Source of the DNA: Tubiluchus corallicola
Lineage: Eukaryota > Priapulida > Priapulimorpha > Priapulimorphida > Tubiluchidae
Direction of reading: 5' to 3'
Assembly (NCBI GenBank): GCA_030141605.1
Contig: JAQGDQ010000236.1
Location: 216,001-280,000, forward strand
Length of the DNA: 64,000 bases
Within the stretch, counting starts at the first letter, position 1, and each line of letters begins with the position of its first letter. This document shows, in pieces, positions 1 through 64,000 of this stretch. Made by a program: the position numbers and the translations under genes. The notes beneath the pieces were generated by a model. That model was not told the origin of the DNA. It did not search any database and saw nothing but the letters and a program-made list of their open reading frames with translations.

Positions 1-79
1 GTGGATGATTCTGCTCCTCCTCCCGATGTCGCCGAAACTCCTCCTCTTTCTTCTTGTACCTCTTTTCCCACTCAGCCAC
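1..79 (-). CDS. CEP120: CEP120 last visible exon (coiled coil), cut by window edge
   Basis: An acceptor (TTTTTTCTCAG on the minus strand) is followed by an open phase-0 frame starting [18 protein letters not shown], which runs off the left edge. The heptad-like Lys/Glu composition continues the coiled coil of the preceding exon (2178-2017, ending DKLMAE). Confidence 0.85.
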   Translation of the reverse strand, partial: MAEWEKRYKKKEEEFRRHREEEQNHP

Positions 80-3000
80 CTGAGAAAAAACAGAAAATCT
101 AAAGCGATGGAAGTATTTTGTTGACCATGCTCCACATGATTGCTGAAAAATTATTAGCTACATAATAAGTCACTTATTAATTACTCCTTATAATATGTGT
201 GCACGCATAGCAAAATCGTCCATAAGTCGGCAATTAATTTTTTCTAGTTATTCACATATCCTGAATCTCCATTTCATGAGGATCATTTTGATACCAAGCT
301 CATCGCTCTATGTTATTTCTGACCTGAGATAATCCACGTTGAAATTGAAATGCATTGCTGCATACTGAAAAACATAACCTTGAGAAAATAGCTGTTAAAG
401 TTAGCCATTGTTTTTTGTTGCTTTTCTACAAAACACTTAGAAACCGTACAAATATTGGTTGGTACGGATTTTGCAAGAACACATTGAAGTTATGTTCAAA
501 TCCAGTAGATGGCTCTTCCTGACGAAGTCTGGGCTTGGCAAGAGAAAAAACCCGAAGCAAAATGACTGCTTCTACTAGCTGCTATCAGAGTTTGAAAATA
601 CAAGTTTTTTTACAATTGCAGTACCAGTTTCTAGCCAGAAAAGTGGGTACAGGGTTATAAAACTAGATTTTTAGTATTTTTTGAACATTTTCTTGATAAT
701 TTGACGCTAGAATATAAAAGTCCAATATATTTAGCATTTGATTTTATAAAAAATAAAAAATCGACATTTAATCAATTTTTTGGTGCACTCTACTTTGAAG
801 CATCATGACGTAGATTTAACTATTCCGACTTATGGATGGTTTTGGTTTGCAAGCACACAAATATTTTGAATTCAAGGGAAGACCAAACAAATAATAAACC
901 CTGTCTGTCCAAACAACATTTATCTGAACCATTTCTGTGACATCATGCCATTTCTTGTCCAAATTTTACATAAGTTACTAAACTGTCATTTCGCCTAGAA
1001 ACTACATTTTACAGCACTGTGACATATGAAACTTAACAGCTGTATAAAAGACATTAAAGCACAAGAAAACACTCTTCGTAAACAACGCTTAAAAACTTCC
1101 TTTTGAAATTTCATATCACTCACGTGCTGTATAATTGCATGCAGGGTTTGCGTTAGCAGTAACGTTGTACAAAACTAGTAAATTTAAACTTCCGTGAGTT
1201 AGTAGTGTCATAATTGTACTAATAATTTGTTCTGGCTTGATTCATGGAATTGAAAATGACAATTGCTGTCGAAACGATCGTCTGTGCTAATAAACAACGT
1301 TTGAAACAAATTTAGATAGCATTGCATAAAGTTTAAAAAAATAATCAAATCATTCGCAGCACACCCATCTCTAACTAATCAAAAGTTTAAATTTCTTTAT
1401 ATGGTCAATAAGATTAAAATAATGTGCTTTTTTGGTGAATCAGTGGCATACACGGGGATGGTGATGCAGCGTCGTTTTATCGGACGGTGCGAATATTTTT
1501 TAATTGGTAAGAATTTTCTTTACCAGTTACGCAAGTCTTTTAAACAGGTAAGTCTAACATGAAGCAAGTCTTTTAAACAAGTAAGTCTAACACAAAGCAA
1601 GTCTTTTAAACAGGTAAGTCTAATACAAAACAAGTCTTTTAAACAGGTAAGTCTAATACAAAGCAGTATAACTTTATATGGAAACGTCTTTAGGATATAC
1701 TTTAAAATTCCCTTATCTTCCCATTTAAGTCTGTATCTTCCCATACAGCTTTTAAATCGGGCTGCCCAACAATTTTATTTAACTCCAAAGATAATAACTT
1801 TAACTGTCTAATAATAATTCTCACTTTTGAAAATCTAGATGTTATAATTTTGTTACCATAAAAGTATTAAAAGTAAACTGTGACATGTCTACATGTCTTG
1901 CCTATTTATGTTGTACATAAAAAATTATAACAATATAGATCACACAGTGGCCTATTATACTATATATTGCAAATAAACAAATTAAGTTTCTGCAATAGCA
2001 TTCATATTAAATGTACCTCAGCCATCAATTTATCTCTTTGTTTTTCTAAATGTCTATTTTTTGCTCTTTCGATATCCAGTAAGGCCTGACCCTCCTCCTT
2101 AGCTTGATGCAAGGCAAACTTAGACCTTTCACGTAATGCATCTCTTTCTTGTTCCCAGTCACTACGAAGCCGTTTAACCTGTAGACCAATAAACACAATG
2201 AACCATTAGGGCATAAAAATGAGTGAAGCCAGTTACAACGAAGCCGTTTAACCTGTAGACCAATAAACACAATGAAACATTAGGGCATAAAAATGAGTGA
2301 AGCCAGCTGTTTAGACATATAGCCTACTTGAATGTATTTTGATTGTGAAGTCAAATCAAATAAGTAAGTAATGTTGTAAGGAATAAGAAGATAACTAAAT
2401 GAACATGTGAAAACTAAACAAACTGAATGAATGTAGGACAAAAAACAAATGAGCAAATACAAGAAATTAAATAAATTGCTGAATATTTAAACTAGTGCAA
2501 GTGAAGATTGCATGACAAACTGTTAATATTTATTGTGAAGGAAAAGCTACCACATTTGATGAATTTTAGTCAATTGGTTAGTCTTACTGAAATAAAAAAC
2601 CAGCAATGGAAACGGCCCCATAAAGAAAATCACCTCCTGCTACGTTGTGATTTTCAATAACTGACAGCAAAAATTTCTCGACTGTTGTTAAAATTTAAAG
2701 CAAATCAAATTCATCTTTTGACACTGAACAGCAAACACTGAATGCCACCTAATATAATTTAATCAACGTTTGCATGCGATCAGATGTCTTAAGATATGGT
2801 GTTGGCATGCAAGTTACTGTAAGTAAGCATTTAACATTTGCTACATTGACAATAACAATGACAATAACATCAACAATGACAATGACAATAACATTAACAA
2901 TGACAATAAGATCAACAATGACAATGACAATAAGATTAACAATGGCAATTACAATAAGATTAACAATGACTATGACAATGACAGTTAACATTAACAATGA

Positions 3001-6000
3001 CTGCAAAAAGAACCATTGTATGTACATTAAGAAAAAGAAAGGAATTAAATTATGATGCATATAAGCTAAAGAATCCGGTTACAAGACAATTAAATTTCTG
3101 ATTATGTAAAATACGCCATTTTAAAGCTACAACAGCCATTTTGCATATAAATATGACAATCTGTAGATATGAAGTTGCATAGCTATACGAGTTGAACTTC
3201 ATATAGTAAAACACAACTGTTACACAATTGTCAGAAAATGTTAATGATTGGTGCAATTTGTTGGATAAAGGTAAAAAAGTGGATGTTTGACTACGCCAAA
3301 GCATTTGACAGTGTTGTACATTCTAAATTATTTGTTAAATTGCATAATTAGGGTGTCTCTGGCAATTTGTACAACTGGATCAAAAATTTTCTGTCCAGTC
3401 GAACATAGCGCGCATCATACCGAGTTTGGCTTTTTTAGACTGGAAATCTGTAATCTCCGACAGCCCACAGGGTAGTACATGGGTACTCCTGTTGTTTGTT
3501 TTATTTATTAATGATTTATCTGAAGTTCTTGATTCTGTTACTTGTAAACTATATACTGATGATTTGAAGATGTATGCTTCATGTACCCACCATTCAGTTT
3601 TTTGTAGTGCTATCGACCAATTAACAGACTAGTCCTACAAATGACAACTTAATAAAGCTGCACATAAGTGTACCATGCTTCATCTAGGATTTGCAATCCT
3701 GATCCTCAGTATTCCCTTGATGGTATTCCTCTTACTCATAGTACCGAATGTAATGATTAGGGTGTTACAGTATCAACGGGCTTGAAATGCTCAACACTCC
3801 GTCAAAATTTTAGTTTCTAAAGCATTTCGTAAACTAAATACGATTTTTTGGTAATTCTACACTAAAAACAAAAATGCACTGTCGACTGCTTGCAAATCTT
3901 ATGTGCATCCCTTGTTGGAGTACTGCTCATCAGTGTGGTCCACGCACCATATGTAAGATATTAACAGCATTGAAAAAGTCCAGAGATATTTTTCTCAGGC
4001 TGTACCAGATGTCAGTTTAATTATGTTTCTTATTCAGACAGATCATCATAACTAAAATTGCAGCCACTCAAATTAAGACACACTCTGATCTTAAGACGGT
4101 AGACAAAGTTTGGCATGAAATGGTGGGTGCAAATTTTGATGATTTTTTTCAGGATGCTTCAACCAGTGAATTGCGTGGTCACAACTTTAAACTGTTTAGG
4201 TCTTTTTCGAGATTAAACGTCTCAAAATTTTCATTTGCTAACAGAGTTGTAAACATTTTGAATGTTGCGGATTCTCATGTAGTTGATGCTACCAGTTTGT
4301 CAGTTTAGTAGTCAATTAGCTAATGTTTGTACTACTTTAATATATGTATAAATGTTAATAAAAAAGTAAAAACAAATTGTTTCTTAATACAGGGAAGAAA
4401 TAATGTACATGTATTAATAACAGGTGCCTTGATGAATGAACTACCTGTTCCTCATTAGCTGCAAGCTCTTTCTCTCGTTTCTCAAGCTTTTCAATAACAA
4501 CCTGGACTTGTTTCTCCATCTCAGTATACTGAGAGATCTTCTTCTTTAATAGCTCCTCACGTTCCTGTTCACGTGACTTCCACTCTGTTGCCAAATTTGA
4601 CAGCAAACGCCGTTCCTTTTCCTTTAACTGTAAATGAGATCAAGTGTATCATGCAGTTAACATGTATATGATACGTATTCATACTGCACAACAACTGCAC
4701 AAGCAAAAAGTTTCAGAGAACAAAATTACCAAATTTTCAATCACTGATTAAAAATTGCAGCCTAAAAGTGACTAATCTTTACTATGTAAGACATCAATAA
4801 ATGTGGCCAGTGTTTGGATTCAAAATAAAACAGTTAATATACGTTTGGTAAAAAATCTCATGCATACAAACAGCACATTCTAATATTAATAACAAGTTCA
4901 TATAAACAAGAGGTGTGGGTTTTCATTCATAAGGTATACAATTAATCAGTGCCATCTACAACTGCTAAACTGGCTGTGTGCTGCAAGTGTGTCAGTGCAC
5001 ACAATGTTCATCTGTGCGAATATGTAGCCCAGTAATAAGATGTATAAATTTTAGTGTTTTTAAGGGCCAATTACTTGTACAATTTTCAACAACAAATTCG
5101 ACATCAGTTAATTGTTGTTCAGCATAATTCACATTTATTAGTTTTGACTTATTGTGTTCACCTGTTGAAAGCATACTAGTCAGTCAATTAAACCGCCTGA
5201 CTAATATTAAAGTAAATCTAACATGATTCACTTATCCGAGAGAAGTGTAAATTAACACATCTCTTCAACTGGAACAAAAGCACGGCATGTGCACAATCGC
5301 TTCATAATGTTACTGGGTAGAAATAATCTTTGACATTTCGAGATTATGATCAAGATTCTAGAACTTTTAAAAGGCTAAATGAAGTTGATTTGGAAGTACA
5401 ACTTGATCCTCTTGTGATGATTTAACATTTAGTGTAACAATAGCTGCTGTGCTCTCTAATGAAGACACTGAAAGAAAACACAGCACGCTGATAAAACTAA
5501 TTAGAATCATGCTGCATTGTACAAAAATGAGCTACCTTTTAAATAAATGCATGTTGCACGTTCGTCACTGTGCGCAGGGTGATATCATAGCACGTAAGAC
5601 ATACATAAAATGAAACGCTTATTATAAGATCTTCACTGACAATTCTTCCGTATTGGTAAAAGGATGCATGTGCAAGGAAGCAGAATCTCCATGTTTCAGC
5701 AAAACTCACTCGCGAAATGAAAAAGCAAATTTCTCTAAAATTGTTGTTGGTGATATCATACTTTCTGGCCTTTGGAAATAAAGGTCACGCAGATTTCTTC
5801 TACAGCTGTGAAAGACCAGGTTCTTATAACATCACCGAAAAACTTAACCCTGCCTCTGCTGTACAGAAGTGTAACACAAGTGAAGAAACGGCTAATCAGG
5901 CCTTGTCATTCATTACAACTTATAAGTACTATATCAGAGGTATTGGATACCCTGTAGTTTACGCATTTGGCTTTGTTGGGCATGTTGTCAATTTTGCAGT

Positions 6001-9000
6001 CTTCTTTCGTAGTAAACGACTCAAAGGCCCTGCCTATACATACATAAGATCGGTGTCTATTGTGGATTTTATTCTGATTCACGTGATTTTATCCTCTGCA
6101 ATAATAACGGAGCACTTTACTAGATGGAAATTCTTTGCTGCCTGGTATTATTCTAAGTTGTTCATCTGTCTCATTAACTATTTAATATTCAGCAGTAATT
6201 ATATAACGGTGGGATTAACTGTGGACAGATATACCGCTGTTTGCCATCCAACAAAAATTCAAAGTCTACGTAAACAGAAAACTGTGAATATAATAATTCT
6301 ACTGGCTTTCTGTTTCTCGTTGATCCTGGTATTTCCAGATTTCTTCAGAAGGTATGTAGTAGAGAAAAGGCATCAGGATGGTACACTAACCTATTCATAT
6401 AAACCAAATCCAGTCGTGGTTAATCACCATGTATATAAGTATTTTTATTCTGTAACCAGAGGGTTATTTGGGCAACTCATACCTACACTGACGGTAGTCA
6501 TACTCAACATTTTAACAATTCACCAATACAGACGTAAAAATGCTAGGATGAAATTATCTACCCAAGTGGGTTCAAGATTTCAAGAAAACGCTATGAAAGA
6601 AGAAAGAAGGCTGTTTATTTTCTTGACAACCATTTCCGCCACATTTCTGTTTTTCACATTCCCTAATACAATTGTTAGTACCATCCTTCGCTACAAATTT
6701 GCTTGGACCAAAGAAGAAGCATTTAAAACTATTCAACAGACGACCAATACCTTGCTGTTCATGAACCACGCTGTTAACATGTACATCTATCTTTTAGTCA
6801 GTTCCGAATTCAGACGATGTTTCAGAGAAGTATTTTCTAATCGTAGTAGGAATACCTTGGCACCTACGGAAACGCCACAAGACAGTAACAAAACACCTGC
6901 AAACAGGACACAGTTTAGCAGTGAACAGCAGCAAACATCAAAGGCTGGAACCAGTGCGGAAACAGAGCTTTTCTAACAGCAGCAAGCACTTAGAATAAAC
7001 CTTTTCCAGGCTTGTCGTTGTTTCTTTTACATTTAATTTATGCACCTTAAGAATTCAAATGAGTAACTTAAAACAATTCTGTAATTAAGAGAAGTTACCC
7101 AGTGAAGTGCAGAAAATGTCCGAAACTAAGACTGGTGCACAGTCATTCAACGAAAGTGAAAAGAACTGATCAATTCCAGCAAGTAAAATGGTGCACAGTC
7201 ATTCAACGAAAGTGAAAAGAACTGCTTAATTCCAGCAATTAAAATGGTGCACAGTCATTCAATGAAAGGGAAAAGAACTGATCAATTCCAGCAATTAAAA
7301 TGCTGCACAGTCATTCAACGAAAGTGAAAAGAACTGATCAATTCCAGCAATTAAAATGGTGCACAGTCATTCAACGAAAGTGAAAAGAACTGATCAATTC
7401 CAGCAATTAAAATGGTGCACAGTCATTCAATGAAAGGGAAAAGAACTGATCAATTCCAGCAATTAAAATGGTGCACAGTCATTCAATGAAAGTGAAAAGA
7501 ACTGATCAATTCCAACAATTATACTGGTGCACAGTTGTTCAATGAAAGGGAAAAGAACTGATCAATTCCAGCAATTAAACTGGTGCACAGTCATTCAATG
7601 AAAGGGAAAAGAACTGATCAATTCCAGCAATTATACTGGTGCACAGTCATTCAATGAAAATGAAAAGAACTGATCAATTCCAGCAATTAAAATGGTACAC
7701 AGTCATTCAATGAAAGGGAAAAGAACTGATCAATTCCAACAATTATACTGGTGCACAGTCATTCAGTGAAAGGGAAAAGAACTGCTCAATTCCAGCAATT
7801 AAAATGGTGCACAGCCTTTCAATGAAAGTGAAAAGAACTGATCAATTTTAGCAATTAAAATGGTGCACAGTCGTTCAATGAAAGGGCAAAGAACTGGTCA
7901 ATTCCAGCAATTAAAATGGTGCACAGTCATTCAATGAAAGTGAAAAAAACTGATCAATTCCAGCAATTAAAATGGTGCACAGTCATTCAATGAAAGGGAA
8001 AAGAACTGCTCAATTCCAACAATTATACTGGTGCACAGTCGTTCAATGAAAGTGAAAAGAACTGATCAATTCCAGCAATTAAAATGGTGCACAGTCATTC
8101 AATGAAAGGGAAAAGAACTGCTCAATTCCAGCAATTATACTGGTGCACAGTCATTCAATGAAAGGGAAAAGAACTGATCAATTCCAGCAATTATACTGGT
8201 GCACAGTCATTCAATGAAAGGGAAAAGAACTGTTCAAGTCCAGCAATTAAAATGGTGCACAGTCGTTCAAAGAAAGGGACAAGAACTGATCAATTCCAGC
8301 AATTAAACTGGTGCAGTCATTCAGTGAAAGGGAAAAGAACTGCTCAATTCCAGCAATTAAACTGGTGCACAGTCGTTCAATGAAAGTGAAAAGAACTGAT
8401 CAATTCCAGCAATTAAAATGGTGCACAGTCATTCAATGAAAGGGAAAAGAACTGATCAATTCCAGCAATTAAAATGGTGCACAGTCATTCAACGAAAGGG
8501 AAAAGAACTGCTCAATTCCAGCAATTACACTGGTGCACAGTCGTTCAACAAAGTGAAAAGAACTGATCAATTCCAGCAATTAAAATGGTGCACAGTCGTT
8601 CAACGAAAGTGAAAAGAACTGATCAATTCCAGCAATTAAAATGGTGCACAGTCGTTCAACGAAAAGAACTGATCAATTCCAGCAATTAAACTGGTGCACA
8701 GTCGTTCAATGAAAGTGAAAAGAACTGATCAATTCCAGCAATTAAAATGGTGCACAGTCGTTCAATGAAAGGGAAAATAAATCCTCAATTCCAGCAATTA
8801 AACTGGTGCACAGTCATTCAACGAAAGTGAAAAGAACTGATCAATTCCAGCAATTAAAATGGTGCACAGTCATTCAATGAAAGGCAAAAGAACTGATCAA
8901 TTCCAGCAATTAAAATGGTGCACAGTCATTCAATGAAAGGGAAAAGAACTGCTCAATTCCAGCAATTACACTGGTGCACAGTCGTTCAACGAAAGTGAAA

Positions 9001-12000
9001 AGAACTGATCAATTCCAGCAATTAAAATGGTGCACAGTCGTTCAACGAAAGTGAAAAGAACTGATCAATTCCAGCAATTAAAATGGTGCACAGTCATTCA
9101 ACGAAAGTGAAAAGAACTGATCAATTCCAGCAATTAAAATGGTGCACAGTCATTCAACGAAAGTGAAAAGAACTGATCAATTCCAGCAATTAAAGTGGTG
9201 CACAGTCATTCAATGAAAGGGAAAAGAACTGATCAATTCCAGCAAATTTACTCATGGCTTTCCACATGACAGGAACGTTTACCTGAACCTGAAATAGTTT
9301 AACAACAATTAAGTCAACTTAATGAAGAATATGACAGCTCATTTTTCCCTGGCTTTATATTAGCCAGAAACATTTAAAGGCAACTGCAGCAGAGAGAGAA
9401 TCAACGGACATTTATCACACTGTGAGTAGCCATAGTTTTACCTGTAATAAAATTTGTCAGATCATCCTCAGCATGTGAAAATAATATTATTGCATGTATA
9501 AATATTAGTAAAGCCTGATTGTTTTTCCCTTGGATTAATAATCTTAGGCTGGAATGCAAAATATGAGTGCATGATCTTGTCGCTTGTCACTCCTAATTAT
9601 TCATTATGAATTATAGCAAGTTGTTAATTTTTACAACAGGATTGTGAGTCCAAATGTTCGCAGTATAAATTTTTGGTACCAACTGTGTTCTGTGCAGTTG
9701 CTTAAGATTAAAATAGACCTGCATTATTTACACCTAGAGTTGAGTGTAAATTCTTGTTTCATTTCATGTTACTGCTTATTTTTAACGCTTTTCAATCAGT
9801 GAATGTTAATGAGGGCGTCTATTTTGTTCATGAAGTGGAAAACTTGGATTTTTTTCTATTTATGTCTAGGCGAAGAATCTCAAATCTAGTGATTAAGTAA
9901 CCTACTTGTCTCCGTGAACAACAGAAAGCAAAATAAGAAATTATACAATGTTGAAAAAGAATGAAATTATTGTATTGAGTGAATCACTTCACTTGCTTCT
10001 TTGTTGGAGAGCAGAGGAAACCAGAAAAAGCTATGGACAATAAAAACAAAGCATTAAATTGTAGATACGACTTATTTTACATGACTAATATATGATTAAG
10101 TAGTGCCGAATTTAAGTGGCTTTAATATGATATCCTTTGATCTTTTTATACAACTTGCAAGCTGGAATCCACTGTTCAAAGGCGCAGCCTGCTGAATGAT
10201 GGCAGTTGTGGCAAGACAGGCACCTGGACCATTATCAAGGATTATGAAGGATATCGCTCTAAGATGAGTCATGAATCGACAGTGTTTTAACCGTATTTAT
10301 ACATTTCTTGTCTTTGCGAGGTTTAAAATCCGGAACTACCTTAGCGAATAAAACCGCCCACAGTGAGTAACGAACCCAGGCAATCACTAGGGTTGAGCAT
10401 TCTCTACCAGAAAGCGAACTTGAATCAAATTGAATTTGTGACTTTCAACCTCGAACCAAACCATATTTTAGCATTTTCAAATCCGAATCGAATTCGAATC
10501 CAGTTTTAATAATTTTCTAAAAAAATGTTCGAATCACTGATAAAAAGCGGTCTCTCGAAGATTATGCATATTACTTCATTTAATTCTGCAGTAAAAACAC
10601 TAATAATACGTTCAAAAATTGCGCATAGAAATCACAGCTAAAATTTGCTAATTGCACGATGTTTCGAATGCTTTAATGATAATGAACTGTATGTAGGTTG
10701 AAAGGCTGAATTACAATAATCTATAATTTTAGGTGTGAATCGAATTCGAATGTAAAAAAACTTGTTAGAATTGATTTTGAACATTCAAACTCGATGCTCG
10801 CTCTTGGTGATCAAGCAGCACTCAAGTATACACAGCATACATGACTATAATTTGAACAGTAAATCTTTTTAGTTTTCATTTACCTGGGATATATGCAAAA
10901 TGATGTTGCATGGTCTCTGTAATTGTCAAAGGTTATAGATATTACTTGTTTGTCTGCATTCTGCACTGCTGTTATCAGTTGTAATACATGCTGCTGCGTT
11001 TGCCACTATGATAACACCTTGTGTTGGAGATATGGTCCGCAGCTCATTCTCAAAATCGATTTCTACTAATAAAATATCTGAGCTTTGCAAAAATACCTGC
11101 AGTTTTCTTTAACTTTTTTTACCAATATGGGTAAACCGATTCATATCATCGTCAACACCGTCACATACTATCAGATTACTGCCATTATGCAGCCAAACAT
11201 ATTTTATATTGTACCGGACACTTTAAGTCCAAAATCTGGTAAAAATTATTATTAAGATCCAGTCCGAGTCTGTTGAGAAAAATCCGATATTTACCTGACT
11301 TTCGACTGCACAAGAAATCCAAGTAGATGCAGCGTTTTGTATTGTGATAGACAGAACGAACAGTGGCTACTGGCTACAAGCTAAACGTTACTTTTTGCTA
11401 CATTAAATTTTGCAGTTTTGGGTATTTAGCCACTATGCGTATTTATAACTTCAAATATTTGGTACCCTTCTAGAATTTCTAAAAACATAACTTTTTGGAT
11501 TCTGAAGGCTATTACAGCTATTCCACGCGTATATCTACAAGCATGCTACTGCTGTAAAGAACAGCAAGCAAGTAAACGGTACCAGAATGGTTAATGAAGT
11601 GTTGAAATTAACGATAAGATCTCATTAGCTAGATGATCTGGCCGTCTGGGATATACACATATATGTCCGGGTCCAATCGGGATCTAGTCTGGTTTGGGTA
11701 GCAAAAATCCGGATCTGGTCTGTGTCCTGTGCAGAACAAAGTTTGAGTTTGCCACTGAATAATATTTACATTGTTTTGATACACTTAACACCCAATTTCT
11801 TTGTTTTCATCCACTAACTAGTCTTTGTTAATTCTTTGTAAGTACAAATTTATAAAGTTAATTAATTACAGGATGTAAAGATAAGGTTTGTGCCATCAGC
11901 AGAAAGATGCCGTATCAGTAGCAAGAGTTAAGTTAATAAGGCAGATAAGGAAAAACAGTGGTTCCTTCATAGATCCTTGAAGTATACAGCATGGTTTACT

Positions 12001-15000
12001 TTAGGAAGACCGAATCAGTATACTATTTATTGGCGAACTGCTGCCAAATGCAGAGCTAAGATGTAAAAAGATCCAAGATAACATCTCTCATGATTTAATT
12101 TATGCATAGGAATTTCAAGCTCTGTCGAATGTAGGTGAAAATAGCACAGGTAAAAATGGCACGGTAAAAATGGTACAGGATAAAATGGCATGGTAAAAGT
12201 GGCACAGGAAAAAAATGGCACGGTAAAAATGGCATTTTTTCCTGTGCCACTTTTTCCTGTGCAATTTTTTTCTTGTGCCATTTTACCTACTTTTCCATTT
12301 GTGCCATTTTTTTCCCTGTGGCATTTTTTCCTGTGGCATTTTTTTCTGTGCCATTTTTACCGTGCCATTTTTTTCTTGTGTTTGGATTCAAAATAAAACT
12401 GTTAATATACTTTAGTAAAAAACCTCAAGCATACAAACAGCACATTCTAATATTAATAACAAGTTCATATAAACAAGAGGTGTGGGTTTTCATTTATAAG
12501 GCATACAATTAATCAGTGCCATCTACAACTGCTAAACTGGCTGTGTGCTGCAAGTGTGTCAGTGCACACAATGTTCATCTGTGCGAATATGTAGCCCAGT
12601 AATAAGATGTACAAGTTTTAGTGTTTTTAAGGGTCAAATATTAACCATTAGTTAATTGTTGTTCAGCATAATTCACATTTATTAGTTTTGGCTTATTGTG
12701 TTCACCTGTTGAAAGCATACTAGTCAGTCAATTAAACCGCCTGACTAATATTAAAGTAAATCTAACATGATTCACTTATCCGAGAGAAATGTAAATTAAC
12801 ACATCTCTTCAACTGCAACAAAAGCACGGCATGTGCACAATCTCTTCATAATGTTACTGGGTAGAAATAATCTTTGACTTTTCGCGATCATGATCAAGAT
12901 TCTAGAACTTTGAAAAGGCTAAATGAAGTTGATTTGGAAGTACAACTTGATCCTCTTGTGATGATTTGATATTTAGTAACAATTTAATTTGTTTGGCATT
13001 CAATCTGTCCAACCTGGGTAAATTCAACAACAGCTCTACCTGCTTTCTCCAAAGAAGACTCGCCTACTTTTAAAGACAAGATAACAATAGTACAAACTGC
13101 TGTGTTCTCTAATGAAGACATGGAAGTAAAACACAGCATGCTGATAAAACTAATCAGAATCATGCTGCTTTGTACAGAAATTAGCTACCTTTTAATTAAA
13201 TGCATGTTGCACGTTCATCACTGTGCGCAGGGTGATACCATAGCACGATAGACATACATAAAATGAAACGCTTATTATAAGATCTTCACTGACAATTCTT
13301 CGGTCTTTGTAAAAGGATGCATGTGCAAGGAAGCAGAATCTCCATGTTTCAGCAAAACTCACTCGCAAAATGAAAAAGCAAATTTCTCTAAAATTGTTAT
13401 TGGTGATATCATACTTTCTGGCCTTTGGAAATCAAGGTCACGCGGATTTCTTCTACAGCTGTGAAAGACCAGGTTCTTATAACATCACCGAAAAACTTAG
13501 CCCTGCCTCTGCTGTACAGAAGTGTAACACAAGTGAAGAAATGGCTAATCAAGACTTGTCATTCATTACAACTTATAAGTACTATATCAGAGGTATTGGA
13601 TACCCTGTAGTTTACGCATTTGGCTTTGTTGGGCATGTTGTCAACTTTGCAGTCTTCTTTCGTAGTAAAAGACTCAAAGGCCCTGCCTATACATACATAA
13701 GATCGCTGTCTATTGCGGATTTTATTCTGATTCACGTGATTTTATCCTCTGCAATAATAACCGAGCACTTTACTAGATGGAAATTCTTTGCTGCCTGGTA
13801 TTATTCAAAGTTGTTCATCTGTCTCATTAACTATTTAATATTCAGCAGTAATTATATAAAGGTGGGATTAACTGTGGACAGATATACCGCTGTTTGCCAT
13901 CCAACAAAAATTCAAAGTCTACGTAAACAGAAAACTGTGAATATAATAATTCTACTGGCTTTCTGTTTCTCGTTGATCCTGGTATTTCCAGATTTCTTCA
14001 GAAGGTATGTAGTAGAGAAAAGGCATCAGGATGGTACACTAACCTATTCATATAAACCAGATCCAGTCGTGGTTAATCACCATTTATATAAGTATTTTTA
14101 TTCTGTAACCAGAGGGTTATTTGGGCAACTCATACCTACACTGACGGTAGTCGTACTCAACATTTTAACAATCCGCCAATACAGACGTAAAAATGCCAGG
14201 ATGAAATTATCTACCCAAGTGGGTTCAAGATTTCAAGAAAACGCTATGAAAGAAGAAAGAAGGCTGTTTATTTTCTTGACAACCATTTCCGCCACATTTC
14301 TGTTTTTCACATTCCCTAATACAATTGTTAATACCATCGTTCGCTACAAATTTGCATGGACCAAAGAAGAAGCTTTTGAAACTATTCGACGGACTGCCAA
14401 TATCTTGCTGTTCATGAACCATGCTGTTAACATGTACATCTATCTTTTAGTCAGTTCCGAATTCAGACGATGTTTCAGAGAAGTATTTTCTAATCGTAGA
14501 AGGAATTCCTTGGCACCTATGGAAATGCCACAAGACAATAACAAAACACCTGCAAACAGAAAACAGTTTAGCAGTGAACAGCAGCAAACACCAAAGGCTG
14601 GAACCAGTGCGAAAACAGAACTTTTCTAACAGCAGCAAGCACTTAGAATAAACCTTTTCCAGGCTTGTCGTTGTTTCTTTTACATTTAATTTATGCACCT
14701 TAAGAATTCAAATGAGTAACTTAAAACAACTCTGTAATTAAGAAAAGTCACCCAGTGAAGTGCAGAAAATGTCCGAAACTAAAACTGGTGCACAGTCATT
14801 CAACGAAAGTGAAAAGAACTGATCAATTCCAGCAATTAAAATGGTGCACAGTCGTTCAACGAAAAGGAAAAGAACTGATCAATTCCAGCAATTAAAATGG
14901 TGCACAGTCGTTCAACGAAAAGGAAAAGAACTGATCAATTCCAGCAATTAAAATGGTGCACGGTCATTCAATGAAAGGGAAAAGAACTGATCAATTCCAG

Positions 15001-18000
15001 CAATTAAAATGGTGCACAGTCGTTCAATGAAAGGGAAAAGAACTGATCAATTCCAGCAATTGAAATGGTGCACAGTCATTCAATGAAAGGGAAAAGAACT
15101 GCTCAATTCCAGCAATTAAACTGGTGCACAGTCATTCAACGAAAGGGAAAAGAACTGATCAATTCCAGCAATTTTACTCATGGCTTTCCACATGACAGGA
15201 ACGTTTACCTGAACATGAAATAGTTTAACAACAATTAAGCCAACTTAATGAAGAATATGACAGCTCATTTTTCCCTGGCTTTATATTAGCCAGAAACATT
15301 TAAAGGCAACTGCAGCAAAGAGAGAATCAAAGGACATTTATCACACTGTGAGTAGCCATAGTTTTACCTGTAATAAAATTTGTCAGATCATCCTCAGCAT
15401 GTGAAAATAATATTATTACACGTATAAATATTAGTAAAGCCTGATTGCTTTTCCCTGGAATTAATAATCTTAGGTTGGAATGCAAAATATGAGTGCATGA
15501 TCTTGTCGCTTGTCACTCCTAATTATTCATTATAAATTATAGCAAGTTGTTAATTTTTACAACAGGATTGTGAGTCCAAATGTTCACAGTATAAATTTTT
15601 TGATACCAACTGTGTTCTGTGCAGTTGCTTAAGATTAAAATAGACCTGCATTATTTACACCTAGAGTTGAGTGTAAATTCTTGTTTCATTTCATGTTACT
15701 GCTTATTTTTAACGCTTTTCAATCAGTGAATGTTAATGAGGGCGTCTATTTTGTTCATGAAGTGGAAAACTTGGATTTTTTCTATTTATGTCTCGGCGAA
15801 GAATCTCAAATCTAGTGATTAAGTAACCTACTTGTCTCCGTGAACAACAGAAAGCAAAATAAGAAATTATACAATGTTGAAAAAGAATGAAATTATTGTA
15901 TTGAGTGAATCACTTCACTTGCTTCTTTGTTGGAGAGCAGAGGAAACCAGAAAAAGCTATGGACAATAAAAACAAAGCATTAAATTGTAGATACGACTTA
16001 TTTTACGTGACTAATATATGATTAAGTAGTGCCGAATTTAAGTGGCTTTAATATGATATCCTTTGATCGTTTTATACAACTTGCAAACTGGAATCCACTG
16101 TTCAAAGGCGCAGCCTGCTGAATGATGACAGTTGTGGCAAGACAGACACCTGGACCATTATCAAGGATTATGATGGATATCGCTCTAAGATGAGTCATGA
16201 ATCGACAGTGTTTTAACCGTATTTGTACGTATACATTTCTTCTCTTTGCGAGGTAAACATCCGGAACTACCTTAGCTAATGAAACTGCCCACAGTGAGTA
16301 ACGAACCCAGGCAATCACTAGGGTTGAGCATTCTCTACCAGAAAGCGAACTTGAATCAAATTGAATTTCTGACTTTCAACCTTGAACCAAACCGAATTTT
16401 AGCATTTTCAAATCCGAATCGAATTCGAATCCAGTTTTAATGATTTTCTAAAAAATGTTCGAATCACTGATAAAAAGCAGTCTCTCGAAGATCATGCATA
16501 TTACTTCATTTAATTCTGCAGGCAAAATGCTAATAATATGTTCAAAAATTGCGCATAGAAATCACAGCTAAAATTTGCTAATTGCATGATGTTTCGAATG
16601 CTTTAATGATAATGAACTGTATGTAGGTTTAAAGGCTGAATTACACTAATCTATAATTTTAGGTTTGAATCAAATTCGAATGTAAAAAAACTTGTTAGAA
16701 TCGATTTTGAACATTCAAACTCGATGCTTGCTCTTGGTGATCAAGCAGCACTCAAGTAGATACAGCATACATGACTATAATTTGAACAGTAAATCTTTTT
16801 AGTTTTCTTTTACCTGGGATATGTTGATGTTGATGTTGCATGGTCTCTGTAATTGTCAAAGGTTATAGATATTACTTGTTGTTCTGCATTCTGCACTGCT
16901 GTTATCAGTTGTAATACATCCTGCTGTGTTTGCCACTATGATAACACCTTGTGTTGGAGATATGGTCCGCAGCTCAATTCTCAAAATCGATTTCTACTAA
17001 TAAAATATCTGAGCTTTGCAAAAATACCTGCAGTTTTCTTTAACTTATTTTACCAATATGGGTAAAGCAATTCATATCATCGTCAACACTGTCATATACT
17101 ATCAGATTACTGCCATTATGCAGCCAAACATATTTTATATTGTACCGGACACTTTAAGTCGGAAATCTGGTAAAAATTGTTATTAAGATCCAGTCCGAGT
17201 CTGTTGAGAAAAATCCGATATTTACCTGACTTTCGACTGCACAAGAAATCCAAGTAGATGCAGCGTTTTGTATTGTGATAGACAGAACGAACAGTGGCTA
17301 CTGGCTACAAGCTAAACGTTACTTTTTGCTACATTAAATTTTGCAGTTTTGGGTATTTAGCCATTATGCGTATTTATAACTTCAAATATTTGGTACCCTT
17401 CTAGAATTTCTAAAAACATAACTTTTTGGATTCTGAAGGCTATTACAGCTATTCCACGTGTATATCTACAAGCATGCTACTGCTGTCATCAGCAGAAAGA
17501 TGCCGTATCAGTAGCAAGAGTTAAGTTATTAAGGCAGATAAGGAAAAACAGTGGTTCCTTCATAGATCCTTGAAGTATACAGCATGGTTTACTTTAGGAA
17601 GACAGAATCAGTCTACTATTTATTGGTGAACTGCTGCCAAATGGAAAGCTAAGATGTAAAAAGATCCAAGATAACATCTCTCATGATTTAATTTATGCAT
17701 AAGAATTTCAAGCTCTGTCGAATGTAGGTGAAAACAGCACAGGTAAAAATGGCACGGTAAAAATGGTACAGGATAAAATGGCACGGTAAAAATGGCACGG
17801 TAAAAATGGCACAGGAAAAAATGGCACAGGAAAAAATGGCACAGGAAAAATGACACACTTAATAAAAAATGTGTTTATGGTTGGGGTTACAGTGGGGGAT
17901 AATTATTTTAATTATTAGTACCTCTGCCAAGGAAGTTATACTTCACACAGTTTGTTTGTCTGCTTGTTTGCTTATTTTTGCCTGTTATGGTAGTAAGCCT

Positions 18001-21000
18001 ATTATGCAAAAACTATCTAACAGATTTCCAAGAAACTGTGAAGAAAGACGGGTATAGAGAGTGCCAAAATGGAAATCTTTTCGCCAGTTATTTATTCGCA
18101 AAAAATGACCGAACACTACGTACAAAAAAAAACAAACATTCGTGAAACACTTCAAGGAGGTCTCAGAGGGGGCGTTTGGTGCTTCTTTTTTTGTTATTTC
18201 CACCTGGACGAACAACTACAAATTAGTTGCAGTTCCATTTCGAGAAATTCTCGCCTGTAAAACTGTCTAACGCTGTCCATAACCTTTACTTATTAATGTG
18301 CATAGCCTTATAAGGTGACTTGGTATGTAAATACAGTATGTATACATTTGTCAGTCTACTACTATTGCGAAAATTAACGGTTAAAAAGGTAAATAAACAC
18401 TATGTGAAACATTCATGTATTATTGATTATAAATCTATGTAATGAATAAAATATATTTTGTGTGTTTTGCTAGTGTATATAATACCAATACACATTTTTG
18501 CATGTTTGCTTGTTTATTTTTGCGTTATTTTTTTTTATCAGAAGAATCAGATGAATAAGTTTAGGATTGTTTGGCAGAGATCAGTTTCGTACTGAGCGCA
18601 TTCTAGTTTTATTATAGAAATCAATCGCATTTTCCTACTTTTACATTTTTACCCACTTTTCCATTTGTGCCATTTATCCTGTGCCATTTTTTCCTGTGCC
18701 ACTTTTTCCTGTGCAATTTTTTTCTTGTGCCATTTTACATACTTTTCCATTTGTGCCATTTTTCCTGTGCCATTTTTTCCCTGTGGCATTTTTCCCTGTG
18801 GCATTTTTTTCTGTGCCATTTTTACCGTGCCATTTTTTCTTGTGTTTGAATTCAAAATAAAACTGTTAATATACTTTAGTAAAAAACCTCAAGCATACAA
18901 ACAGCACATTCTAATATTAATAACAAGTTCATATAAACAAGAGGTGTGGGTTTTCATTCATAAGGTATACAATTAATCAGTGCCATCTATAACTGCTAAA
19001 CTGGTTGTGTGCTGCAAGTGTGTCAGTGCAGACAATGCTCATCTGTGCGAATATGTAGCCCAGTAATAAGATGTACAAATTTTAGTGTTCTTAAGGGCCA
19101 AATATTAACCATTAGCTAATTGTTGTTCAGCATAATTCACATTTATTAGTTTTGGCTTATTGTGTTCACCTGTTGAAAGCATACCAGTCAGTCAGTCAAA
19201 CTGTCTGACTAATATTAAAGTAAATCTAACATGATACAATTATCCGAGAGAAGTGTAAATTAACACATCTCTTTTACTGCAACAAAAGCACGGCATGTGC
19301 ACAATCTCTTCATAATGTTACTGGGCAGAAATAATCTTTGACTTTTCGAGATCATGATCAAGATTCTAGAACTTTGAAAAGGCTAAATGAAGTTGATTTG
19401 GAAGTACAACTTGATCCTCTTGTGATGATTTAACATTTAGTTAATTGTAACAACAGCTGCTGTGTTCTCTAATGAAGACACTGAAAGAAAACACAGATCG
19501 CTAATAAAACTAATCAGAATCATGCTGCATTGTACAAAAATGAGCTACCTTTTAAATAAACGCATGTGCACGTTCGTCACTGCGCACAGGGTGATATCAC
19601 GAAAGACATACATATAATGAAACGCTTATTATAAGATCTTCACTGACAATTCTTCGGTCTTTGTGAAAGGATGCAGAATCTCCATGTTTCAGCAAAACTC
19701 ACTCGCGAAATGAAAAAGCAAATTTCTCTAAAATTGTTGTTGGTGATATCATACTTTCTTGCCTTTGGAAATCAAGGTCACGCGGATTTCTTCTATAGCT
19801 GTAAAAGACCAGGTTCTTATAACATCACCGAAAAACTTTACACTGCCTCTGCTGTACAGAAGTGTAACACAAGTGAAGAAACAGCTAATCAGGACTTGTC
19901 ATTCATTACAAGTTATAAGTATTATATCAGAGGTATTGGATACCCTGTAGTTTACGCATTTGGCTTTGTTGGGCATGTTGTCAACTTTGCAGTCTTCTTT
20001 CGTAGTAAACGACTCAAAGGCGCTGCCTATACATACATAAGATCGCTGTCTATTGTGGATTTTATTCTGATTCACGTGATTTTATCCTCTGCAATAGTAA
20101 CCGAGCACTTTACTAGATGGAAATTCTTTGCTGCCTGGTATTATTCAAAGTTGTTCATTGCTCTCATTAACGGTTTAATATTCAGCAGTAATTATATAAC
20201 GGTGGGATTAACTGTGGACAGATATACCGCTGTTTGCCATCCAACAAAAATTCAAAGTCTACGTAAACAGAAAACTGTGAATATAATAATTCTACTGGCT
20301 TTCTGTTTCTCGTTGATACTGGTTTTTCCAGATTTCTTCAGAAGGTATGTAGTAGAGAAAAGGCATCAGGATGGTACACTAACCTATTCATATAAACCAA
20401 ATCCAGTCGTGGTTAATCACCATGTATATAAGTATTTTTATTCTGTAACCAGAGGGTTATTTGGGCAACTCATACCTACACTGACGGTAGTCGTACTCAA
20501 CATTTTAACAATCCGCCAATACAGACGTAAAAATGCTAGGATGAAATTATCTACCCAAGTGGGTTCAAGATTTCAAGAAAACGCTATGAAAGAAGAAAGA
20601 AGGCTGTTTGTTTTCTTGACAACCATTTCTGCCACATTTCTGCTTTTCACATTCCCTAATACAATTGTTAGTACCATCCTTCGCTACAAATTTGCCTGGA
20701 CCAAAGAAGAAGTATTTAAAACTATTCGACAGATTACCAATACCTTGCTGTTCATGAACCACGCTGTTAACATGTACATCTATCTTTTAGTCAGTTCCGA
20801 ATTTAGACGATGTTTCAGAGAAGTATTTTCTAATCGTAGCAGGAATACCTTGGCACCTACGGAAATGCCACAAGACAGTAGCAAAACACCTGCAAACAGG
20901 ACACAGTTTAGCAGTGAACAGCAGCAAACACTAAAGGCTGGAACCAGTGCGAAAACAGAACTTTTCTAACAGCAGCAAGCACTTAGAATAAACCTTTTCC

Positions 21001-24000
21001 AGGCTTGTCGTTGTTTCTTTTACATTTAATTTATGCATCTTAAGAATTCAAATGAGTAACTTAAAACAATTCTGTAATTAAGAGAAGATACCCAGTGAAG
21101 TGCAGAAAATGTCCGAAACTAAAACTGGTGCACAGTCTTTCAACAAAAGTGAAAAGAACTGATCAATTCCAGCAATTAAACTGGTGCACAGTCATTCAAC
21201 GAAAGTGAAAAAAACTGATCAATTCCAGCAATTAAACTGGTGCACAGTCATTCAGTGAAAGTGAAAAGAACTGATCAATTCCAGCAATTAAACTGGTGCA
21301 CAGTCTTTCAACGAAAGTGAAAAGAACTGATCAATTCCAGCAATTAAACTGGTGCACAGTCATTCAACAAAAGTGAAAAGAACTGATCAATTCCAGCAAT
21401 TAAACTGGTGCACAGTCATTCAACGAAAGGCAAAAAACTGATCTATTCCAGCAATTAAACTGGTGCACAGTCATTCAGTGAAAGGGAAAAGAACTGCTCA
21501 ATTCCAGCAATTAAGCTGGTGAACAGTCATTCAACGAAAGTGCAAATAACTTATCAATTCCAGCAATTAAACTGGTGCACAGTCATTCAGTGAAAGTGGA
21601 AATAACTGATCAATTCCAGCAATTAAACTGGTGCACAGTCATTCAGTGAAAGGGAAAAGAACTGCTCAATTCCAGCAATTAAGCTGGTGCACAGTCATTC
21701 AACGAAAGTGCAAATAACTGATCAATTCCAGCAACTAAACTGGTGCACAGTCATTCAGTGAAAGTGAAAATAACTGATCAATTCCAGCAATTAAACTGGT
21801 GCACAGTCATTCAGTGAAAGTGAAAATAACTGATCTATTCCAGCAATTAAACTGGTGCACAGTCATTCAGTGAAAGTGAAAATAACTGATCAATTCCAGC
21901 AATTAAACTGGTGCACAGTCATTCAGTGAAAGTGAAAATAACTGATCTATTCCAGCAATTAAACTGGTGCACAGTCATTCAGTGAAAGTGAAAATAACTG
22001 ATCAATTCCAGAAATTAAACTGGTGCACAGTCGTTCAACGAAAGTGAAAATAACTGATCAATTCCAGCAAATAAACTGGTGCACAGTCGTTCAATGAAAG
22101 GGAAAAGAACTGCTCAATTCCAGCAATTAAACTGGTGCACAGTCGTTCAATGAAAGGGAAAAGAACTGATCAATTCCAGCAATTAAACTGGCGCACAGTC
22201 ATTCAATGAAAGGGAAAAGAACTGGTCAATTCCAGCAATTAAACTGGTGCACAGTCATTCAATGAAAGGGAAAAGAACTGATCAATTCCAGCAATTAAAC
22301 TGGTGCACAGTCATTCAATGAAAGGGAAAAGAACTGATCAATTCCAGCAAGTAAACGGGTGCACAGTCGTTCAATGAAAGGGAAAAGAACTGGCCAATTC
22401 CAGCAGTTTTACTCGTGGCTTTCCACACGACAAGAACGTTTACCTGAACCTGAAATAGTTTAACAACAATTAAGCCAACTGAATGAAGAATATGACAGCT
22501 CATTTTAACTGTAATAAAATTTGTCAGATCATCTTCAGCATGTGAAAATAATATTATTACACGTATAAATATTAGTAAAGCCTGATTGTTTTTCCCTGGG
22601 ATTAATAATCTTAGGTCGGAATGCAAAATATGAGTGCATGATCTTGTCGCTTGTCACTCCTAATTATTCATTATAAATTATAGCAAGTTGCTAATTTTTG
22701 CAACAGGATTGTGAGTCCAAATGTTCACAGTATAAATTTTTGGTACCAACTGTGTTCTGTGCGGTTGCTTAAGATTAAAATAGACCTGCATTGTCTACAC
22801 CTACAGTTGAGTGTAAATTCTTGTTTCATTTCATGATACTGCTTATTTTTAACGCTTTTCAATCAGTGAATGTTAATGAGGGCATCTATTTTGTTCATGA
22901 AGTGGAAAACTTGAATTTTTTCTATTTATGTCTAGGCAAAGAATCTCAAATCTAGTGATTAAGCAACCTACTTGTCTCTGTGAACAACAGAAAGCAAAAT
23001 AAGAAATTATACAATGTTGAAAAAGAATGAAATTATTGTATTGAGTGAATCACTTTACTTGCTTCTTTGTTTCAGAGCAGAGAAAACCAGAAAAAGCTAT
23101 GGACAATAAAAACAAAGCACTAAATTGTAGATACGACTTATTTTACATGACTAATATATGATTAAGTAGTGCCGAATTTAAGTGGCTTTAATATGATATC
23201 CTTTGATCTTTTTATACAACCTGCAAACTGGAATCCACTGTTCAAAGGCACAGCCTGCTCAATGATGACAGTTGTGGCAAGACAGGCACCTGCACCATTA
23301 TCAAGGATTATGAAGGATATCGCTCTAAGATGAGCCATGAATCTACAGTGTCTTAACCGTATTTGTACGTATACATTTCTTCTCTTTGCGAGGTGAACAT
23401 CCGGAACTACCTTAGCGAATGAAACCACTCACAGTGAGTAACGAACCCAGGCAATCACTACGGTTGAGCATTCTCTACCAGAAAGCGAACTTGAATCAAA
23501 TTGAATTTCTGACTTTCAACCTTGAACCAAACCAAATTTTAGCATTTTCAAATCCGAATCGAAATCGAATCCAGCTTTAATGATTTTCTAAAAAATGTTC
23601 GAATCACTGATAAAAAGCGATCTCTCAAAGATCGTGCATTTAATTCTGCAGTAAAAACACTAATAATATGTTCAAAAATTACGCATAGAAATCACAGCTA
23701 AAATTTGCTAATTGCATGATGTATCGCATGCTTTAATGATAATGAACTGTATGTAGGTTGAAAGGCTGAATTACACTAATCTATAATTTTAGGTTTGAAT
23801 CGAATTCGAATGTAAAAAAAACTTGTTAGAATTGATTTTGAACATTCAAACTCGATGCTCGCTCTTGGTGATCAAGCAGCACTCAAGTATACACAGCATA
23901 CATGACTATAATTTGAACAGTAAATCTTTTTAGTTTTCATTTACCTGGGATATATGCAAAATGATGTTGCATGGTCTCTGTAATTGTCAAAGGTTATAGA

Positions 24001-27000
24001 TATTACTTGTTTTTCTGCATTCTGCACTGCTGTTATCAGTTGTAATACATGCTGCTACGTTTGCCACTATGATAACACCTTGTGTTGGAGATATGGTTCG
24101 CAGCTCATTCTCAAAATCGATTTCTACTAATAAAATATCTGAGCCTTGCAAAAATACCTGTAGTTTTCTTTGACTTTTTTTTACCAATATGGATAAACCG
24201 ATTCATATCTGCATCAACACTGTCACATACTATCAAATTACTGCCATTATGCAGCCAAACATATTTTATATTGGCCGCTTTACATATTCTCACAAAAATT
24301 TAAAGTAGGGACTGGTACCGGACACTTTAAGTCCGCAAACTGGTAAAAATTATTATTAAGATCCAGTCCGAGTTTGTTGAGAAAAGTCCGATATTTACCT
24401 GACTTTCGACTGCACAAGAAATCCAAGTAGATGCAGCGTTTTGTATTGTGATAGACAGAACGAACAGTGGCTACTGGCTACAAGCTAAACGTTACTTTTT
24501 GCTACATTAAATTTTGCAGTTTTGGGTATTTAGCCACTATGCATATTTATAACTTCAAATATTTGGTACCCTTCTAGAATTTCTACAAGCATAACTTTTT
24601 GGATTCTGAAGGCTATTACAGCTATTCCACGCATATATCTACAAGCATGTTACTGCTGTAAAGAACAGCAAGGCCATCAAGTAAATGGCACCAGAATAGT
24701 TAATGAAGTGTTTCAATTAACGATAAGATCTCACTAGCTAGATGATCTGGCCGTCTGGGATATACACATATATGTCCGGGTCCAATCGGGATCTAGCCTG
24801 GTTCGGGTAGCAAAAATCCGGATCTGGTCCGTGTCCTGTGCACAACAAAGTTTGAGTTTGCCGCTGAATAATATTTAACTTGTTTTGATATACTTAACAC
24901 CCAATTTCTTTGTTTTCATCCACTTGCAAGTCTTTGTTAATTCTTAGTAAGTACAAATTTGTAAAGTTAATTAATTACAGGATGTAAAGATAAGGTTTGC
25001 GTCATCAGCCGAAAGATGCCGTATCAGTAGCAAGAGCTAAGTTATTAAGGCAGATAAGGAAAAACAGTGGTTCCTTCGTAGATCCTTGAAGTATACAGCA
25101 TGATTTATTTTAGGAAGACAGAATCGGTATACTATTTATTAGTGAACTACTGCCAAATGGAAAGCTAAGATGTAAAAAGATCCAAGATAACATCTCTCAT
25201 GATTTAATTTATGCTAAGGAATTTCAAGCTCTGTCGAATGTAGGTGAAAATAGCACAAGTAAAAATGGCACGGTAAAAATGGTACAGGATAAAATGGCAC
25301 GGTAAAAATGGCACAGGAAAAAATGGCACGGTAAAAATGGCACAGGAAAAATAACACACTTAATAAAAGATGTGTTTATGGTTGGGGTTACAGTGGGGGA
25401 TAATTATTTTAATTATTAGTACCTCTGCCAAGGAAGTTATACTTCACACAGTTTGTTTGTCTGCTTGTTTGCTTATTTTTGCCTGTTATGGTAGTAAGCC
25501 TATTATGCAAAAACTATCTAACAGATTTCCAAGAAACTGTGAAGAAAGACGGGTATAGAGTGCCAAAATGGAAATCTTTTCGCCAGTTATTTATTCGCAA
25601 AAAATGACCGAACACTACGTACAAAAAAAACAAACATTCGTGAAACACTTCAAGGAGGTCTCAGAGGGGGCGTTTGGTGCTTCTTTTTTTGTTATTTCCA
25701 CCTGGACGAACAACTACAAATTAGTTGCAGTTCCATTTCGAGAAATTCTCGCCTGTAAAACTGTCTAACGCTGTCCATAACCTTTACTTATTAATGTGCA
25801 TAGCCTTATAAGGTGACTTGGTATGTAAATACAGTATGTATACATTTGTCAGTCTACTACTATTGCGAAAATTAACAGTTAAAAAGGTAAATAAACACTA
25901 TGTGAAACATTCATGCATTATTGATTATAAATCTATTTAATGAATAAAATATATTCTGTGTGTTTTGCTAGTGTATATAATATCAATACAGGTACATTTT
26001 TGTATGTTTGCTTGTTTATTTTTGCATTATTTTTTTTTAATCAGAAGTATCAGATGAATAAGTTCAGGATTGTTTGGCAGAGATCAGTTTCGTACTGAGC
26101 GCATTTTAGTTTTATTATAGAAATCAATCGCATTTTCCTACTTTTACATTTTTACCCACTTTTCCATTTGTGCCATTTTTCCTAATTTTTCATTTGTAGA
26201 ATTTTTTCCTGTGCCATTTTACCTACTTTTCCATTTGTGCCATTTTTACCTGTGCCATTTTTTCCTGTGGCATTTTTTCTTGGGCCATTTTTACGGCGCA
26301 TCTCTCTGACATGTCGAAACATTCAGATAAATTTTGATGAGTTATTTTGGCAAATAGATTTCATGTCGTTGTTTCACTTTCAGAAAATTGATACAGGTTC
26401 CTCAAAATAACTCTGGCAAGAATTGCAATTATAATCTACCGGTAATATATAGAGTTTGAAGGGGACATTTCCAAATGTGTTTTTTCACAATTCATTTATA
26501 ATAGGTATCATTGTGCAAAACGACAATAAATAACAGCTTTTCGCTATTGACCTAAAGCAACATATGAAATCATAAAAACTGAGTCTATTTTACCACATTT
26601 TAGTGACACATTGGACAAAAACTAGTTTACCTAACTTATTTAGTTGAGAAACTGTTAGCTACTCTTTTCAAAATTCGGTGTTCTCAACAAAAAATGAAAA
26701 GAAACGAGAAAATTTTCCAGCTCAATTTCACTGCTCCCACTGAGCCAAACGAATTCAGTATCTATAAGATTACGACTCTACAAAGAAGAGATGAAAAGAA
26801 ACACACACCAAAGAAACATCAAGCAACAAAGAACGAAAAATAATTAAGTGCAGAAGAAAGATTATATCTTTTTGCAAGCGGAGCAAATAAATTAGAAACT
26901 AAGAATAGTTTGTGTTGTTGAGAAATGGCTTCAGTAATGGATTATTTACTTGTGCTGACAAAAACTCATATAATCTTTTCACTAACAAAGCTGATTAGAA

Positions 27001-30000
27001 CTGCAACTGATGCAATGTAGAGAACAGGGGCAAATTTTTATATAAATGAAGGTAATTTACGCTGGTGATGCGCTAAAAACATGGTATCTGGCTTTCACAT
27101 TGCAAATGGCAGATTCATTCAAAAATTACATACTCCCAGGGGAATACGATAAAAGGATGAGCAAGGAAGCAGGAAGCCCAGTTTTGTTAAAAAATAATGA
27201 TATAAAGATGGGGAGAAATATTTCTGCAAGGCTCCAGCTGGCGACCTTGTTGGTATTTCTTGTTCTTGGAAAACACTGTGATGCATTTTTAAAAGATTTC
27301 AAGTGCAACAATGCAGAGGCTTACAATGTCTCTTATGAGTATGCTAAACAAAACCACAGCTCAACTTTGTATTCTGATCAGAAGTGTAATGTAAGTGAAG
27401 AAACAGCTAGAAAAAATTCGCAATTTGCTGTACAATTCAAGTATCAAATCAAAGGAATCGGATACCTGGTAGTTTATGCATTTGGCTTTGTGGGGCATGT
27501 CGTTAACATTGTGGTATTCTTTCGTAGTAAGCGACTCAAAGGCGTTTCCTATACGTACATTCGATGGCTCGCTGTTGTAGATTTTATTACCATCCATGTG
27601 TATTTATCAACGGCTATTATAACTGAGCATTTATATAGCTGGAGCTTCTTTGCTGTTTGGTACCAAGCAAAAGCCTTTCTTGGCTTGCTTACCTACTGCA
27701 AATTTATCAGCAATTATCTGACGGTGGCATTAACTGTAGACAGACATGCAGCTGTCTGCCATCCTATGAAAATACAAAGTTTACGCAGACAGAAAACAGT
27801 AAATATAATTGTTCTTCTCATTTGCTGTTTCTCGTTAGCACTAGTATTTCCCGATTTCTTTAGAAGCGTAATAGTGGAAGAAGCAAACCAGAATGGAACT
27901 GTAACATACTCGTACAAAATTAATTATGATGTAGTCAACCACCCAGCATACAAGCGCTTCTATTCTGTAACCAGAGGGTTATACGGACAACTCATACCCA
28001 CGTTTATGGTAGTCATACTCAATTTTTTGACAATTCGCCAATACAGACTCATAAAAGCACGAATACGACAAAGCACACAGCAAAATTTGCAAACTCCAGG
28101 AAACACTATAAAAGAGGAAAGAAGACTTTTCGTTTTCTTGGTAACAGTGTCTGCCACCTATCTATTCTTCACTCTGCCCAATACTGTGGTTGCTACAGTT
28201 TCTCGCTACAAGTATGCCTGGAACAATAACACGACCTTCGTAATTATCAGATGGATTGCCAACATCATGGGTTTTATGAACCATGCTTTAAACATGTACA
28301 TCTATGCTGTCGCAAGTTCCGAGTTTAGACGCTGTCTTAGAGAAGTATTTACTAATTCGGTCAGAAATTCTGTAGCACCACAATATGTGCCACAAAACAT
28401 CGGCATGTCTGCAGCTAACGAATCACCTGCAAACTGGATGGAGTCAAGTGGTAGAAGAATTCCAAAAAACACTACAAGTGCAAAATTCAGTGATGCCGGT
28501 GCACACTATAGCAACGACTGAAACAAACCATTCTCCTTGGCATCTTAGGTTATCCGAAAGGTTTGTTCTGCTCTGATTTTTACCACAGAGGATGAGTTTG
28601 GTTGTCAAATTTTCAGTAAACGAAAAAATTATTTTGCACACAAAAACGCGACAGTATCACACCGAGAAAAACAACTTAGTGATACTGCCCAGTAAGAAAA
28701 GAATGAAAAATCAGCTTTATATACACCTTCATGACTGACGTCAGCAGTCAGAGGATTACAGCAACAGTAGAAGCAACAAGGACAAAGGAGGTGATGGACA
28801 AATGTGTTTTATTTTTCTTTGAAATTAAAACTTTTGAATGAAATTGTAATCATCATTAGCCAATGATTAGAAACAGCAAGAATTATAGTATGACATTTTT
28901 GCCAAGGCTTGCTTAGTGTGGTAAGACTGGAACCTAATTGTCTAAGGAGTTTCACTGGATTAACATACGACCTCAATGAACATGATAGCTAGTTTGATAT
29001 TTCAAATGGCTGAGAGCTAGCAATCATGTTAAACAGCATAGAAGCTTTTACAGCTCCCAGCTATCAAGTTACTCAAGTAAGAGGTCTACCTCTGAAATTA
29101 TCAGAGTCAAACTTAACTAATAGAAGACAGTACATTCCTATTAACAATAGGACTTCATCCTTCAAAAAAATAATGCATGGACTTCCACTGGGATCTAATT
29201 TAGGACCAATCTTATTTTTACTTTATATTAATGAGTTATCCGGATACTTTAAAAAAAATTGGAAACTTTCGTGCTGTTTAAACTTGAAATTTGAATCTAT
29301 TTGCTATGCCTTTTGAAAATTGATAGGTAGGTTAAATGAGGATATTTTGCCATGACTTCAGTTTTTTGATTCCATTATTAGACAGCGCTTACCAAGCCTT
29401 TGCTGCAACTACAAAGTTGTTAGATGCAAAACTTCAAGATAAATATTGCAGAGTTCACGCTCACTTTCCGATGGGCATTCATTTACTGAAGTTTACCAAC
29501 TCACCCCCCCGCCCCCATGCTTATAAATCAGAAATTCCAAGAAACTGCCGTAGTAGTTTGCTAGCTAGTGCTTTGACAAGAACTACTAGGCAATTCTGTT
29601 TAGTGAGTAGTAAAGTTAACTGCATTCTGTGAAAAGTGGAATAAATCTAGACCCCTAAACCATGATCATTTCAAGGAAAGTACCCCAATCAGTTTAGACT
29701 CGTAAATCAAGAGTGGCACATCTCTGGATAAAATGTTACTAGTCACCCGTTAAATTTATATACAAATAAGGAAAAAATTCTCGTCTCTATGGCATTTTAA
29801 AAAGCCTTACTTTATTGTGTCCACCCTATGTTTCAAAAAATTTTGTTTTAGAAGAGCAAAACCTGTGATCACTGATTGCACAAAGAAATCAGCTTAGAAT
29901 CCTAAATCAACGATTTATGATGAATTAAAAAACAGAAAACTAAGAACTATAAACAAACAGTAAGCGCCTCATTTATCGTGAATGGGTATATCAACAAATG

Positions 30001-32194
30001 GCAGTGGTGCATCAGTAATTGCACGACTCACTACAGTCGACCCTCGTTAGCCCGGATATCGGATAAGACGGACGTCATCCGTGGTAAAGGAAACTGACCG
30101 ATTTCCGATATTTATACGTACACTGTACTTTTTTATTATTTAAACTGTACAATAATTTCTTTATCCTCACAGGTTAACTATTTTAAAGTAATATACAGTA
30201 TAGTATATGGTGCACAGTATGTAGTGCAATGTATATAGGCCCTATTAAGGTGATTATTCCTGTATAATGTAGACCATATATAGGCATATCGGCTAAATCA
30301 GACAATCGGCTAAACCGGACCCCCCCCCCCCCCCCAATTAGTCCGGTTTAATGAGGGTTGACTGTACTAGACTTTGCTGTGTGACATTGTGTCATTTTAA
30401 GTGTAGCTTTGCTGTGTGACATTGTGTCATTTTAAGTGTAGCTATTTCAATAGTCTAATAACTCATTATTAAAAACTGGTGTTTATTATGTTTTTGGAAA
30501 ACTTAAAAAAGTAATGGATGTTTAACATTTTCTTTTGCATGTTTTGCAAAGATCAAACAATTTGTTCAAGCATGTAATAATAACAAAAGACACTTAGAGA
30601 GCTTGTAGCAAAATCCAAAATAAATTTTCTCTAAAAAGCTTTCAGATTTAGGAAACTTTCAGGAATCTCAGGATCGTAGCTCAATACATTTTGTAAAACA
30701 TCAATAACAATCATGCTGTTTCTCTTAGTTGCTATTATCAAATCGATCGACTCAGTGGCTACAGTGGCTATAGCATGCGAGTTTGCCTAGTATTTCAATG
30801 AAATTATCCCCACATCTTTACACTCCAGAAAGTAACATTCACACGAATAGTGGCAGTAATTTGTATTTGCCATTGTGGGAAACGAAAACAAGTAAAATCA
30901 CACGCAGTTTGAAATTCAACCTCGTCGACTTAAAACAACAAGTTAGGACTCACTGACAAGGGCAGTTAGTAGGGGCGTTGCCCACTGCAGACAATCAATA
31001 ACACGTGTTTCAAAATATACGACATGCACATCATTAAATACTAAGGCCTGCTGTAATTATTTGAAAAACCATAGTAAATAAGTTTTGTGCTGCAACATTT
31101 TGTTCGAGTCAAACAAATGTTCACTTGATTAATGCACTTAACATGTAAAAATAAGTGGGAAAAACAGTAAACATTTCCTTATTTGTACATGTAAATTTGA
31201 TGTATGCGTGTTCGAGTAAACTGTGTTAAAAACAAATGTGAAAAAATAAAACGTGTTTGACTGCATTGTACAATTGTCATTTTCAACTTCTAGAATTTCA
31301 TTGGTTGTCACTGGCGAGAATAACACTAAAAGGTCTTATAGAGTAAACTGTATATCTCGTTAGTCAATAGGCATAAGAAAAACGCTCTTTTAAGCAAGTC
31401 ACCTTTCCTTTTTTCTGCATGCCCGTTAACTTTTTGCACATACCTCCATTTCGAATAAACGCTCCTGCGTTTCTTTCCAAATCTCTAATTCATGAGCAGC
31501 CTGAAGTTCGGACATCCGATGCGGGTTAGCAGCAAAAATGGTCTTGTCAATTTGACGTGGGCTGCCCATTGGCTCCTTTTTCTGCCCTGCTCCGGCTTTA
31601 CTAGGTTGCATTGTACTTTGACCATAAATTCCTCTTCGAGCCTAAAATTAAACACACTTTAGTAAAATGTCAAAGGTTACCAATTGACATCAATTATTTT
31701 TTACTCCCACTCACTGACTTCATTTTGTTAATTTGTAAAACAGGATAACACATACACATGGCTGAAAGCTACTGCATTGTGCAATGCATAATTCACTTTG
31801 GGAATTTAGAGTGGTAAAACAAATATTCTTTGTAGTTTGAATCCATAAGAAAACTGTAGCCAAAGTCTATGTTCTTAGCTCTTGTCTACAGAAAAATTTA
31901 AACATTTTGTACATGATCCTAACACATAATTGCATGCTATGTTCAGTTGAGCTTTGGGCACAATTTGGGCCAAGGCCTAAAAAAGAGAAGTGATCATGCG
32001 TGTGACCTTCCTACATTTTACCACAAACATGTAGGATGACATCATTAATTTTTGATTAATCATCAAAATTCACCGTTCTAAAGCAGATGCAGCTCAATGA
32101 GCTGTGCGTAACATGACTGGAGCCTGGCTAGTTATCAACAAAATATCTCAAAGACGAGCCACTGAACCAGCAGAGGAGTTTTAGACATGTTTGC

Positions 32195-32225
<31 letters not shown>

Positions 32226-35200
32226 TGCGTGCGTGCGTGCACGCGTGCATGTGTGAGGTGCAGGCTACACACTGAAAAACATAACTTTGAGAATATCTCT
32301 GTTAAAGTTAGCCACTGTTTTTTTGTCGTGTTTCTACAAAACACTTAGTAACCGCACAAATGTTGGTTGCTACGGACTTTGCAAGAGCACATTGATGTTA
32401 TGTTTGAATCAAATAGATGGCTCTTTCTGACAAAGATCTGGGCTAGTTCACAGCTGACTAATTTGTCATGGAGTTTGTTAAGCAGGACCCAGTCTAGAAT
32501 TTTCACTATCCATGAGGAAAGTATGTCGACTTATGGACGATTTCGGTTTGCAATCATATATATGTATCCAACCTTAAACGAGGTTAATAGTACAGCCGGG
32601 CTTACAAATGGTACTACCTGGAGCGAGTGTAGAATCCAGGGGACCACACGCCACATAACAGTGTGTATGGCCTACCTTTTCAGCCATGAACCCCACCACA
32701 GATAATATTCGAAGCAGAACATTTTACACCTGGATTTTATGTTTTTTTCTATGTCTTATTTTTTAGTATAAATATAGTAACTAGAGAAAATTGCTTAGCT
32801 TTATGGATAAAATGCTTCTTATTCTAATTCGTGGAAATATATTAGTTTCCAAGATCAACAGCAAGCAAGGAAAGTGACAACTCGAGCTGAAACATTCATC
32901 GTATTTCATATACAGAACTGATGAGATCAGCCAAGTAGCCAGCAAACTCGAAAAAACAAGATCAACGTTTTTCAATCATCGCAAAAAAAATCAGTCTAAA
33001 ATATTGTCAGCTTTGCTTGTTAAAAAATTGTTTAAATGGTAAAAATAAAAGTTTTGTTATGAGTGCTGGCTCAAAATGTTTCAGTAAGACCACTTTTTGA
33101 TAGATATAAGCACAATATTGAACTCACCATAGCTTGTTCATAATCTTTCTCATCAAGAATGCCTATATCATCCAAGCTCATCTCTGCTAATATGACACCA
33201 AGCTTTGTACTAGGACTATACACAAAAAATAGGAAAAAATTATGACTATTCTTACTAGCACGTAAATATAGTGGCACACAACAGACACTCTGGAAAATTT
33301 TCATCTTATTTGTCACTAATTTAAAATTCGAACCCGGATTATCCATGTTCCTAAAGTTTAAACTAACACCTTAGAGCTAATTCTCAGGTGAGAAAATTTA
33401 CAGCATAAACAGCCTAAGAGTCTACATTGTATCAAACATAACACTTGCTAATTAGTTTCTAAGAGCAGGCAAGTAAGAATAAATTAGCACGTCAGAAAAA
33501 ATATCAGCTAACATTGTGCATGAATATAATAATAATCATAATCGTGTATATGACTCATTTATGAAACTTACTTATATATTATGATGTCCATTAAAGCACA
33601 AGAAAACGCTCCACTTACATAAAACTTAAAAAGTTTGTCTAGAAATCTTACTGCCTTTTTGCACGCAGGGCTCGCGTTGCCAGTAATGTTGTATAAAACT
33701 TGTAAATTTAAGCTCCCGCGATGACCGTTAGGTGCAGCCATTTGAGTGGTAGATCGTTTGATACAAGTTTAGATAACATTGCGTGAAGTTTGAAAATATA
33801 ATCAGAGCATTCGTGGCTCACATGTTACTAACCAAGTAAAATTTTAAATTACTGTATTTTGTCAATGACATTAAAAATACGCTTTTGGTTAGTGAGTGGC
33901 ACGCCCTGGTGGGTGAGCCAGCGACACTTTACCAATTGGCACAAACATTTTAAATTAATATTTCTAGTTAAGTAAGTATTTCCAGCAAGTAAGCGAAATG
34001 CTAAATAATATTACATGGAAAGTTTTTTTGGAACATAATTTAACATTAGCTTTTCTTCTCAGATTTATGTTTGGTACAATATTGTGGGAGATTTAAAATG
34101 AAAACAAACAAAATTTCTTTTAACGGGAGTAAGATACATACATAAAATTGCTGTAAAGTAATATAATTTTTACGGCAATTTTTCTGAAACCTACTTCAGG
34201 TACCCCTTTTTAGTCCTTTAAGCAAAATTTAGTCCCTGGGGGAGATTTACTGTTTTTAATCCAATGAAAACATCAAATAGAATGTCTGAATCACTAAACG
34301 ATGTCTACGGTGGATTCATCACTATTGCTGATAACTAAAAAAACTTTTTGTCTTACTTACTCACAATTACTTCTCATTGAAACACTATTTAAAATCTATA
34401 CCCCAAATTTTTCAAACTTGACATACGGAGATTGTAGGTGCATTATTTCAAGTTTTCACAAGATGGTAGAAGTCAGGAACATGTCTGAAAACTATAAGTC
34501 ATTCTTAATTTGTTAGAATATCACTTTGGTAGAACAAACTAAAATTTCTGACTTCATTTCAGTTTCAATTGATCTTAACTTTCAGACTTCAAAGGAAACA
34601 CAATACAAATACACTTACGTTGTTTTAGAAAAAACATTAGCTTGCGTCGTAAGCATCTGACTCACTGCTTCTTTGCCAGTATGATGCTGTAAAGACAAAG
34701 AGATAAACTATTTCCTTTTCTGCGACCACTTTTCACAGAAATAGGCAATTGAAAGGGAAATAGCTATGAAAAATGGAATTGGCCTTATTTTCAATTTTTC
34801 TGCAAATTTAGTACGTACTAGAGACGAAATTTACTATACTTGTTATTTTCCAGCAAAATTAAGCAGTTTTTCAGGCTTTCTCGGCCTTGTTAGAAGTTTT
34901 CCTGGAGTTTTACTTTTTCTGCAACTTATGCACGCACTACGTCCTTTCAGTCTGTTTTTGCATTTGCTAGGAAAAATAAGGGAAATTCTTTAGCGTGAAC
35001 TTGTAAAGTTTGAGGAAACGTTTGAGAAAAGGTTCCCTTGTTCACTCAAGCGCCATGTTGCCATGTCTTCTAAATTTTTTGTATTTATAATAAAACGTTT
35101 TTTATTATATCCTTCTACCTTTCTTCTACCTAAACTTCTATCCTTTTTTCCATCAATTTAAGTTGAACTTTTAAATGGGCGACGAAGGTGATGTTCGGTC

Positions 35201-38200
35201 AGAGTAAAACAATCTGCATGATCTAACGATGTTGTGCATCTGACAGCTTGAGAAGGGCCAGGCAATTTCCCAATGATCTGTACAAATATGACAGCATATT
35301 GTTCTGTAAATTTTGTGCATGAATTACATGTTGGTGTTCTTATGTTATGCAAAGCCAAGTGCAAATGCCTGATAGACTACATACTTCGTTGATATAAGAA
35401 GTAATACTTTTATTTACAATCTATCATATAATTTGATGATAAGTGTTAGTTATACGGTCATGTAGCTTGTAGTTTCTGTGAAGCAGAATTGACGATTCTT
35501 TAAAATGGAATTTGGTGAATTTTGAAACAGAAAATCGGAAGGCCTGTGCCTTGTAAAAAAGAGACGCATGCATCTTGGTATTCTTAGAAACATTGTTTAT
35601 GTTATTATTATTATTATCATTATTGCTGAATAAAAAACCAAGCAGGAATAATCATCTACACTGCCACTACAGATTAAACTAAAAAGTTCAAATACCAAAA
35701 AAAATTCTTATTCATAAGCATGTACGTCAAATGTGCAGTCTTAGTATAATACATTCTATAACCCGTGAAAATAATGCCGCACCAAAACCCAACTGTATAT
35801 GGTACGTCCTCGCTTAACGACTCTTCGTTGAGCAACGTTCCATTTTAACGATGCTGAACATTTGACACCTTTTTCTTACTTAACGATGCACCATTTTGTT
35901 TTAACGACAATTTTTTTACTTTGCTCACAGAAATTTTTAATTTTATCAGCAACTTTTTTTACCTAATTCGAAGAGTTAAAACGGTACATATTGTGTTATT
36001 CTGTTCTAAAAATGCATTACCCTAAATAGTGCAATTATTACAATGTTTTTGCTTCTCGACTGACTACGTACTAAATCCTAGCCGTTTGTATCAAACGACA
36101 CCCGAGTTTAAACTTTGTGCCAAGGAATTTGGTCTGTAACCTGTTGCTCTAAAAAACAGAGTTGTACATGAAATTGTCTCAAGGTCACTCCATGTAGACC
36201 TTGGCTTTCACTACGTATTGTTAAACACGCCAGCGTTTAAACGGGAGGAGAAATCACTAGCAAGTCTTGCTAGATACTCGTAAGTAAGATAGGTGGTCTC
36301 AAGCAAACAGAGAGAAATTAATCAGTAAAAATATGAATAAAACTCATAAAACATTTAATTTATATGATTTAAGCAGCATTGATGCATTGATTTTTGGTTC
36401 TGGAACGCATTACAATTCGTTTACATTACTTAATATGGACGTTTTGGTTTCGTTTAACAACGTTTCGCTTAAGGTTAACGTTTAGCTGGAACGCATTAGC
36501 GTCGTTAAGCGAGGACTTACTGTACTACAATTTTTTCCAGACAGTGATATTACATTTCTGTTGGCAAAATAACCTTATTGCAAAAGTGCTGATCCATGGT
36601 AACAATGTTATTTAAAAGGACGTACAATGCATGATTAATGTAAAATGATAGGAGAAAACTAATATGGATTTTTGGTTGCTTTAATGAATGATGGATAAAC
36701 AAGAAACAAGGGACTCATCCAATAACTTCAGTAAGCTATCAATAAGTTTTTGTTAAAAAAGTCACTTTCTACACATGACACGATAGCAGATTTTTTGGAT
36801 TTTTTTTGTTCAAAATGTACACATTTAACAGACAAGGTAGGTACAGAAACAGTCATTATCACATAATCAAAATAGAATTATTGGTGCATCGTGACTTAAC
36901 ACACCACAAATAGTGTAAATTTTTAGCACTCAAATCTCACCTGGCGACTTCTACGAGTTTGCTGAAGTAGCTGAGAGAGATGAAAAGTGGCTTCACCTAG
37001 AAGAAGATCCCCTTTTACTTCATCTCTCTGCCATAACTCCACAACTAGTGGTGTACTAAAACACAAACATCAAAGAAGATGAACAACCGCAGCCAACAAT
37101 TATTCTCATAAGTTTTATTTATTCTCATTTATTATGAGATATCTATAAACTATAAACTCTAAGCAGAACAGGATTTAAGCACTGGAGTTGTGAATGGGAA
37201 AAAAAACAACCTTCCCCTTGTCCTCTCCTCCTATGTGTGACAGTATCGATATTTATTAACTCTCTTCTTTTTTCAGCCTTAGTTCTTCATTGTATATGCA
37301 TAATTATATTTATGTTCATTTATGATGTCATCGTACCTCAAAACTGGGTAGGATGTGAAAAATCATGCTGTTCTCCTTTAATCTCTTTTAAAGTCTTTTT
37401 GACGGAAAAGTTGACTTTGTATCGCAGTCATTGATGAGCAAGGGTTAAAATAATACAAGGTCTAGCCAACAAATGTTACACTGACATAGCACCTCAATGG
37501 TTTATAAAGTTTGCTTTGATATAATCAGATAAAGACGAAAAATTGCTTGAATAGCATAGACCATGCGAGCGAATCCAAACTACGAAATTTTGAAGGACAT
37601 ATCTGACTTGAGAAGCTTGCTGATTCAATACATAATCAAAATTAGTTTTTAACAAGCTGAAAATCATTTTGCAGGCAGGTTTAAAAGAATTTTTATCAAA
37701 ACACTTAGAGCTGATAATACTGATAGATCGAGTAAGCACATTGGCTCGGTAGAAGACTGTAGTGGCATTGCAATTTTGATGTGCAGCTTAGAAACTAATT
37801 GTTATTCCATTAAAAAATGTCTAGTACGTGAGAGCCTGATCACTTGTATGGAGGAAAATGCCATTTACCTGACCAGGTTATGCTGTAAATGCTTTGGCAA
37901 TGTGGCAAAATCAAATGCACAGAATGAATTCTTTAGTTTTGTTTCTAAATTTGGCATTACTTCGACTGCCGGATGAGTCATTATGGGTGCTGAACTCCCG
38001 AAAAATGGATATTGGTACCTGAAAAACATTAATAAGATAAACTGTTAAAAATGAAAAGTAGTCACAACATTGCACAATGCACATACCCTTGCCAAATAAT
38101 GCATTTTAATATAATGTAGTCTCATGTATTGTAAAATAAATTAACCCGAGGATGCCAGTTATTATACCATCAAGCTAAAGCGTAGTATAGAAGACAGAAT

Positions 38201-40758
38201 ACCTTGGTTACATCTGAAAACCTGAAATATCTATTACTTTACCTAATAACCAATTACTAAATGATTGGCTTTTTATAACAAGACAATTTCGCCTTATTTC
38301 TGTAAAAAACCATCAACATGAAGCGAAGCACTTGAAAGTACAAAAATGCAGAAAAATGCAAATTTTGAAACTTATCTGCATTTGATTGAGAGTAAACACA
38401 AACACATGATATGAGTCACTATTATACATCTATTGTTTATTAATGCACGGCAAATATAGTCAGGCAATTAATCTTTTACTTATGGAGAGAAAAATAATCA
38501 GTAAACAAGATTACCTAAAATTTCTGCTATCACAAATCACTATTGCGTGAAGCCTTACTTGATTTGCAGCATACTTATCAGGCAACAAACGAAATTGACG
38601 AATTTTGTGCTCCATAATTAAGAATTGTTTTAATTTTTAGCCACAGAATACACGCACTCTTAAACTAAAAACATTAACTGACATAAGAACAGAGTTAGCA
38701 TTAAACTTTGCAAGTAAGATCATTCAGTCAGAAGCACATTATCATTTGATACCAGCCGACCAAAATCAGTTTAATTTTAACTTAAGATAATCTGAAATTG
38801 CTGAAGAATTCTGTAGACCTAACAGCAATTTCTATTCTGCTATACCACATTTTAAAGTTTGTTAAATGACAATAACCTTATTCTAGCTAACAAATAGGAT
38901 TTAAAATGGTATAGATTTGTGTTTTTATATGTTATTATTTTTAAATTGGTCATGACTTTTGTTAGTATAAACTGACTTTATTCAGCATTCTGCAGTGTGA
39001 GCGCTAATACACAGCATACTTACTTACTAACCAACAAAATGAATATTGCTACATAATCGCTATTATCATTTAAGCTTTACCTTACTAATTGCAGGACTAC
39101 AGCACTGCATTTGCACCTGCAGAAAACGAGCCCAAAAAATCCCTATTCATTTTACCTGAGATAACATCGCTTTACAGCGGGCGTGGTTTCTATAATAGTT
39201 AGTGTCTTCAAAAATATGGAAGCCCGGAAATGATGCTGCAGGTCGGAATCAGTTGCTACTTCATGAGTCTCGGTTGTGCTTAAACTATCAGGCAAAGGTG
39301 ATGAACGCTTGACTGTCCGCTGTGCATCACCGTGATCTGTTAAACAAAAATATTTAACAGAAATTGAAGGATGAGAAAAGGGGCACCTAAAGTAGGTTTC
39401 AGGAAAATCGCCTTAAAAAATTATATTACTTTACAGCAATTTTATGCATAGATCATACTCGCGTTAAAAGGAATTTTTGTTTGTTTTCATTCTAAATCTA
39501 CCAAAATACTGTTCCGATGGCGCCATTACAAGACATCACTATGCAAACGTAAATCAGGGGAAGAAAAGGCAATGTTAAATTATGTCACAAAAGCTTTCCA
39601 TGCAATTCTATATTACTTAGCATTTTGCTTACTTACTGGAAAGACCTATGTAACTAGAAATAATAATTTAAAATATTTGTGCCGATTGGCAAAATGTTTC
39701 TGGCTCACCCTCTAGGTTGCGGCACTCACTAATCAAAAACGTATTTTTATCTTATTGACAAGATACAGTCATTTAAAATTTTACTTAGTTAGTGACATGT
39801 GCGCTACGAATGCTCTGATTATTTTTTCAAACTTTACTCTGTGTTATCTAAACTTGTTTCAAATGACCTACCATCAAAATGGTTGTGCGTAACAGTCATT
39901 GCAGAAGTTTAAATTTACAGGTTTTATACAGCATTACTGATGATGCAAACCCTGCATGCAAAAAGACAGTATGTAAGCGGTATAAAATTTCAAGACGAAT
40001 TTTTTAAGCTTATGTAAGTGGAGGGTTTTCTTGTGCTTTAAGCCATTAACTACAAAGTTTTACGAATGGTGATACGTATCTGATTCTACATGGGTCAGTT
40101 AGTAAAGCCACTAATGTGCCAGTAGCTTAACAAGTATGCCAAGGAATGAAGCCAGTTAAACTTTAGGCACACTTAAATATGTGGGCTCTTTTCCACAAGA
40201 TATAAAAAAACATATGACTAAAGTCACTATTTTTGTCAAAACTTGAAGATAATAACACCAAATTACCTTGAGTGCTTGGGTTCATAAGCTCCTTTGCTTC
40301 TTTGTTTTTGGATGGTGTAGACCTAGCACTAGAAACATTGGTATCATGCTCTGGGTGACTAGCAACACTCTTTGTTTTGAATACCTCCTGTGTAACATTA
40401 TACAACAGACTAAGAAAAATAATAATGTTTGTCACATAATTATTGTGACATAATTATTGCAAATCATACACATAAATGTTGTATTTACATGCTATATAAT
40501 AATTACATACAAAGTAATATTTGTGATAAAAGAGATCTTTTAAGTTTGTTTATTGTAAACAATACTGAACGTATATGTTACCAATTCCTACAAGAACATT
40601 AGAAGGAAAGATGAGGAGGAAAGAAGGAGGAAAAAGAGAAGGGATGAAGGTTTGATGGACAGAAAAGAGACAAGCTAGTGAAGCAATATTAAACCAGTTT
40701 ATAAGATTACCAAACCAGCGGCACTAGAATATGAAACACCATTATTAGGATCATCATC

Positions 40759-40812
<54 letters not shown>

Positions 40813-43800
40813 TTATTTCACTCCAGCAATACATATACAATACAACAACATACAATATTATTGAAACAAAAAGAAACAGTATAGGTAAAAAAAAACATTG
40901 ATGGAGTCAAATTAACCAAGTAAAAGAGTTGCTGTATGACACCTTGAAAGCTTGACTTGTTAAGGTGGCACAAATGAGTGAATGAAAGAATGGTTAGGGC
41001 TAGTAGACATGATGGAATGGGAAAAATAGTAAGATTAGGGATAGGAAGAAGGAAAAGAGGATAAGAAATGACCACAGTGTGTGTTTAATTTACATAGAGG
41101 TATATTAAAATAGCATTATAATTGATTGGGGGCCATATATTGCGACTGCATGAGACATGGAACCACTAAAATTGTATTATAAGTATGAATCCAAAATGGT
41201 CCTTTTCAAGTGAACATAAAAATGAACATTTGTTAACACCTCCGAAGCCTGCAAAAACTAGAGTGAGAGACACAGAGAGTGCAGTAACAACACAAACAAC
41301 GATGAGACTAAGCAGTTTTCATTGCTATTAAGAAGATAAATACCATGAATAATTTCAATAAACAAAAACTTATGATAAGGAGATAATAAAATAGCAATTT
41401 TTGCTAACAACCATCTTTATAAAACAAGAAAGTATTCGTCGCATACAATGGTAAAATATAGCAACTACACAAAATTAAAAACCAGGCAAAAAAAATTTAT
41501 ATCTACTATTAAGCATTCTATCAGCGAAGCATCATCAAAACTCACCTTCTTTGAGAGTGTTTTAGATGATGGTCGATCACGCTGAGGTGGTGAGTAAATT
41601 GCAGGATTGTTTACACTTAGTTCAGGACTCTTTGGTGGAGTTGCCACAAGAAATGCTTGATTCTAAATTCCAAGAGAATTTATTTTCATGCAAATCTAAT
41701 AAAATAAGTGTTAAAAGCGCCTTTTGAAGCTATTAGTAAATACTGCTGATCAGTTTGCAGCAAGTGACATAACAATATGCATTCAAGAAAATAAGAGCTG
41801 CTTATGAAATTATGATAATATACACTAAGAAAAGCAAATTAGCGGTACGCTATACATTACACACAAACAAGAAAACAAATTATTTACAAGATTTGGCTAT
41901 TGCAATTGTAATGACTCATAACTAAACTTTTAAGAAAAAAACTGCAATGAGCAAAGATCAGTGAAACATAATGAACATTGATCAGTGACTTTTAGATCAC
42001 TAAAATTGCTTACTTATAGGTATAAACCAAATGTTACGAACAATTTTATAAAAAATCAGAGCCAAAGTTTAAATCTATATACACGACTAAGAACTTAGTT
42101 ATCTATTTAAAATGTACAAACTCTTTTACCTCTAGGCTGCAAGCAATGACAATTTACGTATCATCAGTTTTAGACAAAATTCTTTTTAAGATCTCACCTG
42201 TTCCACTTTTGATAAAATTGCAACAAGCCCAACGCATGGCGAAAGCTCCTCTGGTAAAACTGGTAGTTTTTCTTTAACACGTTCAGGTGGCGACATCTGG
42301 GTAAGAAAACACAAAGTTAAATAAAAGTTGAACTGATGAATGATGTAATGGCAGTGTAAATAATCTTTTGATTTCCGGCACTAAGAAGATACAACAATTG
42401 AAACTCTACATGTTTTGTTATGCAAAAATAGTATGAAGTAGTAAATTACGTCAAGCAATTTAAAAAAACAACAACAACTGCAGAATAAATATCATTTCAC
42501 TGCTTTAACTCAAAAATTCATCGGTCATGGAAACAGTATCAGTCACAAAGAGAGAAAGTAACAGTACATCATTGTCATTAGATACAAACTAATGAAATAT
42601 GGGAGTGTCATTAAACAAGGGCTTACTGTATACTTGAATTAATCCTCACCCTTTAATTAGTGAAATGCAAATAAATCACAACCATTTTTATTATCCTTCA
42701 TGACCAGGGCAGATTATGACTTTGTGGGTCCCAAAGGCTAATAAAATTATGGTTCCCCTCAGAGGGCGCCACCCTCTAACTCGCCCGTATCTCTCTTAAA
42801 TATTTTTACTCATGTTATATTTTAGTAACATTTACACAACTCTAAGTAACCTTATAGCAAATTCTTTAAATAAACATTCTTTAAGAAATACCATTATTTT
42901 ACTATTTATTGCAAACCAAATTAGCACATATTTCAATATAATCATAGAGTGAAAAAATAGAATTTTACCAAATGTTACCAAAGTTTGAGGGCCCCTATGC
43001 TGTAGCCTATAGGATGATCTGGCACTGCTCATGGAATTTTGCTATGAATTTAGAAAATCCACTATTAGCATTTCCCTTACTTAAAAGCTAGGACAGATAT
43101 GGTCAGTTCTTATTTACACAATGGCTAACTGCACGTCAAAAAACTTGTTCATTAGAAATAGTCTATTGAAATGCTGAATGTTGTTGAACAGGGGAGATCT
43201 ATCAAATTTCACATTTTTACTAAAATAATTTGTGAAAAAATGAACACAAAACAAAAAATACCATATTTGCTAATAATCTTCACTTATACCTTGTGTTTCT
43301 TTCAGTTGTAAGTGAAAAAATTTCTGTACTAGACCAAATAAATAGATCGTTAGATTTTCACAGGAACAGACGATATTTCTGGTGATATTTTATAATTATG
43401 CATCAAGATAATCAAGGTAAACAAATGCACGACGTAGCATAAATGATTCAAATTTTCGTTTACACCTAGGTGTTTACAGGAGCAATGCAAAGATAAACGA
43501 AGATTAACTATCAAACTATAGCTGTTTTACACAATATTAGGTATAATAGCAAAACAGTATTTACCTGAAATAACCCTTCGGTTATGAGAGGCTGAGTAGA
43601 TGATTCGGAAGAAGAATCAGAAAACAGGGTACTCAGTGAAATCTCTACACTGCCAAGGCTTCGATCACCAGAACACAAGTGTACCTAGCCGAATAAAATT
43701 GTTTCAAAATGCACTAAGAGACAGTAGAGAATAATTCAGAAAATAAGGCAGAAAGACAAGCGATGAGACAGAATTTAAGCTTGGTCATCAGCAGATCCAC

Positions 43801-46800
43801 AAGCTGGCTTTTCAGCCGTCCTGTTCTAAGACCAGCAAGTCGCTCAGAGAGAGGCTTCTTAAACCTCCAATAGAAAATTGTGTTTAGTTGTGACATCATC
43901 ACTGTCCGTGCTTGTTGTCCATTAACTATGCTTTCAAGCTAATATTAAATTACATACATTTGGTATCATTATAGCTGATAAAATGTATATTTTTTACCAT
44001 ACTACGCTTTTAAGCTAATATTAAATTACATACATTTGGTATCATTATAGTTGATAAAATATATATTTTTTACTATACATCAGAATAGGATAGAGTCTGA
44101 AAAACTGTCCTGTTTTCCTTTAATTGATTTTTGTAGAACTTTCCAAACAGTAATAAGCCTTTTCACAGTTCCAGCGATTGATGATGATCGTGAAAAGGTC
44201 AAAGGTTAAGTGTACCAGACAACACATTTGTGTATGCTTGACAATGCCTCGCAGCCCATGCTGTTGTAATAGTAACAGTTTTGAGAGCTAGCTAGAAGAC
44301 CTAGTTCATATTTTCTTGTTCCTAAGCAAGATCCTGTTAGTAAATCACTCTACTTGCAAACTAATAAAAAATTAAGTCCCCGTAAAACAACTGACATTAT
44401 TGAACTAATGCAGGAGAGAGCTTTGCTTTTGCCACGCATCACATGATGGTTCTAGTTAAGACACGTTGCTGTGGAACACTTAACATTTGACCTATAGAAA
44501 CTGCATGTGCGCACAACAAAACTATGAAAAGGCTTATTGTGGCAACATGCAAAAACTTAGGAGCTGTAAGCCTAGCCCATTAACTGATGGTCGGCATTAT
44601 ATCCGTCAAAACCATATGTCACATGAATCTTACTTGAACAGGTTGTTGATTGCGAAAAAATTCTTTCAGAGTCTCCAAGTTGCTTCGAATTCTAACCGAA
44701 CTACGCTCTGCAGCAAAATTGGGGCTGACCAGGTCAGAGAATGATTCAGTCTTAACGTCATTGCCCAGAAGTGTGTAGAAAAAATACAAGTTATTCGGCT
44801 CTGGTAACTGAAACGCCGATGGCACAAGCTGGAATGAAAATGACGCGAGATAACCGACTGCAGTAAAATTAAGTCCAGCCATACTGGATGGAAACTTTTG
44901 ATCACTTGGAATTCTTACAGTGCATTCAGACTAAAGAGTTTTCTCTCAAGAGTTCTCTCTGAGAGTTTCCGCAGTGAATAGAGCTTGTCTGAGAGACACT
45001 CGCGAAACTCTCAGCAACACTCGGAGAATTTGCAATAACTTATCGAGAAAAATGAACTACGGCCAAATCACGTTGAAAACACCGGTTGTCGTCTGATCAC
45101 TGAAGTTAAGCAATGTAGAGCCTGGTTAGTACTTGGATGGGTGACCGCCTAGGAATACCAGGTGCTGTAGGCTTGCGGGATGCCCACACTGTATCTCGAC
45201 ACTAGGCGGAAGAGCTGCACAAGGCAGCCAACGGCTAGAGGGCGGAGGAGGTCAAGTGATCCAACGGCCATGTGTAGAGGAGTAAACCTTCCAAATCAGG
45301 AGTGGAGCCCCGAAGGCGGACCAGTGCAGCATGCTCACTGACTCTGGCAGCTCCTGCAGCCAACCTGGTGCCAAACGTATCGCTCCGCTTTCCTTTGGAC
45401 TACACCAGCGAGGAAGAGAGCGGGTTCCTGTTGTCTGGGCAACTCAGGATCTCCATACACCTTACCCAGGCGTGCGCCCCGGAGACGTTCAAAGATCGAT
45501 CAATGACTCTCTTGGCACACACTCCATTGTCTTCCGAGACAGAAGGATGCCAACCATCGAGAAAACTTGCACTGTTCACACTTGTGAGGATGCTCTCAGA
45601 GAAAATCTCTAGTCTGAACACACTGCTAGCATGACAACTGTTGTAAAATGTAAATATACAGTTTCAATTTCACCAACAAAGAAAAGAAGTCATAAAGAAC
45701 AATTTGTCAAGTTACAGCACCATAATGTACACAATGTTACATACTTCATAACTCAGCTGACACAAAGGCAAATTACCTATGAATGAAAAAGGCCCCTCGA
45801 CTGCTTGCAACAATAATAATGCAGAGTTAAGGAAAAAGTTCAGCAGCCATATAAATGATTAAAACCAATATTTTAATACACTTAAGTAAAACTTTATGAT
45901 CCAGGGATAGATTTTGTTTGTAAATATTGTAAATAAAAGGTTAATTTAACTTTACAAAATCCATTAACTAAAGTTCTCATAAAGGAATTAGCACTAGGTT
46001 GAATCAACGGTTCTACAAAGGCAGTAACTAGCACTGAAAACCTCTTCACAAAGCTCAATATCTTACCTGAGTTAAATTTGCAGCAAATGCAATAGTGAAA
46101 GACAAGACAAACATGTCCTTACAGAGATATGGTGGTCCAACCTGATAGTAATTCTGCTCATCATGAAGACGCGGTGTTAAGTCTTCAGGTCTGTGCAGAA
46201 CTGAACGAAGCGGTGGTACTTTATCTGTGTGAAATATTATAAGTAATTAGCTATATATATAAATATGTACGAGCACCTCTAAAAGATGTATGTTTACTAT
46301 ACTCAACAAGTTTCTAGGTTTGCATGCTTTTTGTGGCACAGCAGATTAGAAGTTTATTTTCATTTACAGATATTATGTTGAACAAACTTGCCAGAGGTGC
46401 TTGTGAAAATGATTATAACGATTGTGCTTTACTTCAATTCAATTACGCAGCTTAAGAGGAACAGAATTAATACATATACTACCAAAGGCCCCGCAAAAGA
46501 TTTTGCGTAAAAAACCACGTATAATAAATAATACGCGAAGATCCATATTTGGAGGTTTTTAGATGGCCATTTTTGGAGGTTTTTCGCCCCCCCCTTCCTT
46601 CCGGTGGGCCCAATTCGAAAAATAAACCATCAATGGCACGACACTAGATCGAGACCTTTCGTTTGATATATAGATCGCCGCAAATGGTGCCCTCGTCCGG
46701 GCTGTAGCCTCGAATCTTATATATAAATAAATATATTAAGATACCAAGAATATTAATATAATATATGAAACAGTATTTAGCCACTTCTTGATTATGTAAG

Positions 46801-49800
46801 ATTTGTGAAATAATATTGTTTGTCTGTCTTGTCGAAACAGATAATTTAACCGCATTTCTGTACTTTCTTCACTGTATAACTTTTACTACCTCTCCAAGAA
46901 GCCTTTCTTATAATAAAAAGACTTTGAAGTTCACACCTGAAAGAAACACCCGTTAAATTTTGCTGATAACAAGTTACTGGCACAGTTTTATGCAGTTAAG
47001 TTGTAGCAGATTTAGCTTTCTTTTTGTTAATCTTACTTATCGTGCACGAGGCGCCATCTGTGACGGAAATGTAAAGCTTTTGGTTTTGGCCAGCTTTTCT
47101 GTTTGTTACCTGCTAGTCTCCTGTCTGTGATTACACACCTGTGCTCCGAACAGTCAGGTTAATCCACTTTATGGGAGGTGTTGGACATTTATGTTATATT
47201 GGACATACTGATTATGTTAATAAAGCATTCTGTGGTATTAACCTCTGTTTACAGTTTTTTCTGTGACTACATAAGTAGTGAAACAAGATTCTGCCTGTGG
47301 CACAATGGAAAAAACAGCTAGGGTTTTGTTGTGTTCCAAAAATTATCGGTTAATATGCTGCAAGTTTTGCCATTGCCTATGGCTGATCTTGAAAATAAGT
47401 GGGCAAAAAAATACTACCCACTCTAAAAAATATTACAATGACATTTTCCAAGTTCTCCTAAGACAAACAGTATCATATAAAAACAAAAGTAGCTCATTCT
47501 TAGAGTACCACAGGGCCTCAATTGGACAAAAATTAAAAAAATCCCAGAAAAAATGATTACTTGCCATTATTTAACAGTGGGTGCCAAAGTGGAGTATCGT
47601 CATTAAAACCGTGAAATGCAGATTGTTCAAACTAATCAATATTTAGCCAATTACACTAAATAATCAATATTTAGCCAATTACACTAGATAATCAATGTAA
47701 TCAATATTTCAAAATTTCGGATACAGTTGGACATTTAGTAGGTGAAATACAGTCTAGCCTCGTTATCTCGCCCCTCGTTATGCCGCCAAACTCGTCTCTC
47801 GCCATAGAAAGTACAAGGACGGATTTCTTGCTTTGATATTTACCTCGTTAAGTCGCCACCCTCGCTTCTCGCCCTCGCCACGTCATGCTAGGATGAGTGC
47901 TTATGTAAACTATATTCGTTATGTCGCCAAACAGACAAACTCAGAGGTGAATAGATCAATACATATACCGCGTGTCGATCAATATAACAGCGGTATGTAG
48001 ACAATGCTGCTGTACTCGATAGACAGACATAATTAATCTAGTGTCTCACCAGGATTACATTAGGAGTGCTGTGGTTGGTTGTGTTGACTGCTTGCGTGTA
48101 TCATCAATGAAACAGTCGTCTCTTCTGAATTATTTCAGTCGTCAGTAACTCATTTGTGAACATTTCTAAATCTTTTGCTAAGTTTATTGCATTTAAGTGT
48201 ATACTCGAAAAAGGTTTTTTAAATAAAAAAGTAACATTCTAAGATTATTTTTATGACATTTTTTCATTTCTGATTTAATGCTGATTGGTATCATAATGCG
48301 AAATATATTTTATATATGTTAATCAACTATTATGTATATACATATAGACTAACTTCGTTATATTCCCGTTATCTCGCCATACTCGCCTCTCGCCAAAAAT
48401 TTGCCCTAGACGGACAGTGGCGAGATAGCGAGACTAGACTGTAGATGCTTTCTAGTAGCTAGAAACTATACACTTAATTTACATTCTCAGTTTTAATGCA
48501 ATTAGAAAATTTTGTCTTAAATACTGATAGCAGAAATGACAATGAATGATTTTTTTCTGTTGGAAGTAAATCTCACCACGTATTGGCTTTATCATGGTAT
48601 CAAGTGGTTTAGCATCACCAGCAGACTGCACTGTTCTTATAGGCTCTTCTATATTAACTACATCATCACCCAACACATCGTCCTCTGTTGACAAATTCAT
48701 AAGCAGAGATGGTTTTGACTTCTTGTACTTACTGTTCAACAACGGGATCCATTTCGCAAGCTATAAAGGACAAATACAATTACATGAAAAAAAAACCAGT
48801 TCAATTGTACAACACAATTGCATATAATTATCATTTCAATCAGAAGTAAAGGTATATACTTTTTTCAAACACAGAAAACAGTATTAAGCTGAATGTTCAC
48901 ATAACAAGGCTTCAACTGAAATAACTACACAAAAATTTTGCAGACTGTTTGAGAGCACCTAGAGTGCCACTGACACATTTGTTACTAAAATTGGCTTTAC
49001 TCCATCAACTACTAACAAAAATGATGAGCAAAATTTCCAATGACTTTTTCCAGGCAACTAACATTTTAGTTGTGCCATGCACGTATCACGCACAATCAAA
49101 CATGAATGATTTTTATATTCTAAACTAACATTCTAATAATACAAAAAGGTTTTTAAAAGTGATTCATATTTTCCAAGACTTTTATTGAAGAGAAAATGCT
49201 GGAATATTGAAAGTTAGTACTAGTAATGTCACAATGCTATAAAAGCTCCCAAATTACAACAAAATTGTTCCAAATGCTTTGAGTTCACTTGCAAAGACCT
49301 GCCAATTCACAAAGCACCAGTTAGAGTTGGCAAATACTACCGTAGATGATTTCAACATGCTTGAGTTGGGATTCCTTTCTACAAGAAATTTCATTAAAAG
49401 AGTTGCCTGCAAGGGCTTGTCTGCAAGCAACCAGATCTGAATTCTTCAAGATCAATGTAGCAACATTTTGCTTAACAGTTAACATTATTACAATGGACAG
49501 TATATTTGTCAAGATCAACGTAGAAAACATTTTGCTTAACAGTTAACATTATTACAATAGACAGCATATTTGTCAAGATCAACATAGCAACATTTTGCTT
49601 AACAGTTAACATTATTACAATAGACAGCATATTTGTCAAGATCAACATAGCAACATTTTGCTTAACAGTTATCATTATTACAATGGACAGCATATTCTTC
49701 AAGATCAACATAGCAACATTTTGCTTAACAGTTAACATTATTACAATGGTACAACTTGACTCGCAGCAAAAAGAAGAGCTATATGGCTCTATAAAATAGA

Positions 49801-50490
49801 CATGCAGGAGTGTAAATAAACTATTTATTGCATAAATAGTTGGTTTTGATATGTGGGTACCAACCAAATTTAAGGAAAGCCAAGTCAAGTTGATCATCAA
49901 TAATTAATAGCTGCTTCTAGACAGGTGGTGCAGCCAATAAGCTGAACACTCTCTCTGTACAGTTTCATCTACCTGACTGTCCAGGAGTATTTACCTTGTT
50001 GCGGGAATGATTTACCTCTGTCAGTGTCGAACGATTATTCTTGACAATGAGATTAGTCCCTGTTCCACCACAGCCGCAATGCTGATGACACCTTGCAGAT
50101 TGCTGAATTGCATAAAACAAATATAAACCTTCGAAATTCTCAACTTAACAATACTCTTCATGTTCCGCCGCCTGCTTAAATAGTTAAACCTACAATAATA
50201 TGAGCATCTAGTTCAAACCTGTGTCTTAGACTGAGCCGTACGTATGTCTAACACGCTGTATCCCAGCAGTTCTCTGGTACGTGACTGTTTCTCTACGGCA
50301 TAACACTGAAAACGGATAGGTGTTCGGTGCAATTTATGACGGTGCAAATCTTTTCTGCTCAGCTGCCACGCCAGTTCGCTGTCCAGTGATGGATTCTCTG
50401 AATGTGGCACAGGATCCGTTGACAATCTTTCTCCGTCAAATCTGGCCTCGCAGATAAGTTCATAACGCGGACGATTCGGAAACTCACGAC
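1..50490 (-). CDS. CEP120: CEP120, centrosomal protein of 120 kDa (5' exon missing, 3' end beyond window)
   Basis: Coding exons in transcript order: 50490-50219, 50102-50016, 48760-48577, 46224-46067, 44828-44634, 43684-43565, 42296-42198, 41662-41546, 40387-40267, 39336-39156, 38018-37869, 37055-36941, 34686-34619, 33215-33128, 31641-31444, 4627-4445, 2178-2017, 79-1. Every junction has AG/GT and the phases close, giving about 858 residues. Recognisable CEP120 stretches include [50 protein letters not shown] and [16 protein letters not shown]. Exons 50490-43565 encode the N-terminal C2-type region, 39336-33128 the later C2-like region, and 31641 onward a charged coiled coil. The family acts at centrioles in daughter-centriole assembly, elongation and ciliogenesis. 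The first coding exon (about 17 residues in human) was not found. One intron is about 26.8 kb and hosts four GPCR genes. The family assignment is very secure; single-base exon edges are hand-derived. Confidence 0.95.
361..870. repeat. Dispersed repeat A, copy 1
   Basis: This stretch inside a CEP120 intron is similar to 32265-32560: shared blocks are a CTGAAAAACATAAC start, the GTTAAAGTTAGCCA block, AAAACACTTAG, and TAGATGGCTCTT. It carries no convincing coding potential. The family type is unknown; the middle of the two copies differs by indels. Confidence 0.6.
1040..1520 (+). repeat. Dispersed repeat B, copy 1 (truncated)
   Basis: It shares the block starting near ATTAAAGCACAAGAAAAC and later blocks (GTAAATTTAAACTTCC, TTTAGATAGCATTGC, AATTGGTAAG) with 33585-34215 and, inverted, with 39375-40060. 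A short piece recurs at 50690-50830. It is a noncoding, high-copy-looking interspersed element of about 650 bp when full. Confidence 0.6.
1530..1663 (+). repeat. 33-bp minisatellite, four units, each with a consensus splice-donor string
   Basis: Units of about 33 bp of the type GCAAGTCTTTTAAACAGGTA followed by AGTCTAA. Most units contain CAGGTAAGT or a close variant on the plus strand, antisense to CEP120. A minus-strand frame repeating RLTCLKDL across it is a by-product of the period being a multiple of three. Confidence 0.8.
2017..2178 (-). CDS. CEP120: CEP120 coiled-coil exon with a duplicated acceptor upstream
   Basis: A 54-codon phase-0 exon whose product starts [20 protein letters not shown]. 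Its acceptor lies in the string attggtctacag. That string and the first exon bases are copied again about 74 bp upstream in the transcript (2237-2306). Using the outer copy would read VKRLRCNW and then go out of frame, because 74 is not a multiple of three. The inner acceptor is therefore the productive one. Confidence 0.85.
2163..2306. repeat. Tandem duplication of about 74 bp across an exon-intron boundary
   Basis: 2163-2234 and 2237-2306 are nearly identical and both contain ACGAAGCCGTTTAACCTGTA followed by the same intronic bases. Few differences are visible, so the duplication appears recent. Confidence 0.9.
2840..3002. repeat. Imperfect (AATGAC/AATAAC)n hexanucleotide array
   Basis: Near-continuous AATGACAATAACA-type repeats with ATCAAC and ATTAAC variants. 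The array keeps frames open on both strands (Thr/Met-rich on plus, Val/Ile-rich on minus). These are repeat artefacts, not genes. Confidence 0.85.
3283..4340 (+). pseudogene. Degenerate non-LTR retrotransposon (CR1/jockey-like LINE), 3' part
   Basis: Broken frames retain reverse-transcriptase landmarks in order: [14 protein letters not shown] (motif A) at about 3285-3335, a damaged SDSPQGS block followed by [10 protein letters not shown] (motif B) at about 3455-3520, and LYTDDLKMY (the catalytic YxDD box) at about 3550. At 4100-4308 comes the LINE C-terminal type [20 protein letters not shown] with [15 protein letters not shown]. Stops and frameshifts interrupt it, so it is inactive. It lies antisense in a CEP120 intron. 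Confidence 0.85.
5618..5720 (+). promoter_or_regulatory. TATA-like box and overlapping uORF upstream of GPCR 1
   Basis: A TATTATAAG string at about 5622 lies about 95 bp before the receptor ATG and is conserved in all three duplicons. An upstream ATG at 5664 opens an 18-codon frame ([18 protein letters not shown]) whose TGA at 5718-5720 overlaps the receptor start as ATGA. This arrangement would make receptor translation depend on leaky scanning or re-initiation. That consequence is inference; the overlap itself is visible. Confidence 0.6.
5717..6976 (+). CDS. Class A (rhodopsin-like) GPCR, paralogue 1, intronless, 419 aa
   Basis: This is a single-exon seven-transmembrane receptor. Residues 1-24 look like a signal peptide. 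The ectodomain has C31 and C52 and glycosylation sequons at N38 and N53. TM1 is about 73-97 with GHVVN (N92), TM2 about 107-130 with D117, and TM3 about 143-168 ending DRY (170-172). TM4 is about 189-207 without the usual Trp, TM5 about 245-268 with P256, TM6 about 297-322 with FTFP (P316), and TM7 has NMYIY in place of NPxxY. Helix 8 follows with C368, a possible palmitoylation site. Position 3.25 is S146 rather than Cys, and ECL2 has no Cys. The Ser/Thr-rich tail could be phosphorylated. It resembles peptide-receptor-like class A GPCRs, but the ligand is unknown. An AATAAA lies 18 nt after the stop. Confidence 0.92.
   Translation: MKKQISLKLLLVISYFLAFGNKGHADFFYSCERPGSYNITEKLNPASAVQKCNTSEETANQALSFITTYKYYIRGIGYPVVYAFGFVGHVVNFAVFFRSKRLKGPAYTYIRSVSIVDFILIHVILSSAIITEHFTRWKFFAAWYYSKLFICLINYLIFSSNYITVGLTVDRYTAVCHPTKIQSLRKQKTVNIIILLAFCFSLILVFPDFFRRYVVEKRHQDGTLTYSYKPNPVVVNHHVYKYFYSVTRGLFGQLIPTLTVVILNILTIHQYRRKNARMKLSTQVGSRFQENAMKEERRLFIFLTTISATFLFFTFPNTIVSTILRYKFAWTKEEAFKTIQQTTNTLLFMNHAVNMYIYLLVSSEFRRCFREVFSNRSRNTLAPTETPQDSNKTPANRTQFSSEQQQTSKAGTSAETELF
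6994..6999 (+). terminator. Poly(A) signal AATAAA of GPCR 1
   Basis: The hexamer lies 18 nt after the stop codon and is conserved at the same place in paralogues 2 (14647-14652) and 3 (20987-20992). It implies a very short 3' UTR that ends before the minisatellite. Confidence 0.65.
7131..9246 (+). repeat. 56-bp minisatellite, about 38 units, downstream of GPCR 1
   Basis: The unit contains GGTGCACAGTCATTCAATGA, then AAGGGAAAAGAACTGATCAA, then TTCCAGCAATTAAAAT. Variation is concentrated at a few positions (ATT/GTT before CAA, AACG/AATG, GTG/GGG, GATC/GCTC, AAAA/AAACT/TATACT). GTGCAC and TGATCA are palindromes inside the unit. It begins about 155 bp after the receptor stop. The period is not a multiple of three and no frame stays open, so it is noncoding. 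Confidence 0.97.
12135..12384. mobile_element. Foldback-like element 1: two inverted repeat arms without internal domain
   Basis: The left arm (about 12141-12232) is tandem copies of a 13-14 bp unit like AAAAATGGCACGGT/AAAAATGGCACAGG. The right arm (about 12233-12384) is the same unit inverted (CCTGTGCCATTTTT, CCGTGCCATTTTT). The two arms touch at ATGGCATTTTTT and form a large imperfect palindrome. Loci 2 and 3 carry about 0.8 kb between the same arms. Confidence 0.8.
13272..13373 (+). promoter_or_regulatory. TATA-like box and overlapping uORF upstream of GPCR 2
   Basis: Same layout as paralogue 1: TTATTATAAG at about 13272, an upstream ATG at 13317, and an 18-codon frame ending with TGA at 13371-13373 inside the receptor's ATGA. 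The uORF peptide is the same apart from synonymous change near its end. Confidence 0.6.
13370..14629 (+). CDS. Class A GPCR, paralogue 2, intronless, 419 aa
   Basis: Same length and domain layout as paralogue 1, with about 26 residue differences by hand alignment (about 94% identity). The signal peptide, N-terminal C31/C52, DRY, P5.50, FTFP and NMYIY are all kept. S146 again replaces the TM3 Cys. The notable change is T164 to K164 (position 3.43 in TM3, [13 protein letters not shown]), a charged residue in the membrane core. Several other differences lie in TM7's start (IRRTANILL) and the C-tail. The frame is intact and the poly(A) signal is at 14647-14652, so it appears functional. Ligand unknown. 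Confidence 0.92.
   Translation: MKKQISLKLLLVISYFLAFGNQGHADFFYSCERPGSYNITEKLSPASAVQKCNTSEEMANQDLSFITTYKYYIRGIGYPVVYAFGFVGHVVNFAVFFRSKRLKGPAYTYIRSLSIADFILIHVILSSAIITEHFTRWKFFAAWYYSKLFICLINYLIFSSNYIKVGLTVDRYTAVCHPTKIQSLRKQKTVNIIILLAFCFSLILVFPDFFRRYVVEKRHQDGTLTYSYKPDPVVVNHHLYKYFYSVTRGLFGQLIPTLTVVVLNILTIRQYRRKNARMKLSTQVGSRFQENAMKEERRLFIFLTTISATFLFFTFPNTIVNTIVRYKFAWTKEEAFETIRRTANILLFMNHAVNMYIYLLVSSEFRRCFREVFSNRRRNSLAPMEMPQDNNKTPANRKQFSSEQQQTPKAGTSAKTELF
14647..14652 (+). terminator. Poly(A) signal AATAAA of GPCR 2
   Basis: Positionally conserved hexamer 18 nt after the stop codon. Confidence 0.6.
14783..15171 (+). repeat. 56-bp minisatellite, about 7 units, downstream of GPCR 2
   Basis: Same unit and same flanks as the array at 7131-9246: it starts after CGAAACTAAAACTGGTGCAC and ends at CCAGCAATTTTACTCATGGC. 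Only the copy number differs strongly. Confidence 0.97.
17730..18843. mobile_element. Foldback-like element 2 with ~0.8-kb internal domain
   Basis: The left arm (about 17741-17850) holds tandem AAAAATGGCACAGG-type units. The internal part is about 17851-18640. The right arm (about 18655-18843) holds inverted CCTGTGCCATTTTT units. The internal part has an open 62-codon frame (17869-18057, starting [10 protein letters not shown]) and a GCCAAGGAAGTTATAC…TTTGTTTGTCTGC block resembling a repeat common in marine invertebrate genomes (from memory). No transposase was seen, so it is non-autonomous or a decayed element. Confidence 0.75.
19626..19712 (+). promoter_or_regulatory. Leader of GPCR 3: uORF destroyed by a 14-bp deletion
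   Basis: The TATA-like string is kept at about 19626. Relative to paralogues 1 and 2, 14 bp (ATGTGCAAGGAAGC or an equivalent window) are missing after the upstream ATG. That puts the upstream ATG at 19671 in frame with the receptor ATG at 19710. Confidence 0.7.
19671..20969 (+). CDS. Class A GPCR, paralogue 3, intronless, 432 aa (or 419 aa from the second ATG)
   Basis: Same receptor as paralogues 1 and 2, with about 22 residue differences from paralogue 1. The upstream ATG is in frame here and adds 13 residues ([13 protein letters not shown]) before the ancestral MKKQIS start. If used, this would place a charged, polar stretch ahead of the signal peptide. Distinctive changes lie in TM3 (FIALINGL versus FICLINYL) and TM6 (LLFTFP). 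DRY, NMYIY and the missing TM3/ECL2 cysteines are as in the others. The frame is intact and the poly(A) signal is at 20987-20992. Start choice is uncertain: 19671 is first by scanning, 19710 is homologous. Confidence 0.92.
   Translation: MQNLHVSAKLTREMKKQISLKLLLVISYFLAFGNQGHADFFYSCKRPGSYNITEKLYTASAVQKCNTSEETANQDLSFITSYKYYIRGIGYPVVYAFGFVGHVVNFAVFFRSKRLKGAAYTYIRSLSIVDFILIHVILSSAIVTEHFTRWKFFAAWYYSKLFIALINGLIFSSNYITVGLTVDRYTAVCHPTKIQSLRKQKTVNIIILLAFCFSLILVFPDFFRRYVVEKRHQDGTLTYSYKPNPVVVNHHVYKYFYSVTRGLFGQLIPTLTVVVLNILTIRQYRRKNARMKLSTQVGSRFQENAMKEERRLFVFLTTISATFLLFTFPNTIVSTILRYKFAWTKEEVFKTIRQITNTLLFMNHAVNMYIYLLVSSEFRRCFREVFSNRSRNTLAPTEMPQDSSKTPANRTQFSSEQQQTLKAGTSAKTELF
20987..20992 (+). terminator. 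Poly(A) signal AATAAA of GPCR 3
   Basis: Positionally conserved hexamer shortly after the stop codon, as in the two other recent paralogues. Confidence 0.6.
21123..22407 (+). repeat. 56-bp minisatellite, about 23 units, downstream of GPCR 3
   Basis: Same unit and flanks as the arrays after paralogues 1 and 2. This array is dominated by variants not common in array 1 (AGTGAAAGTGAAAATAACTG and AATTAAACTGG), so units have been homogenised locally within each array. Confidence 0.97.
25245..26297. mobile_element. Foldback-like element 3 with ~0.8-kb internal domain
   Basis: The left arm (about 25250-25350) and right arm (about 26160-26297) are inverted arrays of the same short unit as loci 1 and 2. 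The internal domain is nearly identical to element 2: the 62-codon frame at 25370-25558 encodes the same peptide as 17869-18057. The right flank is unique DNA, so this marks the end of the duplicated block. Confidence 0.75.
26298..27207. other. Unique intronic spacer before GPCR 4; nothing recognised
   Basis: AT-rich sequence without similarity to the duplicons by eye. It presumably holds the promoter of the fourth receptor, but I see no clear TATA box or conserved block shared with the other leaders. Confidence 0.5.
27046..28521 (+). CDS. Class A GPCR, diverged paralogue 4, intronless (437 aa from 27208; 491 aa from 27046)
   Basis: Same family and domain order as the three upstream receptors but clearly diverged. 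The best start is the ATG at 27208 (M55 of the long frame): [21 protein letters not shown] is a signal peptide aligning with the start of the others, while the 54 preceding codons look like leader. Conserved features are two ectodomain cysteines (FKCNN and QKCNVS), GHVVN in TM1, D2.50 (AVVDF), TVDRH instead of DRY, P5.50, FTLP in TM6, NMYIY in TM7 and [10 protein letters not shown] in helix 8. Position 3.25 is Ala and ECL2 has no Cys. There is no minisatellite downstream. Ligand unknown. Confidence 0.9.
   Translation: MKVIYAGDALKTWYLAFTLQMADSFKNYILPGEYDKRMSKEAGSPVLLKNNDIKMGRNISARLQLATLLVFLVLGKHCDAFLKDFKCNNAEAYNVSYEYAKQNHSSTLYSDQKCNVSEETARKNSQFAVQFKYQIKGIGYLVVYAFGFVGHVVNIVVFFRSKRLKGVSYTYIRWLAVVDFITIHVYLSTAIITEHLYSWSFFAVWYQAKAFLGLLTYCKFISNYLTVALTVDRHAAVCHPMKIQSLRRQKTVNIIVLLICCFSLALVFPDFFRSVIVEEANQNGTVTYSYKINYDVVNHPAYKRFYSVTRGLYGQLIPTFMVVILNFLTIRQYRLIKARIRQSTQQNLQTPGNTIKEERRLFVFLVTVSATYLFFTLPNTVVATVSRYKYAWNNNTTFVIIRWIANIMGFMNHALNMYIYAVASSEFRRCLREVFTNSVRNSVAPQYVPQNIGMSAANESPANWMESSGRRIPKNTTSAKFSDAGAHYSND
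28522..29025. other. Downstream of GPCR 4; no gene recognised
   Basis: AT-rich sequence lacking the 56-bp repeat and lacking an AATAAA close to the stop. It runs into a LINE fragment. Confidence 0.5.
29026..29320 (+). pseudogene. LINE reverse-transcriptase fragment
   Basis: The frame reads [20 protein letters not shown], then [20 protein letters not shown] and NELSG. This is reverse-transcriptase motif B with GVPQGS changed to GLPLGS. The catalytic YxDD region is absent and the frame stops soon after. It is a short dead relic of a CR1/jockey-type element, from a different copy than the one at 3283-4340. Confidence 0.8.
30034..30364. mobile_element. MITE with pogo/Tigger-like ends (331 bp), family 1
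   Basis: TA target duplication flanks CAGTCGACCCTCGTTAGCCC at the left and, inverted, GGTTTAATGAGGGTTGACTG at the right. The inside is noncoding and contains a run of about 17 C near 30320-30336. Short TIRs beginning CAGT and TA duplications are typical of Tc1/mariner-pogo MITEs. Confidence 0.8.
30371..30442. repeat. 35-bp direct tandem duplication
   Basis: CTTTGCTGTGTGACATTGTG plus TCATTTTAAGTGTAG occurs twice in a row, directly after the MITE end. Confidence 0.85.
32193..32257. repeat. (TG)n microsatellite grading into TGCG/TGCA
   Basis: About 15 TG repeats followed by GCATGCGTGCGTGCGTGCAC-type sequence. Alternating purine-pyrimidine runs of this kind can form Z-DNA. It lies in a CEP120 intron. 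Confidence 0.9.
32265..32560. repeat. Dispersed repeat A, copy 2
   Basis: Similar to 361-870, starting at CTGAAAAACATAACTTTGAG and including TAGATGGCTCTTTCTGAC and a GACTTATGGACGATTTCGG block that matches about 825-850 in copy 1. Confidence 0.6.
33585..34215 (+). repeat. Dispersed repeat B, copy 2 (about full length)
   Basis: Runs from ATTAAAGCACAAGAAAACGC to a terminal CTACTTCAGGTACCCCTTTT. The inverted copy at 39375-40060 matches over the whole length, including GCAAGTAAGCGAAATGCTAA and the AAAATTGCTGTAAAGTAATA block. No coding frame and no obvious TIRs. Possibly a solo LTR or non-autonomous element; unclassified. Confidence 0.7.
35799..36522. mobile_element. MITE with pogo/Tigger-like ends (about 0.72 kb), family 2
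   Basis: The left end has GTCCTCGCTTAACGACTC and the right end the inverse, GTCGTTAAGCGAGGACTTAC followed by TG and the flanking TA. TIR similarity extends through repeated TTAACGA motifs inside. The interior has no transposase frame. Confidence 0.75.
39375..40060 (-). repeat. Dispersed repeat B, copy 3 (inverted)
   Basis: Reverse complement of 33585-34215. It begins with AAAAGGGGCACCTAAAGTAG and ends in TTTTCTTGTGCTTTAAG. Three copies in one gene's introns imply a common interspersed repeat. Confidence 0.7.
40762..40812. repeat. (ATCA)n tetranucleotide microsatellite, about 12 units
   Basis: Uninterrupted CAATCAATCAATCAATCAAT run in the intron upstream of the CEP120 exon at 40387-40267. 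Confidence 0.95.
42700..43033. mobile_element. Possible hAT-like MITE (about 330 bp)
   Basis: The left end CCAGGGCAGATTATGAC…GGGTCCCAAAGG and right end TTTGAGGGCCCC…GATGATCTGGCACTG are imperfect inverted repeats. The flanks TCATGAC and TCATGGA could be a decayed target duplication. The match is weak. Confidence 0.4.
43926..44079. repeat. Tandem duplication of about 76 bp
   Basis: TTTTAAGCTAATATTAAATT / TTTCAAGCTAATATTAAATT, each followed by ACATACATTTGGTATCATTA, occur back to back with a few substitutions. Confidence 0.9.
45055..45173 (+). rRNA. 5S rRNA-like sequence (119 bp), probably the head of a SINE
   Basis: It matches the animal 5S gene along its whole length: CTACGGCCA start, GAAGTTAAGCAA (A-box region), AGTACTTGGATGGGTGACCG (C-box region), GGAATACCAGGTGCTGTAGG end. 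The internal pol III promoter appears intact. The usual T-run terminator is missing; GCTTGCGGGA follows instead, so transcription would run into the repeat body. This suggests a 5S-derived retroposon rather than a working 5S gene. Confidence 0.85.
45055..45553 (+). mobile_element. 5S-headed SINE-like element, copy 1
   Basis: A 5S head, then about 380 bp of GC-richer body that recurs at 60724-61157. Shared body blocks include AGGAGGTCAAGTGA, TAGAGGAGTAAACCTTCC, GGAGTGGAGCCCCGAAGG and CAACCTGGTGCCAAACGTAT. The body keeps a 59-60 codon open frame (MEPRR…FPLDYT…ACAPE) in both copies. SINE3 families with 5S heads are known; this body is not one I recognise. Confidence 0.7.
46480..46720. other. GC-richer intronic patch, unrecognised
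   Basis: Contains a repeated TTTGGAGGTTTTT motif, a CCCCCCCC run and GGTGGGCCCAATTCGAAA. It looks like a transposon piece, but I cannot place it. Confidence 0.3.
47750..48441. mobile_element. MITE with pogo/Tigger-like ends (692 bp), family 3
   Basis: TA duplications flank CAGTCTAGCCTCGTTATCTC and, inverted at the right, GGCGAGATAGCGAGACTAGACTG (20-plus-bp TIR with few mismatches). Inside are several degenerate CTCGCC/TCTCGCC motifs near both ends. No transposase frame. Confidence 0.85.
49447..49745. repeat. 63-bp minisatellite, about 5 units
   Basis: Units begin CAAGATCAACATAGCAACAT, continue TTTGCTTAACAGTTAACATT and end ATTACAATAGACAGCATATT. Spacings are 63, 64, 63 and 63 bp. The period of 63 keeps minus-strand frames open, which is an artefact. 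It sits in a CEP120 intron. Confidence 0.9.
50016..50102 (-). CDS. CEP120: CEP120 Cys-rich 29-codon cassette exon within the first C2-type region
   Basis: Acceptor GCAATTCAG and donor GAG|GTAAAT bound an open phase-0/phase-0 exon encoding [20 protein letters not shown] plus KNNRSTLTE. It sits between the conserved [11 protein letters not shown] and [16 protein letters not shown], which are contiguous in human CEP120 as I remember it. Being symmetrical, it can be included or skipped without a frameshift. It may be alternative or lineage-specific. Confidence 0.6.
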
Positions 50491-53177
50491 CTATTAAAAA
50501 TAGTAAAAGAACGTGACTTATCGGTTTACTTTACCTTTATAAAGCTGTAAAAGCGCAAGCCTTTTTCGGACGGCATGCTAGGTGATGCACAATACAATAA
50601 TTAATGGACAAAAAAACACTTCATATTTCAGTTTAAAAAATTATCTTGAAATTATGTATCAAATACATGCTGTTTTATTGTACCCACCTAGTGTTAACAG
50701 TAACGCTTTATAAAATGTGCAAACTCATGCAATGACCGTTTAGTGCAGCCATTTTAATGGTAAGTTGTTTGAAGCAAGTTTAGATAATATTGTCTAAAGT
50801 TTGAAAAACAATTAGAGCATCTGTAGCACACTCAAGATTGTAAAGGACCCCATGGCCGTACTGTCCCTCGCTTTATTATGCTTAGTCCTTGTATGTTTTA
50901 CAATTATTGTATTGTATGCGAGATAAACTATCCATATTTATTTATCCATATCATTATCAATATATATTTCGTTGTTTCCACGATGTCCACTCTAACAGGT
51001 TAGATGGGCACAAATGAATGTCAGCGTGCGAGACACAAGTAACGTAATCAACTTTAATGCTTATAAACCATTTCTAACTATTATTATTTTGGCTAAATTT
51101 AGTATGATCATGATTAACGAAAAGCATAACAAATTTCAAAACCTCTGAATATTTGCAGCACTAAGAGCACTTGATTTGTTCTCCCCATTAGTAATTAAGC
51201 AGCATGTACTGCATTATTAAAACACAAAGTACTGGAATTAGTGAAACTAGTGCTATAAAAATTGAGCTTATTTAACAGCTTTAAAAAATTGCCAAAAAGT
51301 GCGACTCGTGCTTCGTGCTGCCACCTCCTGGTAAAAAATGTTTACAAAACTTTAAAAAATAAAAAATCGGACCAGTATCTTGCAGTGAAACAATACTAGT
51401 TAATTTCCTAAGCTTTCGCTTCTTGTTGGTAGCATTGTATGCACCGTGTTATGTTTTTTGTTTGTTTGTCAATAACTTTATTTTTAACCTTAAACCAAAA
51501 GTGACATCTCCTCCAGCTTCGCCACCTAGTGTGATTTCCGCTAAATCAAGCGAAAATGTATGGTGGAAGAAAGAGGATGTTACTTTGAACATCATAACTA
51601 CTATATCTAGTTTTTAATAAAAATGCGATTAGTAGTGTTTATTACAAACTTGTCTTGCCAAATATTATCAAAACGAAATAGTTACCTAGCGCGGGAATGG
51701 TATTTTAGGTAAGATCGTTATGACTCGGTTCAAGCCGCGCAGTTCTATCGTCTAAAGATCTAGGTAGGTCTACACAAGATTACGTTTTTACTACAAACGA
51801 TTATAATATTCGTATATTGAAATAAAACATTGAAAACAACGTAACTGTTCAGGCACTACCTTACTGCCGACCTGATATCCGTACTGTTTGGTATCCAACT
51901 ATACTGAATTGTAAATAGTCCTAGTACTAGTAGTAGTATTACGTAAATGACTAAATAAAGCAGCTGCCTTCAGAATCTACTGAATGTGGATATTAATAAG
52001 GTTCTTCTTCCTTGATAAAATAATTTACTATTTACAAATTAAACTCTAGACTATAGGATCGTAATGTAAGTTTTTGTAACTCGCAAGCTACACTTTGCTT
52101 TTCTTATCGTTTAAAACTTGCAGTATTTTTGTGTTTCACTGCCAAAGTTATTATCTCCACTGTGCTAAGTATCTGCCATTCGAATCCATTCAATGTGCAT
52201 ATTAATTACTTTAATTTTTTAAACTCTGCTCTGCATTCTTATTTTACTGTCTCTGCCTGATTTATTAATGAGCTCATTATGTCCTAAACTACTCCGGATA
52301 CTATGTTAAATTCTTTGTTCTGCCCTTAAATTTGGCTTTTTCCACCCAATGCAAATGATTATTGGGCTTATCACTAAAGTGCTCCACCTACTGGTTTTTA
52401 TTAGGTAAAATTTAGATAATCTTAATACCACAATTGTATTCCGGTACTTGAGTACTTTTTGTAAAGAAATAATGTGAATGATGCAAATTCAGATAAATGT
52501 TTTTGTGCAGGCAATGTCTTTAAATTTTACATAGTTATTCTGTCATGAAACAGCATTTAAACAAGTTACTGCATGCCTATAAGCAATAAGAAAAAATTTG
52601 CAATATTTGTCTTGTGTTAGTATTTTTTGATATAAATTTACTGAGAACACACTTCAAATGCTGCTGACAAAATGATCTGTATATTTTTGGAAAATTTCCT
52701 GACTGTGTGTAGTCCCGGGCTCTGCCTAAAAGCATTGATAGGAAGCATTTATTCGATAGCATATTTAACAATTCCTTAAAAACATCAAAGGTAACAATCA
52801 ACCAACTGCTCTTACTATAATGGCAGAAAATATATGTATAATGTACAGTAGCCTAGTTTGTTAAAGAAAGAAGGATAAAACGTTTATGTAAAAATCACTA
52901 ATGTATTTTATCGACTTCTAAAATGTCATTTAAATCTTTGACTTTTCTCTATCATAATTGACAGTGTGTCAGAATATAGAATTTTTTTTGCTTTTCTGAA
53001 ACATTCAAATGTAGTTTATTTTTATAGTTTATTGCAGGCCTAGTGTAATACTGCATTTAAGTTGACATGATTCAGTGATTGTACACTTTACATAGTTATT
53101 GTAGTAATGCATTAATATGAAAGAATGTGCAGTGTGTAAATTTAGGGTTAAATCAGATGCTATGAATTTCAGCGGAA
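50491..53177. other. Spacer between CEP120 and CSNK1G; promoters and first exons expected here
   Basis: CEP120's first coding exon (ending in phase 1 before the exon at 50490) should lie here or beyond, but I found no convincing candidate. A piece of repeat B occupies 50690-50830. A possible CSNK1G 5' UTR donor, TTTTAG|GTAAGATC at about 51,709, is only a guess. Nothing else was recognised. Confidence 0.5.
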
Positions 53178-53180
53178 ATG
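53163..53180 (+). promoter_or_regulatory. Splice-acceptor-like AG just before the CSNK1G start codon
   Basis: ATGAATTTCAG|CGGAAATG places an acceptor only 5 bases before the ATG at 53178. Upstream sequence has no open coding frame. It fits either an intron in the 5' UTR or a trans-splice acceptor for a spliced leader. Confidence 0.5.
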
Positions 53181-56100
53181 CCTGTGGCTAAAGGAGACGA
53201 CAAGAAAAATGAAACGACTGCCGATGCAACAAAGAAAGCCGCCGCTGCCAAGGGTCCGCATCGCAATTCTCATGGTACCAGGACATCTACTGCCTCCACT
53301 ACTTCATCCGGTGTGCTTATGGTGGGGCCAAACTTTAGAGTTGGAAAGAAAATTGGCTCCGGGAACTTTGGAGAACTTCGATTAGGTAAAGTACATAAAG
53401 CAATTGGGTTCTCTGAGCATAACAAATGGCTTAACGAAACTGCTCCATATCAGGCCAATTAGCTTCTTTGATTAGATTTACTTTTCCAGATTTGCTTTTC
53501 GAAATGTGTGGCATTTATTTACTTTCATTATTTTATATTTTAAATTGTCTTCAATTTGAAATCTAATGTACTGCAGATTAAAATTAATACATTAATGTAC
53601 TATCACATCAAAATTTACTTTAGTTGAAAAATACAAATTGTTACCTAGTGTTGATACATTTTCAATGTTTAATCACTACATCAATTTGCATCATTTTTGT
53701 ATTTTTAAGGTAGGTTAGAATTATGGATTTTTGAGTTTTTCTTGTTAAAGTTAAGAATTATACTATTTATTTGTATAAAATTTAATTTGCTGGCCTATAC
53801 TATGCATAACACTTGTATAAGACACGTAGTTTTTTTCTTAATGCAATTTGTCAATTCCAAATCACTGTCTCTGTCTTGTCTAAAAGTCTATACTTAAACT
53901 ACCAAAAGTTTAACTAGTACTTAAATTCAACAATTATTTAATTCTTATTCCCATGTGTTACAGTGACTTGTTTGGCTGTAAAAATTGAGTTTGTGTGATA
54001 ATGCACAGAGCCAGTAGCCATACTCCGCACATTTTATAGACTGGACTTTCACCATTATCTCTTCCATTCATTCACTCTATGCTCCATGATTTCACTCTCA
54101 CATGCTGCCGCAAATTTTGTAAGCTGTTGCTGGATTGATTAGCCAACGTATTCACCACTGATTGTAAACTTCATCCTCTAATTGTCCACATGCTTTTCTC
54201 GGCTTCAGTGTGCTCCTAATAGCTGAGTTTGCTCGTGCGGCAATTGATTACTTTTAGCCTAATTATCTGCTGTTAGTTTCTGCTTGATTAGTTTGCGTGT
54301 TTACGTATCGTTGACAACACTCGAGGATGCCCAGATAAATGAGTGAAATAAACTTATTACAAAGAAATTATTTCTTGATTCGAAGTGTTATAGTTTTCAC
54401 TACAAGGTATTCTTGAATGACAGAGGACCTAGTTTTAATATTTTGACATCTGGTCTTGAACTTTAAACTGCCCCACCACGGTTTCTGTGTGATTGACTGG
54501 AATTTTCTCCTGTTATAAACCCAAATTCTCAATTCCAGTTGTGCCTCTTGCAGTTTTGCACTGACTGACTAATTGACGTGCATTAAATAGTAAGAAAAGG
54601 CTTTAAGTCTAAACAAAATTTAGAGACAACATGGAATCCAAGTAACTTTTTTGAAATTAGTGATTTATTGATTTTTAATGTGCTTGATACATGGCTGTTA
54701 CATGTCTTTTTCATATTACTCAGTGCTCATTTTAGAACTATACTTCTTTTTATTGTAGGGAAGAACCTGTATAATAATGAACACGTTGCCGTCAAGTTGG
54801 TAAGTCAGTCTGTCGTGATATGTTAATTGCGTTCTAATCTACTAATAAGATGCTATCCAAAATATTTCTGGCAGTAGCTGCAGTAATTTAAAATTTTACT
54901 TCAAAAGATGTTACAGAAGCAATCTACATGCATTTTGCAACCAAGAAACAGAAATTACATAAAAAAGTGTTATGCAAACATTATAAAATTATTCTTTGAG
55001 TTTCACTTGATTTTATCTCATAGGTTTTTTTTATTTTACTGGAATGTTTAAACCTGTCATTTTAGTTAGCTGCTGGTCGAAAACATTCATAATTTTTAAC
55101 CGTTTTTTCTGTTTTTTCTAGGAGCAGATGAAGTCACGTGCTCCTCAGCTTCATCTTGAATATAGATTTTACAAAATGCTTGGGCCTTATGGTAAGTCAT
55201 CACTTTTAGCTTTCACATGGCAGCACTGGTTAAGAAAGTGAATTGTAAATACCATCTCTAATGTTTTGAGATAAAAACTTTCATAACTGGTTTATACTGG
55301 ATATGTGGCTTAGTATGCATAACAGGTACTGGAAGTCTCTGAGTTTGAGCCCACTACTGTTTTGGTGGTAACAGGGTGAGGGAATGTGTGGGTGAGCACA
55401 ACGTGCACTCAGATACAGTTTTGAGAAGTGAGCAAATGGATGAGTGACCACTGGGAAAACTGCTTCTGCATGCTTTCTTGTGGCAAACTTCTTATGTCTA
55501 TTCTTCTTTCAGAAGATAGATGAACATTAATCAGAACATGTCTAGAGGTTATTTTTAGTAATTATGTTGCTCCTGTCATGCACAAGCATCAGCATTAACT
55601 AGGTCTTGCCATTGAAAGCTGATTCTCACATATAGTGTATGAAGAATATATGGAAATATTTAAAAAAACTATTGAAAACATACTTGGAATTTTTATTTGC
55701 TGCAAAAATAGGCTGTTAGCAAATGTCTCAAAGTTGTTCTGTATTCATTGTGTAACAGGGCAGCCTTCTTGCACTAAGTAGTCTAAGCCTTGTTGCACTA
55801 AGTAGTCTAAACCTTGTTGCACTAAGTAGTCTAAGCCTTGTTGCACTAAGTAGTCTAAGCCTTGTTGCACTAAGTAGTCTAAGCTTTGTTGCACTAAGTA
55901 GTTTAAGCCTTGTTGCACTAAGTAGTCTAAGCCTTGTTGCTCTAAGTAGTCTAAGCCTTGTTGCACTAAGTAGTCTAAACCTTGTTGCACTAAGTAGTCT
56001 AAGCCTTGTTGCACTAAGTAGTCTAAGCCTTGTTGCATTAAGTAGTCTAAGCCTTGTTGCACTAAGTAGTCTAAGCCTTGTTGCACTAAGTAGTCTAAGC

Positions 56101-59100
56101 CTTGTTGCACTAAGTAGTCTAAGCCTTGTTGCACTAAGTAGTTTAAGCCTTCTTGCACTAAGTAGTCTAAGCCTTGTTGCACTAAGTAGTTTAAGCCTTC
56201 TTGCACTAAGTAGTCTAAGCCTTGTTGCACTAAGTAGTCTAAGCCTTGTTGCACTAAGTAGTCTAAGCCTTGTTGCACTAAATAGTTTTTGCCAAGTCTG
56301 TAGCATTCACATGTGTATGAATTTGTCATTTTACTCCAGATGTTCATGTCCATGTGATGTTTCTGTTTTTTGCGTGTCTCTTAACTGAAGGTATCGTCAT
56401 GTAGACCTATCTATTGTGTGTTTCTTAAATGACTCTATGAATAAGTACACTTAGGGCATTCATTCTTTCTGCTTGTGTTATTAATTGATATAGTCAGTTC
56501 TACAGTTTATTTTTGGCTGCATGCATTCAAAGAATCTGCTAATGCTAGTCATGCAGAACACATGCTACTCTGTTGAGGCAGTGGCTTCTTTCTCTTATGC
56601 TCTAATTGAAGCTTAATCTTGTGCCATCTATTAACAAATCAGCATCTAAAGTTATTGCATAGTACAGTGTATGTACACATGTTCTTGTGTAGACAAATTG
56701 GTAAAGCTCAGTAAAGTATTTTAAGAGGGGGGGGTGCATAATCATTTCTTACTTTTATAGCTGGTATTGGTATGTAGCCAGGTAATATTTGCATTTGTTT
56801 ATTGTTAAAGCAAATTGAAGTTTTCCAACCAAATAGACTTTGCTTTACAGCTAAATTTCATGTCTATGTAACTGAATTGCTGAATAGAAGAATCGGATGA
56901 AGTTTACAATTTTCCACACAATTTAAATGCACCCACCCTAAACCAACCCTAACTCTAACCCTACCCCTAACCCTAATCCTAATCTTAACCCTAAACCAAC
57001 TCTAACCCTATCCCTAATCCTAACCCTAAACCAACCCTAACTCTAACCCTATCCCTAACCGTAATCCTAATCCTAACCCTAAACCAACCCTAACACTAAA
57101 CCTATCCCTAACCTTAATCCTAATCGTAACCCTAAACCAACCCTAACTCTAACCCTATCCCCAACCCTAATCGTAATCCTAACCCTAAACCAACGCTAAC
57201 ACTAAACCTAACCCTAACCCTAATCTGCTTCACGAACTAATTTCTTGTGTGTTGGGAATTGTAAACTTTATTCGAAAAATCTGCCTGTTTAGTATGGATT
57301 CTTCATTAAGTTTCTGCTTTTGCATATTATGTGCATGTAAATGGTACATTATATAAGCTACTTATATAGGCTAAAGATTTATTTACATGGCATATTTTTG
57401 CGAAATTTAAGGTAGTTGTGTGTGACATTCTGATAAGAAATAAGGTTTGTAAGTTAGTAACGACCATACGTTATTAGAAGAATCTGTACCCAAAGTTATT
57501 TTACGTTTTCTGTAATAGTATTGTTCAATTTCCTGTGACTGCTATTTCGTAACTGACTTATTTTTCAAGCTCAAAGTATCTTTTGAATACTTGTGTGCAG
57601 TTGATCTGTAGCTAGTGTGCCATGTGTAATGGATCTGTATGTTTCGCTGTATGTGGTGGATCGTTGTCATTCCTTATGCACTGGATCTATGCTTTGCTGC
57701 ACCATGCTATTTGTAGTGCTGTGGTTATGTGTCATGTGCCCCTAATCTGTACTATGTAGTATGTGGAGAACAGATTTTTCTATGCATGTGGTATATGAGG
57801 TTATCATGAGTTATATGTGATAGCATTTTGTCTAGCTCCACGAATTATATGAATTACTAAGATTTTCCTGTTTTCTAATTGAGCCTTTCAAACAAATTAG
57901 AGAAATACCATCTGATACAATATTATATTGCATTTTTTCAAATTTTTAAAATTACCCCTGTGAGATGAAATGATGACTAGGTAAGTCTAAACAGATTACA
58001 CAAGTCACAGACCTGTCATTACACGCATGATTGTTCTTAAAGTTTGTAATATGCAGTAGCTAAGAATAAGTTGTGTTTGTTTATTACAGAAGGACTACCA
58101 GCTATATACTATTTCGGACCATGCGGCAAGTACAATGCTCTCGTCATGGAACTTCTCGGCCCGAGTCTAGAAGATCTTTTTGATCTTTGCGATAGGAAAT
58201 TTGCACTGAAGACTGTCGTCATGATAGCGTTGCAGTTGGTGTGTACACTTAAATTACGTTTTATTATAGTTTAATGTTAATAAACAGTTTGAGCGTGCAC
58301 TCAAATTGTATTTTGCCAGGTTGTTTAACATTAGTAAGTGATCACATTTTCTAAAATTCTGCTGTTTGCCATTTGGAGAAAGTCATCTTATTAATCCTAT
58401 AATTATATGAACATTTTGGTAACTCCGAGATTATACACCTTTATAGTTATGCACTAGCCCACTAATGGAAATACTAGGCTTAATCTCTAGTAAACACTTA
58501 GTAAACACTAGTGATCACATTTTCTAAAATTCTGCTGTTTGCCATTTGGAGAAAGTTGTCTTATTAATCCTATAATTATATGAACATTTTGGTAAATCCG
58601 AGATTATACACCTTTATAGTTATAAAGTTATACACTAGCCCACTAATGAATATACTTGGCTTAATCTTCAAATCCCTCCCATTAATCTTAAGTTTACTCA
58701 GTTATATAATGTACTTACTCACTATCATGTAAGGTACAACACTCCACTTCATATATTATTATGAGTGTTTTGTAATTTTGTTTTTTACAATTTATTCCAT
58801 ACGCATTTGTAAGCTGTTGTAGCTGTGGTTAGCTAGGTCATTGTCCTAGTACTAAAAGTTTGTTTCATAATGCTGTGTTAATAGCATTTTTTAAATATCT
58901 CTTGTAGATAACATTAATAGAATATGTGCATTCCAAGTATTTAATATACCGAGATATAAAGCCGGAAAATTTCCTAATCGGCAAACACGGGAGTCCAAAA
59001 GAGCGATCGCTAAACGTGGTTGACTTTGGCCTAGCAAAAGAGTATATAGATTCAGATACACATAAGCACATACCATATCGAGAGCATAAGAGCTTAACAG

Positions 59101-62100
59101 GAACTGCTCGTTATATGAGCATCAACACACATTTAGGAAAAGGTAAGATATGAATATCACTCGTCATATCAGGAAACAACTTGTACTTAAGGAAAGCTAG
59201 AAAATTACTTTTTCTGTTTAAATGGATTATACGTAAATTATTGTGTACGTGAAATTTATGCAGCTGTGATATTTGTTGTTGAATTATGATTAATTGATTA
59301 ACTATTGAATTATTTGGTGTGATTAATTTATGAAGGCGTGGTGTGAATTATATTTATTAATTTATCAGTTTTTTTATCAAAATCACAGAAGTTTCATATT
59401 AGTCAGCACAAATATTTTATGAATGTTTATGCGACACACACAATATTAGTTTTTCTTTCATTACATAAAGCATGTTTGTTCTTGTCTATAGTATTTAAAT
59501 TGATTTCTCTAAATTGTAGAGCAAAGTCGAAGAGACGACCTAGAAGCACTAGGACACATGTTCATGTACTTCCTTCGTGGCAGCTTACCATGGCAGGGCT
59601 TGAAAGCAGATACATTAAAAGAGCGGTATCAGAAAATCGGCGACACAAAGCGATCAACGCCTATTGATGTGCTTTGTGAGAAGTTTCCTGGTACGTGCAG
59701 TTTTAAATAACATCTCTATTTGTCGTTTCTATTACTCTCATTTGATTGGCCAGGCAACCAGAGGTGTGGCTTAACTATCTGTATCCTTAATTTTCCAAAA
59801 TAATTGTTTTTTTGAAAGTGGAAATGCCTCGTAACATTACAGAATACCTCTTTCATAAAATTTATGGAATTAGTGGCCTGAAAATAAACATTTAGGAGCT
59901 AGGCAGATCGCAGGACTTGAAAATTTAATTGCCTCGTTTCCAGACCGCTTTGTTGAAAATGTAATGGATATTTTATTAGGTTGACAAATAAAATTATTAA
60001 TAAAAGAAAGTTGATATATGTACCTTAATAAGCCTTCTCTTAATGTACAAAGCAATTCAATTCCTTTAACTTTATTTTCACACACATACCTATTTGTTGC
60101 TGTATAAATTTCTTTTCTACGGGTCTGCTTAATCATTCTCTATTTAGCTTTTGTAATGATTAAGCAGGCGTTTGTACATACATAATTAGTGCATAATTTA
60201 CTGTATCAATTTCTTTTCTACTGGTCTGCTTATTCATTACCTATTTGCCTTCTGTTAAATACTTAGTTAGCGCATAATGTTCTATACTGTAGGCTCTGCC
60301 CATATAAACTGTTTGTACATTTGCAAAAAATTTACCATCGTAATAAAAAATTGATAAATAGAAGTTAGTTTACCAATTTCACTTTCCTCATCAGACTTTT
60401 CTATACTATAATTTCTCTTTTTTGTTTTTGAACAGAATTTGGTCAGTACTTAAGATATGTGCGACGGTTAGATTTCTTTGAGATGCCTGATTATAACTTT
60501 TTACGAAAAATCTTCCTTGATCTCATGGAAAGTAAAGGATGGGAGAATGACTTGGAATATGACTGGATAGGTCATACTTCTATAGTAAGTGTACTTTTTT
60601 CTGTACAAATTTTGAGATGTAATTAACAAGTGAAATTTGCTTCAAAATGAATATCTGAGACTTTGACCTCAGACAAGTCATTCGCCATCTGATTATGGTC
60701 TTATTATGTGCTATATGGTTGCTTAGCTACGGCCAAATCACGTTGAAAATGCCGTCTGATCACCGGAGTTAAGCAACCTAGAGCCTGGAGGAGGTCAAGT
60801 GACCCAATGGCCATATGTAGAGGAGTAAACCTTCCAAATTAGGAGTGGAGCCCCGAAGGCAGACCAGTGCAGCATGCTCACTGACTCTGGCAGCTCCTGC
60901 AGCCAACCTGGTGCCAAACGTATCGCTCCGCTTTCCTTTGGACTACACCAGGGAGGAAGAGAGGGGGTTCCTGTTGTCTGGGCAACTCAGGATCTCCATA
61001 CACCTTGCCCAGGCGTGCGCCCCGGAGAGGCCACTCCAGTGGTTCAAGGATCGGATTGCTCAGCCACAGTCGACGCTGCAGCTCCATCAATGTGATCAAT
61101 AACTGACTCTCTTGGTGCACACTCCATTGTCTTCCGAGGCAGAAGGATGCCTACCACATGATTGCTTCATGTAAAAATGTGGTACTTGATCCTCAGCAGA
61201 AAAGAAATTAAACAGCCTAAAGTGATAGTTGTAGCATTACAACAACCCTGGAACAGCAAGAATGCACTGTTTTCACAAATAAATTGTTTTTGCATTAATT
61301 CAAAAGTGGCTTTTAGAAAGGACCTTTGTATTTCGATGAGTCCTAGGATCTTTTATTCAGGGATTTTTCCATTCCGGCTAACTTTCCACCTACTCATAAT
61401 ATTGTTTAAGTTTGTATATTTGTATTAATAGCATTTAATGCTTCATATTTTCACACTGGCTGGTCTTTGTGTTAATACTATTTAGTTGTTTTCATACTGT
61501 CTCTATTTGGCTAAGTTTAAATTAATTTTTGTTTATAGATGACTCCTATGGGTTCGGTATTAAAACCGGAATTAAATACTTCCCCCGCTGGCAGGGGGAG
61601 GCACCAGAGTCAACCTAATAAGGTTTGTAGACTTTCTACATTTAGGTTAAAACTTAAATTAGAAACAGTTGCATAATTACGTTTAGCTAAAGATGGACTT
61701 CCGCGTAATAACTTCGCATTTACTTTTACTAATAAATAATAACTCCACTTACAATGAAACGAAAACACTAATTAGTTAGTTAGTAATTATGTAAACTATC
61801 TGTAATAACTTTTATCTATTCTTTGACTGCTTAGCTGCTTGAATAGGTAGAGATCTTGATTTTCAACAGTTAATCAGTTATGTGGGATGCATAAATACGT
61901 GAATAATTAATTGTTGTTTACCTTTATGTAGGTACAGCAAAATAAATCTTATCAATCGGGTTTACTCACTCCCAACCTTGCACAACAGAATCAGTTAGCT
62001 GGCTCTACTCAGGTAAGCACTGTTATTACCTGCTAATTGATTTGTCTAGGTTGAGTTTTAGACATTTTACAAGCACATAAGTAATTATTATAACACGTAT

Positions 62101-63037
62101 TGAAAGTATTCTTGGTGCCATTGCTAAGAACTGGCAAGGAATTTGGATATTTACCCTTGTTTGTTTGTTTTCTGTCTGTCCATATTGCATCTCAGGAAAT
62201 TATGGACTAATTTCAATGGAACTGTGTTGAAAGATGAGCCATCGCTCAGCTTGGGACCAAAAAGTATTGCCCTGGTTATAGTAATGATGGGAAATCCGAG
62301 AGAATATAGAGAATGCACTTGGTGACTAGTGTCTAGTTTGCATTGCCAGTTACAATAACAAATTCTCTGCTTACTGTTTCTCGTAAGTTACCAGTGTCGT
62401 ATAATGTTCACTAGACTAATGTTCAAGTGTTTTAATAGTACAGCAAAGCATAAATCTTCACTTAGCATTGTTAGCGACATCTTGTTTTAATGACACTGGA
62501 TATCTGACACCTTTTACCTTTTTTTCGCTGACACACGAACACTTTTGCCTTGTTTTAAGTATTCAGAATTTATTAACTGTGCTTTGATGCTTTGTAAAGA
62601 TACCAGAGGTAGCAGAAATTACAACTAGTGCTTGTTGGAAACTACTACAATGTGTTATTATTGCATGATTTATTACTGCACCTTGCTAAACCACTGACTG
62701 CGTTCAAGGTAATGAGTCATTGTCAGTGTCAAATAAAGTATTGCGACCAAAGTTTTACCACAAGTCACCAATAGCATTTATACTGTTTTGCTTGTCAACT
62801 TTTCCTTTCTATCTTTCTGCTGTCGGTAATGTTGGTTGCTAAGTCTGTGTAATTTTTCTCTTTGATGGTTAGGTTGTCAGTTCTACATATGGAGATCTGA
62901 ATCCGGATGATCCAACTGCTGGTGCATCCATGACGCCAATCGCTGCTCAACCAGAAGTAGACGTCGTCGAAGATACAAAATGTTGCTGCTTCCGTAGGAA
63001 AAAGAAAACAAAGAAGAAAACAACAAGAAGAAAATAA
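53178..63037 (+). CDS. CSNK1G: Casein kinase 1 gamma (CK1γ), complete, ten coding exons, 450 aa
   Basis: Exons: 53178-53385, 54759-54799, 55122-55191, 58090-58238, 58908-59142, 59520-59690, 60436-60584, 61539-61622, 61932-62012, 62873-63037. All have GT-AG borders and closing phases (the 55122 start is uncertain by one base). The product is a membrane-associated Ser/Thr kinase of the CK1 family; in animals CK1γ phosphorylates Wnt co-receptor LRP6. Visible features are the P-loop GSGNFGEL (60-67), ATP-binding K82, YRDIKPENF with catalytic D172, DFG 195-197, SIN in place of APE (227-229), the CK1 signature [15 protein letters not shown], and a C-terminal CCCF (433-436) followed by a Lys/Arg tail. 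The tail is the γ-type palmitoylation and membrane anchor. The length is typical. Confidence 0.97.
53955..54404. other. CSNK1G intron 1 segment, possible solo LTR
   Basis: The segment starts TGTTACAGTGACTTG, contains AATAAACTTATTAC and ends GTTATAGTTTTCACTACA, giving TG…CA borders and a poly(A)-like hexamer. I see no target duplication, so the call is weak. Confidence 0.25.
55762..56290. repeat. 24-bp minisatellite, about 22 units, in CSNK1G intron 3
   Basis: Unit CTTGTTGCACTAAGTAGTCT plus AAGC, with sparse variants (TTTAAGCC, TTCTTGC, CTCTAAG, GCATTAAG). The period is a multiple of three, which opens two overlapping minus-strand frames of 192 and 202 codons repeating LLSATRLR and LVQQGLDY. 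These are repeat artefacts. Confidence 0.97.
56931..57224. repeat. Interstitial telomere-like (CCCTAA)n array with a 54-bp higher-order period
   Basis: Degenerate CCCTAA hexamers (CTCTAA, TCCTAA, CCGTAA variants) recur in a fixed order starting AAACCAACCCTAAC. Most blocks are nine hexamers (54 bp) and one is shortened to about 36 bp. The array ends in purer CCCTAACCCTAACCCTAA at about 57,200-57,222. Confidence 0.92.
58338..58675. repeat. 173-bp tandem duplication in CSNK1G intron 4
   Basis: GTGATCACATTTTCTAAAAT at 58338 recurs at 58511. The following TTCTGCTGTTTGCCATTTGG and ATATGAACATTTTGGTAA blocks match with few differences. Confidence 0.9.
60724..61157 (+). mobile_element. 5S-headed SINE-like element, copy 2 (truncated head)
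   Basis: Starts CTACGGCCAAATCACGTTGA and follows 5S to about base 66 (AAGCAACCTAGAGCCTGG), then jumps straight to AGGAGGTCAAGTGACCC. Compared with copy 1, about 140 bp are missing, including the 5S C-box. It keeps the rest of the body and has an extra GAGGCCACTCCAGTGGTTCA block near its end. Flanks ATGGTTGCTT (60714-60723) and ATGATTGCTT (61158-61167) look like a target-site duplication. Confidence 0.7.
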
Positions 63038-64000
63038 CCTTGTTAGACATTGTTTCATTTTCATCATAAATGCCATGCATTCTTGCAGCGTGGTTTCTGT
63101 TGTCATGACAACTGACCAAGTTGACTCCTTAAGCTTTTTACTCTTGTTGTGGCACTCCATGCTTAATCTATCTGCTGTCATCTTTTGCCCATTGCATCTA
63201 TTTTATACATGTGCAGTTACAGAAAGGCTTGAAATTTAGATATTTGTGCTTGCACAGTTTTCGGGTGCAGAACATTGATTTCCTTGCATTACATTTCAAT
63301 CTACGTGTACGTGTTTTGCTCTATGCAAACAGAAAAGGTAGTAATATCGCCATGCAGAGATGAACAATTGAGGTGGCGTTTAGATAGACACACTGCAGTA
63401 CGGTTTTGGCTTCTATTGCCAGAGTTCGCAGTAATTTTGTTTCTGTGATGTAGAGCTTCACAGACAACGACATTTTTCTTTCTTTGCCTTTTTTACTGTT
63501 TGTAAACATCGTCAAGTTGGCCATAATTTATTTAGTCAATAACTTCTTTGCTAAGTAATGATGAAGTCATTTCAAAAGCTGGAACTTGTTGTCGCAGCTG
63601 GTTAATTTTGATTGACGTCCAGTACGCATTCGAAGACTCTCCTGTTACATTATGGGTGTTTTACATTACCATTCAAAAATACTGCAGAGCAGATTTTCTT
63701 CAGCCATTTTCTGAAATGCAATATGTGCAGCCTTCATGTATAATGACTACAATTGAAGCATTTTAATTTAGTGTGCTATATTTACTATTTATTTGTTTTA
63801 TAATATTGTAAAGAACCCCAAAGCTGACCAAAGCTATGAAAACCTTCAGCTGTATTTTTTTATGAATAAACTAGTCACCCCTCTAACAAAATTTCAATTT
63901 TTTGTCTATTTTTGCTGTTCCACTGTGACATCTTTTGGTAAAGATGGATGCTTTCAGCCTGCATTCAGTTTTGTTGCAGAAAAATTCACTTTCTAACAGT
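63038..64000 (+). other. CSNK1G 3' UTR and downstream flank
   Basis: No further coding frame was recognised. The clearest AATAAA is at 63865-63870, about 830 bp after the stop, and could be the poly(A) signal. Short open frames here have no recognisable domains. Confidence 0.5.

Follow-up and report, generated by a model that had tools for sequence, protein, structure and literature searches.

Four intronless GPCR genes nested antisense within one CEP120 intron of Tubiluchus corallicola, with a probable ancient duplication and recent amplification of one copy

In the 64,000-bp stretch of the Tubiluchus corallicola assembly analysed here (contig JAQGDQ010000236.1; "the window"), four plus-strand open reading frames of 419, 419, 432 and 491 aa, denoted W1 to W4, lie at 5717-28521, wholly within one intron (4628-31443) of the conserved gene CEP120 and on the strand opposite to it (Table 1). 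Most probably this is a nested family of intronless receptors that duplicated anciently and of which one copy has recently been amplified, with CEP120 spliced across the block. The arrangement appears to fit the different-strand kind of nested gene, which lies within one intron, with coding exons of the host on both sides and on the opposite strand.

Table 1. Positions in the window of the CEP120 exons and intron, the nested receptor genes and the tandem units.
Feature	Position	Strand	Remark
CEP120 N-terminal C2-domain exon	50219..50512	-	match extent; splice ends approximate
CEP120 exon upstream of nested intron	31444..31641	-	phase-0 end, donor GTATGT
CEP120 intron, 26,816 bp, without CEP120-like sequence	4628..31443	-	
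CEP120 exon downstream of nested intron	4445..4627	-	phase-0 start after acceptor TTTACAG
Next CEP120 exon downstream; gene continues past cluster	2017..2178	-	
W1, intact single-exon rhodopsin-class GPCR, 419 aa	5717..6976	+	AATAAA at 6994
W2, intact single-exon GPCR, 419 aa	13370..14629	+	AATAAA at 14647
W3, intact single-exon GPCR, 419 aa from W1/W2-aligned start	19710..20969	+	AATAAA at 20987
W4, intact older single-exon GPCR paralogue, 437 aa from W1-W3-aligned start	27208..28521	+	
Tandem unit 1, W1 and 56-bp minisatellite (7133-9245, ~38 copies)	4810..12375	+	
Tandem unit 2, W2 and 56-bp minisatellite (14780-15173, 7 copies)	12376..18841	+	
Tandem unit 3, W3 and 56-bp minisatellite (21122-22405, ~23 copies)	18842..26294	+	right end approximate
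Junction of units 1/2, end of (CATTTTT..TGTGC) repeat array joined to GTGTTTGGATTC	12340..12410	+	recurs at 18800-18880

The host gene was traced by tblastn with the human CEP120 protein, used as a lead, against the window and the sequence flanking it. On the minus strand, exon-sized matches succeed one another in the right order between 50512 and -2942, the latter position being 2.9 kb past the left edge of the window. The identity of the gene rests on more than this query, because the N-terminal exon matches the C2 domains of CEP120 in the PDB (6ewl, E=3.6e-33; 4icw; 6flj) and the locus is the only one in the assembly with the Pfam domain PF12416. The order expected of CEP120, with the N-terminal C2 domain followed by the PF12416 domain and then the coiled-coil C terminus, was confirmed.

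The initial annotation had proposed that exons 31641-31444 and 4627-4445 encode adjacent CEP120 residues with phase 0 at both borders, and this is borne out. Human residues 619-670 correspond to 31602-31444 and residues 671-740 begin at 4627 (tblastn); residues 670 and 671 thus adjoin across the intron, and no CEP120 residues are missing between the flanking exons. The borders, ATGGAG/GTATGTGC and TCTCATTTACAG/TTAAAG, are GT/AG and in phase 0 on both sides. CEP120 exons inside the cluster, the finding that the annotation had set against its own reading, were sought throughout 4628-31443, and no minus-strand tblastn match lies between the borders. Exons 31641-31444, 4627-4445 and 2178-2017 each occur once in the assembly, and neither another copy nor another haplotype of the CEP120 locus turned up in a search of the whole assembly. 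The nested intron is ~10 times as long as the remaining CEP120 introns with both borders placeable, most of which are ~0.8 to 2.5 kb (among those that can be bounded, leaving aside a few unresolved exons in the 42-31 kb stretch). This unusual length is all that was found in favour of the flanking exons being two different genes, or parts of a split transcript, with the cluster intergenic. Such an explanation is extremely improbable, as the residues are adjacent, the phases match, and the exon order is monotonic over the whole protein at one locus.

Several other features of the CEP120 region can be recorded. A 74-bp tandem duplication (2155-2306) spans the 3′ splice site of a CEP120 exon together with the coding bases that directly follow it. 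Two acceptors are therefore possible, and splicing at the upstream one would lengthen the exon by 74 nt and put it out of frame. A ~670-bp repeat, of which the assembly contains dozens of copies at 85-90% identity, lies in another CEP120 intron at 190-865, and its ~40-bp ends match in inverted orientation, like those of a small DNA transposon. Short stretches at 29014-29313 and 3348-3629 resemble, by eye, decayed LINE reverse transcriptase, and interstitial telomere-like CCCTAA repeats are found at 56935-57225. Head to head with CEP120, a plus-strand exon at 53166-53459 matches casein kinase I gamma-3 (2chl, E=3e-11). Human CEP120 and CSNK1G3 are neighbours in the same head-to-head arrangement, and this may therefore be an old conserved gene order.

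That ~26.8 kb of the intron holds four intact, intronless receptors on the opposite strand had also been claimed from the first reading, and the frames agree with it. All four match Pfam 7tm_1 (E 7e-22 to 8e-26; 78.6-91.5 bits against a cut-off of 30.5) from profile positions 5-7 to 256-260 of 260, which settles the receptor class. Counted from their first ATGs (19671 and 27046), W3 and W4 have 432 and 491 aa; alignment places the probable starts at the internal ATGs 19710 and 27208. The motif at the end of TM3 is DRY in W1-W3 and DRH in W4, and in an alignment judged by eye none of the four seems to have cysteines at the places expected for the TM3-ECL2 disulfide. By the same kind of inspection, W1-W4 and some related receptors apparently carry two N-terminal cysteines in place of this pair. 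Among solved structures, the closest in sequence are those of peptide receptors such as the somatostatin, opioid and galanin receptors, at low similarity. W1-W3 have in common an AATAAA 18 nt past the stop codon, which is only suggestive of transcription independent of CEP120. Visual inspection and crude codon scoring of ~20 kb around five related receptors revealed no host exons on both sides; the closest of the five lies beyond the apparent 3′ end of a HECT-ligase gene.

Comparison of the sequence with itself resolves the W1-W3 region into three head-to-tail units of 6.5-7.6 kb that are 93-96% identical; W4 lies outside them. Each unit carries one array of a 56-bp minisatellite that occurs at no other site in the assembly. 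The junctions of units 1/2 and 2/3 have (CATTTTT..CTT)GTGTTTG in common, while different sequence adjoins unit 1 on its left and unit 3 on its right. Shared junctions with different outer edges fit a single illegitimate join and later unequal crossing-over, and we infer this recombination mechanism from the unit structure. A 15-bp repeat is arrayed in direct and reverse-complement form near the unit ends (12133-12376; 17726-18844; 25243-26294), with a ~800-bp spacer between 15-bp arrays that is present in units 2 and 3 and absent from unit 1.

Could the array be partly an artefact of assembly, in which two haplotypes were placed end to end? The units differ by 3-7% only, and duplicated stretches are found elsewhere in the assembly, e.g. 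contigs C1338 and C1677, which are identical over 4 kb and therefore point to some duplicated sequence in it. However, three units are more than two haplotypes can supply, the minisatellite copies are unequal (38, 7, 23), the same recombinant junction stands at both internal boundaries, and the CEP120 exons are not duplicated, all of which makes an artefact very unlikely. The 4-kb stretch shared by C1338 and C1677 carries another GPCR.

Genuine tandem duplication is the preferred reading, and the cluster has two ages: it is not a single tandem series but consists of three young copies (W1-W3) and one old paralogue (W4). Ks is 0.06-0.07 among W1-W3 and ~1.3 between these and W4, and the W4 protein is 59% identical to that of W2. 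In the tree W1-W3 are firmly joined, W4 joins them with weak support (87/67), and a receptor on another contig, C1923, comes next; the five together form a fully supported clade with the C1923 receptor near its base. Because the node that unites W4 with W1-W3 and leaves out the C1923 receptor is weak (87/67), a separate entry of W4 into the intron is conceivable, the two lineages having arrived independently and not through duplication within it. We consider this rather unlikely, since W4 is adjacent to W1-W3, has the same orientation and is their closest relative in the best tree.

Under the explanation favoured here, a single-exon receptor would first have come to lie in the CEP120 intron, and an old duplication would have given W4 and the ancestor of W1-W3, although the order of nesting and this first duplication is itself inferred. 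Two recent tandem duplications may then have produced the three units of ~7 kb. The first would have joined an A/T-rich 15-bp repeat array to GTGTTTGG at the opposite end of the unit; in the second the same arrangement would have been reused through unequal crossing-over. Without two of the units the intron would be ~14 kb shorter, and the duplications have enlarged the CEP120 intron by that amount. The initial annotation had attributed the growth of the intron to tandem gene birth. For W1-W3 this is upheld by the three head-to-tail units, the identical junctions and an intron ~10 times longer than the others; it extends less readily to W4, given the old split of W4 and the position of the C1923 receptor near the base.

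The frames of the receptors appear to be under constraint. Between W4 and W1-W3 dN/dS is 0.22-0.25; among the young copies it is 0.38, 0.47 and 0.56, with wide intervals, one of the three reaching 1. No stops or frameshifts were found in W1-W3, whereas ~4.7 frameshifting events plus stops would be expected under neutrality as judged from nearby spacer. The joint neutral probability of three intact frames is ~5e-4, in a simple simulation that takes the units' own spacer as yardstick and assumes one start sequence and a star tree. Since intact frames are unlikely under neutrality and dN/dS is below 1, W1-W3 are probably working, expressed receptors.

The most likely state of the locus, as far as it can be read from the DNA, is that the nested receptors are transcribed independently and that CEP120 splicing bridges the entire block. 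Because splicing would span the block, the growth of the intron may largely be a tolerated passenger effect, presumably harmless to CEP120. Alternatively, transcription of the receptors and of CEP120 could be in conflict, as the initial annotation had proposed, or be co-regulated; antisense receptor transcription would then alter how CEP120 is spliced or terminated, and the expansion of the cluster could have been selected for or against on this account. Interference has been documented for nested genes in human (PMC3192792), the duplications added ~14 kb to the intron, and ~1.1 kb separates the start of W1 from the CEP120 exon downstream of the intron. Against this, the nested TipE genes of insects correlate poorly with their host (PMC3240667) and the splice sites of the nested CEP120 intron look sound, so that we regard this alternative as improbable. 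That the growing antisense cluster acts on CEP120 output is more doubtful still; if true, receptor copy number would be tied in cis to the dose of a centriole/cilium gene.

Nesting of this type is already known from other animals. In vertebrates P2RY12 and P2RY13 are nested in MED12L (PMC3933685 Table 1) and, as here, are paralogous rhodopsin-class GPCRs on the opposite strand with host coding exons on both sides. The host and the receptor subfamily differ from those of the CEP120 nest, and the MED12L nest is ancient, with conservation as far as fish, whereas three of the four copies in CEP120 are recent. The TipE cluster in an intron of CG18675 in insects (PMC3240667) is likewise a cluster of paralogues within a single intron of a conserved, single-copy host, but it encodes sodium-channel auxiliary subunits, occupies both strands and is conserved across insects. 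The GMC oxidoreductase genes clustered in an intron of insect Flo-2 (cited in PMC3240667) are another multi-gene family of paralogues in one host intron, with enzymes rather than receptors as the products. Single opposite-strand receptor genes inside a host gene include GPR82 in CASK and CXCR6 in FYCO1 (PMC3933685 Table 1), which, unlike W1-W3, have no local amplification. The nest of T. corallicola stands apart in its host gene and in how young three of its copies are.

The CEP120 nest therefore leaves existing knowledge of nesting unchanged. It offers a clean, young case of a gene family expanding in the intron of another gene, in which a single sequence reveals both the duplication junctions and the constraint acting on the copies, and it may be of use in dating and comparing the growth of nested clusters and in asking whether the host notices.
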